Source: Pseudomonadota bacterium (GTDB lineage: Bacteria > Pseudomonadota > Gammaproteobacteria > Burkholderiales > Burkholderiaceae_C). From it: 64,000 nt of DNA. Every line of letters begins with the position of its first letter. The stretch's first letter is position 1. Where the stretch lies: contig CAUJHV010000014.1 in the NCBI GenBank assembly GCA_963205115.1, positions 248,001 through 312,000 on the forward strand, read 5' to 3'. The notes under the pieces are model-generated. The model had not been told where the DNA came from, ran no database searches, and saw nothing but the letters and a program-made list of their open reading frames with translations. Of this stretch, positions 1-64,000 are shown in pieces. The position numbers were made by a program, and so were the translations under genes.

Positions 1-1652
1 AGCGTTTCCTTCTCGTGGAAGACGACTGTCGAGTGCTCGTGTTCGATGCGGGCCTCGAGGTAGCGGTCGACCGTCTCGATGAAATTCTTGCAGTGGAAGC
101 GTGTGTGGAACCCCAGGATGGTGCTGCCCAGCATGCCTTGCAGGATTTCGCTGCGCCACGGGCAGATGCCGAAGGACTCCGGATTCGGCCAGGGGATGTG
201 CCAGAAGGTGATGATCGTGGCCTGGGGCAGCTTCTCGCGCACCAGCGCGGGCAGCAGCGCGAAGTGGTAGTCCTGCACCAGCACGACCGGGTCATCGCTG
301 CGGGCCTCTGCGATGACGGCATCGGCAAACCGCTGGTTCACCTCCCGGTACGCCTCCCAGTCGGACTCGCGGAAGACCGGGCGCACATGCGCCACATGAC
401 ACAGCGGCCACAGCCCTTCGTTGGCGAAGCCGTAGTAGTAGCCCTCTTCTTCTTCGGGCGTGAGCCACACGCGCCGCAAGCGGTAGTCCGCCAGACCCGG
501 CGGCACGGCCACGCGGTCGTCGGCGTCGACCACGTCGCGATCGGCCGAGCCGCTGCCGTGCGCGATCCAGGTGCCCGAGCAGGCGCGCATCACCGGCTCG
601 ACCGCCGTGACCAGGCCGCTGGCCGGCTGCTTCACCACGATGTGGCCGTCGACCCGTTCATGGATGTAGGGCTCGCGGTTGGACACCACGATCACCTGGT
701 CGCCAGCGAGTTGCGTGCGCAGCAGGGTGCGCAGCCGCTCGGCCGTCCATTCGGTGTCGGGGCCCTGCGCGCGGCGGTATTCGTCCTCGAGGTCGCGCAG
801 CCGCGCGCGCAGGTCCTCGGCCAGCGGCTGCAGCTCCGGCGCGGGAACCAGCGGCGTGATGATGCCTTCCCCGCGCATCACGGCACGCGCGCCCTTGACC
901 CAGCCGCGCCAGCTGATCTGTGCGACCACGACCGTGATCAGCGCGATGACGGCACCCAGCGCCGTGATCAGGCCGATGAGGTAGCGGCGCGTGTCCTGGC
1001 TGCGTCGACCGACGAAGCTCAGGTCGTGCAGCAGCACGAAGCTCCCCAGCAGCACCGGCTCGGCGGGGGCCGCGGCCAGCGCCTGCTGCCTGGCGGCCAA
1101 GTCTGCCGTCATGTCGGCCGCCAGGTCCGGCTGCAGGTCCGGCGGCGGAGCCGTCAGCGTCGCGGCCGGCGGCTCCGGGTGGTGGGAGTAGACCTCGTGC
1201 ACGCCCACGTAGACCGCGCCGCCAACCAGCGACAGCCGCGGCTGCGCACGCTGGGCCAGCTGCGCGGCCGCTGCGCAGGTCAGCGACGCCGGATAGCGCC
1301 CCGTGGCCTGCAGCAGCCGCCCGTCGGGACTGCACAGGCCGATGGCCACCAGGCGTTCGTCCTGCAGGACGCGGTCGAGCACCGCGTGCAGCTTGTCGTT
1401 GCGCCCCGAAGCCAGCGCCTCGGCCACGGTGTCTGACAGCGTATTGGCCACGAGCGCGCCACGCATGTTCAGGTCGCGGCTGAACCAGCGCAGCGTCACC
1501 TGGTCGAGCAGCGGCACGGCCAGATACGCCGCCGCCACCAGTACCGCGGCCAGCGGCAGCAGGAAGCGCAGCTGAATCCGAAGGGTGCGCAGCGGCAGCC
1601 GCCACAACCGGCTCAGGCGCTTGTCCTGCGCGTGAGAGAAATGTCTTTGCAT
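1..1652 (-). CDS. otsA: Trehalose-6-phosphate synthase with N-terminal membrane sensor-like region (partial, C-terminus off the left edge)
   Basis: GT20 enzyme that joins UDP-glucose and glucose-6-phosphate to make trehalose-6-phosphate. Only the first 550 residues are in the window. The GT20 domain begins near residue 318 (IVVSNREPY) and shows the typical QPASGLVTAVEPVM and GTWIAHGSG segments, then a QDYHFALLP stretch. Ahead of it is an unusual extension of about 315 residues: a first hydrophobic helix at about 29-49, a roughly 170-residue extracytoplasmic loop, a second helix at about 224-246, then a HAMP/coiled-coil-like linker (ELQPLAEDLRARLRDLEDEY). The synthase is therefore probably tethered to the inner membrane on the cytoplasmic side. 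The chosen ATG at 1652 has no Shine-Dalgarno and sits 5 nt from a palindrome. An in-frame TTG 18 nt upstream, or ATG at residue 63, are alternatives. It is divergent from the GH15 gene. Confidence 0.9.
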   Translation of the reverse strand, partial: MQRHFSHAQDKRLSRLWRLPLRTLRIQLRFLLPLAAVLVAAAYLAVPLLDQVTLRWFSRDLNMRGALVANTLSDTVAEALASGRNDKLHAVLDRVLQDERLVAIGLCSPDGRLLQATGRYPASLTCAAAAQLAQRAQPRLSLVGGAVYVGVHEVYSHHPEPPAATLTAPPPDLQPDLAADMTADLAARQQALAAAPAEPVLLGSFVLLHDLSFVGRRSQDTRRYLIGLITALGAVIALITVVVAQISWRGWVKGARAVMRGEGIITPLVPAPELQPLAEDLRARLRDLEDEYRRAQGPDTEWTAERLRTLLRTQLAGDQVIVVSNREPYIHERVDGHIVVKQPASGLVTAVEPVMRACSGTWIAHGSGSADRDVVDADDRVAVPPGLADYRLRRVWLTPEEEEGYYYGFANEGLWPLCHVAHVRPVFRESDWEAYREVNQRFADAVIAEARSDDPVVLVQDYHFALLPALVREKLPQATIITFWHIPWPNPESFGICPWRSEILQGMLGSTILGFHTRFHCKNFIETVDRYLEARIEHEHSTVVFHEKET

Positions 1653-1657
1653 CGCAG

Positions 1658-1675
1658 TATATTTGCGCAAATATA
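1658..1675. promoter_or_regulatory. AT-rich 18-bp perfect palindrome in the otsA/GH15 divergent promoter
   Basis: The half site TATATTTGC is followed directly by its exact reverse complement GCAAATATA. This is the only strongly AT-rich stretch nearby, in the 62-bp gap between the otsA start and the GH15 start. It could be an operator for a dimeric regulator, and it also supplies TATA-like -10 material for either strand. It lies only 5 nt upstream of the annotated otsA start, so a protein bound here would block otsA. No regulator gene is adjacent. Confidence 0.5.
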
Positions 1676-1714
1676 TATGAACCCCGCGGTCGGCGTCGCG
1701 GCGAGATCCTTCCC

Positions 1715-3541
1715 ATGACCGACGAGTACAGGACATCTGCTCACGAACAGCCCCGCGCGAGCCTGGAGCTGGCCCTGGTGGGCAACTGCACCGTGGGCGC
1801 GATGCTCGACCACGCCGCGCGCGTGGTCTGGTGCTGCATGCCGCGCTTCGACAGCCCGCCGGTGTTCGATGCGTTGCTCGACAGCGCCGACGGGTTACCC
1901 ATGGCCGGCACGATGGCGGTCGAACTCGAAGGCATGGTGCGCACCGAGCAGAACTACGACCCGGGCACCGCGATCGTGCGCACGCGGCTGTGGGACGCGC
2001 AGGGCTTCGGCATCGAGATCGCCGACTTCGCGCCGCGCTTCATCACGCGCGACCGCGTCTTCCGCCCGGCGCAACTCGTGCGCCGCATGCGGCCCATCGC
2101 CGGACACCCGCGCATCCGCATCGTCGTGCAGCCGCGTGGCGCCTGGGGTGCGGGCGAGACCACCGTGACCCGCGGCAGCCACCACCTGCGCTACGTGATG
2201 TCGGGTCTGACGCTGCGCCTGAACACCTCGGCGCCCATCACCTATGTGTCCGACGCGTCGTGGTTCACCCTGGCCGGCGAACTCAGCTTGATGCTTGGCC
2301 CGGACGAGACGCTGGGCGGCGGCATCGACGACACGGCGCGCGACTTCGAGGACCGCACGGCGATGTACTGGCGCCACTGGACACGCCGGCTCGCCCTGCC
2401 GCTGCAGTGGCAGGACGCCGTGATCCGCGCGGCCATCACGCTGAAGATGTGCCAGTACGAGGACACCGGCGCGATCGTCGCGGCGCTGACCACCAGCATC
2501 CCCGAAGCCCCCGCCAGCGGCCGCAACTGGGACTACCGCTACTGCTGGCTGCGCGACGCCTTCTTCGTCGTGCGGGCGCTCAACGGCCTGGCCGAAGTGG
2601 GCACGATGGAGAGCTATCTGCAATGGCTCTACAACGTGCTGCGCAGCGTGCACGGCGGCCATGTGCAGCCGCTGTACGGCATCGGCCTGGAGGCGGCGCT
2701 GCCCGAATCCATCGTGCCGGGCATGGCCGGCTACCGCGGCATGGGGCCGGTGCGCGTGGGCAATCAGGCGCACGAACACTTCCAGCACGATGTCTACGGC
2801 AGCGTCGTGCTCGGCGCGGCACAGTCCTTCCACGACCACCGGCTCTTCCGGCGCGGCGACCTGTCGGATTTCGCGCTGCTCGAAGCCATGGGCGAACAGG
2901 CCTGGCGGCTGCACGACCAGCCCGACGCGGGCATCTGGGAGCTGCGCACGCGGGCACGGGTGCACACCTCCTCGGCCCTGATGTGCTGGGCGGCCTGCGA
3001 CCGCCTGGCGCGCATCTCGCTCGTGCTGGCGCAGCGCCGCCGCGCGGCCACCTGGCGCACGCGCGCCGCGCACATCCGCGCGCGCATCCTGGCACGCGCC
3101 TGGAGCGAGGAACGGCAGGCCTTCGTCGAAAGCCTCGACGGGCGCGACCTCGACGCCAGCGTGCTGCTGATGGCCGAGGTCGGCTTCCTGCCGCCCAAGG
3201 ATCCGCGCTTCGTGGCCACGGTGCATGCGCTGGAAAAGACACTCGGCGACGGCCCCTTCATGCGCCGCTACGAAGCCGAAGACGACTTCGGCCGGCCGCA
3301 GACGGCGTTCAACGTCTGCTCCTTCTGGCGCGTCGACGCGCTGGCGCGCATCGGCCGGCACGAGGAGGCCTGCGCCGCCTTCGACGCCTTGCTTGCGCGC
3401 CGCAACGCCGTCGGCCTGATGAGCGAAGACCTGGACCCGGTCAGCGGCGAACTCTGGGGCAACTTCCCGCAGACCTATTCGATGGTGGGCATCATCAACG
3501 GCGCGATGCGGCTGTCGGCATCCTGGGACAGCGTGGTCTGA
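1715..3541 (+). CDS. Glycoside hydrolase family 15 (glucoamylase/trehalase-like) protein
   Basis: Predicted cytoplasmic alpha-glucan or trehalose hydrolase of 608 residues, the usual length for the bacterial GH15 group with a trehalase-like N-terminal beta domain. The N-terminal segment LVGNCTVGAMLDHAARVVWC is the standard start of that group. The (alpha/alpha)6 catalytic domain carries NWDYRYCWLRDAFF at about residues 270-283, and SEDLDPVSGELWGNFPQ near 567, where family members have the catalytic base region. There is no signal peptide. The gene is divergent from otsA across 62 bp. In Burkholderiales a GH15 gene commonly sits with otsA/otsB, which suggests a role in trehalose or maltooligosaccharide turnover. 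Substrate specificity cannot be read from the sequence. The start ATG has only a weak purine-rich ribosome site. Confidence 0.9.
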   Translation: MTDEYRTSAHEQPRASLELALVGNCTVGAMLDHAARVVWCCMPRFDSPPVFDALLDSADGLPMAGTMAVELEGMVRTEQNYDPGTAIVRTRLWDAQGFGIEIADFAPRFITRDRVFRPAQLVRRMRPIAGHPRIRIVVQPRGAWGAGETTVTRGSHHLRYVMSGLTLRLNTSAPITYVSDASWFTLAGELSLMLGPDETLGGGIDDTARDFEDRTAMYWRHWTRRLALPLQWQDAVIRAAITLKMCQYEDTGAIVAALTTSIPEAPASGRNWDYRYCWLRDAFFVVRALNGLAEVGTMESYLQWLYNVLRSVHGGHVQPLYGIGLEAALPESIVPGMAGYRGMGPVRVGNQAHEHFQHDVYGSVVLGAAQSFHDHRLFRRGDLSDFALLEAMGEQAWRLHDQPDAGIWELRTRARVHTSSALMCWAACDRLARISLVLAQRRRAATWRTRAAHIRARILARAWSEERQAFVESLDGRDLDASVLLMAEVGFLPPKDPRFVATVHALEKTLGDGPFMRRYEAEDDFGRPQTAFNVCSFWRVDALARIGRHEEACAAFDALLARRNAVGLMSEDLDPVSGELWGNFPQTYSMVGIINGAMRLSASWDSVV

Positions 3542-3612
3542 CCGCAGCCGGCCGGCACGCCGTCCAGGCCACCGCTCGCGCCCGGTGGACGCGGGCTTCC
3601 TAGAATGCGTCG

Positions 3613-4581
3613 ATGAGCAGCCTGCCCGATTTTGTCGAACCGCTGGGTGCCGGCGTCTACGCCATCGACACCGGTTTCCAGCGCCCGCGTTTCGACGCCG
3701 CCTTTCTGGTGGTCGATGCCGGCCGCGCGGCCTTCATCGACACCGGAACCAACCACGCCGTGCCGCGCCTGCTCGCGGCGCTGGACGCGCTGGGCCTGTC
3801 GCGCGAGGCGGTGGACTGGGTCATCCCGACCCATGTGCACCTGGACCACGCGGGCGGCTGCGGGCTGTTGATGGCCTCGCTGCCCAAGGCCCGCGCGCTG
3901 GTGCATCCACGCGGCCTGCGCCACATGATCGATCCTTCGGCGCTGTACGCCGGCGCGCTGGCCGTCTACGGCGCCCAGGAGATGGAAGCCTCCTACGGCG
4001 CCCTGGTGGCCATTCCGGCCGGGCGCGCGGAGGCCTCGGCCGATGGCATGGTCGTGCACGTGGGCCAGCGGCCGCTGCTGCTCATCGACACCCCCGGCCA
4101 TGCGCGCCACCACCACTGCATCTGGGACCTGCGCACGGCCGGCTGGTTCACCGGCGACACCTTCGGTCTGAGCTACCGCGAATTCGACGACCCCGCGCGC
4201 GGTCCCTGGATCCTGCCCACCTGCACGCCGGTGCAGTTCGAGCCCGAGCTGCTGAAGGCCTCGATCCGCCGTCTGCTGGAGCGGCAGCCGCGGCGCATGT
4301 ACCTCACGCACTACAGCGCCGTGGACAAGGTCGTGCCGCTGGCGCAGACCTTGATGGGCCAGATCGACGACCTGGTCGAGATCGGTGGCCGCGCGCCGCC
4401 GCCGCCCCAGCGGCACGACTGGCTGGTGGCTGAACTGGGGCGTTATCTGGTCGACAGCGCGCAGGCCCACGGCTGCGCGTGGCCGGCCGAGCGCATCCGC
4501 CAGGCGCTGGCCATGGACATCGAACTCAATGCGCAGGGCCTGGCCATCTGGCTGGACCGCCAGGCGCGGCCCGCGGGCTGA
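3613..4581 (+). CDS. Metallo-beta-lactamase-fold hydrolase
   Basis: A 322-residue MBL-fold protein. The zinc-binding THVHLDH motif is at residues 73-79, a further histidine lies in DTPGHARHHH near 160-169, and the bridging aspartate is in FTGDTFG near 183. The last 90 residues are a helical tail (RHDWLVAELGRYLVD...) typical of a conserved group of proteobacterial MBL proteins of unknown substrate. No signal peptide is present, so it is cytoplasmic. It follows the GH15 gene by 71 bp in the same direction and could be co-transcribed. Hydrolysis of a thioester, lactone or phosphoester is all the family supports. Confidence 0.85.
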   Translation: MSSLPDFVEPLGAGVYAIDTGFQRPRFDAAFLVVDAGRAAFIDTGTNHAVPRLLAALDALGLSREAVDWVIPTHVHLDHAGGCGLLMASLPKARALVHPRGLRHMIDPSALYAGALAVYGAQEMEASYGALVAIPAGRAEASADGMVVHVGQRPLLLIDTPGHARHHHCIWDLRTAGWFTGDTFGLSYREFDDPARGPWILPTCTPVQFEPELLKASIRRLLERQPRRMYLTHYSAVDKVVPLAQTLMGQIDDLVEIGGRAPPPPQRHDWLVAELGRYLVDSAQAHGCAWPAERIRQALAMDIELNAQGLAIWLDRQARPAG

Positions 4582-4610
4582 GGCGCGTGCTTCAGCGGCT
4601 GAACGCGCCT
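4581..4610. terminator. Hairpin between convergent genes
   Basis: The arms AGGCGCG...TTCAGC and GCTGAACGCGCCT pair as a 13-bp stem with a 3-nt bulge and a one-base loop. It lies exactly between the stop codons of the MBL gene and the convergent response-regulator gene. No T-run follows on either side, so it would act as a bidirectional roadblock or RNA end-stabiliser more than a classical intrinsic terminator. Confidence 0.5.
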
Positions 4611-5244
4611 ACTCGCCGACCAGGCCGTTCTTGATCGCGTAGACCGTCAGCTCGGAATTGTTGGACAGCGACAGCTTCTCGAGCACCCGCGCGCGGTAGA
4701 CCGAGACGGTCTTGGGCGACAGCATCAGCTCGGCGGCGATGTCGGCCAGGCGCTTGCCCGAGGCGATCATCACCAGGGTCTGCAACTCGCGGTCCGACAG
4801 GCGTTCGTGCGGGTTCTCGACGGCCGGCGCCGTGAGGCTCTCAACCAGCATCTGCGCGATCTCCGGCGTCACATACTTGCGCCCCTGCGCCACCGTGCGC
4901 ACGGCCACCACGATCTGCTGCGGGTCGCCGCCCGTGTTGACGTAGCCCGCGGCGCCGGCGCGCAGCGCGCGGATGGCGTACTGGTCCTCGGGGTACATGC
5001 TGACGATCAGCACCCGCACATCGGCGCCCTCGTCCTTCAGCGCGTGCAGCACGTCCAGGCCGCTGCGGCCCGGCAGGTTGATGTCCAGCACCAGCACGTC
5101 GCAGCGCGTGTTGCGCATCAGCGCGCGCAACTCGCCGTAGTCGCCCGCTTCGCCGACCACCAGGATGTCGGTGGCATCGGACAAGGTGTCGCGGATGCCG
5201 CGCCGGATCAGCGCGTGGTCGTCACACAGGATGACTTCGATCAT
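4609..5244 (-). CDS. NarL/FixJ-type response regulator (REC-LuxR HTH)
   Basis: Two-component transcription regulator of 211 residues. The receiver has acidic residues D8/D9, phospho-acceptor D54 (VLVLDINLPG) and S82. A LuxR-type HTH occupies about 146-208 (LSDRELQTLVMIASGKRLADIA). At position 104, where receivers carry the invariant lysine (GYLTK in relatives), this protein has threonine (GYVNTGGD), which could change phosphorylation-driven switching. The start codon overlaps the stop of the upstream kinase gene (ATGA), so the pair is translationally coupled. It acts in the cytoplasm as the output of that kinase; target genes are unknown. Confidence 0.92.
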   Translation of the reverse strand: MIEVILCDDHALIRRGIRDTLSDATDILVVGEAGDYGELRALMRNTRCDVLVLDINLPGRSGLDVLHALKDEGADVRVLIVSMYPEDQYAIRALRAGAAGYVNTGGDPQQIVVAVRTVAQGRKYVTPEIAQMLVESLTAPAVENPHERLSDRELQTLVMIASGKRLADIAAELMLSPKTVSVYRARVLEKLSLSNNSELTVYAIKNGLVGE

Positions 5245-6413
5245 AGTTCGCCCCAGCCAGACGGATCGTGGCGGTTGGATTCCAGATAGGGCTGCGGATC
5301 AGACGGCACCGGCCGGGCGTCCGCCGGGATCGGCACGGACATGATGAGCGTGGTGCCATGCGCGCCGCTGGACAACTCGATCCAGCCGCCAACCGTGCCT
5401 GCACGCTCGTGCAGACCGCGGATGCCGAAGCTGCGGGCCTTGGCCAGGTCACCCTGGTTCAGGCCACGCCCGTTGTCGCTGACCTCCAGCGACAGCACAT
5501 TGCCGGCCAGCGACAGGTCTACCCGCGCGCGCGTGGCGCCCGCGTGTTTGCTGATGTTGGTCAGCGCCTCCTGCGCCGTGCGGTAGGCCACCAGGGGCAC
5601 GCCGGCGGGCAGTTGAAGCGATTCGTGGCTGGTGCGGAACTGCGTCACGATGCCCGTGCGCCGCTCGAAGCGGCTGGCCATCCACTGCAGCGCGGCCACC
5701 AGGCCCTGTTCGAGGATGGCCGGGCGCAGGTTGTGCATGATGCGCTGGCTGGCCTCGATCGCGTGGGTGACCGTCTCCAGCGCCGAGCGCACGCGCTGGC
5801 GCAGTTCGGGGTCGTCGCTGCGGCGGGCGATCCAGGCCAGGTCGAACTTCAGCGCAGTCAGCGAGCCGCCCACGTCGTCGTGGATCTCGCGCGCAATGGC
5901 CGCACGCTCCATCTCCACGCTGGTCTGCAAGTGCTGCGCCAGTTCGGACAGCTGCTCGCGCGAGCGGGCCACCTCGGCGTCGGCTGCCTGGCGGGCGCGC
6001 CGGCTCTCGCAGGCCTCGATCGCATGCTCCAGCGCCGGCGCCAGCCGCATGAGGTTGCTCTTGAGCAGGTAGTCGCTGGCGCCGCGGCGCATGGCATGCA
6101 CGGCCATGTCCTCGCCGATCTCGCCCGAGACCAGGATGAACGGCAGGTCCAGACCCGAGCGCCGCACGCGGTCCAGCGCCTGCAGACCGGTATAGCCGGG
6201 CAGGTTGTAGTCCGACAGGATGGCGTCCCAGCGCTCGAGCAGCGCCTCCTGGAACGCAGCCCCGGAATCGACCCGGCGCACGTCCACTTCCCAGCCCGAG
6301 CGCCGCAGCTGCGCCATCGCGAGCTCGTGATCAGCCTCACTGTCCTCCAGGTGGAGCAGGCGCAGGGGGCGTCGTGAACTGGGCAGCACGCCGGAAGTAT
6401 CGCGCAGGGCCAA
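5241..6413 (-). CDS. Soluble hybrid sensor: receiver plus NarX-type histidine kinase
   Basis: A 390-residue cytoplasmic protein with no membrane segment. The N-terminal receiver (about 17-135) has E23/D24, acceptor D68 in LSDYNLPG and conserved K118. A coiled linker follows, then a HisKA_3 dimerisation motif with phospho-histidine H178 (AREIHDDVGGSLTALK), then a HATPase_c domain (AQEALTNISKHAGA, VSDNGRGL, FGIRGLHERA). With the input receiver in front of the kinase, it probably relays a signal from another kinase and phosphorylates the NarL-type protein encoded next. It overlaps that gene by 4 nt. The start is uncertain: the first 15 residues look non-conserved and no clear ribosome site is visible. 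Confidence 0.9.
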   Translation of the reverse strand: MALRDTSGVLPSSRRPLRLLHLEDSEADHELAMAQLRRSGWEVDVRRVDSGAAFQEALLERWDAILSDYNLPGYTGLQALDRVRRSGLDLPFILVSGEIGEDMAVHAMRRGASDYLLKSNLMRLAPALEHAIEACESRRARQAADAEVARSREQLSELAQHLQTSVEMERAAIAREIHDDVGGSLTALKFDLAWIARRSDDPELRQRVRSALETVTHAIEASQRIMHNLRPAILEQGLVAALQWMASRFERRTGIVTQFRTSHESLQLPAGVPLVAYRTAQEALTNISKHAGATRARVDLSLAGNVLSLEVSDNGRGLNQGDLAKARSFGIRGLHERAGTVGGWIELSSGAHGTTLIMSVPIPADARPVPSDPQPYLESNRHDPSGWGEL

Positions 6414-6513
6414 CAGGGGTCCGCAGCGGTCCGGCGGGGCATCGAATAGCGCCCCGTTTCACCCCGACATCCATCGGCTGGCCCACAGGCGGCTGCCGAA
6501 GAATGCGCTTCAC

Positions 6514-7098
6514 GTGGCCTTCTCAGCGACTTCTACTGCCGTGTCGATCGAACCCTGGATGGATACCGAACCATCGACGCTCCTCGAAGCGCCGGGTACG
6601 GGTTCGACCGCCGCCGGCGCCGTCGATGCACGATCGGCCCCGCTCGAAGCGCTTGTCGCCGAGACACAGCCCGGCCGCATGCAGCCGCTGACCGCGACCG
6701 ACCTGCAGGACCACCTGCTCGTCGCCACGAACGACCTCGACCGCCTGCAACGCCTGCTGGCCGATGCCAGCGAAGCCCTGGTGGTGCACTTCCACGGTGC
6801 CGCCGCGCAGATGAAGCATCTGCTGCGCCAGGCCGCCGCTCACCCCGAACTCGACAGCACGGCGCTGAACCTGTCCATGGATCACCTCGCGCGGGCCATC
6901 ACCTCGCTGCAATTCCAGGACATGGCCTCGCAACTGCTGACCCACACCGGCCGGCGCCTGCGGTCCTGTGCAGACCGCCTGGCCGCCGAGGCCATGGAGA
7001 TGGACGACACCGAAGAGGCCTACGTCGACACGGTGCCGCTGACTCTCAATCCGGTCACCCAGGACGAGATGGACGCCGGTTCCGTCGAACTGTTCTGA
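6514..7098 (+). CDS. CheZ-like protein, predicted CheY-P phosphatase
   Basis: A 194-residue protein encoded directly before cheY. The first 60 residues are disordered and Ala/Pro/Thr-rich. Two amphipathic helices follow (about 63-106 and 112-160). The second contains SLQFQDMASQLL, in which D136 and Q140 reproduce the D-x-x-x-Q catalytic arrangement of CheZ (E. coli D143/Q147). The extreme C-terminus, VTQDEMDAGSVELF, resembles the CheY-binding tails of CheZ and FliM. Predicted role: bind phospho-CheY and accelerate its dephosphorylation. It is shorter than CheZ, so I infer a remote relative. The GTG at 6514 gives the longest frame; ATG at 6559 or 6679 are alternatives and none has a good ribosome site. 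It is divergent from the kinase gene across 100 bp, which probably holds the operon promoter. Confidence 0.65.
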   Translation: MAFSATSTAVSIEPWMDTEPSTLLEAPGTGSTAAGAVDARSAPLEALVAETQPGRMQPLTATDLQDHLLVATNDLDRLQRLLADASEALVVHFHGAAAQMKHLLRQAAAHPELDSTALNLSMDHLARAITSLQFQDMASQLLTHTGRRLRSCADRLAAEAMEMDDTEEAYVDTVPLTLNPVTQDEMDAGSVELF

Positions 7099-7131
7099 CC
7101 CCCTGCCGCCGCACGAACCACGAGCACTGAC

Positions 7132-7494
7132 ATGCCATCCATCCTCGCCGTCGACGACTCGGCCACCATGCGCCAGATGGTGAGCTTCACGCTCAAGAAT
7201 GCGGGCTACCAGGTCACCGAAGCGGTGGACGGGCAGGACGCCTGGGAGAAGGCCGGCGACCGGGATTTCGATCTCGTGCTGACGGACCAGAACATGCCGC
7301 GCATGGACGGCATCTCGCTGACCAAGCTGCTGCGCGGACACCCCAAGTTCAAGGCCACGCCCATCCTCATCCTGACCACCGAATCCGGTGACCAGATGAA
7401 GCAGGCCGGCCGCGCCGCCGGCGCCACCGGTTGGCTCGTCAAGCCCTTCGACCCGGCCAAGCTCGTCGAGGTCATCCGCAAGGTCGTCCGCTGA
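7132..7494 (+). CDS. cheY: Chemotaxis response regulator CheY
   Basis: Stand-alone receiver of 120 residues with the full catalytic set: D8/D9, phospho-acceptor D52 (LTDQNMPRMDG), T82 and K104. No output domain is present, as expected for CheY. It would be phosphorylated by the CheA encoded 17 bp downstream and then bind either the flagellar switch or another motility apparatus. The 33-bp gap from the CheZ-like gene and the shared direction indicate one operon. Its sequence (ILAVDDSATMRQMVSFTL) is typical of the cheY-cheA operons of Burkholderiales. Confidence 0.95.
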   Translation: MPSILAVDDSATMRQMVSFTLKNAGYQVTEAVDGQDAWEKAGDRDFDLVLTDQNMPRMDGISLTKLLRGHPKFKATPILILTTESGDQMKQAGRAAGATGWLVKPFDPAKLVEVIRKVVR

Positions 7495-7511
7495 ATCCCG
7501 GAGCCGCACAC

Positions 7512-9665
7512 ATGAGCGAGACATCAGCCAGCTCCGATGCCGGCATCGATCTGAGCCAGTTCTACCAGGTCTTCTTCGAGGAGGCCGGCGAGAACCTGGA
7601 CAACATGGAGCAGATGCTCCTGCACATCGACATCACGTCGGCCGACGACGAGGAACTCAACGCGATCTTCCGCTGCGCGCACTCGGTCAAGGGCGGTGCG
7701 GCCACCTTCGGCTTCGGCGACGTGGCCGAACTGACGCACCAGATGGAGACGCTGCTGGACAAGCTGCGTCGGCACGAACTCGCCCCGACGGCCGAGATGG
7801 TCGACGTGCTGTTGCGTGCCGGCGATGCGCTGAAGGCCCAGCTGGCGCGCCACCAGGCCGGCGGCGTGGGCGACGCCATCGCCACCGGCGCCTTGCTGGT
7901 CGATATCCGCCACCTCGTGGCCGGCGAGTCCACCCCGCCGGCGCCGAAGGCCCCTGCGCCCGCAGCCGCACCGGCAGCTGCAGCCCAGGCCGGCACACCT
8001 GCGCGGGCCACACACGACGAAACGCCGCCGCCGCCCGCACCGGGCGGCACTCGGGAGCTCGAGCTGACCGTGGGGCCGCTCACGGACGCCAGCGTCGCCG
8101 ACAGCCTGGTCGAGCTGTTCAAGGAAATCGGCGGCCTGGGTGTCATCGAGGCCCTGGACGGCGGACAGATCGCCGACGGCATGCGCCGCTTCAAGGTGCT
8201 CACCGCCACGCCCGACGACGAGTTGATCGACCTGTTCGGCTTCCACGTCTCACGCGACCAGATCCGCCTGGCACCCCTGAACCGCGGCTACGGCTTCCAC
8301 GATGGCGCCCCCGGCGCACCCGAACCCGAGCCGCCGGACCCTGGCTACGGCTTCTTCGAACACGCGCCCGGCGCGCCGGACTCCGCAAGCGCCGCCGCCA
8401 CAGCGGCCACGGCGTCGGCACCTGCCGCAGCCGCCGCGCCCGCCGCACCGGCCGCCCGTGCCGCTGCAACCACCGCCAAGTCGGCCGCGGGCGCATCGGA
8501 CAACAGCACGCTGCGGGTATCCGTCGAAAAGGTCGATCAGCTGATCAACCTGGTGGGCGAACTCGTGATCACACAGGCCATGTTGGCCCAGAACAGCAAG
8601 GGCATCGACGCCGCGCTGAACCAGCAGATGCTCTCCGGTCTGGCCGATCTGGAGCGCAACACCCGCGACCTGCAGGAAGCGGTGATGTCGATCCGCATGA
8701 TTCCGATGTCGCTGGTCTTCAACCGCTTCCCGCGCATGCTGCGCGACCTGGCCGGCAAGCTGGGCAAGAAGGTCGAGCTGGTGCAGGTTGGCGAGGCCAC
8801 CGAGCTGGACAAGGGCCTGGTCGAGAAGATCACCGATCCGCTGACGCACCTGGTGCGCAACAGCTGCGACCATGGCATCGAGCTGCCCGCCGAACGCCTG
8901 GCCAAGGGCAAGCCCGAACACGGCACGATCACGCTGGTGGCCAGCCACCAGGGCGGCAGCATCGTCATCGAGGTGCGCGACGACGGCAAGGGCCTGAACC
9001 GCCAGAAACTGATCGCCAAGGCGCGCGAGCGCGGCATCGACGCGCCCGACTCGATGAGCGACGGCGAGGTCTGGAGCCTCATCTTCGCGCCCGGCTTTTC
9101 CACCGCCGAGGTCGTCACCGACGTGTCCGGCCGCGGCGTGGGCATGGACGTCGTCAAGAAGAACATCACCGCGCTGGGCGGCACGGTGGAGATCGATTCG
9201 GCCGAAGGCTACGGCATGAGCGTGCGCGTGCGCCTGCCGCTGACGCTGGCCATCATGGACGGCATGAGCATCGGTGTGGGCCAGGAGTGCTACATCCTGC
9301 CGCTGGGCTCGGTCGTCGAATCCTTCCAGGTCGCCCACGACACCATCAAGACCATCGGCGGCACGGGCCGCGTCGTGCAGGTGCGCGACGAGTTCATGCC
9401 CGTCATCGAGCTCGAGCGTGTGTTCGCCGTGCCGCGCAGCGAAGAAGAGTCCGCGGAGACGCCCATCATGGTCGTCGTCGAAGCCGAAGGCTCGCGCGTG
9501 GCGCTGCTGGTGGACGAACTGCTCGGCCAGCAGCAGGTCGTGGTCAAGAACCTCGAAGCGAACTACCGCAAGGTCTCGGACGTCTCGGGCGCCACGATCA
9601 TGGGCGACGGCCGCGTGGCACTCATCCTGGACGTCTCGTCGCTGATCCGGCGTTCGCGTCACTGA
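7512..9665 (+). CDS. cheA: Chemotaxis histidine kinase CheA
   Basis: A 717-residue CheA. Domains in order: HPt/P1 with phospho-histidine H57 ([14 protein letters not shown]); an Ala/Pro linker; a P2-like region at about 175-255; a second Ala/Pro linker holding two copies of a GYGF-x(2-3)-APGAP motif; the P3 dimerisation helix from about 331 ([16 protein letters not shown]); the P4 ATPase with N box [12 protein letters not shown] near 445 and [11 protein letters not shown]; and a CheW-like P5 from about 572. The open frame extends upstream into cheY. I place the start at the ATG at 7512 because the conserved N-terminus begins there and the gap to cheY is then normal. It autophosphorylates under receptor/CheW control and passes phosphate to CheY. 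Confidence 0.95.
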
Positions 9666-9696
9666 ACCCGCACTCTTTATCCAGGACACCCCGGCC

Positions 9697-11265
9697 ATGA
9701 AACTGACCGTGATGATGCGGGCCTTCTCGATCCGCACCCGCATGCGCGGGGCCATCGCGATGGTCCTGACGCTGTTCGCGCTTGTCGGCGTCATCGGCAT
9801 CTCCGGCAGCTGGCTGCTGCGCGAGCTCAACCGCGAATTCATGGCGCACTCGATCGCCGAGACCAAGGGCTCGAACGACGTCCGACGCACGCTGGGTGAA
9901 GTCCGGCTGCACGAGCGGGCCCTGCTGATCGACCATGCCCGTCCGCAGGCCGTGGATGCACACCGCGCGGAGTGGAACGCGTCCATCGAAGCCACCCGCC
10001 GCGGCCTGCAGAAGATGCTCGAAGGCGAGGAAGACGAAGACAACCCCTTGGCACGCGAAGCCATCGGCCTGCTCGACGGCTACCGCGACGCCTGTACCCG
10101 CGTCTTCGACGACGTGCGCCGTGGCGTGTACAGCAACGCCGACGTCGCAGACCAGCAGCTCGCGGCCGCCAAGGCGCTGACCAAGGACATCGAGCGCCAT
10201 GTGACGAAGATTGTCGAGATCGTGGACCAGGAAGCGATCGAGACGCAGGCCGAGTTCGCCAAGACCATGGACCACGTCCTGATGGCCTTCGTCGGCGTGC
10301 TGGCGCTCACGCTGTGCGTCGTCGTGCCGCTGACGCTGCTGAATTCCAGCTCGATCACGCAGCCCATCGAATACGCCAGCCAGGTCGCGCACAGCATCGC
10401 CCAGGGCGATCTGAGCCGGTCGATCGAGGTCGAGGGACACGACGAGGCCGCCCAGATGCTCGAGTCGCTGCGGGCCATGCAGCAGTCGCTCACCGGGATG
10501 GTCTCGCATCTGCGGGACTCCTCGCACAACATCCAGCGCGCGTCGGCCGAAGTCGCCCAAGGCAACAACGACCTGAGTCAGCGCACCGAACACTCGGCCA
10601 CGAGCCTGCAGCAGACGGCGTCGAGCATCGTCGAGCTGACGCGCCACGTGGGCCAGAGCGCGGATTCCGCCGCCACGGCCACCCAGCTTGCCGCGGCTGC
10701 GGCCGGCGTGGCCGAACAGGGCGGGCACATGGTCTCCGAAGTCGTGGCCACGATGGACGAGATCCGCAGCAGCAGCCACCGCATCGCCGACATCATCGGC
10801 GTCATCGACAGCATCGCCTTCCAGACCAACATCCTGGCGCTGAATGCCGCCGTCGAGGCCGCACGCGCCGGCGAGCAGGGCCGCGGCTTCGCCGTGGTGG
10901 CCGGCGAGGTCCGATCACTGGCTCAGCGCTCGGCCGCCGCCGCCCGCGAGATCAAGGACCTGATCGGCAGCAGCGTGGAGCGCGTGGAAGCCGGCTCGCG
11001 GCTCGTCAAGAACGCCGGCACGACGATGTCGGAGATCGTCGCCAGCGTGCAGCGCGTGTCGCACATGATCGGCGAGATCAGTTCGGCCGCGCACGAGCAG
11101 AGCGGCGGCATCGCCCAGGTGAATGCCGCCGTGAACCACCTGGACCAGATGACACAGCAGAACGCGGCCCTGGTGGAGCAATCCGCCGCGGCAGCCGAAA
11201 GCCTCAAGGCACAGGCCAGTCGCCTGAACGAGGTGGTGGACACCTTCTGCCTGGAACCCGCATGA
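9697..11265 (+). CDS. Methyl-accepting chemotaxis protein (four-helix-bundle sensor)
   Basis: A 522-residue Tar/Tsr-architecture receptor. First membrane helix at about 17-38, an all-helical periplasmic domain of about 155 residues (4HB_MCP type) rich in acidic residues (EGEEDEDNP), second membrane helix at about 193-216, HAMP ([21 protein letters not shown]), then the long signalling coiled coil with the highly conserved tip [20 protein letters not shown]. The C-terminus lacks an NWETF-type CheR/CheB docking peptide. It sits between cheA and cheW in the same operon, so it is probably the cognate receptor of this array. The ligand cannot be inferred. Confidence 0.95.
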
Positions 11266-11366
11266 CAACCCCGCGGCTGGCGCCATTCAAGCCCGCCATG
11301 GGTCGACCGACAACGACCTGAGCCCCTGCCCCATTTCAGGTCCCCTTTTCCCCCAGGAGCACTCCC

Positions 11367-11897
11367 ATGGACATGATCAACGAAGGTGCACACATCGCCC
11401 GCGCGATGGCCGCACGCGAAGGCGCCGGCACGCCGCGCAAGGGCGAGTACCTCACTTTCCGCCTCGGCGGCGAGGAGTACGGCATCGACATCCTGCGCGT
11501 GCAGGAGATCCGCTCCTACGAAGCCCCCACGCGCATCGCCAACGCGCCGCCATTCCTCAAAGGTGTGGTCAACCTGCGCGGCGTGATCGTGCCGATCATC
11601 GACCTGCGCCTGAAGCTGTCCTGCGACAGCGCCGACTACAACGGCTTCACCGTGGTGATCGTGCTCAACGTCCACCACCGCGTGGTCGGCGTCGTCGTGG
11701 ACTCGGTGTCTGACGTGCTGGAGCTGAACCACGAGCAGATCAAGTCGGCGCCGGGCCTGAACTCCAGCATCGATGCGGGCTTCATCACCGGCATCGGCAC
11801 CGTGCGCAGCGGCGAGGCCGAGCGCATGCTGATCCTGGTCGACATCGAAGCCCTGATGGGCAGTGCCGACATGGGTCTGGTCGAGTCACTGGGCTGA
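11367..11897 (+). CDS. cheW: Chemotaxis coupling protein CheW
   Basis: A 176-residue single CheW domain with the family landmarks YLTFRLGGEEYGIDILRVQEI, FLKGVVNLRGVIVPIIDLR and VVGVVVDSVSDVLEL. It bridges receptors and CheA in the chemosensory array. A roughly 25-residue N-terminal extension precedes the domain. The ribosome site AGGAG lies 9 nt before the ATG. The gene is 101 bp after the receptor gene, with no obvious terminator in that gap. Confidence 0.95.
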   Translation: MDMINEGAHIARAMAAREGAGTPRKGEYLTFRLGGEEYGIDILRVQEIRSYEAPTRIANAPPFLKGVVNLRGVIVPIIDLRLKLSCDSADYNGFTVVIVLNVHHRVVGVVVDSVSDVLELNHEQIKSAPGLNSSIDAGFITGIGTVRSGEAERMLILVDIEALMGSADMGLVESLG

Positions 11898-11977
11898 AAC
11901 CCCACCCCCGGTGGTCCCGCGCCTCGCCGCGTGGTGCCCACTCCCTCACCTTCCCGCTGAACGCAAGGATCCCGTCG

Positions 11978-12424
11978 ATGAAACCCCTGCTCACCGGCGC
12001 TGTCGCCGCCGCCCTCTTCGCCACGACTGGTGCGTATGCCAACGCCACCAAGGACGATGCCGTCGCCATGGTCAAGCAGGGCATGGCCTTCATGAAGTCC
12101 AGCGGCAAGGACAAGGGCCACGCCGAGATCACGCGCAAGGACAGCCCGTTCAAGAAGGACGACCTGTACCTGGTCGTGTACGGCCTGGACGGCACGGTGC
12201 GCGCGCACGGCGCCAACGAGAAGATGGTGGGCAAGAACCTGATCGACCTGCGTGACATCGACGGCAAGCCCTTCGTGAAGGAACGTGTCGAACTCGCGCA
12301 ATCGAAATCCAACTTCTGGCAGGACTACAAGTTCACCAACCCGGTGAGCAAGAAGATCGAGCCCAAGACCATGTACTGCGAGCGCCTGGACGACGCGGTG
12401 CTGTGCGGCGGCGTCTACAAGTAG
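11978..12424 (+). CDS. Secreted single-Cache-domain protein
   Basis: A 148-residue protein with a clear Sec signal peptide (about 1-22, cleavage after GAYA). The remainder is a stand-alone single Cache domain (sCache_2-like): a long N-terminal helix with [14 protein letters not shown], then [22 protein letters not shown] and [20 protein letters not shown], which resemble the ligand pocket of Cache sensors. No membrane anchor or signalling domain follows, so it is periplasmic and may bind a small molecule and present it to one of the neighbouring receptors. It lies between cheW and a receptor gene that itself lacks a Cache domain, which fits that role but does not prove it. Confidence 0.8.
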
Positions 12425-12476
12425 CAGCACCTGGCGAAGGCGTCAGAGCACGCCCGCCGGGCAGCCAAGGAGACAC

Positions 12477-14030
12477 ATGAAACTCGGAACCAAGCTCCTG
12501 ATGGTGCCGGCCAGCGTGGCCTTGGTGCTCGTGCTTGCCGGCCAGGGCGAAGCGTGGGTCCAGGCCCGAGCCACACGACAGTCACATGCGCAAATGGAAG
12601 CGCAGCACCAGCAGCAAGAGGGCCTGCATGCCGCCTCGGCACGGCTGGCCCAGGCCCATTCCGACGTCTACCGCACCCTGGGCGTCATCGCGTCTCTGGA
12701 CGACGCCGCGATCCGGCTGGCCATGCAGCGATTGCAGACTGCGCTGCAGGCCGTCGAAGCCGACCTTCAGGCCCAAAGCACGCGCCCCGGCGTCAGTGCC
12801 GAATCCGCCCAGATCGCGACCCACACCACGCAGCTCGTCAAGGTCTACCTCAAGCAGGCCGAGTCGGCGATGGACATGGCCTCGGTCGACGCCAATACCG
12901 GCGTGGCGGCCATGCAGACCGCCGACCGCAGCTTCCAGCAAGCCATCAAGGCCATGGCCGAGGTGCGCGAGAAGCTAGGCAGCGACGCCGCGTCCTTGAC
13001 CGCCGCCACGCAGGCACGCAGCGGGCAGCTGCATTGGCTGCTCACGGGTCTGTCGCTGCTGCTGGCTTCCGCGGCCATCGCCGTGAGCTGGCGGGCCCAG
13101 CGCGGCATCGTGCGCGACCTCGCACGTGCCTCGCAGGCCGCCGAGTCGATCGCCCGCGGCGACCTCAGCGTGAAGGTCGACAGCGCGCGCGACGACGAGG
13201 TCGGCGATCTGCTGCGCGCCATCGGCCGCATGACACACGGGCTCGAAGCTGCACTGCGCACCGTTCAGGCATCGACACAGGCGATCCTCGAAGCCAGCGG
13301 CGAAATTGCGCTGGGCAACGCCAACCTCAGCCTGCGCACCGAGCAGACCACCGGTCATCTGCAGCAGACCACCGCCTCGCTCGTCGATATCTCCGGCGGC
13401 GTCAGCCAGACCGCCGAGTCCTCGTCCAGCGCGTGCGCCATGGCCCGCACGGCCTCGGAAGTCGCCCAGCGCGGCGGCCAGGCCGTGAGCCACGTGGTGG
13501 CGACGATGGAGGACATCCAGTCCAGCAGCCGCAAGATCGGCGACATCATCGGCACCATCGACAGCATCGCCTTCCAGACCAACATCCTGGCGCTGAACGC
13601 CGCCGTCGAGGCTGCACGTGCCGGCGAGCAGGGCCGCGGCTTTGCCGTCGTGGCCGGCGAGGTGCGCCTGCTGGCCAAGCGGTCCGCCGAGGCGGCGCAC
13701 GAGATCAAGGCGCTCATCGGCACCAGCGTCGAGAAGGTCGAAAACGGCTCGCGCCAGGTGCGCAATGCCGGGGCGACGATCGACGAAGTGGTGCAGTCGG
13801 CCATGCGCGTGGCCGCCCTGATCGGCGACATCACGGCCGCCGCGACCAGCCAGAGCGCCGGCATCTCGCAGGTCACCGGCGCGGTGGGCGAGCTCGACCG
13901 CATGACGCAGGAAAACGCCGTCCTGGTCGAGCGCTCGGCCACGGCGGCAGGCAGCCTGTCGCAGCAGGTCGAGCGGCTGTCCGATGTGGTCGGCGGCTTC
14001 CGCCTCAGCAACGAGCCGGCGCACGCCTGA
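12477..14030 (+). CDS. Methyl-accepting chemotaxis protein
   Basis: A 517-residue receptor: short cytoplasmic start, membrane helix at about 7-24, helical periplasmic region to about 183, second membrane helix at about 184-203, HAMP ([15 protein letters not shown]), and the signalling coiled coil with tip [20 protein letters not shown], identical in that stretch to the receptor at 9697-11265. No CheR-docking pentapeptide is present. A good ribosome site (AAGGAG) lies 6 nt before the ATG. It is the last gene of the chemotaxis operon, 52 bp after the Cache protein gene. No cheR, cheB or cheD is present in the window. Confidence 0.93.
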
Positions 14031-14037
14031 TCCCACT

Positions 14038-14093
14038 CCGGCACGATATCGGCGCCCGTGCCGGCGAACGCGTCAGCCCGCGCGCCGCGCGGG
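14038..14093. terminator. Two hairpins between convergent genes
   Basis: CCGGCAC (14038-14044) pairs with GTGCCGG (14058-14064). Immediately after, CCCGCGC (14077-14083) pairs with GCGCGGG (14087-14093) across a 3-nt loop. They fill the 70-bp gap between the stop of the receptor gene and the stop of the convergent permease gene. No T-run is present. They probably serve as transcript ends for both strands. Confidence 0.45.
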
Positions 14094-14100
14094 CGGCCGA

Positions 14101-16671
14101 TCAGTCCATGGCCTGGCGCAGCGTCTGCACCACCGGCCGGCGCAGGATGCCACGCAGCCCCCACCAGCCCGCCGCCAGCGCCAGCAAGGCGCCTGCCGCG
14201 GCACCGGCCAGCGGCACCCACAGGCCGGGGTTCCAACTGAAATCGAAGGCATAACGGGCCATCGCCCAGCCGATGGCCATGGCCGCCCACGAGGCGAGAA
14301 ACCCCGCCAGCGCGCCCACACCCAGCAGCTCCGCCCGCTGCACCTGGCCCAGCAGCACGCTGCTGGCACCCATCGCGCGCATCAGCGCGTACTCGCGTGC
14401 CCGTGACTCGCGCGTGGCCGTCACCGCCGCGAACAACACCACCAGGCCGGCCGCCAGCGTGAAGCCGAAGAGGAACTCGACCGCGCGGATGACCTGGTCC
14501 AGCACCTGCTGCACCTGCTGCACCGATGCGGACACATCCACCGCGGTCACGTTGGGGAAGCGGCGCGCCAGCGCGTTGTCGAAGCCCGGTGCAGGCGGCG
14601 CCCGGAACGCGCTGATGAAGGTGACGGGCACGTCCTCGGCCATCGTTGCGCGCGGGAACATCACGAAGAAGTTGACGCGCATGGAGGTCCAGTCCACCTT
14701 GCGCAGGCTGGTGATGCGGCCTTCCTGGAACTGACCGGCGATATCGAAGCGCAGCCGGTCGCCGAGCTTCAGACCGAGCGTCTCTGCCAGCCCTTCTTCC
14801 ACGCTCAGCGCATCGGGTTCGTCGGGTGTCCAGCGGCCGCCCACGACCTGGTTGTGCGCCGGCAGCGCGGCCGCATGGCTGAGGTTGAATTCGCGCTCGA
14901 CCAGGCGCTGCGCGCGCTCGCTGCGGCCTTCGGTCTGTACGGGCTGACCATTCACGGCCACCAGCCGCCCGCGGATCATCGGGAACCAGTCGAAGCGCGC
15001 CACGCCGGCATCGGCCAGGGTCTTCTTGAAGGCCTCCGCCTGGTCAGGCTGGATGTTGATGACAAAGCGGTTGGGTGCATCGGGCGGCGTGGCCCGGCGC
15101 CAGCTGCCGATCAGGTCGGTGCGCAGCAGGATCAGCAGGACCAGCGCCAGCAGGCCCACCGCCAGCGCGGCGATCTGCAGCACGGCAAACGCTGGCCGTG
15201 CGGCGACCTGGCGCGTCGCCAGCACCAGCCAGCGCGGCGCCCGCGATTCGGGCACGCTGCGCCGAAGCAGGAAGACCGCCAGCCAGCCCAGGCCCGCAAA
15301 GGCCGCGATGGCCACGGCAAAGCCACCCACGGCGATGCCGCCGAGCTTGGCATCGGTGGACACGGCCATCAGCAAGGCGCCGAAGCCGACCGTGCCGGCG
15401 CCCAGCACCAGCAGCGAGGCGGTCTTCAGGTTGCCCACATCGCGCCGCATCACGCGCAGCGGCGGCACGCTGGCCAGCTGCAGCACCGGCGGCAGACCGA
15501 AAGCCAGCAGCAGCGTCATGCCCACGCCCAGGCCAAAGGCCGCCGGCCGCCAGCCCGCCGGCGGCAGGCTGCTTTGCACCAGGCCCGCCAACAGCCAGAC
15601 AAAGACATGGTGCACGGCCCAGCCCACCAGCAGGCCCAGCAGGCTGGCCAGCAGGCCCACGCCGGCGAACTCCAGCCCGTAGGCCCAGGCGATGCGCCAT
15701 TGCGGCAGGCCCAGCACACGCAACATGGCGCAATCGTCCAGATGGCGCTGCGCAAAGTCCCGCGCCGCGATGGCCACCGCGACCGCCGCCAGCAGCGCGG
15801 CCAGCAATGCCACGAGGTTGAGGAACATGCCGGCGCGGTCCAGCGTCTGGCGCATTTCCGGCCGCCCGCTCTCCAGCGATTCCACACGCACGCCACGCAG
15901 CGGCACGCGCCGGATCTCGGCTTCGGTCTGCTCGACGAAGAGCGCCACCGCACTCTGGCGGTTGTCGGGCGCGGCGACCGCCAGGCGCCAGGTCACGCGG
16001 CTGGCGGGCTGGATCAGCCCCGTGGCCGGCAGGTCGTCGGCATGCAGCATCACGCGCGGCGCAAAGCCCAGGAAGCCGGCGCCGCGGTCGGGTTCGATGA
16101 CGATCAGCCGCGCGATGCGCAACTCGGCATCGCCCAGCAGCAGCGTGTCGCCCAGCTTCAGCGACAGCGCATCGAGCACCGGCGGATCGACCCATACCGT
16201 GCCGCGCGCCGGCGGCTGCGCAACGCGCTCTTCCGGGCCGCCCGGCTCGGCGCGCAATTGCAGCTGCCCGCGCAGCGGGTAGCCATCGCTGACGGCCTTG
16301 ACCGACACCAGCCGCGCGGCGCCGCCGCGGGCCTCGGGTGCGCGTGCCATGCTCGGGAAGGACGCCGAGGTGGCCGTGCGCAGGCCCAGCGAGCGCGCCT
16401 TGGCGATCAGATCGGCCTCGGGCGGCTTGTCGCTGGCCACGATGGCGTCACCGCCGAGCAGCTGGCGCGCATCGCGCGCGAGGCCGGCATTCAGCCGGTC
16501 GGCGAAGAAACCCACCGCCGACAGCGCCGCCACGGCCAGCAGCACGGCCACCAGCAGCAGCCGCAATTCACCGGCCTGGAAATCGCGCCGAAGCTGGGTC
16601 CAGGCCAGGTGCAGCGCCGACATCGGCCGCGGCGCGGCGGCCGCTGCCGCTGGGGTGACGGGTGAGGACAT
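14101..16671 (-). CDS. FtsX/YbbP-type ABC transporter permease
   Basis: An 856-residue inner-membrane protein with the YbbP plan: one N-terminal membrane helix after LAWTQLRRDFQAGELRLLL, a large periplasmic domain (DARQLLGGDAIVASDKPPEADL...), three helices of a first FtsX domain, a central helix pair, a second periplasmic domain and a final FtsX domain with REYALMRAMGASSVLLGQVQRAEL. Relatives work with a YbbA-type ATPase in export or lipoprotein-type mechanotransport; no ATPase gene is adjacent here. The open frame could start 51 codons earlier, but that part is Arg/Ala-rich and non-conserved. I prefer ATG 16671, and ATG at residue 17 is also possible. It is convergent with the chemotaxis operon and divergent from the dioxygenase gene. 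Confidence 0.88.
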   Translation of the reverse strand: MSSPVTPAAAAAAPRPMSALHLAWTQLRRDFQAGELRLLLVAVLLAVAALSAVGFFADRLNAGLARDARQLLGGDAIVASDKPPEADLIAKARSLGLRTATSASFPSMARAPEARGGAARLVSVKAVSDGYPLRGQLQLRAEPGGPEERVAQPPARGTVWVDPPVLDALSLKLGDTLLLGDAELRIARLIVIEPDRGAGFLGFAPRVMLHADDLPATGLIQPASRVTWRLAVAAPDNRQSAVALFVEQTEAEIRRVPLRGVRVESLESGRPEMRQTLDRAGMFLNLVALLAALLAAVAVAIAARDFAQRHLDDCAMLRVLGLPQWRIAWAYGLEFAGVGLLASLLGLLVGWAVHHVFVWLLAGLVQSSLPPAGWRPAAFGLGVGMTLLLAFGLPPVLQLASVPPLRVMRRDVGNLKTASLLVLGAGTVGFGALLMAVSTDAKLGGIAVGGFAVAIAAFAGLGWLAVFLLRRSVPESRAPRWLVLATRQVAARPAFAVLQIAALAVGLLALVLLILLRTDLIGSWRRATPPDAPNRFVINIQPDQAEAFKKTLADAGVARFDWFPMIRGRLVAVNGQPVQTEGRSERAQRLVEREFNLSHAAALPAHNQVVGGRWTPDEPDALSVEEGLAETLGLKLGDRLRFDIAGQFQEGRITSLRKVDWTSMRVNFFVMFPRATMAEDVPVTFISAFRAPPAPGFDNALARRFPNVTAVDVSASVQQVQQVLDQVIRAVEFLFGFTLAAGLVVLFAAVTATRESRAREYALMRAMGASSVLLGQVQRAELLGVGALAGFLASWAAMAIGWAMARYAFDFSWNPGLWVPLAGAAAGALLALAAGWWGLRGILRRPVVQTLRQAMD

Positions 16672-16831
16672 GGCCGTACGGTACACGAGCGGCCGCGCAG
16701 GCCTGGTCGCAGGGCCAAGTGGCGACAGACGGCAGGCGATGGCGACCGCGGCAGGCACCCGGGTCGCGCCGCGAATCCTGCATGCAAGCCGGCTGAACGA
16801 CGGCGGCGCCCGCGCGGCGTCCAATCACGCC

Positions 16832-17701
16832 ATGGACTCGACACTTCCCCTGCCCACACTCTTCCTGTCCCACGGCTCGCCGATGACGGCGCTGGAGCCC
16901 CGCGAGGCCGGTGCCTTCATGCAGCAGCTGGGCGGCGCCTGGGCGGCCTGCTTCGGCCGCCCCAAGGCCATCCTGGCGGTCAGCGCGCACACCTTGACGC
17001 GCGAGCCTGTGCTGGTGGCCGGCGCGCGCCACGCGGCCATCTACGACTTCGGCGGCTTTGCCGACGCGCTCTACACGCTGCGTTACGACGCGCCCGGCGC
17101 GCCCGAGCTGGCCACGCGCGTGCAGGCCCTGCTGGCGGGTGCCGGCTGGCCGGCGCACAGCGTCGACCAGGGTGGCCTGGACCACGGCATCTGGACGCCG
17201 CTGCGCTTCCTGTGGCCGCAGGCCGACATCCCGGTGCTGCCCCTGGGCTGGCCGCCCAACGCCTCACCCGACAGGCTGATGGCCCTGGGCGAAGCCCTGG
17301 CGCCGCTGGCGGCCGAAGGCGTGATGGTGATGGCCAGCGGCAGCATCACGCACAACCTGCGCCGGGTGTTCTCGGGCGGGCGCGACCAGGTTGACCAGCC
17401 GCCGACCGTCGAAAGCACCGCCTTCCGCAACTGGTTCGTGCAGCGCAGTGCCGCGCGTGACTGGCCCGCTTTGGCCGCCTACCGCTCGCAGGCCCCGCAC
17501 GCCGCGCTGATGCACCCCACCGACGAGCACCTGCTGCCCTGGTACGTGGCGGCCGGCGCCGGCGGCCGTGCGTACGCGCCGCTGCGCATCCACGACAGCC
17601 AGACCTACGGCGACCTGGGCATGGATGCCTATGCCTTCGGCGCCGCCGCCCCGCAACTGGCGCGGGCGCTCGAGGGTCCGCCCCAGGCCCGCGCGGCCTG
17701 A
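16832..17701 (+). CDS. DODA-type extradiol aromatic ring-opening dioxygenase
   Basis: A 289-residue class III extradiol dioxygenase-like protein of the YgiD/4,5-DOPA dioxygenase group. Landmarks are LFLSHGSPMTAL at about 9-20 (metal-binding histidine), YDFGGFADALYTLRYDAPG, the GGLDHGIWTPLRFLWP motif near 111-126, and MASGSITHNLR with another metal-site histidine. The C-terminal HPTDEHLLPWYVAAGAGG and DLGMDAYAF are also characteristic. The cytoplasmic enzyme uses a divalent metal and O2 on catecholic substrates; the physiological substrate of this subgroup is not settled. The frame is open far upstream, but the conserved sequence begins at ATG 16832. It is divergent from the permease gene, with 160 bp between starts. 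Confidence 0.9.
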   Translation: MDSTLPLPTLFLSHGSPMTALEPREAGAFMQQLGGAWAACFGRPKAILAVSAHTLTREPVLVAGARHAAIYDFGGFADALYTLRYDAPGAPELATRVQALLAGAGWPAHSVDQGGLDHGIWTPLRFLWPQADIPVLPLGWPPNASPDRLMALGEALAPLAAEGVMVMASGSITHNLRRVFSGGRDQVDQPPTVESTAFRNWFVQRSAARDWPALAAYRSQAPHAALMHPTDEHLLPWYVAAGAGGRAYAPLRIHDSQTYGDLGMDAYAFGAAAPQLARALEGPPQARAA

Positions 17702-17738
17702 GCGGCCAGCCGAGGCGGGCTGTCGCGGCCTGCGGCAC

Positions 17739-18794
17739 TCAGGCCGCGTCGGCGGCCTGCGCAAATACCGCGTCCAGCTGCGCCATCCAGGCCTGCTTCT
17801 GCGCGGCAGGCACGAAGCTGGCCTCGAAGCTGTTGCGCGCCAGCTGCCAGGCCTGGCGGGCGCCGAGCTGCGGCAGTGCCTCGAAGGTCTGCAGAAAGTT
17901 GTCGTTGATGTAGCCGCCGAAGTAGGCCGGGTCGTCGCTGTTGACCGTCGCGCACAGCCCCGCATCCAGCAACTGCGGCAGGTTGTGCGCGGCAAGGTCC
18001 GGCACGACGCACAGCTTCAGGTTGGACAGCGGGCACACCGTCAGCGGCACACGCTCGCGCGCCAGGCGTTGCACCAGCGCCGGGTCTTCGGTGCAGCGCA
18101 CGCCGTGGTCGATGCGTTCGACCTTCAGCACGTCCAGTGCGCTGGTGATGTAGGCCGGCGGGCCCTCCTCGCCGGCATGCGCCACCACGTGCAGGCCCAG
18201 TTCGCGGCAGCGCGCGAAGACCCGCGCAAATTTTTCCGGCGGGTGGCCCCGCTCGCTGCTGTCCAGGCCCACGCCCACGAAGTGGTGCCGCAAGGGCAGT
18301 GCCTGCTCCAGCGTGGCCATCGCGGCCTCTTCGCTCAGGTGCCGCAGGAAACACAGGATCAGCCGCGAGCTGATGCCCAGTTCGGCATGCGCGCGCTGGC
18401 AGGCGTGGTGCAGGCCGATGATGACGGCCTCGATGGGCACGCCGCGGTCCGTGTGCGTCTGCGGGTCGAAGAAGAGCTCGGCATGCACCACGTGGTCGGC
18501 GGCTGCGCGCTGGAAATAGTCCCAGGCCATGTCGAAGAAGTCAGCCTCCTTCAGCAGCACGCCGGCGCCGGCGTAGTAGATGTCCAGGAAGCTCTGCAGG
18601 TCCTCGAAGGCGTAGGCCGCGCGCAGCGCCTCCACGTCGGCATAAGGCAGCGTCAGGCCGTTGCGCTGCGCCAATGCGAAGATCCGCTGCGGCTCGAGCG
18701 AGCCTTCGATGTGGATATGCAACTCGGCCTTCGGCATGCGGCGCAGGACTTCAGGCAGACGGGCGCGGTGGATGCGTTCGAAAGCGATGCTCAT
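17739..18794 (-). CDS. Adenine deaminase (adenosine-deaminase superfamily)
   Basis: A 351-residue amidohydrolase-fold enzyme. Zinc ligands H26/H28 lie in [15 protein letters not shown], the catalytic [13 protein letters not shown] segment is present, and [11 protein letters not shown] closes the site. [23 protein letters not shown] and VERIDHGVR match the Pseudomonas PA0148-type adenine aminohydrolases more closely than true adenosine deaminases, so I favour adenine to hypoxanthine; adenosine deaminase is the alternative. GGAG lies 6 nt before ATG 18794 (3 nt before ATG 18797). The 5' end overlaps the divergent RlpA-like gene by a few bases. The nearby guanine deaminase and xanthine dehydrogenase genes make a purine-catabolic role plausible. 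Confidence 0.85.
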
Positions 18795-19317
18795 CATCAG
18801 CTCCAGTTTTCGTGAGGATAGCGGCAGCGCGCAGCGCAGCCGGAGGCTGGCACTCTGTGCCGCGGGCCTGTGCATCGCCCTGGGCGCCAGCCCCCGCGCG
18901 TGGGCGCAGGAAGACGCAGCCGCCGACACACCCGGCACCGCCAGCCCCAAGCCCAGCGATTCCGCGCCGTCCAGACCCCTTGATGGGGAGTCCCCCCGTT
19001 CAGAGCCCGCGCCGCCCGAAGGCGTGGTCAGTTTTTACGCGCGGCGATTTGCCGGCAGGCGCACCGCCAGCGGCGAGGTCTACGACCCCCAGGCCATGAC
19101 CATGGCCCACCGCAGCCTGCCCTTTGGCACCTGGGTGCGGCTGACCCATCTGGGCAACGGCCAGCGCGTGCACGTGCGCGTCAACGACCGCGGCCCCTGG
19201 ACCGGCGGACGACTGGCGGACCTGTCGATGGCTGCGGCGCGGCGGCTGGGCATGCTGGGCTCCGGCGTTGCGCGGGTGCGACTGGAGATCCTGGGCGATC
19301 CGCCGGCTCAGCCCTGA
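18787..19317 (+). CDS. RlpA-like double-psi beta-barrel protein (first of tandem pair)
   Basis: A 176-residue exported protein. A Sec-type signal lies at about 20-42 ([21 protein letters not shown]), followed by a Pro/Ser/Ala linker, then an RlpA-type DPBB domain at about 80-172 ([61 protein letters not shown]). The DPBB aspartate in NDRGP is retained. RlpA proteins cleave denuded peptidoglycan at division septa or bind it. No SPOR domain is present, so it is a short form. The start is uncertain because ATG 18787 lies on the opposite strand to the adenine deaminase start codon. Confidence 0.8.
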
Positions 19318-19409
19318 GCGCACGCCGGCCACGCACAATGCCGCCGGTGCGGCCCCGTTGGTGGCCGTGCCTGGCTCGACACCCCACATACTTTTCGAGG
19401 AGATACCCC

Positions 19410-19889
19410 ATGTCGTTCAGACTTCTGGTTGCCGGCCTGCTGGCCGCCACGTCGCTGGCCCACGCACAGAGCGCATCGGCCCCCGCCGCGGCGCCGGCCC
19501 CGGCACCGGCCGCCGCCCCCGCGGCTGCGCCCGCCGCCCCGGCAGCACCTGCAGCCGCTGCGGCAGCTGCCGCTGACGGCAAGATCGCCTTCTACGGCCG
19601 CAAGTTCGCCGGCCGCAAGACCGCCAGCGGCGAACGCTTCAACCCCAACGCGCTGACCATGGCCCACAAGACCCTGGCCTTCGGCACGATGGTCAAGGTC
19701 ACCAACACCGCCAACAACCGCAGCACCACGCTGCGCGTCAACGACCGCGGCCCGAGCACGGCCGACCGTGTGGGCGACGTCTCGCTGGCCGCCGCGCGCC
19801 AGCTGCGCATGCTGCGCGCCGGTGTCGTGAACGCCAAGATCGAAGTCGTCGGCGAAGCCAAGGCACGCAAGGGCGCCAAGAAGGCCTGA
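19410..19889 (+). CDS. RlpA-like double-psi beta-barrel protein (second of tandem pair)
   Basis: A 159-residue exported protein with a signal peptide (1-19, ending LAHAQ), an unusual low-complexity linker of about 35 residues built almost only of Ala and Pro (about 21-56), and an RlpA-like DPBB domain (IAFYGRKFAGRKTASGERFNP, VRVND replaced by LRVNDRGPSTADR). A strong ribosome site AGGAG lies 7 nt before the ATG. It is a diverged duplicate of the gene 92 bp upstream; both lack SPOR domains. A strong palindromic terminator follows. Role: periplasmic peptidoglycan processing or binding, by family. Confidence 0.88.
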   Translation: MSFRLLVAGLLAATSLAHAQSASAPAAAPAPAPAAAPAAAPAAPAAPAAAAAAAADGKIAFYGRKFAGRKTASGERFNPNALTMAHKTLAFGTMVKVTNTANNRSTTLRVNDRGPSTADRVGDVSLAAARQLRMLRAGVVNAKIEVVGEAKARKGAKKA

Positions 19890-19895
19890 TCGGCC

Positions 19896-19924
19896 CACCT
19901 GCCCGCGCGCGGGCAGGTGTTCTC
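19896..19924 (+). terminator. Palindromic terminator after the RlpA-like genes
   Basis: CACCTGCCCGCG at 19896-19907 is followed directly by its exact reverse complement, a 12-bp perfect stem, and then TTCT. It starts 7 bp after the stop of the second RlpA-like gene. Confidence 0.7.
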
Positions 19925-19970
19925 GAGGAAACGCCGGGCCGCGCCCAGTTGCTTGACCCCCGCGGCGGGG

Positions 19971-19992
19971 CGGGCGGGAGACAGCCCGCCCG
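19971..19992 (-). terminator. Hairpin after the Cache-type receptor gene
   Basis: CGGGCGGG and CCCGCCCG pair as an 8-bp stem with loop AGACAG, 9 bp beyond the stop codon of the receptor gene that ends at 20001. No long T-run follows on the minus strand. Confidence 0.5.
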
Positions 19993-20000
19993 GGGGGCGC

Positions 20001-21932
20001 TCAGAAATAGTCGACGGGTCGCCCGTAGCTGGGCGTGAGCCCGGTTTCGGCCCGCGCGACGGCCACGAAGCGTTCGGCCGCGTCGGCCGCCTCCCGCGAC
20101 AGCTTGTAGACGTCTGATTCGCCGTCCCCCATCGACGCGCGGGCCGTGTCGTTCCCTTCCGCGTCTGCCGGGAAGTCGCGCTCCAGGCCCTGGATCACTT
20201 CGCGCAGCTGCATGGCGTGCTCGCGCATGTCCTCGGCTGCCATGACGGAGTGCCCCACCATGTCGGCATTCACGCGCGTCAGCTGGTCCAGCTGTTCGAG
20301 CGCGGCCAGCACGCGCACGAGCGACTCGCTCTGATGATTCGACTCGGCCACCGCTGCACGCAGGTCCTCGGCCAGTTCCTTGACGCCGCTGGCCAAGGCG
20401 TGCAGGACCTGCCGGACGGCAGCCGCCTCCGTCATGCCCGCCCGGGCCTGCTCGTCCGCGCGGCCAATCAGTGTGCGCACGTCCGAGGCTGCGCCGCGGC
20501 TGCGCTCGGCCAGTGCGCGCACCTCGCCGGCCACCACGGCGAACGCCCGTCCCGCTTCTCCTGCGCGCGCCGACTCGACGGCGGCATTCAGCGCCAGGAA
20601 GTTGGTCTGGAAGGCGATGGTCTCGATCAGCGACACCGCCTCACCCATTTCCTGTGTGCGGTCCACGACCGTCTCGATGGCCGTCAGGCTGCGGTTCACG
20701 ACGTCCTGTCCTTCGAGGTTTTGCTGCAGCAGCTGCGCGCAACGCGCCTCCACGCGGCCGATGTGGGTGGCGTTGTTCGCCACCTGCTCGACCACCTCCC
20801 GCACGCTGGAATAGGTCTGGCTCAGCTGGTCGCCCTTGCGCTCGGTCTGGATCGCCAGCGACTGCGTCGAGACCGACACCGTGCTGCCGGCCGCCGCCAC
20901 CTTGCGCGAGTCTTCGGCCATCAGCTGCACCACATCCCGCATCTGCTTCGTGCAGCGTGCCAGGACCGCGTTCAAACCGGCCTGGCTGGACACGCGCAGC
21001 CACAGCAGCAGCCACACCAATGATGCGCCGAGCGCGCCCAGCACCGGTGCCACGCTGCGCTGCAACCAGCCCGCCGACACCGTGCCAGCGGGTCTGCCCA
21101 CCGCCACCGCCAGCCCCCGGCGCGGCAAGCTCTGGAAGGCCCAGACCAGGCCGCCGCCGGCCCCATCGTCCGGCGGGCCCACGATGCCCGACCCTTGGGC
21201 CTGCAGGGCGTCGAAGAGTGCCTGCCCCCGGATGTCGGCGCCGGGCCGCAGCATGCTGTGCGGCGAGCTCGCCCGCACCGTGCCATCCAGGCCGACCAGC
21301 AGGACCACGTCCCCCGGGTTCAGGCCCGTATCGTCGAAGAATCGCTCGAAGGTCCCCGGCACCACCGAGGCCACAAGCGCGCCGGCGAAGCCACCGTCCG
21401 CCCGCGAGATCCGGCGCGACAGCGGCACCGTCCAGGTTCCGGTGCCCTTGTCGATGACCGGCTTGCCGATGAACAGTTGGTCTTTGCCGACCGGGGCGTG
21501 GGCCGCGAGGTGATCGCGCTCGCGCAGGTCGCGTATGGGCGCCGACGCGGCCGTATCCTCGCGCGGGCCGTCCGGCGCAATCACGTGGAAGCTGCCGGCC
21601 TGCGAGGCGACGTTGCCGCTGGCCGCCACACAGGACGACAGCGCGCCCGACTCGCGCCCGCACTCGTGGCGCACCATGCGCAGCATCTGGTCGGCGGCCG
21701 CCAACGAGCGGTCCAGTTGCCCCGCAAAGGCGCCGGCGACGACGCGCAGGCCGTCGTGCGCGCTGTCCCACGCGGCACGGTGGTCCATCACGACGGACGC
21801 CGCAGCGACGACCCAGGCCAGCGTCACGATGCCCAACCCGATGATCAGTCCGCCACGTCCATCTCGATCACTAATCGCAATCGAGTTTTGCATATCTGCC
21901 ATTTTTGCCATTCGAATTATCGAATCGATCAT
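20001..21932 (-). CDS. Methyl-accepting chemotaxis protein with periplasmic Cache-type sensor
   Basis: A 643-residue receptor. Membrane helix at about 28-48, a periplasmic double-Cache-like domain at about 50-285 ([58 protein letters not shown]), a second membrane helix at about 297-314, then a signalling domain with tip [25 protein letters not shown] see no HAMP between helix and coiled coil, and the methylation helices look short. The C-terminal 60 residues form a tail ending SYGRPVDYF. The Cache part resembles PDC sensors of diguanylate cyclases. It is an orphan receptor 6 kb from the che operon. The first residues ([14 protein letters not shown]) contain several possible start codons. Confidence 0.9.
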
Positions 21933-21999
21933 CTCGTGTACCCATTACGCATGATTGCCCGCGTTAGGCATGTTGAGATCACCGCGCGAATCCGAGGCG

Positions 22000-22024
22000 A
22001 AAAAAAGGCCACCCTTCGGTGGCC
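22000..22024 (-). terminator. Intrinsic terminator of the BMP/ABC transporter operon
   Basis: Read on the minus strand, a GGCCACC stem with loop GAAG and GGTGGCC is followed by an uninterrupted run of seven T. This is the most canonical rho-independent terminator in the window. It lies 108 bp past the BMP lipoprotein stop and just before the promoter region of the receptor gene. The plus-strand side also ends in TCTTTT, so it may work both ways. Confidence 0.85.
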
Positions 22025-22131
22025 TGTTGTCTTTTCGGCGTCGATCGGATAGCTAACGTTCATATCGATGAAACGTCGTTCCGACCCCGCCTGCGGTGCG
22101 ACGCACCGTGGCCGGTGCGCCGCCCATGCGC

Positions 22132-23292
22132 TTACTTGTTCTTCGGGATCGAACCTTCCACGCCCTTGACGTAGAAGTCCACGCCGGACAGGAACTTGTC
22201 GTCCGCCACGGCGTCCTTGGCCACGACTTCCTTGCCGTCCTGGCCCACGATGGGACCCTTCCAGATCGAGAAGCTGCCGCTCTTCAAGCCGGCCTTGACG
22301 GCCTCGACCTTGCCCTTGAGTTCCGCCGGCACCTTGTCGCTGATCGAGACGATGTCGATCGCGCCTTCCTTGACGCCCCACCAGGTGTGGCCGCCGCCCT
22401 TCCAGGTGCCGTCCAGCGCCTCGCGCGTGGCCTTGATGTAGTACGGCGCCCAGTTGATGACCGCCGAGGCCAGGTGCGCGTCCGGCGAGTAGGCCGTCAT
22501 GTCGCTGTCCCAGCCGAAGGCGAACTTCTTGTTCTTGCCCGCGGTCTGCAGCACGGCCGACGAATCGGTGTTCTGGAACAGCACGTCGGCGCCCTGGTTG
22601 ATCAGGCTCTGCGCGGCCTCGGTCTCCTTGGGCGGGTTGAACCATTCGTTGACCCAGACCACCTTGGTCTTGATCTTCGGGTTCACGCTCTGCGCGCCCA
22701 TGGTGAAGCTGTTGATGTTGCGGATGACCTCGGGGATGGGAATCGAGCCCACGACGCCCAGCGTGTTGGACTTGGTCATGCCGCCGGCCAGCACACCTGC
22801 CATGTACGCACCTTCGTAGGTGCGGCTGTCGTAGGTGCGCATGTTCTCGGCCTGCTTGTAGCCGGTGGCGTGCTCGAACTTCACGTCCTTGGCGTCGCCC
22901 GTGACCTTGAGCATCGGCTCCATGTAGCCGAAGGTGGTGCCGAATATCAGCTTGTTGCCCTGCCCGACCATGTCGCGGAACACGCGCTCGGCGTCCGCGG
23001 CCTCGGGCACCTTCTCGACGAAGCTGGTGACAACCTTGTCGCCGAATTCCTTCTCGACCGCCTTGCGGCCGTTGTCGTGCGCGAAGGTCCAGCCGCCGTC
23101 ACCCACCGGGCCGACGTAGGCAAAGGCGATCTTCAGCGGCGCGGGCTTGGCCGCAGGCGCAGACGCCGCTGCCGGCGCAGCCGCCACGGGCTTGGCTTCT
23201 TCCTTCTTGCCGCAGCCCACCAGCGCGGCCGCAGCCGCCACGGCGGACCAGCCGGCCAGCTTGATCAACGATCTCTTGCTCGACTCACTCAT
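22132..23292 (-). CDS. BMP-family ABC transporter substrate-binding lipoprotein
   Basis: A 386-residue periplasmic binding protein of the basic membrane protein (PnrA/BMP) family. A twin-basic start (SKRSLIKLAGW) leads to a lipobox ALVGC with the lipid-modified cysteine at about residue 27, then an Ala/Pro/Lys linker. The binding domain opens with LKIAFAYVGPVGDGGWTFAHD, a family signature, and holds FGTTFGYMEPMLKVTGD and ADVLFQNTDSSAVLQTA. Characterised relatives bind purine nucleosides; the Burkholderiales branch next to guanine deaminase and xanthine dehydrogenase may bind nucleosides or free purines. It is the last gene of the transporter operon, 78 bp after the second permease, with an intrinsic terminator downstream. 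Confidence 0.92.
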   Translation of the reverse strand: MSESSKRSLIKLAGWSAVAAAAALVGCGKKEEAKPVAAAPAAASAPAAKPAPLKIAFAYVGPVGDGGWTFAHDNGRKAVEKEFGDKVVTSFVEKVPEAADAERVFRDMVGQGNKLIFGTTFGYMEPMLKVTGDAKDVKFEHATGYKQAENMRTYDSRTYEGAYMAGVLAGGMTKSNTLGVVGSIPIPEVIRNINSFTMGAQSVNPKIKTKVVWVNEWFNPPKETEAAQSLINQGADVLFQNTDSSAVLQTAGKNKKFAFGWDSDMTAYSPDAHLASAVINWAPYYIKATREALDGTWKGGGHTWWGVKEGAIDIVSISDKVPAELKGKVEAVKAGLKSGSFSIWKGPIVGQDGKEVVAKDAVADDKFLSGVDFYVKGVEGSIPKNK

Positions 23293-23370
23293 GAACGATT
23301 CTCCTGACGGGTTGGGTGGTTGTCGTGACCCCGAAAACGGGATTATGTGCGGCCGGGTTCCGCCCGTTTC

Positions 23371-24291
23371 TCAAGCGCCCGGATGGAAAGGCTTGCCCAG
23401 CGAAGCCGGCATGTTGGCGCGGATCCAGCCCGCGTTGCGGGATATCAGCACCAGCACGAGGATGGTCGCGAGGTACGGCAGCATGCTCAGCAACTGGCTG
23501 TCGACCTCCACGCCCTGCCCCTGCAGGTGGAACTGCACCATGGTCACGCCGCCGAACAGATAGGCGCCCAGCAGCACGCGCGCCGGGCGCCAGGTGGCGA
23601 AGGTCGTCAGCGCCAGGGCGATCCAGCCCTTGCCGGCGGTCATGCCCTCGACCCACAGCGGCGAGTAGATGACCGACAGATACGCACCGGCCAGCCCGCA
23701 CAGCGCGCCGCCGACCACGACGGCCGACAGTCGGATCAGGCGCACCGGGTAGCCCAGCGCATGCGCACTCTCGGGCGATTCGCCGACGGCGCGCAGCACC
23801 AGGCCGGCGCGCGAGCGGTACAGGAACCAGGTCACCCCGACGGTCGCCACGATGGCCAGATAGACCATCGGATGCTGGCGGAACAGCGCCGGCCCCGCAA
23901 AGGGCAGGTCCGACAGGCCGGGAATGGCCCATGAGGCGCGTTCGCCCAGCTTGGCCTGCGCGAAGCCGATGCCCACGAAGGCCGAGAAGCCCGCGCCAAA
24001 AAGGCTCAAGGCCAGCCCCGTGGCGTACTGGTTGGTATTGAGCCAGATGACCAGCAGCCCGAAGGCCGCGGCCAGCAGCGCCGCGGCCCCCGCACCGGCC
24101 GCAAAGGCCAGCACGTCGCTGCCGGTCGTGGCGGCCGTGGCAAAACCGGCGATGGCGGCCACGAGCATCATGCCCTCGGCCCCGAGGTTGACGATGCCCG
24201 CCCGTTCGTTGATCAGCAGGCCCAGGCCCGCCAGCGCCAGCACCGTGCCGGCATTCAGGGTGGCTGCGATGAGCAGTGCGAGTGATTCCAT
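23371..24291 (-). CDS. ABC transporter permease (BMP/nucleoside type)
   Basis: A 306-residue multi-spanning inner-membrane protein with eight or more hydrophobic helices. Landmarks are LGLLINERAGIVNLGAEGMM at about 23-42 and AVGESPESAHALGYPV near 177, both typical of the second permease of BMP-linked nucleoside importers. It pairs with the permease encoded 1 bp upstream. The length is usual for the family. Confidence 0.92.
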   Translation of the reverse strand: MESLALLIAATLNAGTVLALAGLGLLINERAGIVNLGAEGMMLVAAIAGFATAATTGSDVLAFAAGAGAAALLAAAFGLLVIWLNTNQYATGLALSLFGAGFSAFVGIGFAQAKLGERASWAIPGLSDLPFAGPALFRQHPMVYLAIVATVGVTWFLYRSRAGLVLRAVGESPESAHALGYPVRLIRLSAVVVGGALCGLAGAYLSVIYSPLWVEGMTAGKGWIALALTTFATWRPARVLLGAYLFGGVTMVQFHLQGQGVEVDSQLLSMLPYLATILVLVLISRNAGWIRANMPASLGKPFHPGA

Positions 24292-24292
24292 C

Positions 24293-25354
24293 TCAACCCC
24301 CCTTCGACCGCCGCACGCGGTAGTGGATCAGCGTGTCGCAGGCCAGCAGCGTGAACAGCAGCAGGCCCTGGAATACACCGGTCAAGGATTTGGGCAGGCC
24401 CATGCGCGACTGCGCGAGTTCGCCGCCGATGTAGAACATGCTCATCAGCACCGCGGAAAAGACGATGCCCACCGGGTGCAGGCGGCCCACGAAGGCCACG
24501 ATGATGGCGGCGAAGCCGTAACCCGCGGGCACGTAAGGCGTGAGCTGCCCCAATGGACCCGCGGCCTCCAGCGCGCCGGCCAGGCCCGCCATCGCGCCCG
24601 ACAGCAGCAGCGCCGTCCACAGCGCCGAACGCGACGAGAAGCCGGCATACCGCGCCGCCGCTGGCGCCAGGCCGCCGACCTGCAACTGGAAGCCCTGGTA
24701 GGTGCGGAACATGAAGACCCAGAACCCGCCCACCGCCACCAGCGCCATCGGCAGGCCGATGTTGGCCCGCCAGCCATCGATCAGCCGCGGGATCTTCGTG
24801 GCCGCGGCGAAGGTGATGGTCTGCGGGAAGTTGTAGCCCTTGGGGTCCTTCCATGCGCCGTAGACCAGGTAACTCAGCAGAAAGGTCGCCACGTAGACCA
24901 GCATCAGGCTCACGAGGATCTCGTTGGCATTGAAGCGGTCGCGCAGCAGGGCCACCAGCGCGGCCCAGGCCATGCCGCCCAGCACACCGGCCAGCAGGAT
25001 GGGCACGACGATCGCGCGGCTGGTATCGGGCCCGGCCTGCATCGCCACCCAGCCAGCCGCCAGCGCGCCGGCGATGAACTGGCCCTCGGCGCCGATGTTC
25101 CAGACGTTGGAGCGGAAGCACACCGCCAGGCCCAGCGCGATGAGGATCAGCGGCGTGGCCTTGATCGAGAGCTCGGCCAGCGCGTAGCCGCTCTTGATCG
25201 GTTCGACGAAAAACATCTGCAGGCCGCGCACGGGGTCCTTGCCCAGCAGCACAAAGAGGATCACGCCGATGACCACCGTGATCGCCAGCGCGATCAGCGG
25301 CGAGGCCATCGACATCGCACGCGAGGGCTGGGGACGGGTTTCGAGTTTCAGCAT
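24293..25354 (-). CDS. ABC transporter permease (BMP/nucleoside type)
   Basis: A 353-residue inner-membrane permease with about ten hydrophobic segments. VFRSNVWNIGAEGQFIAGAL, GVLGGMAWAALVALLRDRFNANEIL and YGFAAIIVAFVGRLHPVGI are characteristic of the first permease in BMP transporters. The frame is open 24 codons further upstream into the ATPase gene, but ATG 25354 follows the ATPase stop by 2 nt and the conserved sequence fits that start. It is tightly coupled with genes on both sides. Confidence 0.92.
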   Translation of the reverse strand: MLKLETRPQPSRAMSMASPLIALAITVVIGVILFVLLGKDPVRGLQMFFVEPIKSGYALAELSIKATPLILIALGLAVCFRSNVWNIGAEGQFIAGALAAGWVAMQAGPDTSRAIVVPILLAGVLGGMAWAALVALLRDRFNANEILVSLMLVYVATFLLSYLVYGAWKDPKGYNFPQTITFAAATKIPRLIDGWRANIGLPMALVAVGGFWVFMFRTYQGFQLQVGGLAPAAARYAGFSSRSALWTALLLSGAMAGLAGALEAAGPLGQLTPYVPAGYGFAAIIVAFVGRLHPVGIVFSAVLMSMFYIGGELAQSRMGLPKSLTGVFQGLLLFTLLACDTLIHYRVRRSKGG

Positions 25355-25356
25355 GC

Positions 25357-26892
25357 TCAGACCCCCGCCGCCGTCGCCGTGGCCGCGGCCGTGCTGCCAT
25401 CCTGGCGCCACAGGCCGCTCATCCATGCGCCGATCTGCTCGATGCCGGCATCGGCGATCGGCACGCTGGGCGACAGCCGGCCCTGCGAGATCACCAGCAG
25501 GCGGTCGCTGATCTCGAACAGCTCGTCGAGTTCTTCGCTGACCACCAGCAGCGCACAGCCCGCCTCGCGCAGCGCCAGCAATTCGCCGCGGATCAGTGCC
25601 GCGGCGCCGACATCCACGCCCCAGGTGGGCTGGGAGACGATCAGCAGCCGCGGCTGCGCATCGATCTCGCGGCCGACGATGAACTTCTGCAGGTTGCCGC
25701 CGGACAGGCTCTTGGCCGCGGCGCCCGGGCCGCCGGCCTTGACCTGAAATCGCTCGATCAGGCGCTGCGTGAGCCGCTGCACTTCGGCGTTAGCTATCCA
25801 GCCGCTGCGTCGGACCGTCTCGGTGCGTGTGAGCAGCGTGTTCTGCGCCAGGCTCAGCGAGGGCACGGCGCCACGACCCAGCCGTTCTTCGGGCACAAAA
25901 TGCAGGCCCTCGTGCCGCCGGCGGCGCGGCGAATGGCGCGTGATGTCCGTGCCGCGCAGGCGGATGCTGCCCGGCGGCGAGCGGCGGTCTTCGCCCGACA
26001 AGGCCGCCATCAGCTCCTGCTGGCCGTTGCCCGAGACACCGGCCACGCCGACGATCTCACCGGCGCGCACGTCGAAGCCGATGTCCACCAGCGTCGTGCC
26101 GAAGGGCGAGGCCTTGGCCAGCGACAGTCGATCGACCGCCAGCACCACCTCGCCTGTCTGGCGCGTCGCGTGCTGCAGCTGCGGCGGCTCGGCGCCGATC
26201 ATCAGGCGCGACAGGCTGGCGTTGGTTTCCTTCGTCGGGTCGACCTCGCCCGTGACCTTGCCACCGCGCAGCACCGTGCAGTGGTGGCACAGCGCGCGGA
26301 TCTCGTCGAGCTTGTGGCTGATGTAGAGGATCGAGCAGCCCTTGTCGGCCAGCTGGCGCAGCGTGACGAACAGCTTGTCGACGGCCTGCGGCGTGAGCAC
26401 CGAGGTGGGTTCGTCCAGGATCAGCAGCTGGGGGTTTGTCATCAGCGCGCGCACGATCTCCACGCGCTGGCGTTCGCCGACGCTCAGCGAATGCACGGGC
26501 CGCTGCGCGTCGACATCCAGGCCGTAGGTGTGCGCCACCTCGCCGATGCGCTGCGTGATCTGCGCCAGCGAATCGCTCTTGTCCAGGCCCAGCCAGACGT
26601 TCTCGGCCGCCGTGAGCGTGTCGAACAGGCTGAAGTGCTGGTAGACCATGCTGATGCCCAGCTGGCGCGCCATGGCGGGGCTGGCCACCTGCACCGCCTG
26701 GCCGTTCCAGCGGATCTCGCCGGCGTCAGGCTTGACCGCGCCGTAGATGATCTTCATCAGCGTGCTCTTGCCTGCACCGTTCTCGCCAAGCACGGCGTGG
26801 ATTTCTCCGGGCTTCACGCGCAGCCCGACCCCGTCGTTGGCCTTCACGGCGGGGTACTGCTTGCTGATCCCAACCAGCTCGAGCCTGTACAT
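25357..26892 (-). CDS. ABC transporter ATP-binding protein, two fused nucleotide-binding domains
   Basis: A 511-residue RbsA/YufO-like ATPase energising the BMP importer. The first domain has Walker A GENGAGKST at about 36-44, signature LSVGERQRVEI, and Walker B LLILDEPTSVL. The second has the degenerate Walker A usual for this class (GVSGNGQQELM), signature LSGGNLQKF, and Walker B-like LLIVSQPTWGVDVG. A perfect ribosome site AGGAGG lies 4 nt before ATG 26892, so I reject the 44-codon upstream extension of the frame. It is the first gene of the transporter set, 134 bp downstream of guanine deaminase in the same direction. Confidence 0.95.
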   Translation of the reverse strand: MYRLELVGISKQYPAVKANDGVGLRVKPGEIHAVLGENGAGKSTLMKIIYGAVKPDAGEIRWNGQAVQVASPAMARQLGISMVYQHFSLFDTLTAAENVWLGLDKSDSLAQITQRIGEVAHTYGLDVDAQRPVHSLSVGERQRVEIVRALMTNPQLLILDEPTSVLTPQAVDKLFVTLRQLADKGCSILYISHKLDEIRALCHHCTVLRGGKVTGEVDPTKETNASLSRLMIGAEPPQLQHATRQTGEVVLAVDRLSLAKASPFGTTLVDIGFDVRAGEIVGVAGVSGNGQQELMAALSGEDRRSPPGSIRLRGTDITRHSPRRRRHEGLHFVPEERLGRGAVPSLSLAQNTLLTRTETVRRSGWIANAEVQRLTQRLIERFQVKAGGPGAAAKSLSGGNLQKFIVGREIDAQPRLLIVSQPTWGVDVGAAALIRGELLALREAGCALLVVSEELDELFEISDRLLVISQGRLSPSVPIADAGIEQIGAWMSGLWRQDGSTAAATATAAGV

Positions 26893-27026
26893 GAAGCCTC
26901 CTGCGACCGGCCGGGTCGGTCTTTGTAGGAACCCCGGCATCTCGCTTCGCCCACGCCCCCGGCTTGCAGGCCGGGGGCGCTTCGCGAGGCACGCCACCGT
27001 CCGCAGGGACGGCGGCATGTCCACGC

Positions 27027-28325
27027 TCAGTCTCGAACGTATTGGCGTACGCCTGCGATCCAGGTTTCCACCAAGTCTCCCTCGTCGCCCAGCGTCAGCC
27101 AGGCAAACAGCTTGTCATGCAGATCGCGTGCCAGCGTCTGGCGGCGCAGCGCCAGCGGCGTGTGCGCCCAGTCCCAGATGCACACATCGGCCAGCGTGCC
27201 CGCTTCCAGCGACCCGATCTCTTGCGACAGGTGCAGCGACTGCGCCGCGCCGCGCGTGGCCGCGTGCAGCAGCGCCCAGGCCGTGACCTTGCGCTGCAGC
27301 CCCGCCTGCACCCGGTAGGCGTCCAGCATCGTGCGCCGCATCGACAGGCTGGTGCCGCCGCCCACGTCGCTGGCCAGACTGACCGCGACCCCGGCGTCGC
27401 GTGCGAGGTGCCAGTCGAACAGGCCGCTGCCCAGGAACAGGTTGGAGCTGGGGCAGAAGGCGATCTGCGCACCGGCATCGTGCAGCACACGCCGGTCGGC
27501 GTCGTCCAGCCAGATGCCATGGGCAAAGATGCTGCGCGGGCCGATGAGGTCGTGCTGCGCGTAGACGTCCAGGTAGCTGCGCGCCTGCGGGAAGAGCTCG
27601 GCGACCCACTGCACCTCGGCACGGTTCTCGGCCACGTGCGTTTGCAGATAGAGGTCGGGGGCGCTGCGCAGCAACTCACCGGTGAGCGCCAGCTGCGCGT
27701 CGCTGGATGTCGGCGCAAAGCGCGGCGTCAGCGCGTAGGCGATGCGCCCCAGGCCGTGCCAGCGTTCGATCAGCTCTTCCGTTTCGCGGCGGGCCGCATC
27801 CAGGCTCTCGTCGCACAGATCCTCTGGCGCGTGGCGGTCCATCAGCACCTTGCCGCCGATGATGCGCATGCCGCGCGACTTCGCCGCCTCGAACAGGGCT
27901 TCGACCGACGCCGTGTGCACCGTGGGGAAGACACAGGCCGAGGTCGTGCCGTGTGAGAGCAGCCCGTGCAGGAACAACTGCGACAGCTGCATCGCATGCA
28001 CCGGCTCGGCCATGCGCAATTCGGCCGGGAAGGTGTGGGTCTGCAGCCAGTCGAGCAGTTCGGTCCCCCAGGAGCCGATCACGTCGGTCTGCGCGCTGTG
28101 CACATGGGTGTCGATGAAGCCGGGCAGGATCAGCCGGCCGCGGTGGTCGACGCAGCGCCAATCGGGGCCGGGCGCTTCGGTCTGCGCGCCGACGATGCGG
28201 CCGTCTTCGATCAGCAGCCAGTGGTCGGGGCGATGACGCACGCCACCAGGATGAAGGTCGTCCAGCCCCGGGTCGGCGGTGAAGTCGACCAGATCGCCGC
28301 GCAGGGCCAGGCGTACGGGGGTCAT
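27027..28325 (-). CDS. guaD: Guanine deaminase
   Basis: A 432-residue amidohydrolase converting guanine to xanthine and ammonia. Metal-binding PGFIDTHVHSAQTDVIGSWG (HxH) lies at about 70-89, guanine-pocket GGKVLMDRHAPEDL near 182, TPRFAPTSS, QTHVAEN, and DVGGGTSLSMRRTM near the C-terminal metal aspartate. The length is usual for bacterial GuaD. The ATG overlaps the stop of the upstream LysR gene by 4 nt (ATGA), so translation is coupled. Its product, xanthine, is the substrate of the xanthine dehydrogenase encoded divergently. Confidence 0.95.
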   Translation of the reverse strand: MTPVRLALRGDLVDFTADPGLDDLHPGGVRHRPDHWLLIEDGRIVGAQTEAPGPDWRCVDHRGRLILPGFIDTHVHSAQTDVIGSWGTELLDWLQTHTFPAELRMAEPVHAMQLSQLFLHGLLSHGTTSACVFPTVHTASVEALFEAAKSRGMRIIGGKVLMDRHAPEDLCDESLDAARRETEELIERWHGLGRIAYALTPRFAPTSSDAQLALTGELLRSAPDLYLQTHVAENRAEVQWVAELFPQARSYLDVYAQHDLIGPRSIFAHGIWLDDADRRVLHDAGAQIAFCPSSNLFLGSGLFDWHLARDAGVAVSLASDVGGGTSLSMRRTMLDAYRVQAGLQRKVTAWALLHAATRGAAQSLHLSQEIGSLEAGTLADVCIWDWAHTPLALRRQTLARDLHDKLFAWLTLGDEGDLVETWIAGVRQYVRD

Positions 28326-29290
28326 CGGGTGCGTGTCCTTCCCGCGGCGGGGGTGAGTTCGCGGGCGACGTCGCGCACCTGCTCGCGCAGCCATTTCAGG
28401 GCCGTCGAGCGGTGGGTGCGCTCGTGCCAGAGTTGGTAATAAGCCATGGGCGCCAGCGGCACCGGGCAGCGCACGATCTGCACCGGCAGCTCGCCGAGGA
28501 AGCGCTGGCAGAACTGCCGGCCGGTGGTGAGCACCAGCCGGGTGCGCGCGACCATCATGGGGATCAGGCTGAAGTGCGCGGCACGCACCGCGATGCGGCG
28601 CGACAGACCTTGCGCCTGCAGCTGCTCGTCGATGACACCACGGCCGCCGAGGTGGAATGCAGCCGGCGCGATGTGCTCGCTGTCGAGGTAGCGCTCGGCC
28701 GTCCAGGCGCGCGGCTGGCGCACGGCGGGATGCTCGTCGGCCACCAGGCACACGATCTCGTCGCTCATCAAACGGCCCAGGTGCAGCTCTTCCGGCGGCC
28801 GCAGCCAGTTGCCCACGACCAGATCGGCATCACCCGCCGCCAGGCGCGCCTGGACATCGAAATCGCCGCTCAGCGGCTGCATCTCGATGCGGATGCCCGG
28901 CGCTTCACGCTGCACGCGCGCCACCAGCTCGGGCAGGAACAGCGGGTCCAGATAGTCGCTGGCCGCCAGGCGCACGGTGATCTCGCTGCGCGCCGGCGCA
29001 AAGGCCACCGTGCGCTGGCGTGCCGAGAACAGCGCCTCGGCATCGTCCAGCAGGCGCTGCGCGGGGGCAAGCATCTGAAGCGCCGCATCGGTGGGCACGA
29101 GGCCACGCCCCGCGCGCACCAGCAGCGGATCGCCCGTGAGCGCACGCAGCCGGCGCAGCTGCGCGCTGACCACCGGCTGCGTCGAGCGCAGACGCAGCGC
29201 AGCACGAGACACACTGCGTTCGGCAATCACGGTGTGGAGGACCCTCACGAGACGAAGGTCAATGTTGATCGAGCCGGCGATGCTTGCCAT
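28322..29290 (-). CDS. LysR-family transcriptional regulator
   Basis: A 322-residue LTTR: winged HTH at about 9-66 (LRLVRVLHTVIAERSVSRAALRLRSTQPVVSAQLRRL), then a PBP-like effector domain (VRLAASDYLDPLFLPELV, DADLVVGNWL). It is encoded between guaD and xdhA, overlapping guaD by 4 nt and divergent from xdhA. It is the obvious candidate to control both arms of the purine locus, probably with a purine or urate-related effector. I chose ATG 29290; a longer frame adds 16 Arg-rich residues that would be encoded inside the putative operator. Confidence 0.92.
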   Translation of the reverse strand: MASIAGSINIDLRLVRVLHTVIAERSVSRAALRLRSTQPVVSAQLRRLRALTGDPLLVRAGRGLVPTDAALQMLAPAQRLLDDAEALFSARQRTVAFAPARSEITVRLAASDYLDPLFLPELVARVQREAPGIRIEMQPLSGDFDVQARLAAGDADLVVGNWLRPPEELHLGRLMSDEIVCLVADEHPAVRQPRAWTAERYLDSEHIAPAAFHLGGRGVIDEQLQAQGLSRRIAVRAAHFSLIPMMVARTRLVLTTGRQFCQRFLGELPVQIVRCPVPLAPMAYYQLWHERTHRSTALKWLREQVRDVARELTPAAGRTRTR

Positions 29291-29301
29291 ACGCGTACGA
29301 T

Positions 29302-29316
29302 GATAGTCAACATATC
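29302..29316. promoter_or_regulatory. Candidate LysR-type operator between the LysR gene and xdhA
   Basis: GATA, seven bases, then TATC form a 15-bp interrupted dyad, the usual size and AT character of LysR boxes. It lies 12 bp upstream of the LysR start and about 90 bp upstream of xdhA, the common arrangement for autoregulation plus divergent activation. Evidence is position and symmetry only. Confidence 0.35.
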
Positions 29317-29404
29317 GCCGTGCAGATACCCGCCGCACGCGCCGGCGCTATCTTCGACGCGATCGTTTACCCCGAGGCCGCCTTGCACGCGGCGTCCCGC
29401 ACCG

Positions 29405-30967
29405 ATGAACTCCCGCCCGATCCGCTTCCTGCACCAGGGCCGCATCCGCGAGATCGCCGGCGAGGCGCCCACGCGCAGCGTGCTGGACTGGCTGCGCGAA
29501 AACGCGCGCTGCACCGGCACCAAGGAAGGCTGCGGCGAAGGCGACTGTGGCGCCTGCACCGTCATCGTCGCCGAACTGGCCGAGGACCAGCCGGCGTCGG
29601 CCGGCGCCACCCTCGTCGGTCCACTGAGCCTGCGGCCCGTCAACGCCTGCATCCGCTTCCTGCCCACGCTGGACGGCAAGGCCTTGCTGACGGTCGAAGA
29701 CCTCGCCCCCGCCGGGCCCTGCGCCGCGGTGACACCGCAAGCCGCACTGCATCCGGTGCAGGCCGCGCTGCGCGACCACCACGGCTCGCAATGCGGGTTC
29801 TGCACCCCCGGCTTTGCGATGACGCTCACCGCCTGCTACGAGCACCACCAGACGCGCGGCACACGCCCGCAACGCCAGGAACTGGCCGATGCGCTGGCCG
29901 GCAACCTGTGCCGCTGCACGGGCTACCGGCCCATCCTTCAAGCGGGCGAACGCATGTTCGATGCACCGGCGCAGCGGCTGGACGCGGAGGCCATCGCCGC
30001 ACAGCTGCGCACGCTGCGCGACAACGGCCCCCTGATGTACGAGGCACCTGCTGCGCGCGGCGACGGCAGCGCGCAGCGCTTCTTCCGCCCGCGCACGCTG
30101 GACGATCTCGCTCGGTTGCGCCAGGCCCTGCCCGAGGCGCGGCTGCTCGCGGGCAGCACCGACATCGGCCTGTGGGTGAACAAACAGTTCCGCGAGCTCG
30201 GCGACATCGTCTTCCTGGGCGACGTGCCGGCGTTGCGCGCCATCACCGAAGACGCAGACGGCCGCCTGCACATCGGCGCGGCGGCGACCCTGGAAGACGC
30301 CTGGGCCGCACTGGTCGCGCGCTGGCCGTCTCTGCGCGAGATGTGGCTGCGCTTCGCCGGCCCGCCCGTGCGACACGCCGGAACGATGGGCGGCAACGTG
30401 GCCAACGGCTCGCCGATCGGCGACAGCCCGCCGGTCCTGATGGCGCTGGACGCAAGCCTGGTGCTGCGCCGCGGCGACACCACGCGCGAGCTGCCGCTGG
30501 ACAGCTTCTATCTCGACTACATGAAGAACCGCCTGGAGCCGGGCGAGTTCCTGCAGACCATCGTCGTGCCGCCGCCCGCAGCCGGACGCACCGTGCACGC
30601 CTGGAAGATCAGCAAGCGCTTCGACTGCGACATCTCGGCGCTGAGTGGCGCATTCGCCATCGAACGCGACGGCACGCACATCCGCGACCTGCGCCTCGTC
30701 TTCGGCGGCATGGCCGCGACGGTGCGACGCGCCACGGCCGCCGAAGCCGCCTTGCGCGGCCAGCCCTGGAACGAAATGAGCCTGCGCCGCGCACAGGACG
30801 CGCTGGACACGGACTTCCAGCCGCTGAGCGACCTGCGCGCCAGCCAGGCCTACCGACGCGACGCCGCACGCGGCCTGCTGCGCCGCCTGTGGCTGCAGAC
30901 GCGGCCGGATGGCCCCATGACCGCGCAGGCCACCAGCGTGTGGGCGCGCCAGGAGATTGGCGAATGA
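29405..30967 (+). CDS. xdhA: Xanthine dehydrogenase small subunit (2Fe-2S and FAD domains)
   Basis: A 520-residue XdhA. The first 2Fe-2S cluster has C43, C48 and C51 (GCGEGDCGAC) plus the cysteine in VNACIRF. The second cluster is in SQCGFCTPGF and NLCRCTGYRP. An FAD-binding domain begins at about 215 (FFRPRTLDDLARLR) with LLAGSTDIGLWV and HAGTMGGNVANGSPIGDSPP, followed by the CO_deh_flav_C-type C-terminus. It passes electrons from the Mo subunit to NAD+. The frame is open far upstream, but the conserved N-terminus fits ATG 29405. It is the first gene of the xdh operon. Confidence 0.95.
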   Translation: MNSRPIRFLHQGRIREIAGEAPTRSVLDWLRENARCTGTKEGCGEGDCGACTVIVAELAEDQPASAGATLVGPLSLRPVNACIRFLPTLDGKALLTVEDLAPAGPCAAVTPQAALHPVQAALRDHHGSQCGFCTPGFAMTLTACYEHHQTRGTRPQRQELADALAGNLCRCTGYRPILQAGERMFDAPAQRLDAEAIAAQLRTLRDNGPLMYEAPAARGDGSAQRFFRPRTLDDLARLRQALPEARLLAGSTDIGLWVNKQFRELGDIVFLGDVPALRAITEDADGRLHIGAAATLEDAWAALVARWPSLREMWLRFAGPPVRHAGTMGGNVANGSPIGDSPPVLMALDASLVLRRGDTTRELPLDSFYLDYMKNRLEPGEFLQTIVVPPPAAGRTVHAWKISKRFDCDISALSGAFAIERDGTHIRDLRLVFGGMAATVRRATAAEAALRGQPWNEMSLRRAQDALDTDFQPLSDLRASQAYRRDAARGLLRRLWLQTRPDGPMTAQATSVWARQEIGE

Positions 30968-30981
30968 GCGCGCCGGGCCGC

Positions 30982-31040
30982 CATCGGCCAGAGGCCGATG
31001 TCCTTCGGCAGGCGACAGACAGTCCGCAGGGAATGTCTGT
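30982..31040 (+). other. Two small hairpins in the xdhA-xdhB gap
   Basis: CATCGGCC (30982-30989) pairs with GGCCGATG (30993-31000) across 3 nt. ACAGACA (31015-31021) pairs with TGTCTGT (31034-31040) across 12 nt. They occupy the 130-bp gap between xdhA and xdhB, which are usually adjacent or overlapping. They may tune relative expression or mRNA stability. No T-run is present. Confidence 0.4.
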
Positions 31041-31097
31041 GTCCAGCCTCAGCTCCCAAGCGCCCATCCCGGAGCACGCCGTGCGGAGGGCATTCCA

Positions 31098-33443
31098 ATG
31101 AGCGCGCAGATCCCCATGAAGAAGGACGGCCAGGCCACGCCCGGCGCCATCGGCCAGCCGCTGGCCCACGAATCCGCCCATCTGCACGTCACGGGCGCCG
31201 CACCCTACACGGACGACCTGCCCGAGCTCGCCGGCACCCTGCATGCGGCGCTCGGCCTGTCGCCCCTGGCGCACGGGCAGATCCGCGCCATGGACCTCGA
31301 TGCGATCCGCGCGATGCCCGGCGTGATGGCCGTGCTGGCCGCCGCCGACATCCCCGGCCACAACGACTGCGGGCCCATCGTGCACGACGACCCGATACTG
31401 GCCAACGGCCACGTTCAGTATCTGGGGCAGCCGGTCTTCGCGGTGATCGCCACCACGCGCGAGCTCGCACGCCGCGCGGCGCGCCGTGCAAAGGACGTGC
31501 TGCAAATCGACGAACTGCCCGCCGTACTCGATGCGCGTGCGGCCCACGCGCTGCAGCAATACGTCGTCCCGCCGATGCACCTGACGCGCGAGTCCGCAGC
31601 CGGCGCCACGCGACGCGCCATCGAAGGCGCACCGCACCGCCGCCAGGGGCATTTCTCGCTGGGCGGCCAGGAGCAGTTCTACCTGGAAGGCCAGATCGCC
31701 TACGCCGTGCCCACCGAAGGTGGCAGCCTGTTGGTGCACTGCTCGACCCAGCATCCCAGCGAGATGCAGCAGGTGGTCGCGCACGCGCTGGAACTGCCGG
31801 CGCACCGCGTGCGCGTGGAGTGCCGGCGCATGGGCGGCGGCTTCGGCGGCAAGGAGTCGCAGTCCGCGCTGTTCGCCGCGGTGGCGGCCCTGGCGGCCCA
31901 GCGGCTGCAGCGGCCGGTGAAGCTGCGGCCGGATCGCGACGACGATTTCATGATCACCGGCCGCCGCCACGGCTTCGAATTCGACTACGACGCCGGCTTC
32001 GACGCCGAAGGCCGGATCCTGGGCGTCGAAGTCACGATGATCACCAACGCGGGCTTCTCGGCCGACCTGTCGCCGCCGGTGATGACCCGCGCCATCTGTC
32101 ACTTCGACAACGCCTACTGGCTGCCCGAGGTCTCCATCCACGGCTACCTCGCGAAGACGAATACGCAGAGCAACACCGCCTTCCGCGGCTTCGGCGGACC
32201 GCAAGGGGCGCTGGCCATCGAGGTCATCCTCGACGAGGTGGCACGCGAGCTGGGCCGCGACCCGCTGGACGTGCGTCGCGCCAATTTCTACGGCCGCGAC
32301 TCGGACAACGTCACCCCGTACGGCCAGGTGGTGGACGACAACGTCATCGAGGCGCTGACGGTCGACTTGATGCGAAGTAGCGACTATGTCGAACGGCGTG
32401 CCGACATCGCGCGCTTCAATGCCGGCAGCGAGGTACTCAAGCGCGGCCTGGCGCTGACGCCGGTGAAGTTCGGCATCTCCTTCAACGTCACGCACTACAA
32501 CCAGGCCGGCGCGCTGGTGCACATCTACACCGACGGCTCGGTGCTGGTGAACCACGGCGGCACCGAGATGGGCCAGGGCCTGCACACCAAGGTGGCGCAG
32601 GTCGTCGCGCACGAACTGGGCCTGCCGCTGTCGCGCGTGCAGTGCACGGCCACCGACACCGGCAAGATCGCCAACACCTCGGCCACCGCCGCCTCCACCG
32701 GCGGCGACCTCAACGGCAAGGCCGCGCAGGACGCGGCACAGCGGCTGCGCGAGCGGCTGGCGCAGTTCTGGGCCGCGGCCGTGGGCGTGGCGCCGGACCA
32801 GGTGCGCTTCGAAGACGGCCACCTGCGCGCGCCGGGGCACGAGGCCGCCTTCGAGGCCGTCGTGGCACAGGCCTACATGGCGCGGGTGCAGCTGTGGAGC
32901 GAAGGTTTCTACGTCACGCCCGGCCTGCACTGGGACAAGGCCACGCTCACCGGCCACCCGTTCTACTACTTCGCCTACGGCGCCGCGGTGGCCGAGGTCG
33001 TGATCGATACGCTGACCGGCGAGTGGAAGCTGCTGCGCGCCGACCTGCTGCACGACGCCGGCCGCTCCTTGAACCCGGCGCTGGACGTCGGCCAGATCGA
33101 AGGCGCGTTCGTGCAGGGCATGGGCTGGCTGACCTCCGAAGAGCTGGTCTGGCACCCCAAGACCGGCGCGCTGCTGACCCACGCGCCCAGCACCTACAAG
33201 ATCCCCACGGCCAACGACGTGCCTGCGCCTTTCAGCACGCGGCTCTTCGACAACACCAACGTGCACGACAGCATCCACCGCAGCAAGGCGGTGGGCGAGC
33301 CGCCGCTGCTGCTGGCGTTTTCGGTCTTCCTGGCGATCCGCGATGCGGTCTCGGCAGCTGGCGGTCACCGGCAGCACCCGCCGCTGCGCGCGCCGGCCAC
33401 GCCGGAGGCCATCCTGCGGGCGGCGCAGCAGGTCTGCGGCTAG
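31098..33443 (+). CDS. xdhB: Xanthine dehydrogenase molybdopterin-binding subunit
   Basis: A 781-residue large subunit that hydroxylates hypoxanthine/xanthine to urate. The Ald_Xan_dh_C a/b-hammerhead lies at about 20-130, followed by Mo-cofactor motifs GGQEQFYLEGQIAY, MGGGFGGKESQ, FRGFGGPQG and GTEMGQGLHTKV. The catalytic glutamate is in SKAVGEPPLLLAF near the C-terminus. The ATG at 31098 has GGAGG 10 nt upstream. The frame is open through the xdhA-xdhB gap, but that 47-residue stretch is not XdhB-like. Confidence 0.95.
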   Translation: MSAQIPMKKDGQATPGAIGQPLAHESAHLHVTGAAPYTDDLPELAGTLHAALGLSPLAHGQIRAMDLDAIRAMPGVMAVLAAADIPGHNDCGPIVHDDPILANGHVQYLGQPVFAVIATTRELARRAARRAKDVLQIDELPAVLDARAAHALQQYVVPPMHLTRESAAGATRRAIEGAPHRRQGHFSLGGQEQFYLEGQIAYAVPTEGGSLLVHCSTQHPSEMQQVVAHALELPAHRVRVECRRMGGGFGGKESQSALFAAVAALAAQRLQRPVKLRPDRDDDFMITGRRHGFEFDYDAGFDAEGRILGVEVTMITNAGFSADLSPPVMTRAICHFDNAYWLPEVSIHGYLAKTNTQSNTAFRGFGGPQGALAIEVILDEVARELGRDPLDVRRANFYGRDSDNVTPYGQVVDDNVIEALTVDLMRSSDYVERRADIARFNAGSEVLKRGLALTPVKFGISFNVTHYNQAGALVHIYTDGSVLVNHGGTEMGQGLHTKVAQVVAHELGLPLSRVQCTATDTGKIANTSATAASTGGDLNGKAAQDAAQRLRERLAQFWAAAVGVAPDQVRFEDGHLRAPGHEAAFEAVVAQAYMARVQLWSEGFYVTPGLHWDKATLTGHPFYYFAYGAAVAEVVIDTLTGEWKLLRADLLHDAGRSLNPALDVGQIEGAFVQGMGWLTSEELVWHPKTGALLTHAPSTYKIPTANDVPAPFSTRLFDNTNVHDSIHRSKAVGEPPLLLAFSVFLAIRDAVSAAGGHRQHPPLRAPATPEAILRAAQQVCG

Positions 33444-33551
33444 CGCGCGGCACCCGCGCCGAGGAGCTGGATCGCGGGCGCCGGACCGCGGGGCGGCCGC
33501 AGGCCCGCCGATCCGTATGGCGCCCGAACTGGACGGACAATCGGCCTTTGT

Positions 33552-33600
33552 CGACCCACGAGCACCCCGCGCGGTCCCGCGCCGGCGCGGGGCTGGGTCG
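33552..33600 (+). other. Composite long hairpin between xdhB and the MurA-like gene
   Basis: The outer stem CGACCCA (33552-33558) / TGGGTCG (33594-33600) encloses an inner stem CCCCGCGC (33565-33572) / GCGCGGGG (33585-33592). It ends 35 bp before the MurA-like start in a 192-bp gap. The nested symmetry suggests a real RNA structure, such as an attenuator or processing/stability element, though no T-run follows. Confidence 0.45.
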
Positions 33601-33635
33601 ATCCCGATCCCGACAGCCGAATCCCCGCTTCCTTC

Positions 33636-34937
33636 ATGTCCGACCTCATCGTCCACGGCGGCACGCCCCTGCGCGGCCGCCTCGTCCCCTCGGCCAACAA
33701 GAATGCCGTGCTGCCGATCCTGTGCGCCACGCTGCTGACGCGCGAGCCGGTGCGCCTGCGCGGCATCCCCGAGATCACCGACGTCAAGAAGATCCTCGAC
33801 ATCTTCCGCATGCTCGGCAGCGCGGTGCAGGTCGACTGGCACACGCATGTGCTGGACGTGCACCACCGCGACACCCGCTTCGACGAGGCCGAACACCGCC
33901 TGCCCGAAGAGATGCGCAGCTCCATCATGCTCGTGCCGGGGCTGCTGTCGCGCTTCGGCGTCGCGCGCATCGAGGACGACGTCAAGGGCTGCACCCTGGG
34001 CATGCGCGAGATCGATCCCCACGTGGAGGTGATGCAGAGCTTCGGCGCCAGCGTCGAACGCCGCCGTGACGGCATCGTGATGCGCGCCGAACGACCGTTG
34101 AAGGCCGCGCAGCACTGGCTGGACTACGCCTCGGTCACCACCACCGAAAACTACGTGCTGTGCGCCGCGCTGGCCGAAGGCCGCTCGGTGCTGATGAACG
34201 CGGCCAGCGAGCCGCACGTGCAGGAGTTCTGCCAGTTCATGACGATGCTGGGCGCGCGCATCGAGGGCCTGGGCACCTCGCGCCTGGTCGTCGAAGGCGT
34301 GCGCGAGCTGCGCGGCGGCGAATTCACCTTCGCCGAGGATTTCCACGAGATCGTCACCTTCCTGGCCCTGGGCGCCATCACCGGCGGGGACGTGACGGTC
34401 AAGAACTCCACGCCCGAACAATTTCCGCTGATCGACCGCACCTTCGCCAAGTTCGGCGTGCATATCGCGCACGAGAACGGCTGGTCGCGCGCGCTGGTGG
34501 ATGGGCCGCTGCGCGTGCGCGAGCCCTTCACGCGCAACATCCTGCAGAAGATCGAAGCCGCCCCCTGGCCCTATCTGCCCGTGGACCTGCTGCCCATCTT
34601 CGTGGCCCTGGGCGTGCGCGCCGAGGGCTCGATGATGTACTGGAACAAGGTCTACGACGGCGCGATGGGCTGGACCAGCGAGTTGTCCAAGTTCGGCGCG
34701 CATGCCGTGATGTGCGACCCGCACCGCGTCATCACCTTCGGCGGCAAGCCGCTGAGCGCAGCCTCGGTCGAGAGCCCGTACATCATCCGCGTGGCCATTG
34801 CGCTGCTGATGGTGGCCGCGAGCATCCCCGGGCATTCGACGATCCACAACGCCGCGCCCATCCGCCGCGCACACCCGCGCTTCGTCGAGAACCTCACCGG
34901 CCTGGGCGCGCAGATCGAGTGGCGCGAGGGCGATTGA
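33636..34937 (+). CDS. MurA-like enolpyruvyl transferase paralogue in the xanthine dehydrogenase locus
   Basis: A 433-residue protein with the EPT fold of UDP-N-acetylglucosamine 1-carboxyvinyltransferase. MurA-like features are K22/N23 in SANKNAVLPIL, and C119 in VKGCTLG at the place of the fosfomycin-reactive Cys115 of E. coli MurA. The C-terminal half diverges: the usual FPTDMQ motif is YLPVDLL (Asp kept), and the FENRF region reads YWNKVYDGAMGWTSELSKFGA. It is therefore probably not the housekeeping MurA. xdhC starts inside its stop codon, so it is translationally coupled to a molybdenum-enzyme maturation gene. Its reaction is unknown; an enolpyruvyl transfer is the family expectation. 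Confidence 0.8.
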   Translation: MSDLIVHGGTPLRGRLVPSANKNAVLPILCATLLTREPVRLRGIPEITDVKKILDIFRMLGSAVQVDWHTHVLDVHHRDTRFDEAEHRLPEEMRSSIMLVPGLLSRFGVARIEDDVKGCTLGMREIDPHVEVMQSFGASVERRRDGIVMRAERPLKAAQHWLDYASVTTTENYVLCAALAEGRSVLMNAASEPHVQEFCQFMTMLGARIEGLGTSRLVVEGVRELRGGEFTFAEDFHEIVTFLALGAITGGDVTVKNSTPEQFPLIDRTFAKFGVHIAHENGWSRALVDGPLRVREPFTRNILQKIEAAPWPYLPVDLLPIFVALGVRAEGSMMYWNKVYDGAMGWTSELSKFGAHAVMCDPHRVITFGGKPLSAASVESPYIIRVAIALLMVAASIPGHSTIHNAAPIRRAHPRFVENLTGLGAQIEWREGD

Positions 34938-35776
34938 ACGCCACCGGCCCCGCCTCGGCGCTTGCCCGCGCGGCAGGCGACTGGCTGGCCGCAGGCCGCG
35001 AAGCGGTGCTGGTCGAGGTGACGGCCACGCGCGGTTCGGCCCCGCGCGAAGCCGGCACGCGGATGCTGGTAGGCGCGGACCAGGTCTGCGGCACGATCGG
35101 CGGCGGCCACCTCGAATGGCGCGCCATCGCCGATGCGCGCCAGATGCTCGCCAGCGGCGCTGCGGCGCCAACCATCGACCAGCACATCGCCCTCGGCCCG
35201 AGCCTGGGCCAATGCTGCGGCGGCACGGTGGACCTGCGTCTGGAACGCCTGCAGCCGCATCACCTGCAGGCCTGGCCCATGCCTGACGAGCGCTTCTTCC
35301 TGCAGCTCTATGGCGCGGGCCACGTGGGCCGCGCCATCGTCGCGCTGCTGGCCGGCCTGCCTTGCCGTGTGCAGTGGATCGACGAACGCGAGAGCGAATT
35401 TCCGCCCGACCGGGCCGAGCCGCCGCATATCGAGCGGGTCTGCGTGGAGCCCGTGCAGGCCGAAGTGGACGTGGCGCCGCCCGGTGCGTTCTACCTGGTG
35501 CTCACGCACAGCCACGACCTGGATCTGGCCATCGCAGAGGCCATCCTGCGGCGCGGCGACTTCGGCTTCTTCGGGCTCATCGGCAGCGCGACCAAGCGCG
35601 CGCGCTTCATCCACCGCTTCCAGCAGCGCGGCATCGCCGCGGACACCATTGCGCGCATGAGCTGCCCGATCGGCGTGCCCGGCATCGGCGGCAAGGAGCC
35701 CGAGGTGCTGGGCGTCGCGGTCGTCGCGCAACTGCTGCAGGCGGCCTCGGCGCGTCCATCGTCCACCGGACGATAG
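34934..35776 (+). CDS. xdhC: Xanthine dehydrogenase accessory protein XdhC
   Basis: A 280-residue XdhC/CoxI-family protein that binds Mo cofactor, promotes its sulfuration and hands it to XdhB. The N-terminal domain has VEVTATRGSAPREAGTRMLV, GTIGGGHLEW and GPSLGQCCGGTVDL (Cys pair). A Rossmann-like domain has LYGAGHVGRAIV, and the end carries FGLIGSATKRARF and PIGVPGIGGKEPEVLGVAV. I place the start at TTG 34934, overlapping the MurA-like stop (TTGA), because the conserved N-terminus would be lost from any later start and no ATG is available. Confidence 0.9.
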   Translation: MNATGPASALARAAGDWLAAGREAVLVEVTATRGSAPREAGTRMLVGADQVCGTIGGGHLEWRAIADARQMLASGAAAPTIDQHIALGPSLGQCCGGTVDLRLERLQPHHLQAWPMPDERFFLQLYGAGHVGRAIVALLAGLPCRVQWIDERESEFPPDRAEPPHIERVCVEPVQAEVDVAPPGAFYLVLTHSHDLDLAIAEAILRRGDFGFFGLIGSATKRARFIHRFQQRGIAADTIARMSCPIGVPGIGGKEPEVLGVAVVAQLLQAASARPSSTGR

Positions 35777-35853
35777 ACCGCATCAGCCCTTGCGCCGCGC
35801 GGCACGCTCGCGCAACATCAGGCATTGCACGACCCCGCAAGAGGAGAAGAAAC

Positions 35854-37305
35854 GTGAGCCTGTCCCAACCCACCGGCGAGCGCTACCGCTGCGCCAGCTG
35901 CACGAGCTTTCACGACTACGCGGCCGGTCCCACCGTCTGCATGGCGCATCCGCGTGTGATGGCCGACATCACCAAGCGGGTGCGCGGCGCCAACGTGCTG
36001 TCCACCGCCGACGCGCGGCTGGCGCAGAACATGGGCCTGCTGAGCGTGCCCACCGTCGGGCGTACGGGCTGGAACGACGGCCTGATCTACCCGGCCGACG
36101 ACATGCCGGTGCTGTCGGCCCGGCGCAGCAAGATGGCACCGTCGCAGCGTGTGGCACTGCCCAAGGCCGAAGGCACGCTGAACTGCCTGGTGCTGTTGGT
36201 GGACTTTTCCGACAACCCCGGCAAGACCGACCCGTCGCACTTCGAGAAGCTGCTGTTCGATGCGACGAATCCGGATTCGATGAACAGCTTCTACCGCGAC
36301 ATGTCCTACGGCAAGCTCAACGTCACCGGTACGGTCGTGGGCTGGCTGCGCGTGCCCAAGCCCTACAGCTTCTACGTCGACAACCAGAGCGGCACCGGCA
36401 GCAGCTTCCCGAAGAATACGCCCGGGCTCTTGCGTGACGCCCTGGACATCTGGACCAAGACCAACAGCCTGGCGTCCTTCGACGCCAATGGCGACGGCTT
36501 CGTCGACGGCCTGTTCCTGGTGCACGCCGGGCCTGGCGCCGAGACGCAGGCGTCCGCGGCCAAGCGCAACACGATGATCTGGTCCCACAAGTGGACGCTG
36601 CCTTCACCCTTCGTCAACAACGGCGTCAAGGCGTTTGCGTACTTCACGGCGCCCGAAGACGGGCGCCTGGGCGTCTTCAGCCACGAGTTCGGCCACTTCA
36701 TCGGCCTGCCCGATCTGTACGACACCAGCTACCGCAGCCGCGGGCTGGGCGACTGGTGCCTGATGGCGGGTGGCTCCTGGCTGGGCGACGGTCTGAAGCC
36801 GGCGCGCCTGTCCGCCTGGTGCCTCAGCAGCCTGGGCTGGGTGACGCCCAAGTCGGTCAAACCCGCCGCCACCAAGGCCGGCACCACGCGCTTCAAGCTG
36901 CCCACGCTGGAACAGGACAAGACGGCCTGCCTGCGCGTGTGGAAGGGCGGTGTGGCGGGCCCGGAATACTTCCTTGTCGAAAACCGCCAGCAGGCCGGAC
37001 GCGATGCGCAACTGCCGGGCCACGGCATGGCGCTGTGGCACATCGACGAGCGCCAGGCCGACAACACCAACCCCATCGCCTACCGCGTGGGCTTGGTGCA
37101 GGCCGACGGCAAGCGTGACCTGGAACTCAATGCCAACGACGGCGATTCCGCCGATCTGTTTCCGGGCAGCAAACGCGTGACCACCGTGAACGACAAGACC
37201 GGCCTGGCGCCCACCACGCGGGCCAACGACAGTACGGCCACCGGGATCGCGCTGACGCGGATCAGCGAAACCAAGGGCGTGGTGTCGGTGACCGTGAAGG
37301 TCTGA
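35854..37305 (+). CDS. M6-type (immune inhibitor A-like) metalloprotease domain protein
   Basis: A 483-residue predicted zinc peptidase. The HEFGHFIGLPDLYD motif (HExxHxxGxxD; first His about 277) and the downstream LGDWCLMAGGSW Met-turn region mark the M6 family. It is preceded by NSFYRDMSYGKLNVTG and DANGDGFVDG, common in M6 proteins. The N-terminus has no signal peptide or propeptide. It starts with a small cysteine pair region (RCASC at about 12-16 plus a later Cys), possibly a metal or disulfide site. The C-terminal part (about 400-483) is a beta domain. The start is GTG 35854 with AAGAGGAG 6-10 nt upstream. It follows xdhC by 77 bp but has no evident link to purines. How it would be exported is unclear. 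Confidence 0.8.
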   Translation: MSLSQPTGERYRCASCTSFHDYAAGPTVCMAHPRVMADITKRVRGANVLSTADARLAQNMGLLSVPTVGRTGWNDGLIYPADDMPVLSARRSKMAPSQRVALPKAEGTLNCLVLLVDFSDNPGKTDPSHFEKLLFDATNPDSMNSFYRDMSYGKLNVTGTVVGWLRVPKPYSFYVDNQSGTGSSFPKNTPGLLRDALDIWTKTNSLASFDANGDGFVDGLFLVHAGPGAETQASAAKRNTMIWSHKWTLPSPFVNNGVKAFAYFTAPEDGRLGVFSHEFGHFIGLPDLYDTSYRSRGLGDWCLMAGGSWLGDGLKPARLSAWCLSSLGWVTPKSVKPAATKAGTTRFKLPTLEQDKTACLRVWKGGVAGPEYFLVENRQQAGRDAQLPGHGMALWHIDERQADNTNPIAYRVGLVQADGKRDLELNANDGDSADLFPGSKRVTTVNDKTGLAPTTRANDSTATGIALTRISETKGVVSVTVKV

Positions 37306-37450
37306 GAAGGATTCCGAGACGCGCCCGGCGCCTGTTCCTCGGGGACGGTGACCGGCCTGGCTGCGCGTGACCTTGATGCCGGACAGCCGTGTGTGGACCG
37401 ACCGTTGCGTCAACGTGCTCGGCGCCCGGTTCGGGCGCCATCGCCAACGA

Positions 37451-37852
37451 TCAGCGCCGACGACGGCGGCGCACGATCACGCCGATCACCGCCAGGCCCG
37501 CTGCGGTCAACAGGTAGCCGTGCGGTTCGGAGACGGGCACCAGGGCGGTGTCGCCCAGGCGGTCATGCCCCATGCCGCGGGGACAGGAATCCGTGGCGGT
37601 CGATTGAAACGGGATCTCACGTGCCGGTGGGTCGGCGCGCAGGTGGGCGCCGTCGGCATCGTGCGGCTGCGGCGCGCCGGCAGGGCCGCTGTGGTGCGCC
37701 CAGTTGGAGTCGGCTGCCCTGGCGTGATCTGCCCAGGGCGCGACGTGCATGCACGCGCCCGCGGGCACCGGTGCGGCGGCCGGCTGCGCGGCCAGCGGCC
37801 CAGCCCAGGAACAGACGCAGATGAGCGCCAAGCAGCCGGAAGCACGATTCAT
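37451..37852 (-). CDS. Small exported PEP-CTERM-like protein
   Basis: A 133-residue protein with a signal peptide (1-22, ending GPLAAQ), a low-complexity His/Asp/Ala/Pro-rich middle (WADHARAADSNWAHHSG) and a C-terminal tripartite sorting signal: PVSEPHG, then the hydrophobic helix YLLTAAGLAVIGVIV, then a run of six arginines. This is the plan of exosortase (PEP-CTERM) substrates, with SEP in place of PEP. It would be processed at the inner membrane and anchored or released outside. No exosortase gene is in the window. Function is unknown. Confidence 0.75.
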   Translation of the reverse strand: MNRASGCLALICVCSWAGPLAAQPAAAPVPAGACMHVAPWADHARAADSNWAHHSGPAGAPQPHDADGAHLRADPPAREIPFQSTATDSCPRGMGHDRLGDTALVPVSEPHGYLLTAAGLAVIGVIVRRRRRR

Positions 37853-38025
37853 CTGATTCCCATGCCGTGACGGAGTGCCCGGTCGGGAACCCGCGGTTCA
37901 TGCTATGCCACGGCCCCTTCGATCCGGCCCCGCGAATACGGGACCGGTCAGCCACATGGGGGGCCGGTGTGAAGACACACAGGCGGTGAATGCATCCGGC
38001 CTGAGCCGGGTTCGGTGACAGATGT

Positions 38026-38370
38026 TCAGCGCTGGCGGCTGGCGGCCCGCGGCGGTAGAGCGGGCGGCGACGCCGGGGCTTGTGCCGGTGCATCGCCAAG
38101 CAGGGTCTTCTGCAGCACGATGCGCTCGCCCTGGGGGCCGCCCAGCACCGTGGCTTCGAAGGCGTAAACGACACCCTGCTCGATCGACTCGGGCACGGCC
38201 GTGAACGCCTGGATCTGGCTGCCGGCCTGCGCGCCGATGAAGTCTTCGCCCGGCTCGAGCGGACCGCAGCGCAAGACCTCGAGGTCGACTTCGGCGCCGA
38301 ACCCGTCTTCGCAACGCCGCAGGCCCAGGACCCGGGCTTGCAGCCTGCTGAGGTTGGGTTTCAGGCGCAT
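38026..38370 (-). CDS. Conserved-looking hypothetical protein
   Basis: A 114-residue protein starting 30 bp after the glycerate kinase stop in the same direction. The N-terminal 85 residues look folded (RLQARVLGLRRCEDGFGAEVDLEVL, FIGAQAGSQIQAF, EQGVVYAFEATVLGG); the tail is Ala/Pro-rich. No signal peptide, motif or recognised family. Codon use matches the chromosomal genes around it, which supports it being real. It is probably in the glycerate kinase transcript. Confidence 0.5.
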   Translation of the reverse strand: MRLKPNLSRLQARVLGLRRCEDGFGAEVDLEVLRCGPLEPGEDFIGAQAGSQIQAFTAVPESIEQGVVYAFEATVLGGPQGERIVLQKTLLGDAPAQAPASPPALPPRAASRQR

Positions 38371-38399
38371 GGTGCGGGCAGTGTATGCCTGCGCCCCGT

Positions 38400-39710
38400 T
38401 CAGGTCACGAGCAGGGCGCGGAAGTCATTGACGTTGGTGAAAGTGGGCCCGGTGGTCACGAGGTCGCCCAGGCGCTCGAAGAAGGCGGTCGCGTCGTTGC
38501 GGTCGAGAAACTCCGCGGGTTTCATGCCCGCTGCCGCAGCGCGGGCCAGGGTATCGGGCGTGACGAGGGCGCCGGCGTTGTCCTCCACGCCGTCGATGCC
38601 ATCGGTGTCGGCCGCCAGCACGTGCACGCCCGGTTGGCCTTGCAGCGCGATCGCGCAGCCGAGCAGGAATTCGGTGGCGCGCCCGCCGCGGCCGCCGCGC
38701 GCACGCACCGTCACCGTGGTCTCGCCGCCGGAGAGGATCACGCAGGGCCGCTGGAAGGGCTGACCCCGCCGCGCCACGGCGCGTGCCAGCGCGGCGTGGA
38801 CCTTGCCCACTTCGCGGCTTTCGCCTTCGAGTTCGTCGCTGAGGATCTGCGCCTCGATGCCGGCCGCGCGTGCCAGCGCCGCAGCCGCTTCGAGGCTTTG
38901 CTGCGGCGTGGCGATCAGGTGCACCGCGTGGCCCGCGAAGCAGGCATCACCGGGCTTCGGCGTTTCGAAGGCGCCCGACTCCAGGCCCGCACGTGCGGCC
39001 GCCGGCAGCTCGATGCCGTAGCGGCGGCAGATGGCCAGCGCATCGGCGCAGGTGGTGGAGTCGGCCACGGTCGGGCCGCTGGCGATGACTTCGGGTGCGT
39101 CGCCGGGCACGTCGGAGATCAGCAGCGTGACGACACGCGCCGGCGCGCACAGGGCAGCCAGGCGCCCGCCCTTGATCGCCGAGAGGTGCTTGCGCACCGT
39201 ATTCATCTCGTCGATGGCCGCGCCGCTGCGCAGCAGGGCCTGGTTGACGGCCTGCTTGTCCTCGAGCGTGAGGCCGGGCGCCGGCAGCGACAGCAGCGCC
39301 GAGCCGCCGCCGGAGATCAGGCACAGCACCAGGTCGTCGGGCGTCAAGCCGCGGGTCAGATCGACGATGCGCTGCGCGGCGGCGCGCCCGGCGGCATCGG
39401 GCACGGGGTGCGCGGCCTCGACGACCTCGATGCGGCCGGGTTGCGCGGCGTAGGCTGGCGGCACATGGCCATAGCGCGTGACGACCAGGCCCGACAGCGG
39501 CGCATCGGCCGGCCACAGGGCATCCACGGCTGCTGCCATCGCACCACCGGCCTTGCCAGCGCCCAGCACCAGCGTGCGCCCGCGGCCCGCGGCGGGTGGC
39601 GTGGGCAGGAACTCACCCGTCACGTGCGCCGGGTGGGCGCGTCGCACCGCGGCGTCGTAGAGGGCCCGCAACAGCGCGCGCGGGTCGGCAAGGGAAGGCG
39701 TGGTGTCCAT
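38400..39710 (-). CDS. Glycerate 2-kinase (GckA/TtuD type, MOFRL domain)
   Basis: A 436-residue class II glycerate kinase: N-terminal DUF4147-type domain (VLGAGKAGGAMAAAVDALW, HPVPDAAGRAAAQRI, CLISGGGSALLSLPAPGLTL, NTVRKHLSAIKGGRLA) and C-terminal MOFRL domain (ILSGGETTVTVRARGGRGGR, DTDGIDGVEDNAGA). It phosphorylates D-glycerate to 2-phosphoglycerate. That is the last step for tartronate-semialdehyde-derived carbon and fits the aldolase gene 1.3 kb upstream in the same direction. The ATG at 39710 gives the usual N-terminus; the 90-codon upstream extension belongs to another frame's neighbour. Confidence 0.93.
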   Translation of the reverse strand: MDTTPSLADPRALLRALYDAAVRRAHPAHVTGEFLPTPPAAGRGRTLVLGAGKAGGAMAAAVDALWPADAPLSGLVVTRYGHVPPAYAAQPGRIEVVEAAHPVPDAAGRAAAQRIVDLTRGLTPDDLVLCLISGGGSALLSLPAPGLTLEDKQAVNQALLRSGAAIDEMNTVRKHLSAIKGGRLAALCAPARVVTLLISDVPGDAPEVIASGPTVADSTTCADALAICRRYGIELPAAARAGLESGAFETPKPGDACFAGHAVHLIATPQQSLEAAAALARAAGIEAQILSDELEGESREVGKVHAALARAVARRGQPFQRPCVILSGGETTVTVRARGGRGGRATEFLLGCAIALQGQPGVHVLAADTDGIDGVEDNAGALVTPDTLARAAAAGMKPAEFLDRNDATAFFERLGDLVTTGPTFTNVNDFRALLVT

Positions 39711-39739
39711 GTCTCGTTTCTCTGGTTCGCGCAGGCGCT

Positions 39740-40996
39740 TCAGTGGGCGGCGGATGCCGGCGCCGCGGCGCGCGGCTTCGCCGGGGCGAAGGGCGCCGCC
39801 AGCGGCTCGCCGATGAACAGGCTTTGCTGCGGCCACAGCACACTCTTCCAGTAGGCCTCGATGGCCGTCGCACCTTGCGCATAGTGGCCGATCAGCCAGC
39901 CGGGGTGCGGAAATTTCTGCAAATGGCTGCAGGGCTCGCTGACGGTGCCGTGGCTGGCGGTTGCACCCGCGGTGATCCACGCCAGCGCGGTGGTCTGGTC
40001 GTGCGAACCGGCCAGGTCACCGCCCACGGAGGTCAGGTGATCGGCCAGGGCGCCCGGCAGCCAGGCCGATTCCGGCGGCAGGGTGCGCAGCTGGGCGGCG
40101 CCCACGCTCACCAGCAACAAGCGCTCGGCCGGCGTGGCCTCGAGCCCCTGCACGCGCACCAATTGCACCGCGCCGCCCGCCAGTTGCGTGGCCGCCGGAT
40201 ACAGCGCGCTGCGCACGTTGCGCGCCGGGTCGCCGGTGCGCACATAGGCCACCACGGCCGGTGCCGTCGATGTGGCGTCCGACAGGCTGCCATCGGCACG
40301 CACGCCGCGGTCGATCAGGGCCTGCGCCTGTGCCACGTCGGGCGCAGCCAGCAGCATCGACAGCCGCATGCGGAAATCACCGTAGGGCCGGGCCGATCGC
40401 GAATTGGCATAGGGCGAGACACGCGTGGGCGCACAGGTCTGGCGGCACAGGGCCTCGTCATGGCCCATGGCCAGCGCGCCGGTGATCGCGCTGCAGGCCA
40501 CGGCATAGGGCTGGGTCCAAGCCAGCGCCAGCGCCTGCGCGCGCGCACCGAAGTGGCGGTCGATGGCCTGCTGAAGCGCGTCGAAATCCGGCACCGAAAG
40601 CGCGGGCTGCACCGGCAAGTCCACGCGCAGCACCTGTTCGGGCTGCAGGCCGCGCCGCGCGGCGTAATAGGCGCCCACGGCGACGGAATACGGGTCGCGC
40701 ACGTTGATGACCAGGCCGATGTCGGCCGGCCGCAGGCGGTCCAGCACCAGCGGCACGCGTTGCAGCAGCGGCTCGATGCGTGCGCGCGGCACGACGGCCG
40801 GCGCCGCACTGGCGGGTGGAGACGGCAAGGCCGAGGACGACACGGCGGATGCCGCAGCGGGTTGTGGGGCTGTCGACGTCGATGGCGGCGAAGCGCCGGG
40901 GGCTGCGACGGGCTGGCCCAGGCCCGCCAGCGGCAGTGTGGCGCAGGCCAGCACCAGGCCCGCCAGGTGCCGCCGGCTGCGCACCGCCCAGGACAC
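39740..40996 (-). CDS. TIGR03790-type exported protein
   Basis: A 418-residue protein with an N-terminal signal (about 10-28, ending LAGLGQPVAA), a Pro/Ser/Ala-rich linker to about residue 70, then a domain opening DIGLVINVRDPYSVAVGAYYAARRG, the recognisable start of TIGR03790 proteins, which occur mainly in PEP-CTERM-bearing bacteria. Also present are ALALAWTQPYAVACSAITGALAMG and a histidine-rich C-terminal part (SHLQKFPHPGWLIGHYAQGATAIEAYWKSV). Function is unknown. The GTG start at 40996 is the longest option; a GTG four codons later would also leave a good signal peptide. The gene lies 8 bp after the aldolase stop, so it is probably co-transcribed. Confidence 0.78.
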   Translation of the reverse strand: MSWAVRSRRHLAGLVLACATLPLAGLGQPVAAPGASPPSTSTAPQPAAASAVSSSALPSPPASAAPAVVPRARIEPLLQRVPLVLDRLRPADIGLVINVRDPYSVAVGAYYAARRGLQPEQVLRVDLPVQPALSVPDFDALQQAIDRHFGARAQALALAWTQPYAVACSAITGALAMGHDEALCRQTCAPTRVSPYANSRSARPYGDFRMRLSMLLAAPDVAQAQALIDRGVRADGSLSDATSTAPAVVAYVRTGDPARNVRSALYPAATQLAGGAVQLVRVQGLEATPAERLLLVSVGAAQLRTLPPESAWLPGALADHLTSVGGDLAGSHDQTTALAWITAGATASHGTVSEPCSHLQKFPHPGWLIGHYAQGATAIEAYWKSVLWPQQSLFIGEPLAAPFAPAKPRAAAPASAAH

Positions 40997-41004
40997 CGGT
41001 CGCG

Positions 41005-41763
41005 TCAGCCGCGCATGGCCGACAGGATCTCCTGCGAGCCGGCGGCCAGCAGCCGTGCGTCGGAAGAGATCGTCACGAAGCGGTAGCCCAGCGCGATGCG
41101 CGCCTTGGCCACATCGGCTCGACCGTTATGGATGCCGGCCTTGACGCCGTGCGCCTTGGCGCGTTCGACGATGTGCGCGATGGCCTCAGCCGCCTTCGGG
41201 TCGACATCGTCGAAGGTCGGCTTGCAGCCCAGCGACAGCGACAGGTCGGACGGGCCGATGTAGATGGCGTCCAGTCCCTCCACCGACAGGATGGCGTCCA
41301 GGTTGTCCAGCGCCTGTGCGGTTTCGATCATCGCGAAGCGCACGATGGTGTCGTTGGCGTGCGTGGGGTAGTCGGCACCGCCGTAGTACAGCGCACGCAC
41401 CGGGCCGAAGCTGCGTGTGCCGCGCGGCGCGTAGCTGCTCCAGGCGACAAAGCGCTGCGCATCTTCACGCGTGTTGACCATCGGGCAGATCACGCCGTAG
41501 GCGCCGGCATCCAACGTCTTCATGATGATGCCCGGCTCCAGCCAGGGCACGCGCACCACGGGCACGGTGGCCGTCGTGCTGATGGCCTGGAGCATCGTGA
41601 CCATGGCCTGGTAGTCGACCACGCCGTGCTGCAGGTCGATGGTCAGTGCGTCCCAGCCCTGGTGGGCCATGACCTCGGCCGAAAAGCTGCTGGGCACGGC
41701 CAGCCAGCCGTTGACCACGGCGCGGTCCTGGGCCCAGAGGGTACGAAGTCGGTTTTCTCTCAT
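41005..41763 (-). CDS. HpcH/HpaI-family aldolase (2-keto-3-deoxy-aldarate aldolase-like)
   Basis: A 252-residue class II (divalent metal) aldolase with TIDLQHGVVDYQAMVTMLQAI, VRVPWLEPGIIMKTLDAGAYGVICPMVNT, ALYYGGADY, AMIETAQALDNLDAILSVEGLDAIYIGPSDLSLSLG. The conserved arginine and the metal-binding Glu/Asp (IET, GPSD) are all present. Given the uronate dehydrogenase, lactonase and glycerate kinase around it, cleavage of a 2-keto-3-deoxy-aldarate to pyruvate plus tartronate semialdehyde (GarL-like) is the likely role. I chose ATG 41763 over an upstream ATG because conserved sequence begins there. It lies downstream of the FadR-type regulator gene. Confidence 0.85.
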   Translation of the reverse strand: MRENRLRTLWAQDRAVVNGWLAVPSSFSAEVMAHQGWDALTIDLQHGVVDYQAMVTMLQAISTTATVPVVRVPWLEPGIIMKTLDAGAYGVICPMVNTREDAQRFVAWSSYAPRGTRSFGPVRALYYGGADYPTHANDTIVRFAMIETAQALDNLDAILSVEGLDAIYIGPSDLSLSLGCKPTFDDVDPKAAEAIAHIVERAKAHGVKAGIHNGRADVAKARIALGYRFVTISSDARLLAAGSQEILSAMRG

Positions 41764-41841
41764 GTGGCGTCTTTCTGGCGGGAGCTCGCCGGCCGGCGGC
41801 CGATGCATGTCATCGTACAAGCTCCTTTGTCGCGCGCCAGG

Positions 41842-42573
41842 TCAGGGGCGGGCGGCACGGCGGCGTCTTTCCCGGCTGTTGGACAAATGCGTGCGCATGG
41901 CCGCACGGGCGGCGTCGGGGTCGCGCGCGGCGATGGCGTCGTAGAGGCTTTCGTGCTCGGCATTCACGCGCCGCAAGTAGGCCAGATGCTCGGCGTCGGC
42001 GGGCGCGGGCGGGTCCAGGCGCGCACGCGGAATGATCTTGGTGCCCAGGCTGCCGATCAGCGCGACGAAGTGTGCGTTCTGCGTGGCACGCGCAATCTCG
42101 TTGTGGAACCGGAAGTCCGCGGACACCGCGTCCTGACCCTGGCCCAGCGCGCGCTCGAAGTCATCCAGCGCCTCGCGCATGGCCGCCAGGTTGGCGGGCG
42201 TGCGGCGCATCGCGGCCAGTGCGGCGGCCTCGGTTTCCACGCCGATGCGCAGCTCGAGCATCGAAATCACGTCGCGCAGGGTCTCCAGGTGCTGCGCATC
42301 GATGCGAAACCCGGCTTCCTGGGAAGGACCGACCACGAAGGTGCCCACGCCATGGCGCGTGTGCACCAGGCGTTCGGCCTGCAGCTTGGACAAGGCCTCG
42401 CGCACCACCGTGCGGCTGACCCCGAAGCGGGCCATGATGGACGCCTCGGTGGGCAGGCGCTCGCCAGGCGCCAGACGGCCGTCGCGTATGCGCGCGCCCA
42501 GGTCGTCGACCAGGTCCAGCGCCAGCGGTCGCAGACGGCGGCGCGGCGTTGGCGGCGTGCCCGGCGCCTTCAC
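41842..42573 (-). CDS. GntR-family (FadR/FCD subfamily) transcriptional regulator
   Basis: A 243-residue regulator: winged HTH at about 20-80 (LGARIRDGRLAPGERLPTEASIMARFGVSRTVVREALSKLQAERLV), then an all-helical FCD effector domain with metal-ligand-type residues (ELRIGVETEAAALAA, FHNEIARATQN, HESLYDAIAARDPDAARAAMRTHL). FCD members usually bind sugar acids. The frame has no ATG; GTG 42573 gives the usual length. It is divergent from udh, and a matching operator lies in the gap at 42655-42669, so it probably represses the uronate genes on both sides. Confidence 0.9.
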   Translation of the reverse strand: MKAPGTPPTPRRRLRPLALDLVDDLGARIRDGRLAPGERLPTEASIMARFGVSRTVVREALSKLQAERLVHTRHGVGTFVVGPSQEAGFRIDAQHLETLRDVISMLELRIGVETEAAALAAMRRTPANLAAMREALDDFERALGQGQDAVSADFRFHNEIARATQNAHFVALIGSLGTKIIPRARLDPPAPADAEHLAYLRRVNAEHESLYDAIAARDPDAARAAMRTHLSNSRERRRRAARP

Positions 42574-42654
42574 GCCGGCGCCCTTGGGCCGCGTGCCGCA
42601 CCCTGCATCCGATCCCGATTGACAGCCCTGGCGCTTCGTTGGAACATGGTCGAC

Positions 42655-42669
42655 AGTTGTACGACAACT
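42655..42669. promoter_or_regulatory. Probable FadR/GntR operator upstream of udh
   Basis: AGTTGT, ACG, ACAACT: two perfect 6-bp inverted arms around a 3-bp centre, matching the TNGTNNNACNA-type site of FadR-subfamily regulators. It sits 82 bp from the regulator start and 68 bp from the udh start, in the only intergenic region shared by both. Confidence 0.7.
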
Positions 42670-42736
42670 ACAACCCGACCGCAAGCCCAAGGGTCTGCCA
42701 ACTGCCGTTATCCCTGCGTCCACAACGCCCCACGCG

Positions 42737-43555
42737 ATGACCACCGCTGATACGACCACCCTGCGCTGGAAGCGCCTGCTGCTCACCGGCGCCGCCGGCG
42801 GCCTGGGCCGCGTGCTGCGCCCGCGCCTGAAGGCCTGCTGCGACGTGCTGCGCGTGAGCGACATCGCCGATCTGGGCGAGGCCGCGCCGGGTGAAGAGCT
42901 GCAGCCGGTGCCGCTGCAGGACAAGGCCGGCGTGCTGTCGCTGCTGGCCGGCGTGGACGCTGTGGTGCACCTGGGCGGCGTCAGCACCGAGCACGCCTTC
43001 GAAGACATCCTGCCGGCCAACATCGTCGGCACGTACCACGTGTATGAAGGCGCACGCATCCATGGCGTCAAGCGCATCGTCTTCGCCAGCTCCAACCACG
43101 TCACCGGCTTTCACAAGCAGAGCCAGACGATCAGCCCGCGCGACCCCGTGCGCCCGGACGGCTACTACGGCCTGTCCAAGGCCTTCGGCGAGAACCTGGC
43201 GCAGTTCTACTGGGACCGCCACGGCATCGAGACCGTCAGCCTGCGCATCGGTTCGTCCTTCCCCGAGCCGGTGGACCGCCGCATGCTCGCCACCTGGCTG
43301 AGCTACGACGACCTGGAACGCCTGGTGATCGCTGCGCTGTCGGCCCCCGTGGTCGAGCACAGTGTCATCTTCGGCATGAGCGACAACCCGCTGAGCTGGT
43401 GGGACAACACGCCGGCCCGCCACATCGGCTACCGGCCGCAGGACAGCAGTGCGCCCTTCCGCGCCGCGATCGAGGCGCGCCAGCAGCAGATCGATCCGAA
43501 GAACCCCGTTGCGATCTACCAGGGCGGTGGATTCGTGACCAAGGGTCCGTACTGA
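42737..43555 (+). CDS. udh: Uronate dehydrogenase
   Basis: A 272-residue NAD-dependent short-chain dehydrogenase of the Udh type that oxidises galacturonate/glucuronate to the aldarolactone. Rossmann motif [12 protein letters not shown] at about 17-28, [26 protein letters not shown], catalytic [10 protein letters not shown] (YxxxK) near 138-147, [25 protein letters not shown], and the C-terminal [12 protein letters not shown]. All match characterised Pseudomonas/Agrobacterium Udh as I recall it. It is the first gene of the rightward operon udh-dctP-dctQ-dctM-lactonase and is divergent from its probable repressor. Confidence 0.93.
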
Positions 43556-43611
43556 CGCGGCCACGCTGCCGCGCCCACGCCTGCCCCACATTCCACCTCA
43601 GGAGACATCCC

Positions 43612-44577
43612 ATGCGCGTCACCCACACGCTGATCGCCCTGGCCGCCGCCGCTGCGGCCTTTGCCGCACAGGCCACCGAATTCCGTTCGGCCGATACGCA
43701 CAACGCCGACGACTACCCCACCGTCGTCGCGGTGAAGTTCATGAGCGAGCGCCTGGACAAGCTCTCCGGCGGCAAGCACAAGATCAAGGTCTTCAACAAG
43801 CAGGCCCTGGGCAGCGAGAAGGAGACCATCGACCAGGTGAAGATCGGCGCGCTCGATTTCACGCGCGTCAATGTCGGCCCGATGAACAACATCTGCCCGC
43901 TGACGCAGGTGCCGACCATGCCCTTCCTCTTCCGCTCCATCGACCACATGCGCAAGGTGCTGGACGGCCCGGTGGGCGACGAGATCCTCAAGAGCTGCGA
44001 GTCGGCCGGCTTCATCGGCCTGGCCTTCTACGACAGCGGCGCGCGCTCGATCTACGCCAAGAAGCCCATCAAGACCGTGGCCGACGCCAAGGGCCTGAAG
44101 ATCCGCGTGCAGCAGTCCGACCTGTGGGTGGCCCTGGTCGGCGCGATGGGCGCCAACGCCACGCCCATGCCCTACGGCGAGGTCTACACGGGCCTGAAGA
44201 CCGGCCTGATCGACGCGGCCGAAAACAACATCCCGTCCTTCGACACCGCCAAGCACGTCGAGGCCGTCAAGATCTACTCGAAGACCGAGCACTCGATGGC
44301 GCCGGAGATCCTCGTGATGTCCAAGGTCATCTACGACAAGCTGCCGCCCGCCGAGCAGGCCATGATCCGCGCCGCGGCCAAGGAATCGGTCGCTTTCGAG
44401 CGCCAGAAATGGGACGAGCAGGAGGCCAAGTCACTGGCCAACGTCAAGGCCCAGGGCGCGCAGATCGTCGATGTCGACAAGGCCTCGTTCCAGGCCGTGA
44501 TGGGCCCGGTCTACGACAAGTTCATGACCACGGCCGACATGAAGCGCCTGGTCAAGGCCGTGCAGGACACGAAGTAA
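43612..44577 (+). CDS. TRAP transporter solute-binding protein (DctP family)
   Basis: A 321-residue periplasmic binding protein with a signal peptide (1-21, AAFAAQA). The DctP domain has the conserved carboxylate-binding arginine region ([46 protein letters not shown]). It is preceded by AGGAG 7 nt from the ATG. Located between udh and the two TRAP permease genes, it probably binds hexuronates or aldarates. Confidence 0.93.
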
Positions 44578-44578
44578 T

Positions 44579-44601
44579 CGCCGCCCGGCTTGCCGGCGGC
44601 G
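44579..44601 (+). other. Hairpin between dctP- and dctQ-type genes
   Basis: CGCCGCCCGGC pairs with GCCGGCGGCG with one bulged base and a two-base loop, starting at the last bases after the dctP-type stop. Such intercistronic stems often protect or partially terminate the message so that the binding protein is made in excess over the membrane subunits. No T-run is present. Confidence 0.5.
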
Positions 44602-44686
44602 TGGCCCCACGGGGCGCGCTGCCGGTGGCCCGGCTCGGCTGATGTGCAGCGGCGGCCGGGCCGCATCCCCATCGAGGTCGATCGAC

Positions 44687-45175
44687 ATGTACACGCGCCT
44701 GTGCGCCGCGCTGTCCAAGCTGAGCCTGGTGCTCGCCGTGATCGGCCTGATCGCGGTGATCCTGTGCGTGCAGTGGCAGGTCTTCGGGCGCTACGTCATG
44801 AACGACACACCCACCTGGGCCGAGGCGCTGGCCATGCTGCTGGTGCTGTTCGTCACGGCCTTCGGCCTGGCCGTGGGCGTGCGCGACGCAGGCCACATCG
44901 GCCTGGAATCGATGGTCGCGCTGCTGCCGGACGTCTGGCGCCACCGCATCGAGATCCTGATCCACGGCCTGGTCGGCCTGTTCGGCGCGCTGATGGCCTG
45001 GGGCGGCTGGCAATGGGCCAGCGCCAAGTGGACGGAGAAGAAGCCCATGCTGCCGGTGCCTGACGGCATCGACTATGTGCCGCTGGTGATCGCCGGCATC
45101 CTCATCGTGCTGTTCTCGATCGAACACGTGATCGCCCTGTTCCAGGGCAAGGTCGTGGAGCCCTCATGGAACTGA
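44687..45175 (+). CDS. TRAP transporter small permease (DctQ family)
   Basis: A 162-residue inner-membrane protein with four hydrophobic helices and the DctQ landmarks QVFGRYVMNDTPTWAEALAMLLVLFV and GIDYVPLVIAGILIVLFSIEH. The frame allows a start at 44642, but the extra 15 residues are not family-like; ATG 44687 with GAGG 9 nt upstream is preferred. It overlaps the dctM-type gene by 10 bp. Confidence 0.92.
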   Translation: MYTRLCAALSKLSLVLAVIGLIAVILCVQWQVFGRYVMNDTPTWAEALAMLLVLFVTAFGLAVGVRDAGHIGLESMVALLPDVWRHRIEILIHGLVGLFGALMAWGGWQWASAKWTEKKPMLPVPDGIDYVPLVIAGILIVLFSIEHVIALFQGKVVEPSWN

Positions 45176-46455
45176 CGGTTCTCGGAATCAGCTTCACGGT
45201 GCTGCTGCTGCTGGGCGTGCCGGTGGCCTTTGCCATCGGCCTGTCGTCGGTGGCCACCATCCTGGCCGCGGGGCTGCCGATGGCCGTCGTCTTCCAGAAG
45301 ATGGTCGGCGGCATGCAGGTCTTCAGTTTCCTGGCGATCCCGTTTTTTGTCTTCGCCGGCGAGCTGATGCTGCACGGCGGCATCGCCGAGCGCATCGTGC
45401 GATTCGCCAACAGCCTGGTGGGCCACGTACGCGGCGGCCTGGGCATGAGCAATGTGCTGGGCTGCACCTTGTTCGGTGGCATCGTGGGCTCGCCGGTGGC
45501 CGACGTGTCGGCCATGGGCAGCGTGATGATCCCGCTGATGAAGAAAGAAGGTTACGACGCCGACTACGCGGTGAACGTGACCACGCACGCCTCCCTGGTC
45601 GGCGCGCTGATGCCGACCTCGCACAACCTGATCCTGTTCACGCTGGCGACCTCGGGCCTGGCCTCGGTCAGCGCGCTGGGGCTGATCCTGGCCGGTGTGG
45701 TGCCGGCCCTGCTGCTGACGATGTGCAACCTGCTGGCGGCGTGGTGGGTGGCCAAGAAGCGCGGCTATCCGACCCACGGCGCCTTTCCTGGCTGGGCCGC
45801 GGTGGCCTTGGCCTTCGCCGCGGCCGCACCCGGCCTGCTGGTGGTGCTGATCATCCTGGTGGGCATCCTGTCGGGCGCCTTCACCGCCACGGAGTCGGCG
45901 TCGATCGCCGTGGCCTGGGCGCTGCTGATCACCGTCTTCGTCTACCGGTCGCTGTCCTGGGACCACTTCATCAAGGCCTGCGCCAAGGCCTGCAAGACCA
46001 CCGGCGTGGTGCTGCTGCTGATCGGCATCTCGGCGGCTTTCGGCTACTTCCTGGCGCTGTACGAGGTGCCGCAGAAGACCGGCGAGCTGATGAAGTCCAT
46101 CTCCGACACGCCCTGGGTCATCTTCCTGATGATCAACGTGTTGCTGTTCGTGCTGGGCACCTTCCTGGACATGGCGCCCACCATCCTGATCTGCACGCCC
46201 ATCTTCATGCCCATCGCGATGCAGTTCGGCATGGACCCGCTGCAGTTCGGCGTGGTGATGCTGATCAATTGCGCACTGGGCCTGAATACGCCGCCGGTGG
46301 GCACGGTGCAGTTTGTGGGCTGCGCCATCGGCGAGATATCGGTGGGCCAGGTGATGCGCACGATCTGGCCCTTCTACGGCGCGCTGGGCCTGTGCCTGGT
46401 GCTGGTGACCTACGTGCCGGCGTTTTCGACCTGGCTGCCCGGCCTGATGAAATGA
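45166..46455 (+). CDS. TRAP transporter large permease (DctM family)
   Basis: A 429-residue inner-membrane protein with about a dozen hydrophobic segments. GVPVAFAIGLSSVATIL, VLGCTLFGGIVGSPVADVSAMGSVMIPLM, and LGTFLDMAPTILICTPIFMPIAMQFGMDPLQFGVVMLINCALGLNTPPVG (in parts) are diagnostic of DctM, the sodium-coupled translocating subunit. It is coupled to dctQ by overlap. Confidence 0.94.
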   Translation: MELTVLGISFTVLLLLGVPVAFAIGLSSVATILAAGLPMAVVFQKMVGGMQVFSFLAIPFFVFAGELMLHGGIAERIVRFANSLVGHVRGGLGMSNVLGCTLFGGIVGSPVADVSAMGSVMIPLMKKEGYDADYAVNVTTHASLVGALMPTSHNLILFTLATSGLASVSALGLILAGVVPALLLTMCNLLAAWWVAKKRGYPTHGAFPGWAAVALAFAAAAPGLLVVLIILVGILSGAFTATESASIAVAWALLITVFVYRSLSWDHFIKACAKACKTTGVVLLLIGISAAFGYFLALYEVPQKTGELMKSISDTPWVIFLMINVLLFVLGTFLDMAPTILICTPIFMPIAMQFGMDPLQFGVVMLINCALGLNTPPVGTVQFVGCAIGEISVGQVMRTIWPFYGALGLCLVLVTYVPAFSTWLPGLMK

Positions 46456-46506
46456 GGCCACCGCCGCGGGCATCGCTCGCGGCGCTTGAAGAGGATTCGC
46501 GCTGAC

Positions 46507-47472
46507 ATGACCGTCGACTTCCAACCGAACGCCCGCCTGCCCGACCCGCGCATCGAGATCCTCGACGACCGGGGCCTCGCGCTGCGGCTGCTGTCGGGCA
46601 CCGTCGAGCGCCTGGCCACCGGTTTCTACTGGGCCGAAGGCCCGCAGTGGTTCGGCGACGGGCGCTACCTGCTGTTCAGCGACATCCCGAACGACCGCAT
46701 CCTGCGCTGGGACGATTGCTCCGGCGCGCTGAGCGAATTCCGCAAACCCTCCAACCACGCCAACGGCCTGGCACGTGATCGGCAGGGCCGGCTGCTGGCC
46801 TGCGAGCACGGCACGCGCCGCGTCACACGCACGGAACACGACGGGCGCATCACGGTGCTGGCCAGCCACTTCGATGGCAAACGCCTGAATTCACCGAACG
46901 ACATCGTCTGCCGCAGCGACGGCAGCATCTGGTTCACCGACCCGCCATTCGGCATCTCCGGCTGGTGGGAAGGCGAACCCGCCATGCCCGAACTGCCGCA
47001 CGGCGTCTACCGCATCGACCCCGATACCGGCGCATTGGCGATGGTGCTGGACGACCTGCAGGGCTCCAACGGCCTGGCCTTCTCGCCGGACGAGCAGCAG
47101 TTGTATGTCGTCGAAAGCCGCCACCAGCCGCACCGCCGCATCTGGGCCTACGACGTGGACGGCGCGACGCTGAAGAACAAGCGCCTGTATGTCGACGCCG
47201 CCGGACCCGGCGCCTACGACGGCATCGCGGTGGACGAACAAGGCAACGTCTGGTGCGGCTTCGGCAGCAACGGCGCCGCCGGCGCCGACCTCGAGGCCCT
47301 GGACGGCGTACGCGTCTATGACCGCGAGGGCCGCGCGCTGGCGCACATCCATCTGCCCGAGCGATGCGCCAATGTGTGCTTCGGCGGCGCGCGGCACAAC
47401 CGGCTGTTCATGGCGGCGAGCCACTCGCTGTATGCGGTGTATGTGAACGTGCGCGGGGCGGTGCGGAACTGA
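46507..47472 (+). CDS. SMP-30/gluconolactonase family lactonase
   Basis: A 321-residue six-bladed beta-propeller hydrolase: FYWAEGPQWFGDGRYLLFSDIPNDRI (metal-binding Glu), KRLNSPNDIVCRSDGSIWFTDPPFGI (Asn/Asp ligands), GSNGLAFSPDEQQLYVVES and AGPGAYDGIAVDEQGNVWCG. In this operon it probably opens the aldarolactone produced by uronate dehydrogenase. No signal peptide is present, so it is cytoplasmic. The ATG at 46507 has GAGGA about 10 nt upstream; a TTG seven codons earlier is possible. It is the last recognisable gene of the uronate operon. Confidence 0.88.
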   Translation: MTVDFQPNARLPDPRIEILDDRGLALRLLSGTVERLATGFYWAEGPQWFGDGRYLLFSDIPNDRILRWDDCSGALSEFRKPSNHANGLARDRQGRLLACEHGTRRVTRTEHDGRITVLASHFDGKRLNSPNDIVCRSDGSIWFTDPPFGISGWWEGEPAMPELPHGVYRIDPDTGALAMVLDDLQGSNGLAFSPDEQQLYVVESRHQPHRRIWAYDVDGATLKNKRLYVDAAGPGAYDGIAVDEQGNVWCGFGSNGAAGADLEALDGVRVYDREGRALAHIHLPERCANVCFGGARHNRLFMAASHSLYAVYVNVRGAVRN

Positions 47473-47845
47473 GCGTTTCGGAGAGCCGGTTCCACAAGAT
47501 CGGCTGCCGGGCACCGCTCGCTTGTGGGGCCGGCGATCGACCCTCAGCGGTCGAACGACTCGCTCCGAAGCTGCCCGACGGCTTGGCCTGTTCCTTCACA
47601 TCGAATCGCCCCGAAGCTGCCGTTCGCGGCCACCGGCGGTCGGCCACAAGCCGGCGTTCGGTCCCGCTGGACGTGTACCCAGTCAAGGCAGGCTGCGGCC
47701 ACTCAGGCGCGGCGCTTGAGCGGCGGCTTTGGCCGGGAGCAGTCTTGCGCGGATCGGTCCCTCCCATTCCCACCAAACTGCTCCCTGAGAATCCTGTATC
47801 CGGCGGCCTAGCAGGCCTCGGATGCCGACAGAACAGGGAGAGCTC
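47473..47845. other. 373-bp gap without a recognisable gene (edge of accessory region)
   Basis: No open frame here resembles a known protein. Base composition and codon-like periodicity shift here from the very GC-rich chromosomal style to the milder style of the next gene. No tRNA, direct repeat or integrase remnant is visible that would define an attachment site. It must contain the promoter of the RelA/SpoT-domain gene. Confidence 0.5.
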
Positions 47846-50800
47846 ATGGACTTTGCTGAGTACGAGCGCACAGCCTTCGATGCCTACAAGGATTTCGCCG
47901 AAGCCGTGGCAGCGCTACTGAAGGAGGCCCTCGTCGCCGAAGGCAGGTACCGGCTGCAGGAGGTCCGGTGGAGAGCGAAAGAGGTGGATTCGCTGCGCAA
48001 GAAGCTGCACGACCGAGGCCTGGAAGCGTCCACCACCGTCGAGAGCGAGATCAAGGACCTAGCGGGCTGCCGGGTCATCTTCTATACGAACACGGACGTC
48101 TCACGGCTGCTCAGTTCTGGCCTGGTCCACGAGACTTTCGAGGTGGTTGACTACAAGTTCCACCACCCCAAGCGCAACGATGAAGACGGCGAGCTGTACA
48201 CGTCGAACCACTTTGTGGTGAAGCTCAACGCGGACAGGCTCGCGCAGCCCGGATTCGGCAAGTTCGCTGGCATGCGCTGCGAAATTCAGGTGCAGACCAT
48301 CCTCAACCACGCTTGGTCGGAGATGGCCCACGACACTGTCTACAAGGCGCCTGAGTTGGACGCCCTGGGTAGACGGACCCTGGACGAAATCAAGGTGCGC
48401 ATGCGCAGGATCGCCCAGGAATACCTGGTGCCGGCCGGCTATGAGTTCCAGAAAGTCGCGGCCGACTACGAGCGCCTGATCGAAGGCAAGGCCCTCGCGG
48501 ACGAGAGGCCGCTGGACGCCATCGTGGCGGCTCCCGATAACAACGAGCGCTTCGAGGCCCTCCTTCGCTTCAAGGATCAGGTGCTGCCGCTTTATGACCA
48601 CCCGGAAGAGTCCTATCCAGTGATCGTGGATCGGCTTATCGCCGCCGCAAGAACAGCCCGAACCACGGCTCCGGTGGCCATTGAAACCCCATACGGCAAC
48701 TACGCCGGCAAGACTTTCGAGCAGGTGCTTACCCCCATCGGCGAGATCCTCTCGTACTACCGGTACATGGATTCGGCGACGACCTTTGCTGCAGTGCTGA
48801 CGCTTGATGAACTAGTGGAGGAGCCAGAGGCCGTAAAGGGCGTGATCAAGGTGGGCGAGGTGCTGACCAAGTTCAACTTCCACCTCGCCGACCATGGTCT
48901 GGGTGTCCAAGTGGTCCTGCTCGACGCGATGGATGCGCTGGGGCCAGAAGGCTGGGATGCCCACCGTCGGCTTTTGACGCCCATGCTCGGCAACATGCTC
49001 AGCCTCGAAGTGAGCGGCACGACACACCACTCAGCCAGGGTGGAGTTCAAGCGCGGCACCCTACCAGCGTCGGCGGACCTCAAGGCCATCCGCGGACGTG
49101 CGATCCACCTTCTGCAGGCGATCTTCGCGCGGGCTGACAGCGACGCCCAGCGGCTCGCAGCGCTGCGGGCTATGCGGACGGCGGCGCGGGCGCCGATGCA
49201 GGGCGGCTACAGCGATGCGACCCAGGAACTGATCATGCGCAGTGCCGCCGAAGTCATCGAGTTCCACGCGCAGTTCCTTCCAGACCTCAGCCTGGAGTTG
49301 AGGCAAGACTGCGAGGCTTGGGTCAACCGGCTCTACCTCACCTATATGGAGCTGTCGGAGGCCATGCGGGCACAGCCGCGGCTCGTCGAAGCTCAGGCCC
49401 CGCTGATCGCGGCGGGTCTGCGGTTCAGGGACGCCGTCAACGCCGATCCCGAGTATGTGATTTTCAAGACCTTGGTAGGGTACGACTCGGTCTTCCCGCC
49501 TGCTTGGACTGACAGGAACTTTCGCTACACGGAGGTCGAGGCCTACCGGCAGACCATGTTTCCTGGCCTGATCGATTCGGTGACCGACGCCACCACAGAG
49601 GCCTGGTTTCGCCGGCTGGATCTCTTCGCTAGGGCCGATGGCACGGATGGCGCGACGTTCTCTGCCTTCGGCAGGTTCCTGGGCCAACTGGCAGAAACCA
49701 AACCCGAATTCGTGCTGGGCTACCTGCCGCGCCTCGACGGGCCCCTCGCGACCTTCTTGCCAGTGTTGTTGAACGGACTGCTTCAGACCGCCCTGCGGCC
49801 GCAGACGCTCGCGGTGATGGACCAGTGGATCGTCGACGGGCAAAACCTGGCTCAGCTCGCCTGGCAGCAACGAACGGCCAACCCGTTCGATGTAGGGCTG
49901 CTTTGCAGGATCCTGCAGCGCGCCATTGAGATCAACGACCTGGCCACCGTCACCAATGCATTGATCGCCTCGGCTGATCAGTTCGATGCGCACCCGGGTA
50001 CGCTGATCTCCGAGGTGTTCATGCCGGCCATCGTCTTCCTAGAAGCTTCTGGCAAGTACGACTGGTTGCGCTGGCCGTGGACCTCATGGCTCTCGAAGGG
50101 CATCGTCGAAGGGCTAGACGAGGCCAGCGCCGAGCGGCTGCTAAAGGCGCTGGTGCATTGCCCGGCGCTGGAGCACAACTGCGAATACATGGTGGCCTCG
50201 GTCGCCAAGGCCTTCCCGGTCAAGGTGCTGCGCTTCATCGGCGAACGCATCCAACTGGGCAAGAGCGAGGCGGCGCCGGCGGACTATGAGGCAGTCCCTT
50301 TCGACCCTCACATGCTCAGAGAGGCGCTGAAGGCGCAGCTCGCTGCGTCGCCCGACGTTGTGCTGAAAGAAGCGCAGGGCTGGTTCCAAACCGACCACCT
50401 GCGTTTCCCTTACGGCGGTGCCAGAACGGTGGTGTCGATCTTCCCGGCCGTGGACGGAGACATGGCCGCCTGCCTGATGCAGATTGCGACCGATGGCGAC
50501 CCGGGCCAGCTTGCTTTCCTGGTGGCACTGCTGGAGTCCTACAACGGCCAGCGGTTCCTGTATCCCATCTTGCGCGCCCTCGTCGCCCGGCTGGAGCCGG
50601 GCGACGCCTTGCTCAGCGGCTTGGCGCGGGTCTTGGATCAATCAGGTGTTGTGAGCGGCGAGTTCGGCTACGCCGAGCTCAATATCGAGAGGAGAGGCTG
50701 GATCCAGCCTTGGATTGAAGACGACAACGAAAAGGTCCGTGCGTATGGACAGAAGCGCGTACGTGAGCTCGACGCGACCATCGCCTCGGAGACGCGCAGG

Positions 50801-50869
50801 GCAGAAATCAACGTCGCCATGCGGCGCATGGCCTACAACGAAGACGTCCGTGGCAAGGATAGTGAGTAG
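47846..50869 (+). CDS. RelA/SpoT-type nucleotide pyrophosphokinase domain fused to a large helical C-terminal region
   Basis: A 1007-residue protein with no signal peptide. Residues about 30-170 form a (p)ppGpp-synthetase domain with all key positions: R43/K45/S49/K52-53 (RWRAKEVDSLRKK), D71-x-x-G-x-R76 (DLAGCRVIFY), Y118/S120/H122 (LYTSNHFVV), E146-I-Q148 (CEIQVQT), and HAWSEMAHDTVYK (155-167). There is no HD hydrolase and no TGS/ACT. Residues about 200-1007 are predicted mostly helical, Leu/Ala-rich and HEAT-like in texture, without a motif I recognise. It is far longer than small alarmone synthetases (about 200-250 aa) and arranged unlike RelA/Rel. GGGAGAG lies 5 nt before the ATG. Codon use is less GC-biased than the genes to the left, and an IS scar follows, so it is probably acquired. 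A stress- or phage-triggered toxic nucleotide synthetase is one hypothesis. Confidence 0.85.
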   Translation: MDFAEYERTAFDAYKDFAEAVAALLKEALVAEGRYRLQEVRWRAKEVDSLRKKLHDRGLEASTTVESEIKDLAGCRVIFYTNTDVSRLLSSGLVHETFEVVDYKFHHPKRNDEDGELYTSNHFVVKLNADRLAQPGFGKFAGMRCEIQVQTILNHAWSEMAHDTVYKAPELDALGRRTLDEIKVRMRRIAQEYLVPAGYEFQKVAADYERLIEGKALADERPLDAIVAAPDNNERFEALLRFKDQVLPLYDHPEESYPVIVDRLIAAARTARTTAPVAIETPYGNYAGKTFEQVLTPIGEILSYYRYMDSATTFAAVLTLDELVEEPEAVKGVIKVGEVLTKFNFHLADHGLGVQVVLLDAMDALGPEGWDAHRRLLTPMLGNMLSLEVSGTTHHSARVEFKRGTLPASADLKAIRGRAIHLLQAIFARADSDAQRLAALRAMRTAARAPMQGGYSDATQELIMRSAAEVIEFHAQFLPDLSLELRQDCEAWVNRLYLTYMELSEAMRAQPRLVEAQAPLIAAGLRFRDAVNADPEYVIFKTLVGYDSVFPPAWTDRNFRYTEVEAYRQTMFPGLIDSVTDATTEAWFRRLDLFARADGTDGATFSAFGRFLGQLAETKPEFVLGYLPRLDGPLATFLPVLLNGLLQTALRPQTLAVMDQWIVDGQNLAQLAWQQRTANPFDVGLLCRILQRAIEINDLATVTNALIASADQFDAHPGTLISEVFMPAIVFLEASGKYDWLRWPWTSWLSKGIVEGLDEASAERLLKALVHCPALEHNCEYMVASVAKAFPVKVLRFIGERIQLGKSEAAPADYEAVPFDPHMLREALKAQLAASPDVVLKEAQGWFQTDHLRFPYGGARTVVSIFPAVDGDMAACLMQIATDGDPGQLAFLVALLESYNGQRFLYPILRALVARLEPGDALLSGLARVLDQSGVVSGEFGYAELNIERRGWIQPWIEDDNEKVRAYGQKRVRELDATIASETRRAEINVAMRRMAYNEDVRGKDSE

Positions 50870-50898
50870 GCAGGTGGTCGCGGACGCCGAAGTAGGCA

Positions 50899-51057
50899 AT
50901 GGAGGACATCAAGCTGCACAGCATGCGCCTCGACGACCACATGAAAGGCATGGCCAGTGTCAACCTGGCCGACCAACAGGCGGTGGCGGACGGCCCCGGC
51001 GTCGACGTCGACGCTAATGCACAGCCGCAGCGTCCGACTGAACCGGACGCTAGCTGA
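50899..51057 (+). CDS. Possible 52-residue ORF of unknown function
   Basis: The frame begins MEDIKLHSMRLDDHMKGMAS and ends in a Pro/Asp-rich tail. It starts 29 bp after the RelA/SpoT-domain gene; a GGAGG precedes internal codons but not the first ATG. It has no recognised family. It could be the remnant of a longer gene cut by the rearrangement that left the transposase scar downstream. The rest of 50870-51336 shows nothing I can name. Confidence 0.25.
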   Translation: MEDIKLHSMRLDDHMKGMASVNLADQQAVADGPGVDVDANAQPQRPTEPDAS

Positions 51058-51336
51058 CCGACCGAGCCTGCCGCCCCTCACCAGCGGACGCCTGAGTCAG
51101 AAAGTTGCCTCAGATTGACAGTGGTTATTGCTGAACGCACTACCAAGGCCAGATGACGGCTTCAGGTCATCAACCGTGAACTCGACTTCATGCCGAGGAC
51201 GACGGCAATCGCTGCGGACCGGCTGCACCCGGTCGAACGGCGACCGGCAGCTCAGGGGCGACCAGCGACAGCACGGTGAGCGATCTCACCGCCGCAGAGC
51301 TGACCCCCAAGTTGAGGCGCCGGACAGCCGCGCGTC

Positions 51337-51521
51337 GTCAAGGGCACGTTCGATGCCATCCTCGGGTGCGGCCTCCTGGCGCTGGGCTTCCTGAGCTTGC
51401 GCCGCGGCGAATGCGGCCACGACAAGCTGGTGGCGTTGTTTGCAAGCGGCGCGGCGGGTTCTGTCCGTCCTGCGGCGCACGGCGGATGTCGCTGCGGGCA
51501 ACGCACCTCGTGGACCGCGTC
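51337..51521 (+). pseudogene. IS91-family transposase fragment, frameshifted
   Basis: Two adjacent frames together encode the N-terminal zinc-binding region of an IS91/IS801-type transposase. The first reads ILGCGLLALGFLSLRRGECG then HDKLVAL. After a shift near 51435 the second reads VCKRRGGFCPSCGARRMSLR then ATHLVDRV. Both match the contiguous family pattern LRCGfLehGFLrlrC-x-CGHDKLVAFSCKRRGFCPSC. The catalytic tyrosine region and element ends are missing. It is therefore a dead remnant. Confidence 0.75.
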
Positions 51522-51529
51522 AGTCCCAG

Positions 51530-51823
51530 CTTGACCTGGATGCGCTGCAGGTGGTTGATCAGCGCGACGATGCGACCGCGCACGAACCACTCGGGGTTGT
51601 TGGCCACCGTCGGGTCGCCGGACAAGCGCGCCGCCGCGCGGTAGGTGTCACCCCAGACCGGCATATCACGCGAGCCGTGGGCGAACGAACCGAGCGGCAC
51701 CTGCGTGCGGCCGTCGATCATTTCCCAGACCAGCTGCACCGGCAGTGCGCCGCCGTTGCGCTGGGCCAAGGTGGTCAGGTCCGATGGCTTCTTCGATTGC
51801 CAAATCATCATGTACGCCTCCAT
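51530..51823 (-). pseudogene. Cytochrome c-family protein fragment without its haem-binding part
   Basis: The 98 codons read SKKPSDLTTLAQRNGGALPV, then VWEMIDGRTQVPLGSFAHGS, then RDMPVWGDTYR, and end with EWFVRGRIVALINHLQRIQVK. This is the conserved C-terminal half of a family of single-haem c-type cytochromes, but the CxxCH half that should precede PSDLTTLA is gone and replaced by unrelated sequence. The 3' end stops exactly where the oppositely oriented transposase fragment ends (8-bp gap), so the normal stop is also lost. A truncated, non-functional relic that marks a recombination junction. Confidence 0.65.
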
Positions 51824-52169
51824 TGGCGAGTGAACCGGGCCGCCCCGCGGTGGTACGGCCCGTTGCCGCGGCGACCTGTCCCTATTGAGATGGGACCCGT
51901 CGTGCGCATGGAGCCAACGCAACGCGCGCGAAAGGGCCGCAAGATCGAAGGCTTTGTGAAGCCTCTGCGGCTGGTGGGCTGAATCCGTTGCAGGCGGCGG
52001 CTTCATGCGCGCCGCGGTTGGGTAGCGGACCAAGGGTTATGCCTGATGGCTTGGACCCTGTGCCAAAGGCTCTGGCTGCCCCACACTACGGCGGCGCGAC
52101 AGCTGGCCGCAACCGCGTGGCGTCGCGCGGGTCGTTCTACCCCCCAAGGCTGAGGTCAATCCGCCCGCC
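51824..52169. other. 346-bp gap upstream of the large-protein operon
   Basis: No recognisable gene. A short open stretch near 51915-51981 (RKGRKIEGFVKPLRLVG) may be relic coding sequence. The promoter of the large-protein operon should lie here. I see no clear -35/-10 or operator. A weak TGAGG lies about 13 nt before the next start codon. Confidence 0.4.
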
Positions 52170-54497
52170 ATGAATGCGAAGGACACCACCAAGCTGATCG
52201 CGAAGGGCCTTGAAGGCCGCGAGAGCGACGAGGCCAAGGCGCTGGGCTACCTTCAGAAGCTGAACCTGGCGGGCATGGATGTGAAGGGCCAGGTCAGCTC
52301 GGCCTACGGGCAGTCGGGGTACGGGCTCGGCATCGACGCCAAGTTTGACTTTGGCGCGCTCCTGGTGCCCTTTGTGCATATGGATGTGGGCTTCTCCATG
52401 GCGGGCTCTCGCACGGCGCATGCGCTGCTGGTGCTGCAGCGCATGCCCAAGGCGGTCTGGCTCGAGGATCACCCCCGCCCGCCCCAGCCGACAGCGGCAC
52501 AAGCCCTGGCGCTGCCGCCAACGGCGCCCGCCGCGCCGACGTGGAAGACGCAGCAGCCCATTGCCATGGCCTTTCTCAAGGGGCGGACCCTCAAGCTTGC
52601 CGCCAAGGTCAGCACCGCCGCCTGGGCCGGCTTCGGTTCTTTCGATGACTTCGACGAGACCGGCCTCACCATCGGCGCCAAGGCCGAGGCGTCCAGCGGC
52701 GGCTCCATCACCCGGCTGGTTGAAAGGCAGCCGCGCCACTACCGCTCATTGCGCGACAGCCGGTCAACGCTCTCGGACGATGTCGACGACCTGTTCGAGG
52801 TGCGACTCAAGGCCAAGGTGGCGGCCTGGATTCTGGCCTGCGTCGAAGGCGTCAACAAGCTGCAGAGCTACGACATTCCAGCCATCTCGCTGCGCGAGCA
52901 GGCGCGTGATGCCGGCCTTGCGGACGATGCCGAGACGGCCCTGCTGACCACGCTTGACTACTACGACAGGCTGACTGTCAATGACGTGGACAGCATCGCG
53001 ATCGCCGGGCTCGGACTGCAGGTCAAGAATGTCTTTGCATCGGCCGTGAAGCGCGTCAAGGGCATGCTGGCCACGGCGAGCACGGACGATCTGCTGAAGG
53101 AACTGGACACCATCAAGGCCCAGCTCGACGAGCTGCAAGAACGCTTCAAGCACAAGGAAGGCAACGAGCTGCTGCCCGGCGAAGTGCGCAAGGAGTTGTG
53201 GGACGCGACCGTGCGCCGCCTCCATGAGGTCAGGGAGCTGATCGCAGCCCTCAAGCGGCGCAAGGAGCGCAAGGCCCGGCTGTCGGCGCCCCAGGCGGCC
53301 CCCGCAGCGGCCACGCGTTCGCCGCCGTTTCACCTGGACATCTCGGCGGTTGAGGGCAGCCTCGACGGGGCGGCCGGCACCAAGCTGGTGTTGCCGCGCC
53401 AACAGGTGACCGCCAAGCTGGCCCTGGAGGGCCGTTGCCAGTTCCGCAGGATCTCGTTTCGCTACCAGGCCACGGCGCCGGGCAAGGACGATCGCACCCT
53501 GCTGAGCAGCCAGGATACGGTGATCCGGTACACCACCCGCAAGGTCACGCTCACCGGGGCGGCCTCGGCCTTGGAAAGGAAGGCCACGGGCTTCCTGAAG
53601 GAGCGCGGCAACCTAGTGACGATGTCGTACCGTTCCGTACATGTGCAGTGGTTCGACGACCTGAAACCCGACAACGGTCAGGCCCTGCCGAACGGCAGCG
53701 GTGTCTCCTTTGGCCTGTCGGTGCTGGCCGAGTCGCTGGAGCTCTACCGCGGCGCCTGCATCGCGCGCGGCAAGCCCGTGGCGGGCGCGCCGTCGCCTCC
53801 CCTGGTCGGCGATTTCAGTGAGCTGGAAACCGCCATGACAAAGCAGCTGCGGGTCACGGCCGAAGAGCTGCGCAGCTTCATGCGCGACTTGCCCGACTGG
53901 ATCGGCAAGTCCTACCTGAACGACGAGGACAAGACGCGCGTCGAATCGTTTCTCGTCGAAAGCAGCTTTGCATTCACGACGCTGCACAAGCTGGTGATCG
54001 TCGATCGGCGGCCAGATGCGCTGTTTGAGCTGCCGCCGGTGATCGCTCTGCTGAAAGCGACGCAGCGCCCGCCGGAACTGCGCTTGCAGGCGCTGCGGCT
54101 GCGCTATCGCGTGCGCACCGACGACGACAAGAGCCGCAACCTCATCAACCTCGGCTGGAACCCCGAGCCCTGGGGTGAAGGCTTGAAGCCTTGGGGCCAG
54201 GGTTCGGTGGATGGCTCTCAGCCCTGGTATGTGCGGCTGACGGGCGTGGACCCGAAACTGCCCAATTGGTTCAACCTGCCCGCGTTGGCGCTGCAGCTGG
54301 GCATCGGCCTGGAACGCGTGGAGCGGGTGGGATCTGAAGGCATCGTCGAGTTGCACCACACCTTGTTCCCTCAGCCCTATGACCCCTCGGACGCGCCCAA
54401 GGGTTACGGTCGCTCGCTGGCCGACACCCTCACGGCCCGTAACTGGCGCTTGATCACCGATCTGCTGGTGCCTCCCGTGACGCTGTTCAGCCAGTGA
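52170..54497 (+). CDS. Uncharacterised 775-residue protein, first gene of the large-protein operon
   Basis: I do not recognise this family. There is no signal peptide or membrane helix. Residues 1-100 are moderately polar with DVKGQVSSAYGQSGYGLGID and LLVPFVHMDVGFSMAG, followed by a Pro/Ala-rich linker to about 128. A mixed region follows to about 300, then a likely coiled coil at about 305-375 (LLKELDTIKAQLDELQERF, RRLHEVRELIAALKRRKERK), a short Ala/Pro linker, and a C-terminal alpha/beta half with FRRISFRYQA, VHVQWFDDLKPDNGQALPNG, RLRYRVRTDDDKSRN and NWFNLPALALQLGIGLERV. The regions look like separate structural modules. It is followed at 88 bp by the DUF6603-type gene in the same direction. 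The start is uncertain because no strong ribosome site precedes it. Confidence 0.75.
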   Translation: MNAKDTTKLIAKGLEGRESDEAKALGYLQKLNLAGMDVKGQVSSAYGQSGYGLGIDAKFDFGALLVPFVHMDVGFSMAGSRTAHALLVLQRMPKAVWLEDHPRPPQPTAAQALALPPTAPAAPTWKTQQPIAMAFLKGRTLKLAAKVSTAAWAGFGSFDDFDETGLTIGAKAEASSGGSITRLVERQPRHYRSLRDSRSTLSDDVDDLFEVRLKAKVAAWILACVEGVNKLQSYDIPAISLREQARDAGLADDAETALLTTLDYYDRLTVNDVDSIAIAGLGLQVKNVFASAVKRVKGMLATASTDDLLKELDTIKAQLDELQERFKHKEGNELLPGEVRKELWDATVRRLHEVRELIAALKRRKERKARLSAPQAAPAAATRSPPFHLDISAVEGSLDGAAGTKLVLPRQQVTAKLALEGRCQFRRISFRYQATAPGKDDRTLLSSQDTVIRYTTRKVTLTGAASALERKATGFLKERGNLVTMSYRSVHVQWFDDLKPDNGQALPNGSGVSFGLSVLAESLELYRGACIARGKPVAGAPSPPLVGDFSELETAMTKQLRVTAEELRSFMRDLPDWIGKSYLNDEDKTRVESFLVESSFAFTTLHKLVIVDRRPDALFELPPVIALLKATQRPPELRLQALRLRYRVRTDDDKSRNLINLGWNPEPWGEGLKPWGQGSVDGSQPWYVRLTGVDPKLPNWFNLPALALQLGIGLERVERVGSEGIVELHHTLFPQPYDPSDAPKGYGRSLADTLTARNWRLITDLLVPPVTLFSQ

Positions 54498-54502
54498 GCG
54501 CC

Positions 54503-54589
54503 ATGAGCCCCAGCGTCAGGCCCAACCCCGTCATTCAGCGGCGCTTTGCGGTGTCCCTGCGCCACGGCGCTGGCCGGAGGTCCGCATGA
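54503..54589 (+). CDS. Possible 28-residue leader ORF overlapping the DUF6603-type gene
   Basis: The frame starts 5 bp after the 775-residue gene stop (MSPSVRPNPVIQRRFAVSLR...) and its TGA lies inside the ATGA of the next start codon. That arrangement would allow translational coupling across the 88-bp gap. It could equally be chance. The Arg-rich composition is not informative. Confidence 0.25.
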   Translation: MSPSVRPNPVIQRRFAVSLRHGAGRRSA

Positions 54590-57500
54590 GCCTGATGGAC
54601 GACTTCACCGCGGTGCGCGAGGCCTTGCAGCGCCACCTGCCCCGCGCGGCAACAGGCAGCCTGGTGACGCTGGACGAAGACGGCCTTCGTGTGGCCGAAC
54701 CCGGCGTGAGCCTGGCCGACCTTTCGCATCTGATCGACGACATCACCGGCGGCCATCACGCGTTGCCTGAGCGGCTGCCGCTGGCCGATGTCCGATTGAA
54801 GCAGCTCAGCCTGGGCCGCGGCGTGGATGGTGGTGCGGAGCTGGACTTCACCGTTGCATGGGCCCAGGCCGAGCTGCAGGCGGCGGGGCCGTATGCCCTG
54901 AGCCTGGCCGAGCTTCATTTTTCGATGCGTCGCAGGGCGCTCTCGGCCGCGGCGCGGGCCCGCTTCAAGCTCGAGGACCTGGACCTCGAGCTGGGGTTCG
55001 AGCTGCCGAGCCAGGTGTTCGAGCTTCACCTGGCGGCTGACCAGCTGGATACCGCCGCGGGCTTGTTGTCGCGCCGGGGGTTGATGCCGCCGCCGGGCGC
55101 CGGGGCCGCTGCGGGCGGGCCGAAGATCCGCAGCGTGCTCGTGCGAGGCTCGTTGATCTTCGAGCGCGTGATCCTGAGTGTTGAACTCGACGATGTCTTC
55201 CGTGTCGGCCCCCTGCGTCTGGCTTATGCAGCCGCCGAGATCGACCTGGGCGGCGTCGAGGGGCCCACACTGGACGCGCAGGCTGAACTGCGCATCGCCG
55301 TGCCTGGAAAGTCTGACCTGGTGCTCGATGTCGAGGGCTCGGTCGATTCGGCCGGCTGGCGTCTGGCCGGTTCGCTCGAGTTGGCCGGTGGTGGCCTGAC
55401 GATCGGCGAACTGGTCGGCGCGTTTGCAGCGGCCTTCCATCAAACCCCGCCGAACGTGCCGGCCGTGATCAGCGGCCTGAGCCTGGAGCGGCTGGACGTT
55501 CAACTCGACACGCACGACCCGAGTTTCAGCGTGCGGGCTGCGCTGGACTGGCAGCAAGACGCCGAGCTGGTGGTGCAACTGGTCAAGGCCGGACCGACAC
55601 TGCAGGTCGAGGGCCGTCTGGCGCTGGCTGGCGTGAGCTTGCGGCTGGATCTGGACCGCAGCGTGGGCGGCAGCCTGCTGGTGGGCTCGTTCGATGCGGC
55701 TGGCAGCGCGCCGCTGACGCTGGCGGCACTGCTCAAGGCCCTGAGGGTGCGTGGCCCGGCGAGCCTGGACACGTCACTGGACATTCGAAGCATGGCCGTG
55801 GCGCTGGATGGCCAGCGCCGGATGATGCTGGCCGCCGAGGTGGATGCCGGCATCGACCTCGCGCGCCTGGGCGATCTGCCGCTGGTGGGTTCTCTGCTGC
55901 CCAAGGGCGGGCTGCTGGGTCTACAGCTCACGCCGTACTACCTCGCGAGCGGCTTCAGTGCGTCCGCCGCCGCGCGCAGCCTGATGCCGGAGAGCCTGGC
56001 GCTGCCCGACCCCTTGGAGGCGGGACCTCATGTGTCCATGAGCCTGCAGCTGGGCGACAAACCGATGGCGCTGGGCAGCGACAAGGGCCTCACGGCAGCC
56101 CAGGCACCAGACGTTCTGCCCGCTGGCCAGACCGGCCCGCCAGGCGCAGCGGCCCAAGCGGCAGACACCGACAACGGCCTGACCTGGAAGGAGGTGAAGA
56201 AGTCTTTCGGCCCGCTGCAGGTGGGGCGCGTGGGTTACCACTACGAGCCGGACAGCCACGTCAACCTGGCCTTTGATGCCGGCCTCGAGTTTGCCGGGCT
56301 GGCGCTCAGTGTGGACGGCCTGGGGGCGCGCTACGAATTTGCCACCCGCCAGCTCACACCGCGGCTGCGCGGGCTGGGCATCGACCTCAAGCGCGGGCCC
56401 ATCGAGATTGGCGGCGCTTTCCTCCATGCCGATGGCGACTATCTCGGCCAGGTGGTCATCAAGACCCGGCAGTTTGCGCTGACTGCGGTGGGCGGCTTCG
56501 GCATGGTCGACGGAACGCCGTCGATGTTTGCCTACGGCGTGCTCGACATGCCGATCGGCGGGCCGCCATTCTTTTTTGTCGAAGGGCTCGCTGCGGGCAT
56601 CGGCCTGCACCGCAGCCTGCACGTGCCCACCATCGAACAGGTGCGCAGCTTTCCGCTGGTGCAGACGGCGGGGGTGAAGCCGCCCTTGGGCAAGCCCGCC
56701 AAGGCACTCTCGAGCGAGCAGCTGCAAGCCCTGCACAACCATGTCAGCCCGCGCCTGGGCGAGTACTTCGTGGCGGCGGGCCTGAAGTTCAATTCCTTCC
56801 GGCTGGTGCACGGCTTTGCCCTGCTGGTGATGACGGTAGGTCGCGATGTCGAGGTGGATCTCATCGGCACGGCAGACTTCGCGTCACCACCGGACCTGCC
56901 CGACACGGTGCCGGCACTTGCGCGGGTGCAGCTCGATCTGCTGGCGCGCATCGTCGTCTCCGAAGGTTTCATCGGGGTTGAAGCGCGGCTCGATCCGAGC
57001 TCTTACGTCTACAGCCCGCTGTGCCACCTCAGTGGCGGTTTTGCCTTCTATGCCTGGAGCCGGGGCACACGGGCTGGTGACTTCGTCTTGTCGGTGGGCG
57101 GCTATCACCCCGATTACGACAAGCCGGCGCACTACCCGCTGGTGCCGCGCGTGGAGCTCAAGTACCAGGTGAGCCCGGAGGTTTATCTCAAGGGCGACGC
57201 CTACTTTGCTTTGACCCCCAGCGTGATGATGGCTGGCGGCGGGCTGCATGCCCACGCGGAGATCGGCTCGCTCGTCGCCTGGGCCGATTTCAGCGCCGAT
57301 TTCTGGGTGGCCTGGGAACCCTTCCATTACGACGCACGCATGCACATCGGCATCGGCGCCAGGTGGAAGTGCTTCCACACCACGGCCAGCGCTGATCTGC
57401 ACATCTGGGGCCCTGACTTCAGTGGCTCGGCGCATGTCGAATGGTTTGTGTTTTCCTTCGACCTCGAGTTTGGCGCCGGCTCGCCAACCGTGCCGATGGC

Positions 57501-58224
57501 CATTGGCGTCGAGAAGTTCCTGAAGTCTTTCCTGGCGGTCGAGATGGACCGCTCCAAGCCTGGCGCGCCCGAGACCCACAACGCGACGCTCGGCCTCACG
57601 CTGGCCGAAGGCGTGATCGGCGAAGTGGGGGGTGTGTCCGTGGTGGCGCCTGCGAGCCTGGTGATCATCACCTCGTCGCGCGTGCCGGTGACACACGGCA
57701 CGCTGGGCGCGCAGCCGAGCGCGCTGCCGGCGGCCGCGATCGGCATCGCGCCCTCGGCCATCACCGCGATCACCTCGAGCCACAGCGTCGGCATCCAGCG
57801 CCGCACCCAGGGTCGATGGTTGGCCGTGCCTGACGCCGAGTTCGTGATGGTGCCGCTGCCGCCCACGGGCTTTCCGCAGGCGCTGTGGGCCCCGGGCCCG
57901 GTCAGGCGCAATGCGCTGCCGCTGCAGGCCGTGGGCGGGTTCAGCATCAAGCCGGCGCTGCCTCCGGTCAGCGGCAGCAGCACGCCGGTGGCCTTTGAGG
58001 ACATCCGCTACGCGCCGCTGACCGACAAGAGCAAGGTGCTGCGGCAGGTGGCACATGCGCTGCCGCCCGGTGGGCGTGTGGTCGGCGGCGCTGTCGAGAT
58101 GGCGCTGCGCGGCGACTTGCAGGCCCTGGGCCTGCCGGCGCTCTCGCTCAGACAGCCGCCCGCGATGCGCAAGGCGCCGCAGATCCTGCTGGGTGCGCAC
58201 GTGGAGGAGCCCGTTCTTGTCTGA
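54586..58224 (+). CDS. DUF6603-type giant protein
   Basis: A 1212-residue protein. The C-terminal half carries the pattern I associate with DUF6603: GGPPFFFVEGLAAGIGLHRS with VPTIEQVRSFPLV at about 658-692, GGYHPDYDKPAHYPLVPRVE then VYLKGDAYFALTPSVMMAGG at about 845-885, FSADFWVAWEPFHYDARMHI, and SADLHIWGPDFSGSAHVEWF. The N-terminal 600 residues are a long series of alternating short hydrophobic strands (LELGFELPSQVFELHL, LVLDVEGSVDSAGWRLAGS, LQVEGRLALAGVSLRLDL), so the whole is probably an extended beta-rich structure, AsmA-like in texture. No signal peptide is present. GGAGG lies 6 nt before the ATG. The stop region overlaps the next gene by 8 nt. Biochemical function of this family is unknown to me. 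Confidence 0.8.
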   Translation: MSLMDDFTAVREALQRHLPRAATGSLVTLDEDGLRVAEPGVSLADLSHLIDDITGGHHALPERLPLADVRLKQLSLGRGVDGGAELDFTVAWAQAELQAAGPYALSLAELHFSMRRRALSAAARARFKLEDLDLELGFELPSQVFELHLAADQLDTAAGLLSRRGLMPPPGAGAAAGGPKIRSVLVRGSLIFERVILSVELDDVFRVGPLRLAYAAAEIDLGGVEGPTLDAQAELRIAVPGKSDLVLDVEGSVDSAGWRLAGSLELAGGGLTIGELVGAFAAAFHQTPPNVPAVISGLSLERLDVQLDTHDPSFSVRAALDWQQDAELVVQLVKAGPTLQVEGRLALAGVSLRLDLDRSVGGSLLVGSFDAAGSAPLTLAALLKALRVRGPASLDTSLDIRSMAVALDGQRRMMLAAEVDAGIDLARLGDLPLVGSLLPKGGLLGLQLTPYYLASGFSASAAARSLMPESLALPDPLEAGPHVSMSLQLGDKPMALGSDKGLTAAQAPDVLPAGQTGPPGAAAQAADTDNGLTWKEVKKSFGPLQVGRVGYHYEPDSHVNLAFDAGLEFAGLALSVDGLGARYEFATRQLTPRLRGLGIDLKRGPIEIGGAFLHADGDYLGQVVIKTRQFALTAVGGFGMVDGTPSMFAYGVLDMPIGGPPFFFVEGLAAGIGLHRSLHVPTIEQVRSFPLVQTAGVKPPLGKPAKALSSEQLQALHNHVSPRLGEYFVAAGLKFNSFRLVHGFALLVMTVGRDVEVDLIGTADFASPPDLPDTVPALARVQLDLLARIVVSEGFIGVEARLDPSSYVYSPLCHLSGGFAFYAWSRGTRAGDFVLSVGGYHPDYDKPAHYPLVPRVELKYQVSPEVYLKGDAYFALTPSVMMAGGGLHAHAEIGSLVAWADFSADFWVAWEPFHYDARMHIGIGARWKCFHTTASADLHIWGPDFSGSAHVEWFVFSFDLEFGAGSPTVPMAIGVEKFLKSFLAVEMDRSKPGAPETHNATLGLTLAEGVIGEVGGVSVVAPASLVIITSSRVPVTHGTLGAQPSALPAAAIGIAPSAITAITSSHSVGIQRRTQGRWLAVPDAEFVMVPLPPTGFPQALWAPGPVRRNALPLQAVGGFSIKPALPPVSGSSTPVAFEDIRYAPLTDKSKVLRQVAHALPPGGRVVGGAVEMALRGDLQALGLPALSLRQPPAMRKAPQILLGAHVEEPVLV

Positions 58225-60106
58225 GCTTGATTCCGGCCCGCAGTTCGCCGCAGGCGACCGCATGGTGTTTGTCGACCGGCAGGCGCCTGCGCTGCCGCCC
58301 GGCGAGTACGAGGTTCAGCTTGGCCATACCCTGAGCTATGGCGCCCCGTCAGCGACGGTGCTCGATGGCGGGCGCAGTCTCGGCTTCGTGGTGGCCGGGC
58401 CGCGCTTCGGGCTTGCGCCGTCGGAGATCGCCGGCCGCTTTCCGCCGCCCGGTGCGGACGGTGAATTCGCCAGCGTGCTGCCGCATGTGCTGCTCGAGCG
58501 CCCGACCTTGCCCTGGGAGCGTTCTGCCGTGGACAGCCAGCCGGCCGAGACGCCGTGGCTGGCCTTGCTGGTGCTGGAGGAGAGCGAACTGAAATTCAGC
58601 GCGCTCGTGCCCGTGTCGAGCCTGGTGACCGCCCAGGTGGGTGCGCCCGCGCCGCCGCTGTCGGCTGCGTTCAGCCCCTTGTCGCGCGAGCCTGGCGACG
58701 ACATCGCCCAAAGCGTGCATGTGATCGAGATCGAGGCCGAGTTCGCACGCCAGTGGCTGCCGACACCCGAAGAGCTTTCGCTGCTGGCGGGCGTGCGCCG
58801 GCTCGAAGACCTGGCGGGCGCCGCCAAGGGCGAACCCCGTGCCGTGGTGATCGCCAACCGCCTGCCCAAGCCGGGCGTGCGCAACCTGGTGCACCTCGTC
58901 TCTCTGGAGCTGCAGTACAGCGGCAGCCCGGCACGCCATTGGGCCGTGACGACAGGACCCCACGCGCCCTCGCGTGTGCGCCTGGTGAGCCTGGCGAACT
59001 GGGACTTCAGCTGCGCAGGCGACACCGGACACTTCGAAGCCTTGCTCGACAAGCTCGCCATCGGCGAGTTCCGCCTGGGCGCCGCCGGTCTGGGCCCGGC
59101 GCAGGGCCCGGTGGATGCCGGCGCCGTGCCCGTGGCGTACCGGCTCGACACCGGTGCCAGCACCGCTGCCTGGTACCACGGGCCTCTGGCGACCCGCCGG
59201 CGCGCGCCGGCGCTGGCCCTGCCGGCGCGCCATGCCAACGATCTGCTGCTCACCGAGGCGACCACCGGCCTGACCGATGTGTCCTACGCGGCGGCCTGGA
59301 CGCTGGGGCGGTTGCTCGCGCTGCGCGACCCGAGCGTGGGTGTGCCGTTGAACCAGTGGAAACGTCAGGTCGCGCAGGCCGCGCGGGCCGCGCAGTGGCT
59401 GGACACCACGCCTTCGGACCACCCGCCGCCGCCGCCCAGCCCGCTGTTCCCGCCGGCACTGCACGACTGGTTCGAGCACGCGCTGGGCCGTCTGAAGGCG
59501 GTACCCTTTGCCTATCTCGTGCCCGAACCGGCCTTGCTGCCGCCCGAGACGATCGGACTGCTGCGTATCGAGGCCACCTGGATCCAGGCTTTGGTCGACG
59601 GGGCGTTCAGCATCGGCCGACACAGCCGGCAGCAGGCGCTGCAAGACGCCGCCTTGGGCGCCGTGCTGCCGAGGATCGCTGAGCGCTCCGCGGTGCTGTT
59701 GCGCTCGGCGCTGGTCGCGGGTTGGCCAGACCTGGTGGTGGACGGTTTCGGCCCGCCCAGGCCGGGCAGCGCAGCCGCTGGCGACGCGCTCAAGCCGCTG
59801 CGCTTCGACCGCCTGGGCAAGGACACGCTGCTGGTGGTTTTCGAAGGCCCGCTGGCCCGGGTGGATCTGCATCTGCACCCCCAGGGCATGCACTTCGGCG
59901 TGGATGTCACGCCGTCGGGCGGCTTCCAGAAAGGGCAGGCCGGGCCGGTGCCGATGCGGGCGGACGCGGCGCAGGTGCCGCGCCGCGTGATCGACATCCT
60001 GGCCTTGCAGACGGCCCTGAAGGCGACGGGGCCGCATGAGTTTGCTTCGCGCATGCTGGAAGGCATACCCAAGGCGTCGTTCTCACTGCAGGAGGTCTGG
60101 TCGTGA
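58217..60106 (+). CDS. Uncharacterised 629-residue protein coupled to the DUF6603-type gene
   Basis: No characterised family recognised. It begins MVFVDRQAPALPPGEYEVQL after a short leader; the GEYEVQLGHTL / LGFVVAGPRFGLAPSEIAGR stretch (about 29-70) looks like a beta-sandwich. SVLPHVLLERPTLPWERSA and TPWLALLVLEESEL follow, phrasing I recall from large uncharacterised proteins of actinobacteria and myxobacteria. KAVPFAYLVPEPALLPPETI then WIQALVDGAFSIGRHSRQQA lies near 430-475. No signal peptide. The start TTG 58217 overlaps the previous gene by 8 nt and has AGGAG 8 nt upstream; ATG 58262 is possible but loses that site. Its stop overlaps the next start (GTGA). Confidence 0.8.
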   Translation: MSELDSGPQFAAGDRMVFVDRQAPALPPGEYEVQLGHTLSYGAPSATVLDGGRSLGFVVAGPRFGLAPSEIAGRFPPPGADGEFASVLPHVLLERPTLPWERSAVDSQPAETPWLALLVLEESELKFSALVPVSSLVTAQVGAPAPPLSAAFSPLSREPGDDIAQSVHVIEIEAEFARQWLPTPEELSLLAGVRRLEDLAGAAKGEPRAVVIANRLPKPGVRNLVHLVSLELQYSGSPARHWAVTTGPHAPSRVRLVSLANWDFSCAGDTGHFEALLDKLAIGEFRLGAAGLGPAQGPVDAGAVPVAYRLDTGASTAAWYHGPLATRRRAPALALPARHANDLLLTEATTGLTDVSYAAAWTLGRLLALRDPSVGVPLNQWKRQVAQAARAAQWLDTTPSDHPPPPPSPLFPPALHDWFEHALGRLKAVPFAYLVPEPALLPPETIGLLRIEATWIQALVDGAFSIGRHSRQQALQDAALGAVLPRIAERSAVLLRSALVAGWPDLVVDGFGPPRPGSAAAGDALKPLRFDRLGKDTLLVVFEGPLARVDLHLHPQGMHFGVDVTPSGGFQKGQAGPVPMRADAAQVPRRVIDILALQTALKATGPHEFASRMLEGIPKASFSLQEVWS

Positions 60107-63100
60107 GCGGCTCGCTCGAGTTGATGGTGCCCGTGTCCGTGCACGCCCTCTGGGTTGCGCATCTGCAGCGCGTGATCGGGCCCCTGGCGGACCACGAGCG
60201 TCTGCCCTGGTTTGACGGCACGCGTGACCGCAACGGCTCCGTGCCGCACCTGGCCGCGGCCATCAACGCAGCACCGTTCTCTGACCACAACGCCTGGCTC
60301 GAACCGGGTGTGCATTTGCACTGGTTCTTACCGGCGGGCCTGACCCGCGGCGGCACGCGCCGCACGGCGGAGCGCACGGTGCAGGTGGGAGATCTGTGGT
60401 TTCCGCCCGCGCCCAACCGCTGGCTGGTGTTTCGCCGCGAAGAGCGTAGCGCCCATGCCTCGCGCGCATGGCTGGTGGAAAGCGACTACGTGCATCCGCC
60501 CGGTTTGCGGCCCCGTGGCGCCATTGCGTATCCACTGCCTTACCCGCAGCCGGGGCAGGCGCCGTTTGTCTATCTCGGCCGCCAGATCAGGCTGGACCCG
60601 CTGACCCTGGAGCCCGAAGACCCGGCCGTGCAGCCGGCAAGCGCCGACAACAGCTTGTCCCGGTTCGCGCCGGCTCTGACGGCTGTCGGCCCCGGAGACC
60701 CGCTCTTTGCCGCGCACTACCCGTCCTGCCGCAGTGTTTTCGGCCTGCACGACGACCAACCGGCGATGGACCAGGTGGCGGGTTATTCGGTCTACGGCTG
60801 GTATGGCGACGGCCTCATCGAACCGCTGCACAACCTGCGGGCCGCCTTGCGCGACAACGCGGATCATGGCCCTGCACGGGCGCGTCACCTGCTGGCCCGC
60901 CAGCGCCATGCCGAGCAGCTGGAGGCGCTCGAGGCACAGGGACACGGCGACCACCACCCGTTGCCGCCAGAGCCGGTGGCCCCGGAAGGACCGCTGGACG
61001 AGGCGCAGTGGAACCAGGCCCTGCGTCTGGCCCTTCGCGAGCGCTTCGGCTGGACGATGCGCAACGACACCGACACCGCGGCGTTCCCGACCGATTTGAT
61101 GTGCGCAGGCATGACCGCCATCACCGCGGGCCTGGAGCACGTGCCTGATCAGCCGCCGACCACGCAGGCGGCGGGCATCGGCCACAACCCGGCCGAAGCG
61201 GCCGTGGCTTTCGTGACCGCGGGCGTGTCGAGCACGCTCACGCCTGACATCGAAGACCGTTTGACGCAGGAATTGACCGACACCGACCTCAGCGACCATG
61301 CGCTCGACTTCGGTCCCAAGCGGGCCGAAGCGCGCCACCGGGAGCAATTCCGCAGCGAACGCGGCCACGCGATCTGGACGGTGCGGACCGTGGGCTCTTC
61401 GGATCCCGAGCAGGTGGGTGCCCGCAGCAGCCTGCCGGACGGCCTGGCCCATGAGCTGAACGAACTCAACCTGCGCCAGGCGGCCTATGACCGCGCGCAG
61501 GACCAGATCGCCGCGCTGCGCCAGGAACTGTTCTCGGACTGGAGCCGCTACATGACGGCGGCCTACCCGGAGGGCGATGCCGACCCTTTCGGCGCCGATG
61601 TAGATGCCGTGCGCGACCTGGCCGAGCGCAGCCGGCTGGCACCGCTCGAAGCGCTGCTGCGGCGCAGCGGCAGGCTCTTTCACGCCCATGGTGCTGATGG
61701 CGGCGTGAGGTTGGCCGACGCGCACACGGCCGCATTCGGTCATCCAAGACAGCACGGCCGGCTGGCCGGTGGGCCGGATGGGTTGCGGTTCGACGACGCC
61801 GTGGCGCCCGGCGAGCGGCTGCTGGGCTTCGATGTCTATTTCGGTTCGATCATCGATGGGCTCACGCTGGTCGGGTCTGAAGGCACGCGGCCGCGGCGCA
61901 CGCTCAGCGGCCAGCTGGCCCGCGTGCGGCTCGCCGCGGGTGAGCACATCACCGCCATCTTTGGCCAGGCGGGTGTGTTCATGTCCATGGAGCTGGTCAG
62001 CAAGCTCGGTTTTGAAACCAGCCACGGCCGCCGCCTGGGCCCCTGGGGCTGGAACCCGGAGCCGCTGCCGGCCTTTCGCCTCGAAGCACCGCCCGGCACC
62101 GTGGTGGTCGGGCTGTGCGGCCGCAGTGCAACCTGGCTCAGCGCGTTGGGCATTCTGGTCGCGCCGCCGGGCCACCATGACCTGGAGCCCGAGCCCGCAG
62201 GCGAAACACTGGCAGGCCGGGTGGTGGAGCAGCACCGCCGCGTGCAGGCGGTGCTGGCCGACGCCGAGCCGGCCAGCACGCGCCAAGGCCACAGGCGCGT
62301 GCTGGCCACCACGCCGGGGCCGCGCTTCTGGCGCCCCAACGACCCGGTGATCGCCTTGAGCGACTCGCATGTCCAGGCGAACGCCACGCGTGGCGGCGCC
62401 GGGCCCGACGGCAAGCTGTCCGACCCGGCCTGCTTCCTGATCGCGGTCACCGGGGGCTGGGGCGCGGCGGGCAAGGTTCTGGCCGGCAACCTTCGGGCGC
62501 CGCTGAGTGCCAGCAGCGGCCGTTGGACGCTCGCGGAGCATCCGCTGTTCATGAGCGGGTCTCAGGCCAAGCACTGGTGGCCCTTGCAGCTGGAGTGGGA
62601 AGTGGAGCTGCGGCCAGTGGCCGACGGGGGCAACACGGGGGACGAGCCCGCTGCCAGTGACGACGAGTCCACCGACGCCGGCCGCAGCGGCGCAAGCCCG
62701 GAAGGCCGACGCTACGCCGCCGACTTCATCACCCGCTCGCAAGCGCTTCGCGTCGGCGCCGTCGACTGGGTTCCCCGGCAAAGCCCGAAACTCGCACGCA
62801 GCTACCAGTACCTGGCGGGGCGCAGCCTGCTGAATCCGTCCATCGGTGCCCGCATGGTCGATCAGCTCAAACGCCTGCCCGACGAGCTGAAGCCGCACGT
62901 GGCGGTGCCTGAGTCCTTGATGCTGCTGCCGCTGAGTGGCTTTCACGACCACCTGCTGATGCAGGGGCAGGAGCCGCAACTGCCCATCTCCGACCCCATC
63001 GGCCTGCCGGGTCAGCGCAGCTTCACCGAGCGTGTGCGCCAGGCAGTGGGGCCGTTGCATCCCACCACGCCGCTGTTCGACAGCCCGTTTCATCCCATCC

Positions 63101-64000
63101 GTAGCGGTGAATTGCTGATCGAGCGGCTGCGCGTGATGGACGCCTTTGGCCGTACCCAGGTCTGGAAGCCTTCGAAGCTGCACACGCCGCGGGCGCTGCG
63201 TGCCGACGGCGACGCGCGCGACCGGGCAGCGATGTCCTTGCGGCTGGCCCAGTCGGCGCGCCTGGACCTGCGCTGGCTGTCGGGTGCCCACGGTGATCTG
63301 GAAAGCAACGCGCACCCGTCAACCTCGCCGGTCTGCGGCTGGCTTGTCGTCAACGAACTGGATGACGAAATCGACGTGTATGCCGGCTCCGGGCACTTGC
63401 TCGGCTCGGTCGACCAGGCCGGCACCTGGTCGGCAGCGCCGGGAGACACGCCATCACCACGGCACTGGAGAGACGTCACCGACAGCGGCCTGCGGCGCTT
63501 GCTGCACTGGTTGACGCTGCCGGTGGATGGCCGTGTGGCCGGCTTCATCGCGCATCTGGACGAGGTACTTGCCACCATCGACCCCAAGGACAGCGCGCAG
63601 CATGCTGCGCGAGCCTTGCTGATCGGCCGACCCGTGGCGGTGGCGCGTGCACGGCTGGCGCTCACGCTGCGGCACCCGGCGGCCATCGACCAGTCCGTCA
63701 CCGCGCTGAATGCGCGACTGGCCGGTGACGTCGACCAGACCCATGGCGTGGGCGATGTGCGGGTGCCCGTGCGCCTGGGGGGACGCCATCAGGTGGACGA
63801 CGGACTGTGTGCGTGGTGGATCGAAGACGGCGCCTTGTTCCGCGACGAAGGCACAGGCCCGCACCTGGACGAGCTGATCGAGCTCACACCGGACGGACCG
63901 CCGCGAGAGCTCACGCTGCTGCTGGACCCGCGCGGCGCCGTGCACGCCACCTGTGGCCTGTTGCCCGCCAAGTCCATCGACATCCCGCCTGACCTCTTCA
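60103..64000 (+). CDS. Giant protein with embedded jacalin-like lectin domain (partial, runs off the right edge)
   Basis: At least 1299 residues are in the window. The first 170 read GVHLHWFLPAGLTRGG, LWFPPAPNRWLVFRR and AWLVESDYVHPPG. A helical, coiled-coil-prone stretch lies at about 445-490. Residues about 547-686 look like a jacalin fold: GGPDGLRFDDAV, LLGFDVYFGSIIDGLTLVGS, GEHITAIFGQAGVF, LGFETSHGRRLGPWGW and GTVVVGLCGRSATWLSALGI. The remaining 600 residues are unrecognised, with an acidic Ser/Asp/Gly linker near 850. No signal peptide. The start GTG 60103 overlaps the previous stop and has AGGAGG 7 nt upstream. The lectin domain suggests glycan binding. The stop codon is not seen, and further operon genes may follow. 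Confidence 0.8.
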   Translation, partial: MSGSLELMVPVSVHALWVAHLQRVIGPLADHERLPWFDGTRDRNGSVPHLAAAINAAPFSDHNAWLEPGVHLHWFLPAGLTRGGTRRTAERTVQVGDLWFPPAPNRWLVFRREERSAHASRAWLVESDYVHPPGLRPRGAIAYPLPYPQPGQAPFVYLGRQIRLDPLTLEPEDPAVQPASADNSLSRFAPALTAVGPGDPLFAAHYPSCRSVFGLHDDQPAMDQVAGYSVYGWYGDGLIEPLHNLRAALRDNADHGPARARHLLARQRHAEQLEALEAQGHGDHHPLPPEPVAPEGPLDEAQWNQALRLALRERFGWTMRNDTDTAAFPTDLMCAGMTAITAGLEHVPDQPPTTQAAGIGHNPAEAAVAFVTAGVSSTLTPDIEDRLTQELTDTDLSDHALDFGPKRAEARHREQFRSERGHAIWTVRTVGSSDPEQVGARSSLPDGLAHELNELNLRQAAYDRAQDQIAALRQELFSDWSRYMTAAYPEGDADPFGADVDAVRDLAERSRLAPLEALLRRSGRLFHAHGADGGVRLADAHTAAFGHPRQHGRLAGGPDGLRFDDAVAPGERLLGFDVYFGSIIDGLTLVGSEGTRPRRTLSGQLARVRLAAGEHITAIFGQAGVFMSMELVSKLGFETSHGRRLGPWGWNPEPLPAFRLEAPPGTVVVGLCGRSATWLSALGILVAPPGHHDLEPEPAGETLAGRVVEQHRRVQAVLADAEPASTRQGHRRVLATTPGPRFWRPNDPVIALSDSHVQANATRGGAGPDGKLSDPACFLIAVTGGWGAAGKVLAGNLRAPLSASSGRWTLAEHPLFMSGSQAKHWWPLQLEWEVELRPVADGGNTGDEPAASDDESTDAGRSGASPEGRRYAADFITRSQALRVGAVDWVPRQSPKLARSYQYLAGRSLLNPSIGARMVDQLKRLPDELKPHVAVPESLMLLPLSGFHDHLLMQGQEPQLPISDPIGLPGQRSFTERVRQAVGPLHPTTPLFDSPFHPIRSGELLIERLRVMDAFGRTQVWKPSKLHTPRALRADGDARDRAAMSLRLAQSARLDLRWLSGAHGDLESNAHPSTSPVCGWLVVNELDDEIDVYAGSGHLLGSVDQAGTWSAAPGDTPSPRHWRDVTDSGLRRLLHWLTLPVDGRVAGFIAHLDEVLATIDPKDSAQHAARALLIGRPVAVARARLALTLRHPAAIDQSVTALNARLAGDVDQTHGVGDVRVPVRLGGRHQVDDGLCAWWIEDGALFRDEGTGPHLDELIELTPDGPPRELTLLLDPRGAVHATCGLLPAKSIDIPPDLF

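Follow-up and report, generated by a model that had tools for sequence, protein, structure and literature searches.

A conserved module of giant DUF6603-associated proteins found in at least six bacterial phyla, with candidate exchangeable surface-recognition tips

A run of very large genes lies at the right-hand edge of the 64,000-nucleotide stretch of DNA analysed here (the window), raising the question of whether these genes form one system and, if they do, what that system acts upon. We find that three of them make up a conserved module present in at least six phyla, for which no function is described in the literature searched and which has no match among the defence, phage and injection systems it was compared with. 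Such a module would be widespread and yet escape annotation. The varied tips associated with the module, together with a lectin domain in one of its proteins, point to what is recognised, so that binding tests can start at once.

A run of overlapping large genes extends past the window edge

We refer to the four genes in the window as A, B, C and D, and to a fifth gene beyond its edge as E. A sequence-only reading of this DNA had described four open reading frames lying head to tail. Those of 775, 1212 and 629 aa are present on the forward strand (A, 52170-54497; B, 54586-58224; C, 58217-60106), but the run is longer than four genes: D (60103-64000, forward strand) is open at the window edge and, in the sequence to the right, continues to 64530 for 1475 aa in all, and E follows at 64527-66239 (570 aa; L004:1527-3239). 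C starts with TTG; the frame itself opens earlier, at 58055, and alignments with relatives of C begin near this TTG.

The overlaps noted earlier are real: the ORF coordinates of B and C overlap by 8 nt and those of C and D by 4 nt, with GGAGG-type sites, judged by eye, upstream of B, C and D. D and E likewise overlap by 4 nt, with a weak ribosome site, and A is separated from B by a gap of 88 nt. Because of the overlaps, we take these genes to be co-transcribed; no promoter-like site was detected by a promoter scan of 50870-54700, and promoter and terminator scans over the genes yielded no excess over shuffles that would set the operon ends. Right of D, the genes scanned (delimited, like all neighbouring genes described here, by ORF picking) comprise E, an MFS-type transporter gene 292 nt beyond it, a PEP-CTERM protein and metabolic-type genes, with no known secretion apparatus among them, in line with the sequence-only reading.

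Pfam confirmed both of the domains recognised earlier, DUF6603 in B and a jacalin-type lectin in D. In B, PF20248 (DUF6603) spans residues 537-991 with an E-value of 1.1e-126 and 423.8 bits (gathering cut-off 27), placing B in a family without assigned function, and neither DUF6603 nor PF20248 is mentioned in the literature searched. The claim of a beta-rich architecture is clear for B (beta-moment z = 7.2) but not for the other proteins (E, 2.1; A, 1.8; D, 1.6; C, -0.3). Similarly, simple hydropathy detected no N-terminal signal-like stretch in any of A-E, as had been stated, but the accompanying statement that membrane helices are absent must be tempered by one hydrophobic stretch near residue 1010 of B (Kyte-Doolittle 2.0).

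B, C and D form a conserved module

Three of the genes, B, C and D, are conserved as a module. C represents a core family that has no name (family alignments A1 and A4); searching 84,980 species with it as the anchor returned 41 loci in six phyla, 33 of which also contain B and D; the remaining 8 end close to the match, on short contigs (3.7 to 13 kb). B, C and D occur together in 41/50 loci, a count in which L123-L125, having been picked for their DUF6603 and C matches, are independent in D and E only. Of the 9 other loci, 8 are those on short contigs, and L069 contains only a piece of C. The true exception is L082, with C, a D divided between two frames, and no B. C is also found in 8 plasmid records, of which 6 were included, the two others being of the same species as one included.

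In a phylum sample of 349 genomes (with the window's own genome counted), DUF6603 was present in 9 and C in 10, with all 9 shared and the two families lying within 2.2 kb of each other; the tenth C genome (G412, E 4e-4), whose 11-kb contig shows neither B nor D nor E, is probably a chance match. In a class sample of 274 genomes, DUF6603 was found in 6 and C in 5, all 5 of them shared.

B, C and D stay side by side across phyla, and their order is not always the same. Among pairs on the forward strand, with duplicate genomes partly dropped, C closely follows B (possible start at -8 to +30 nt) in 32 of the 37 pairs examined, and D lies far from C in 34/41, mostly because one type of module, here called the giant type, has a second C gene between the two. 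In place of E, this type carries a different large fifth gene, in which Asp-box motifs are sparse (mean of 1.2 in 14 sequences vs 0.03 in shuffles). A second, distant copy of the module is present in the window's own genome, and its B is 3364 aa long.

C has a counterpart in a further class of DUF6603 operons (type 2), where its profile matches the gene family adjoining B (97%, E 3e-10) and other families at 1% or less, in a comparison that included 7/11 loci (6/10 genomes). The third gene of type-2 operons has no match to B, C, D, E or the giant-type fifth gene, and neither A, the N-terminal part of B nor the tip of E matches the N- or C-terminal parts of the giant proteins, the fifth-gene family or the type-2 partners. 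No PDB sequence relatives were found for the B or C profiles. We also considered a phage origin, judged on C, and rejected it for this family: a giant-type C query had no match in 50,697 phage records, and the C alignment had none in viral contigs.

D carries a lectin domain and E a candidate exchangeable tip

The N- and C-terminal parts of D are conserved and its middle is variable, and it is in this variable middle that the jacalin-type domain resides (PF01419, residues 578-684; E 1.4e-8, 35.7 bits vs a cut-off of 22, profile positions 25-135 of 136). The domain is closest to plant mannose/glucose lectins, and none of the fetched D relatives matches across it. D thus shares PF01419 with jacalin-related lectins, with predicted sugar binding, and differs from them in carrying it as one domain inside a 1475-aa protein. 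Against the PDB, D gave a single chance-like match (Pescadillo, E 0.027).

Judged by profile, E belongs to the conserved set in some lineages: it was detected in 8/50 other loci, by a profile that does not pick up the tip proteins of the PLAT, Streptomyces and L124 loci; these we placed by position only. The E proteins of some relatives join a related N-terminal part to a phage tail-collar or fibre-like tip. The collar exceeds the Pfam cut-off in L079 (30.7 vs 24) and falls below it in L078 (19.2), which nevertheless has a PHROG match, as do L080 and L124; L123 has no collar match. In the window's own E, the tip has no Pfam or PHROG match, and a collar-like ending beats 1000 shuffles but is a weak motif (E 0.42). 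This protein alone has no PDB sequence relatives, and the E profile reaches PDB tail fibres (E 1.5e-4) in collar columns contributed by the relatives.

Other loci end in different tips. In the G387 locus, the final gene (L124), placed after D, combines a tail fibre/collar region with a mannose lectin, and in L085 it is a PLAT protein that comes after D. On a Streptomyces plasmid, D is followed by two tandem genes that resemble each other through the first 240 columns, with 29-36 matches in each block of 40 columns, and differ towards their ends (6/18, 5/29 and 11/25).

Gene A and the left flank

Left of the genes, the sequence-only reading had noted an insertion-sequence scar, and a remnant of an IS91-type transposase gene is indeed present (51316-51478, forward strand). 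It resembles an IS91-like gene on another contig of the same genome (contig 12 of G000, L130), with 76% nucleotide identity over 164 nt (E 2e-28) and 60% identity over 43 aa at the protein level; at E<=1 the IS91 zinc-finger model found nothing there, and the stretch has no counterpart among plasmid records. An antisense frame at 51338-52033 looked cytochrome-like, an impression that was not confirmed.

A, on the other side of the remnant, has no known family in domain scans. It was not found in the fetched relatives' loci and has no clear relative in 16 other carrier genomes or records, where a homology search gave a single weak match (E 0.006). The expectation that all four families co-occur in distant genomes is therefore borne out for B, C and D and fails for A, which is probably accessory and outside the conserved set.

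The suggestion that the operon was acquired is plausible. DUF6603 is absent from the 3 genomes listed for the same genus, the IS remnant lies beside the genes, and a tree of B mixes phyla (midpoint root, with a long window end branch, support of 90/95 for the compact group only, and L052, L070 and L124 left out by a length filter). Against acquisition, the G+C of the operon (67.5-69.9%) is ordinary for the window.

A model for the module and its alternatives

The reading we favour, with a probability of roughly 45%, is that B, C and D form a horizontally moving scaffold that presents exchangeable surface-recognition tips and binds glycans or surface structures of a target cell. B, C and D would be produced together, their genes being linked and overlapping, and would assemble into a large protein scaffold, which in the window would present the jacalin-type lectin of D's variable middle together with E. 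In E, a tip that can change would be attached to the related N-terminal part, and the tip would set the target. Recognition of glycans or surfaces, proposed earlier, is supported by the jacalin domain in the window's D and by the collar, mannose-lectin and PLAT domains of relatives, and given these domains, the assembly most likely binds glycans or other target-cell surface structures. Some loci place lineage-variable enzymes beside the module (MBL-fold, astacin-like, subtilase and PhoD-like; the last two from 3 type-2 loci scanned, and the astacin-like family from one member scanned), and these may serve as cargo or as partners. Since no signal peptides were seen, lysis or some unknown means of export would be required for release. 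Several observations count against the favoured reading: the unmatched tip of the window's own E, the detection of E by profile in 8/50 other loci, the lack of a beta signal in C and of an export signal in the proteins, the distance between C and D in most pairs, and the different fifth gene that the giant type has instead of E. The sequence-only reading suggested subunits of one large glycan-binding assembly, for instance a toxin-like one. The genes, their overlaps and domains, the conserved neighbourhood and the variety of tips are observed; we infer a single particle that would act outside the cell, and any toxin-like action or other event after binding is likewise conjectural.

The same lectin, PLAT and fibre-type domains would suit an adhesion complex at the cell surface, or a matrix complex, through which the producer attaches to the glycans on its neighbours, hosts or substrates and leaves these unharmed. 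Domain scans found no known toxin domain in A-E, and carriers include filamentous, spore-forming and environmental bacteria, both of which favour adhesion; the lack of a visible signal peptide and the varied enzymes adjoining the module in some loci, which suggest more than adhesion, make it unlikely in our view. An extension of the favoured reading goes further, to a tail-less targeting particle in which a mobile DUF6603-C-D scaffold with acquired phage-fibre and lectin tips delivers lineage-specific enzymes to chosen cells, with an origin separate from contractile and phage-derived systems; we hold this to be distinctly unlikely.

An intracellular conflict or defence module, in which the large proteins recognise an invader and an adjoining enzyme acts as the effector, appears more doubtful still. 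It would fit the patchy distribution and the missing signal peptides, and in G486 an MBL-like gene directly before B resembles the MBL proteins LmuA (Lamassu) and Avs1a, mainly in the MBL part and below curated cut-offs (NCBIfam, 43.7 vs 420); plasmid loci have PLD-like, CHAT and caspase-type genes at distances of ~1 to 9 kb. Yet such enzymes are not constant neighbours (the window has A in the position of the G486 gene), none of A-E matched PADLOC at E<=0.01 (0/5, with D scanned to the window edge), and lectin, PLAT and collar tips fit outer-surface targets better.

The module might instead belong to an extracellular contractile injection system or tailocin, with E-type tips as fibres and B-C-D as a baseplate-like accessory. 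The collar and fibre-like tips of relatives invite this comparison, collar and lectin domains being described for fibres of such systems (PMC12923769), and gp19-type tube genes occur in 7/20 carrier genomes or records. However, 13/20 carriers have no tube and 15/20 no sheath; the 5 with any sheath match have it on contigs (of differing size) that do not hold the module. No tube gene is near the module, those on the same contig lying ~146 kb (G328), ~170 kb (plasmid W03) and ~440 kb (G091) away, and in the window's genome gp19-type tube genes are absent and the one sheath-domain match is on another contig. With neither gene in the locus, and the window's E tip unmatched, this reading was rejected on the sheath and tube searches; on gene content it is largely refuted, and we regard it as very improbable. 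Chance adjacency of unlinked large genes, to which the unrelated A and the absence of E from some loci might point, is scarcely credible and for B, C and D already refuted by their neighbourhood across phyla in several gene orders.

One tip also recalls a bacteriocin: the mannose-lectin region of L124 resembles putidacin L1 and the putidacin-type lectin-like bacteriocins, at scores under the curated cut-offs (54.5 vs 275; Pfam B_lectin, 17.1 vs 32.4), and differs from them in being joined to a collar region.

Genes of the window and their surroundings

The large genes that the sequence-only reading had proposed are real, with open frames running head to tail from 52170, 54586, 58217 and 60103 (A to D). 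Since the window lies inside a 331-kb contig, its right-hand side could be read: D (1475 aa) stops at 64530, beyond the window edge, and its last 4 nt are shared with a fifth gene, E (570 aa), that stops at 66239. An MFS-type gene follows 292 nt downstream of E, and then a PEP-CTERM protein. Genes overlap by 8 nt (B/C), 4 nt (C/D) and 4 nt (D/E), and by eye GGAGG-type sites lie upstream of B, C and D, with the sites of A and E being weak. DUF6603 was identified in B (E 1.1e-126). D contains a jacalin-type lectin region (E 1.4e-8), whose nearest relatives are plant mannose/glucose lectins (best E 1.3e-9). No Pfam family scored above its cut-off in A, C or E, no NCBIfam family was found in A or C, and among the five proteins a clear beta pattern was seen in B only.

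An IS91-type remnant (51316-51478) lies to the left of A-E. An open frame on the reverse strand (51338-52033), which by eye we took to resemble the end of a cytochrome c, matched no family or structure. Left of the IS scar, the gene at 47822-50869 (forward strand) encodes 1015 aa; the early part of the protein carries a RelA/SpoT-type domain (PF04607, E 1e-13), and the long rest has no match. On contig 16 of the same genome, a contractile-sheath-like protein adjoins a beta-helix protein (locus L131, 5804-9595); the genome has no gp19-type tube gene.

B, C and D form a widespread module

An alignment search with C across 84,980 species genomes yielded 41 loci. By B to E profiles, B and D adjoin C in 33 of these, while the remaining 8 stop near the match, with a partial B detected by sequence clustering in 3 of them. 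We assembled a set of 50 loci from these 41, six plasmid loci found via C and three genome loci picked for B and C; all three genes are present in 41, seven are without B, one holds B and a piece of C, and one holds C and E. Contig ends account for all of the incomplete loci but one, a Paenibacillus sonchi plasmid (L082), where D is split over two frames (13890-19241) and B is missing, and which looks like a decaying copy. Counting the window's own genome, DUF6603, C and both together occurred in 9, 10 and 9 of 349 genomes in a phylum sample, in 6, 5 and 5 of 274 in a class sample, and in 14, 4 and 4 of 299 in a family sample; the tenth C match of the phylum sample (E 4e-4) has no further module gene on its short contig. 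The B-C-D module is real and widespread.

Giant and compact forms

In the giant type, a B of ~3300 aa is followed by C, a second C gene (C') and D, and the giant N-terminal parts contain ~80-column repeats (profile E 7e-9). Many giant-type loci have a 1100-1600-aa protein next, and five carry a protein of an astacin-like family there. The astacin-like protein of one such locus (L063, 17230-18333), which like its family follows a giant-type module, also resembles, below the cut-off, the NCBIfam beta-glucuronidase AbsR1 model.

The window's genome itself holds two DUF6603 proteins. The second B, on contig 12, has 3364 aa with DUF6603 at residues 2161-2636. Downstream of it, C is divided between genes of 780 and 343 aa, and a D of 1364 aa and another large protein of 1213 aa come next. 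The two B parts share 31% identity over 482 residues, so the contig 12 copy is not a recent duplicate of the window copy.

Most giants cluster together in the DUF6603 tree (97/98), in a group mixing Burkholderiales, other Proteobacteria, Actinomycetota and Acidobacteriota; a Holophagaceae row stands next to Variovorax (98/89), a placement that we read as a sign of horizontal movement. The window belongs to a compact group (support 90/95), together with Myxococcota, Cyanobacteriota, Bacillota, Streptomyces-type plasmids and others. Four more giants (Gammaproteobacteria and one Acidobacteriota) branch with this group, and giant size is therefore not limited to one clade.

A second type of DUF6603 operon

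The 10 family-sample genomes with DUF6603 but no C match have DUF6603 operons of a second type (type 2), which is separate in the tree (100/100). In seven type-2 loci from six genomes the next gene belongs to one family, whose profile matches C over ~200 columns (97%, E 3e-10), as against at most 1% for the other profile pairings. Another genome (G828) has a weak C match (E 1.9e-4) ~700 nt past DUF6603, perhaps a further case of this relationship. Among the type-2 operons (L022-L032), a subtilase adjoins B in L023 and a PhoD-like protein in L025 and L026; the third large protein of these operons is without match.

Variable recognition ends

Outside the window locus, a profile detected E in 8 of 50 loci. 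The N-terminal parts of E from the window, Cyanobacteria, Hyalangium and other Proteobacteria are related to one another, and the ends vary: there is a collar end in Symploca (L079, above the Pfam cut-off, and L078, by PHROG) and, again by PHROG, in a gammaproteobacterium (L080), the same collar motif occurs in Moorena (L076), and Hyalangium (L072) has repeats that look fibre-like (E 7e-6 to a PHROG tail fibre). In the E ends of the window and L123 (genome G486), nothing was recognised. Further tips, assigned by position only, comprise a protein that ends in a PLAT domain (E 8e-16), encoded by a Streptomyces clavuligerus plasmid, two tandem proteins with similar starts and different ends on another Streptomyces plasmid, and a collar and mannose-lectin protein in genome G387, whose lectin part resembles putidacin L1. 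Mainly because recognition domains of several unrelated folds join one module, we infer that the module binds surfaces, a proposed function drawn from domains and neighbourhood.

Relation to known systems

By gene content, no contractile system lies near the module. C had no match in phage or viral collections, PADLOC returned none for A-E, and DUF6603 (PF20248) is named in no paper found among open-licence full texts; the module is without description in anything searchable. That it seems new is judged by failed sequence matches, and comparing structures could still relate B, C or D to something already described. Directly before B in G486, an MBL-like protein (L123, 3482-5638) resembles both LmuA and Avs1a.
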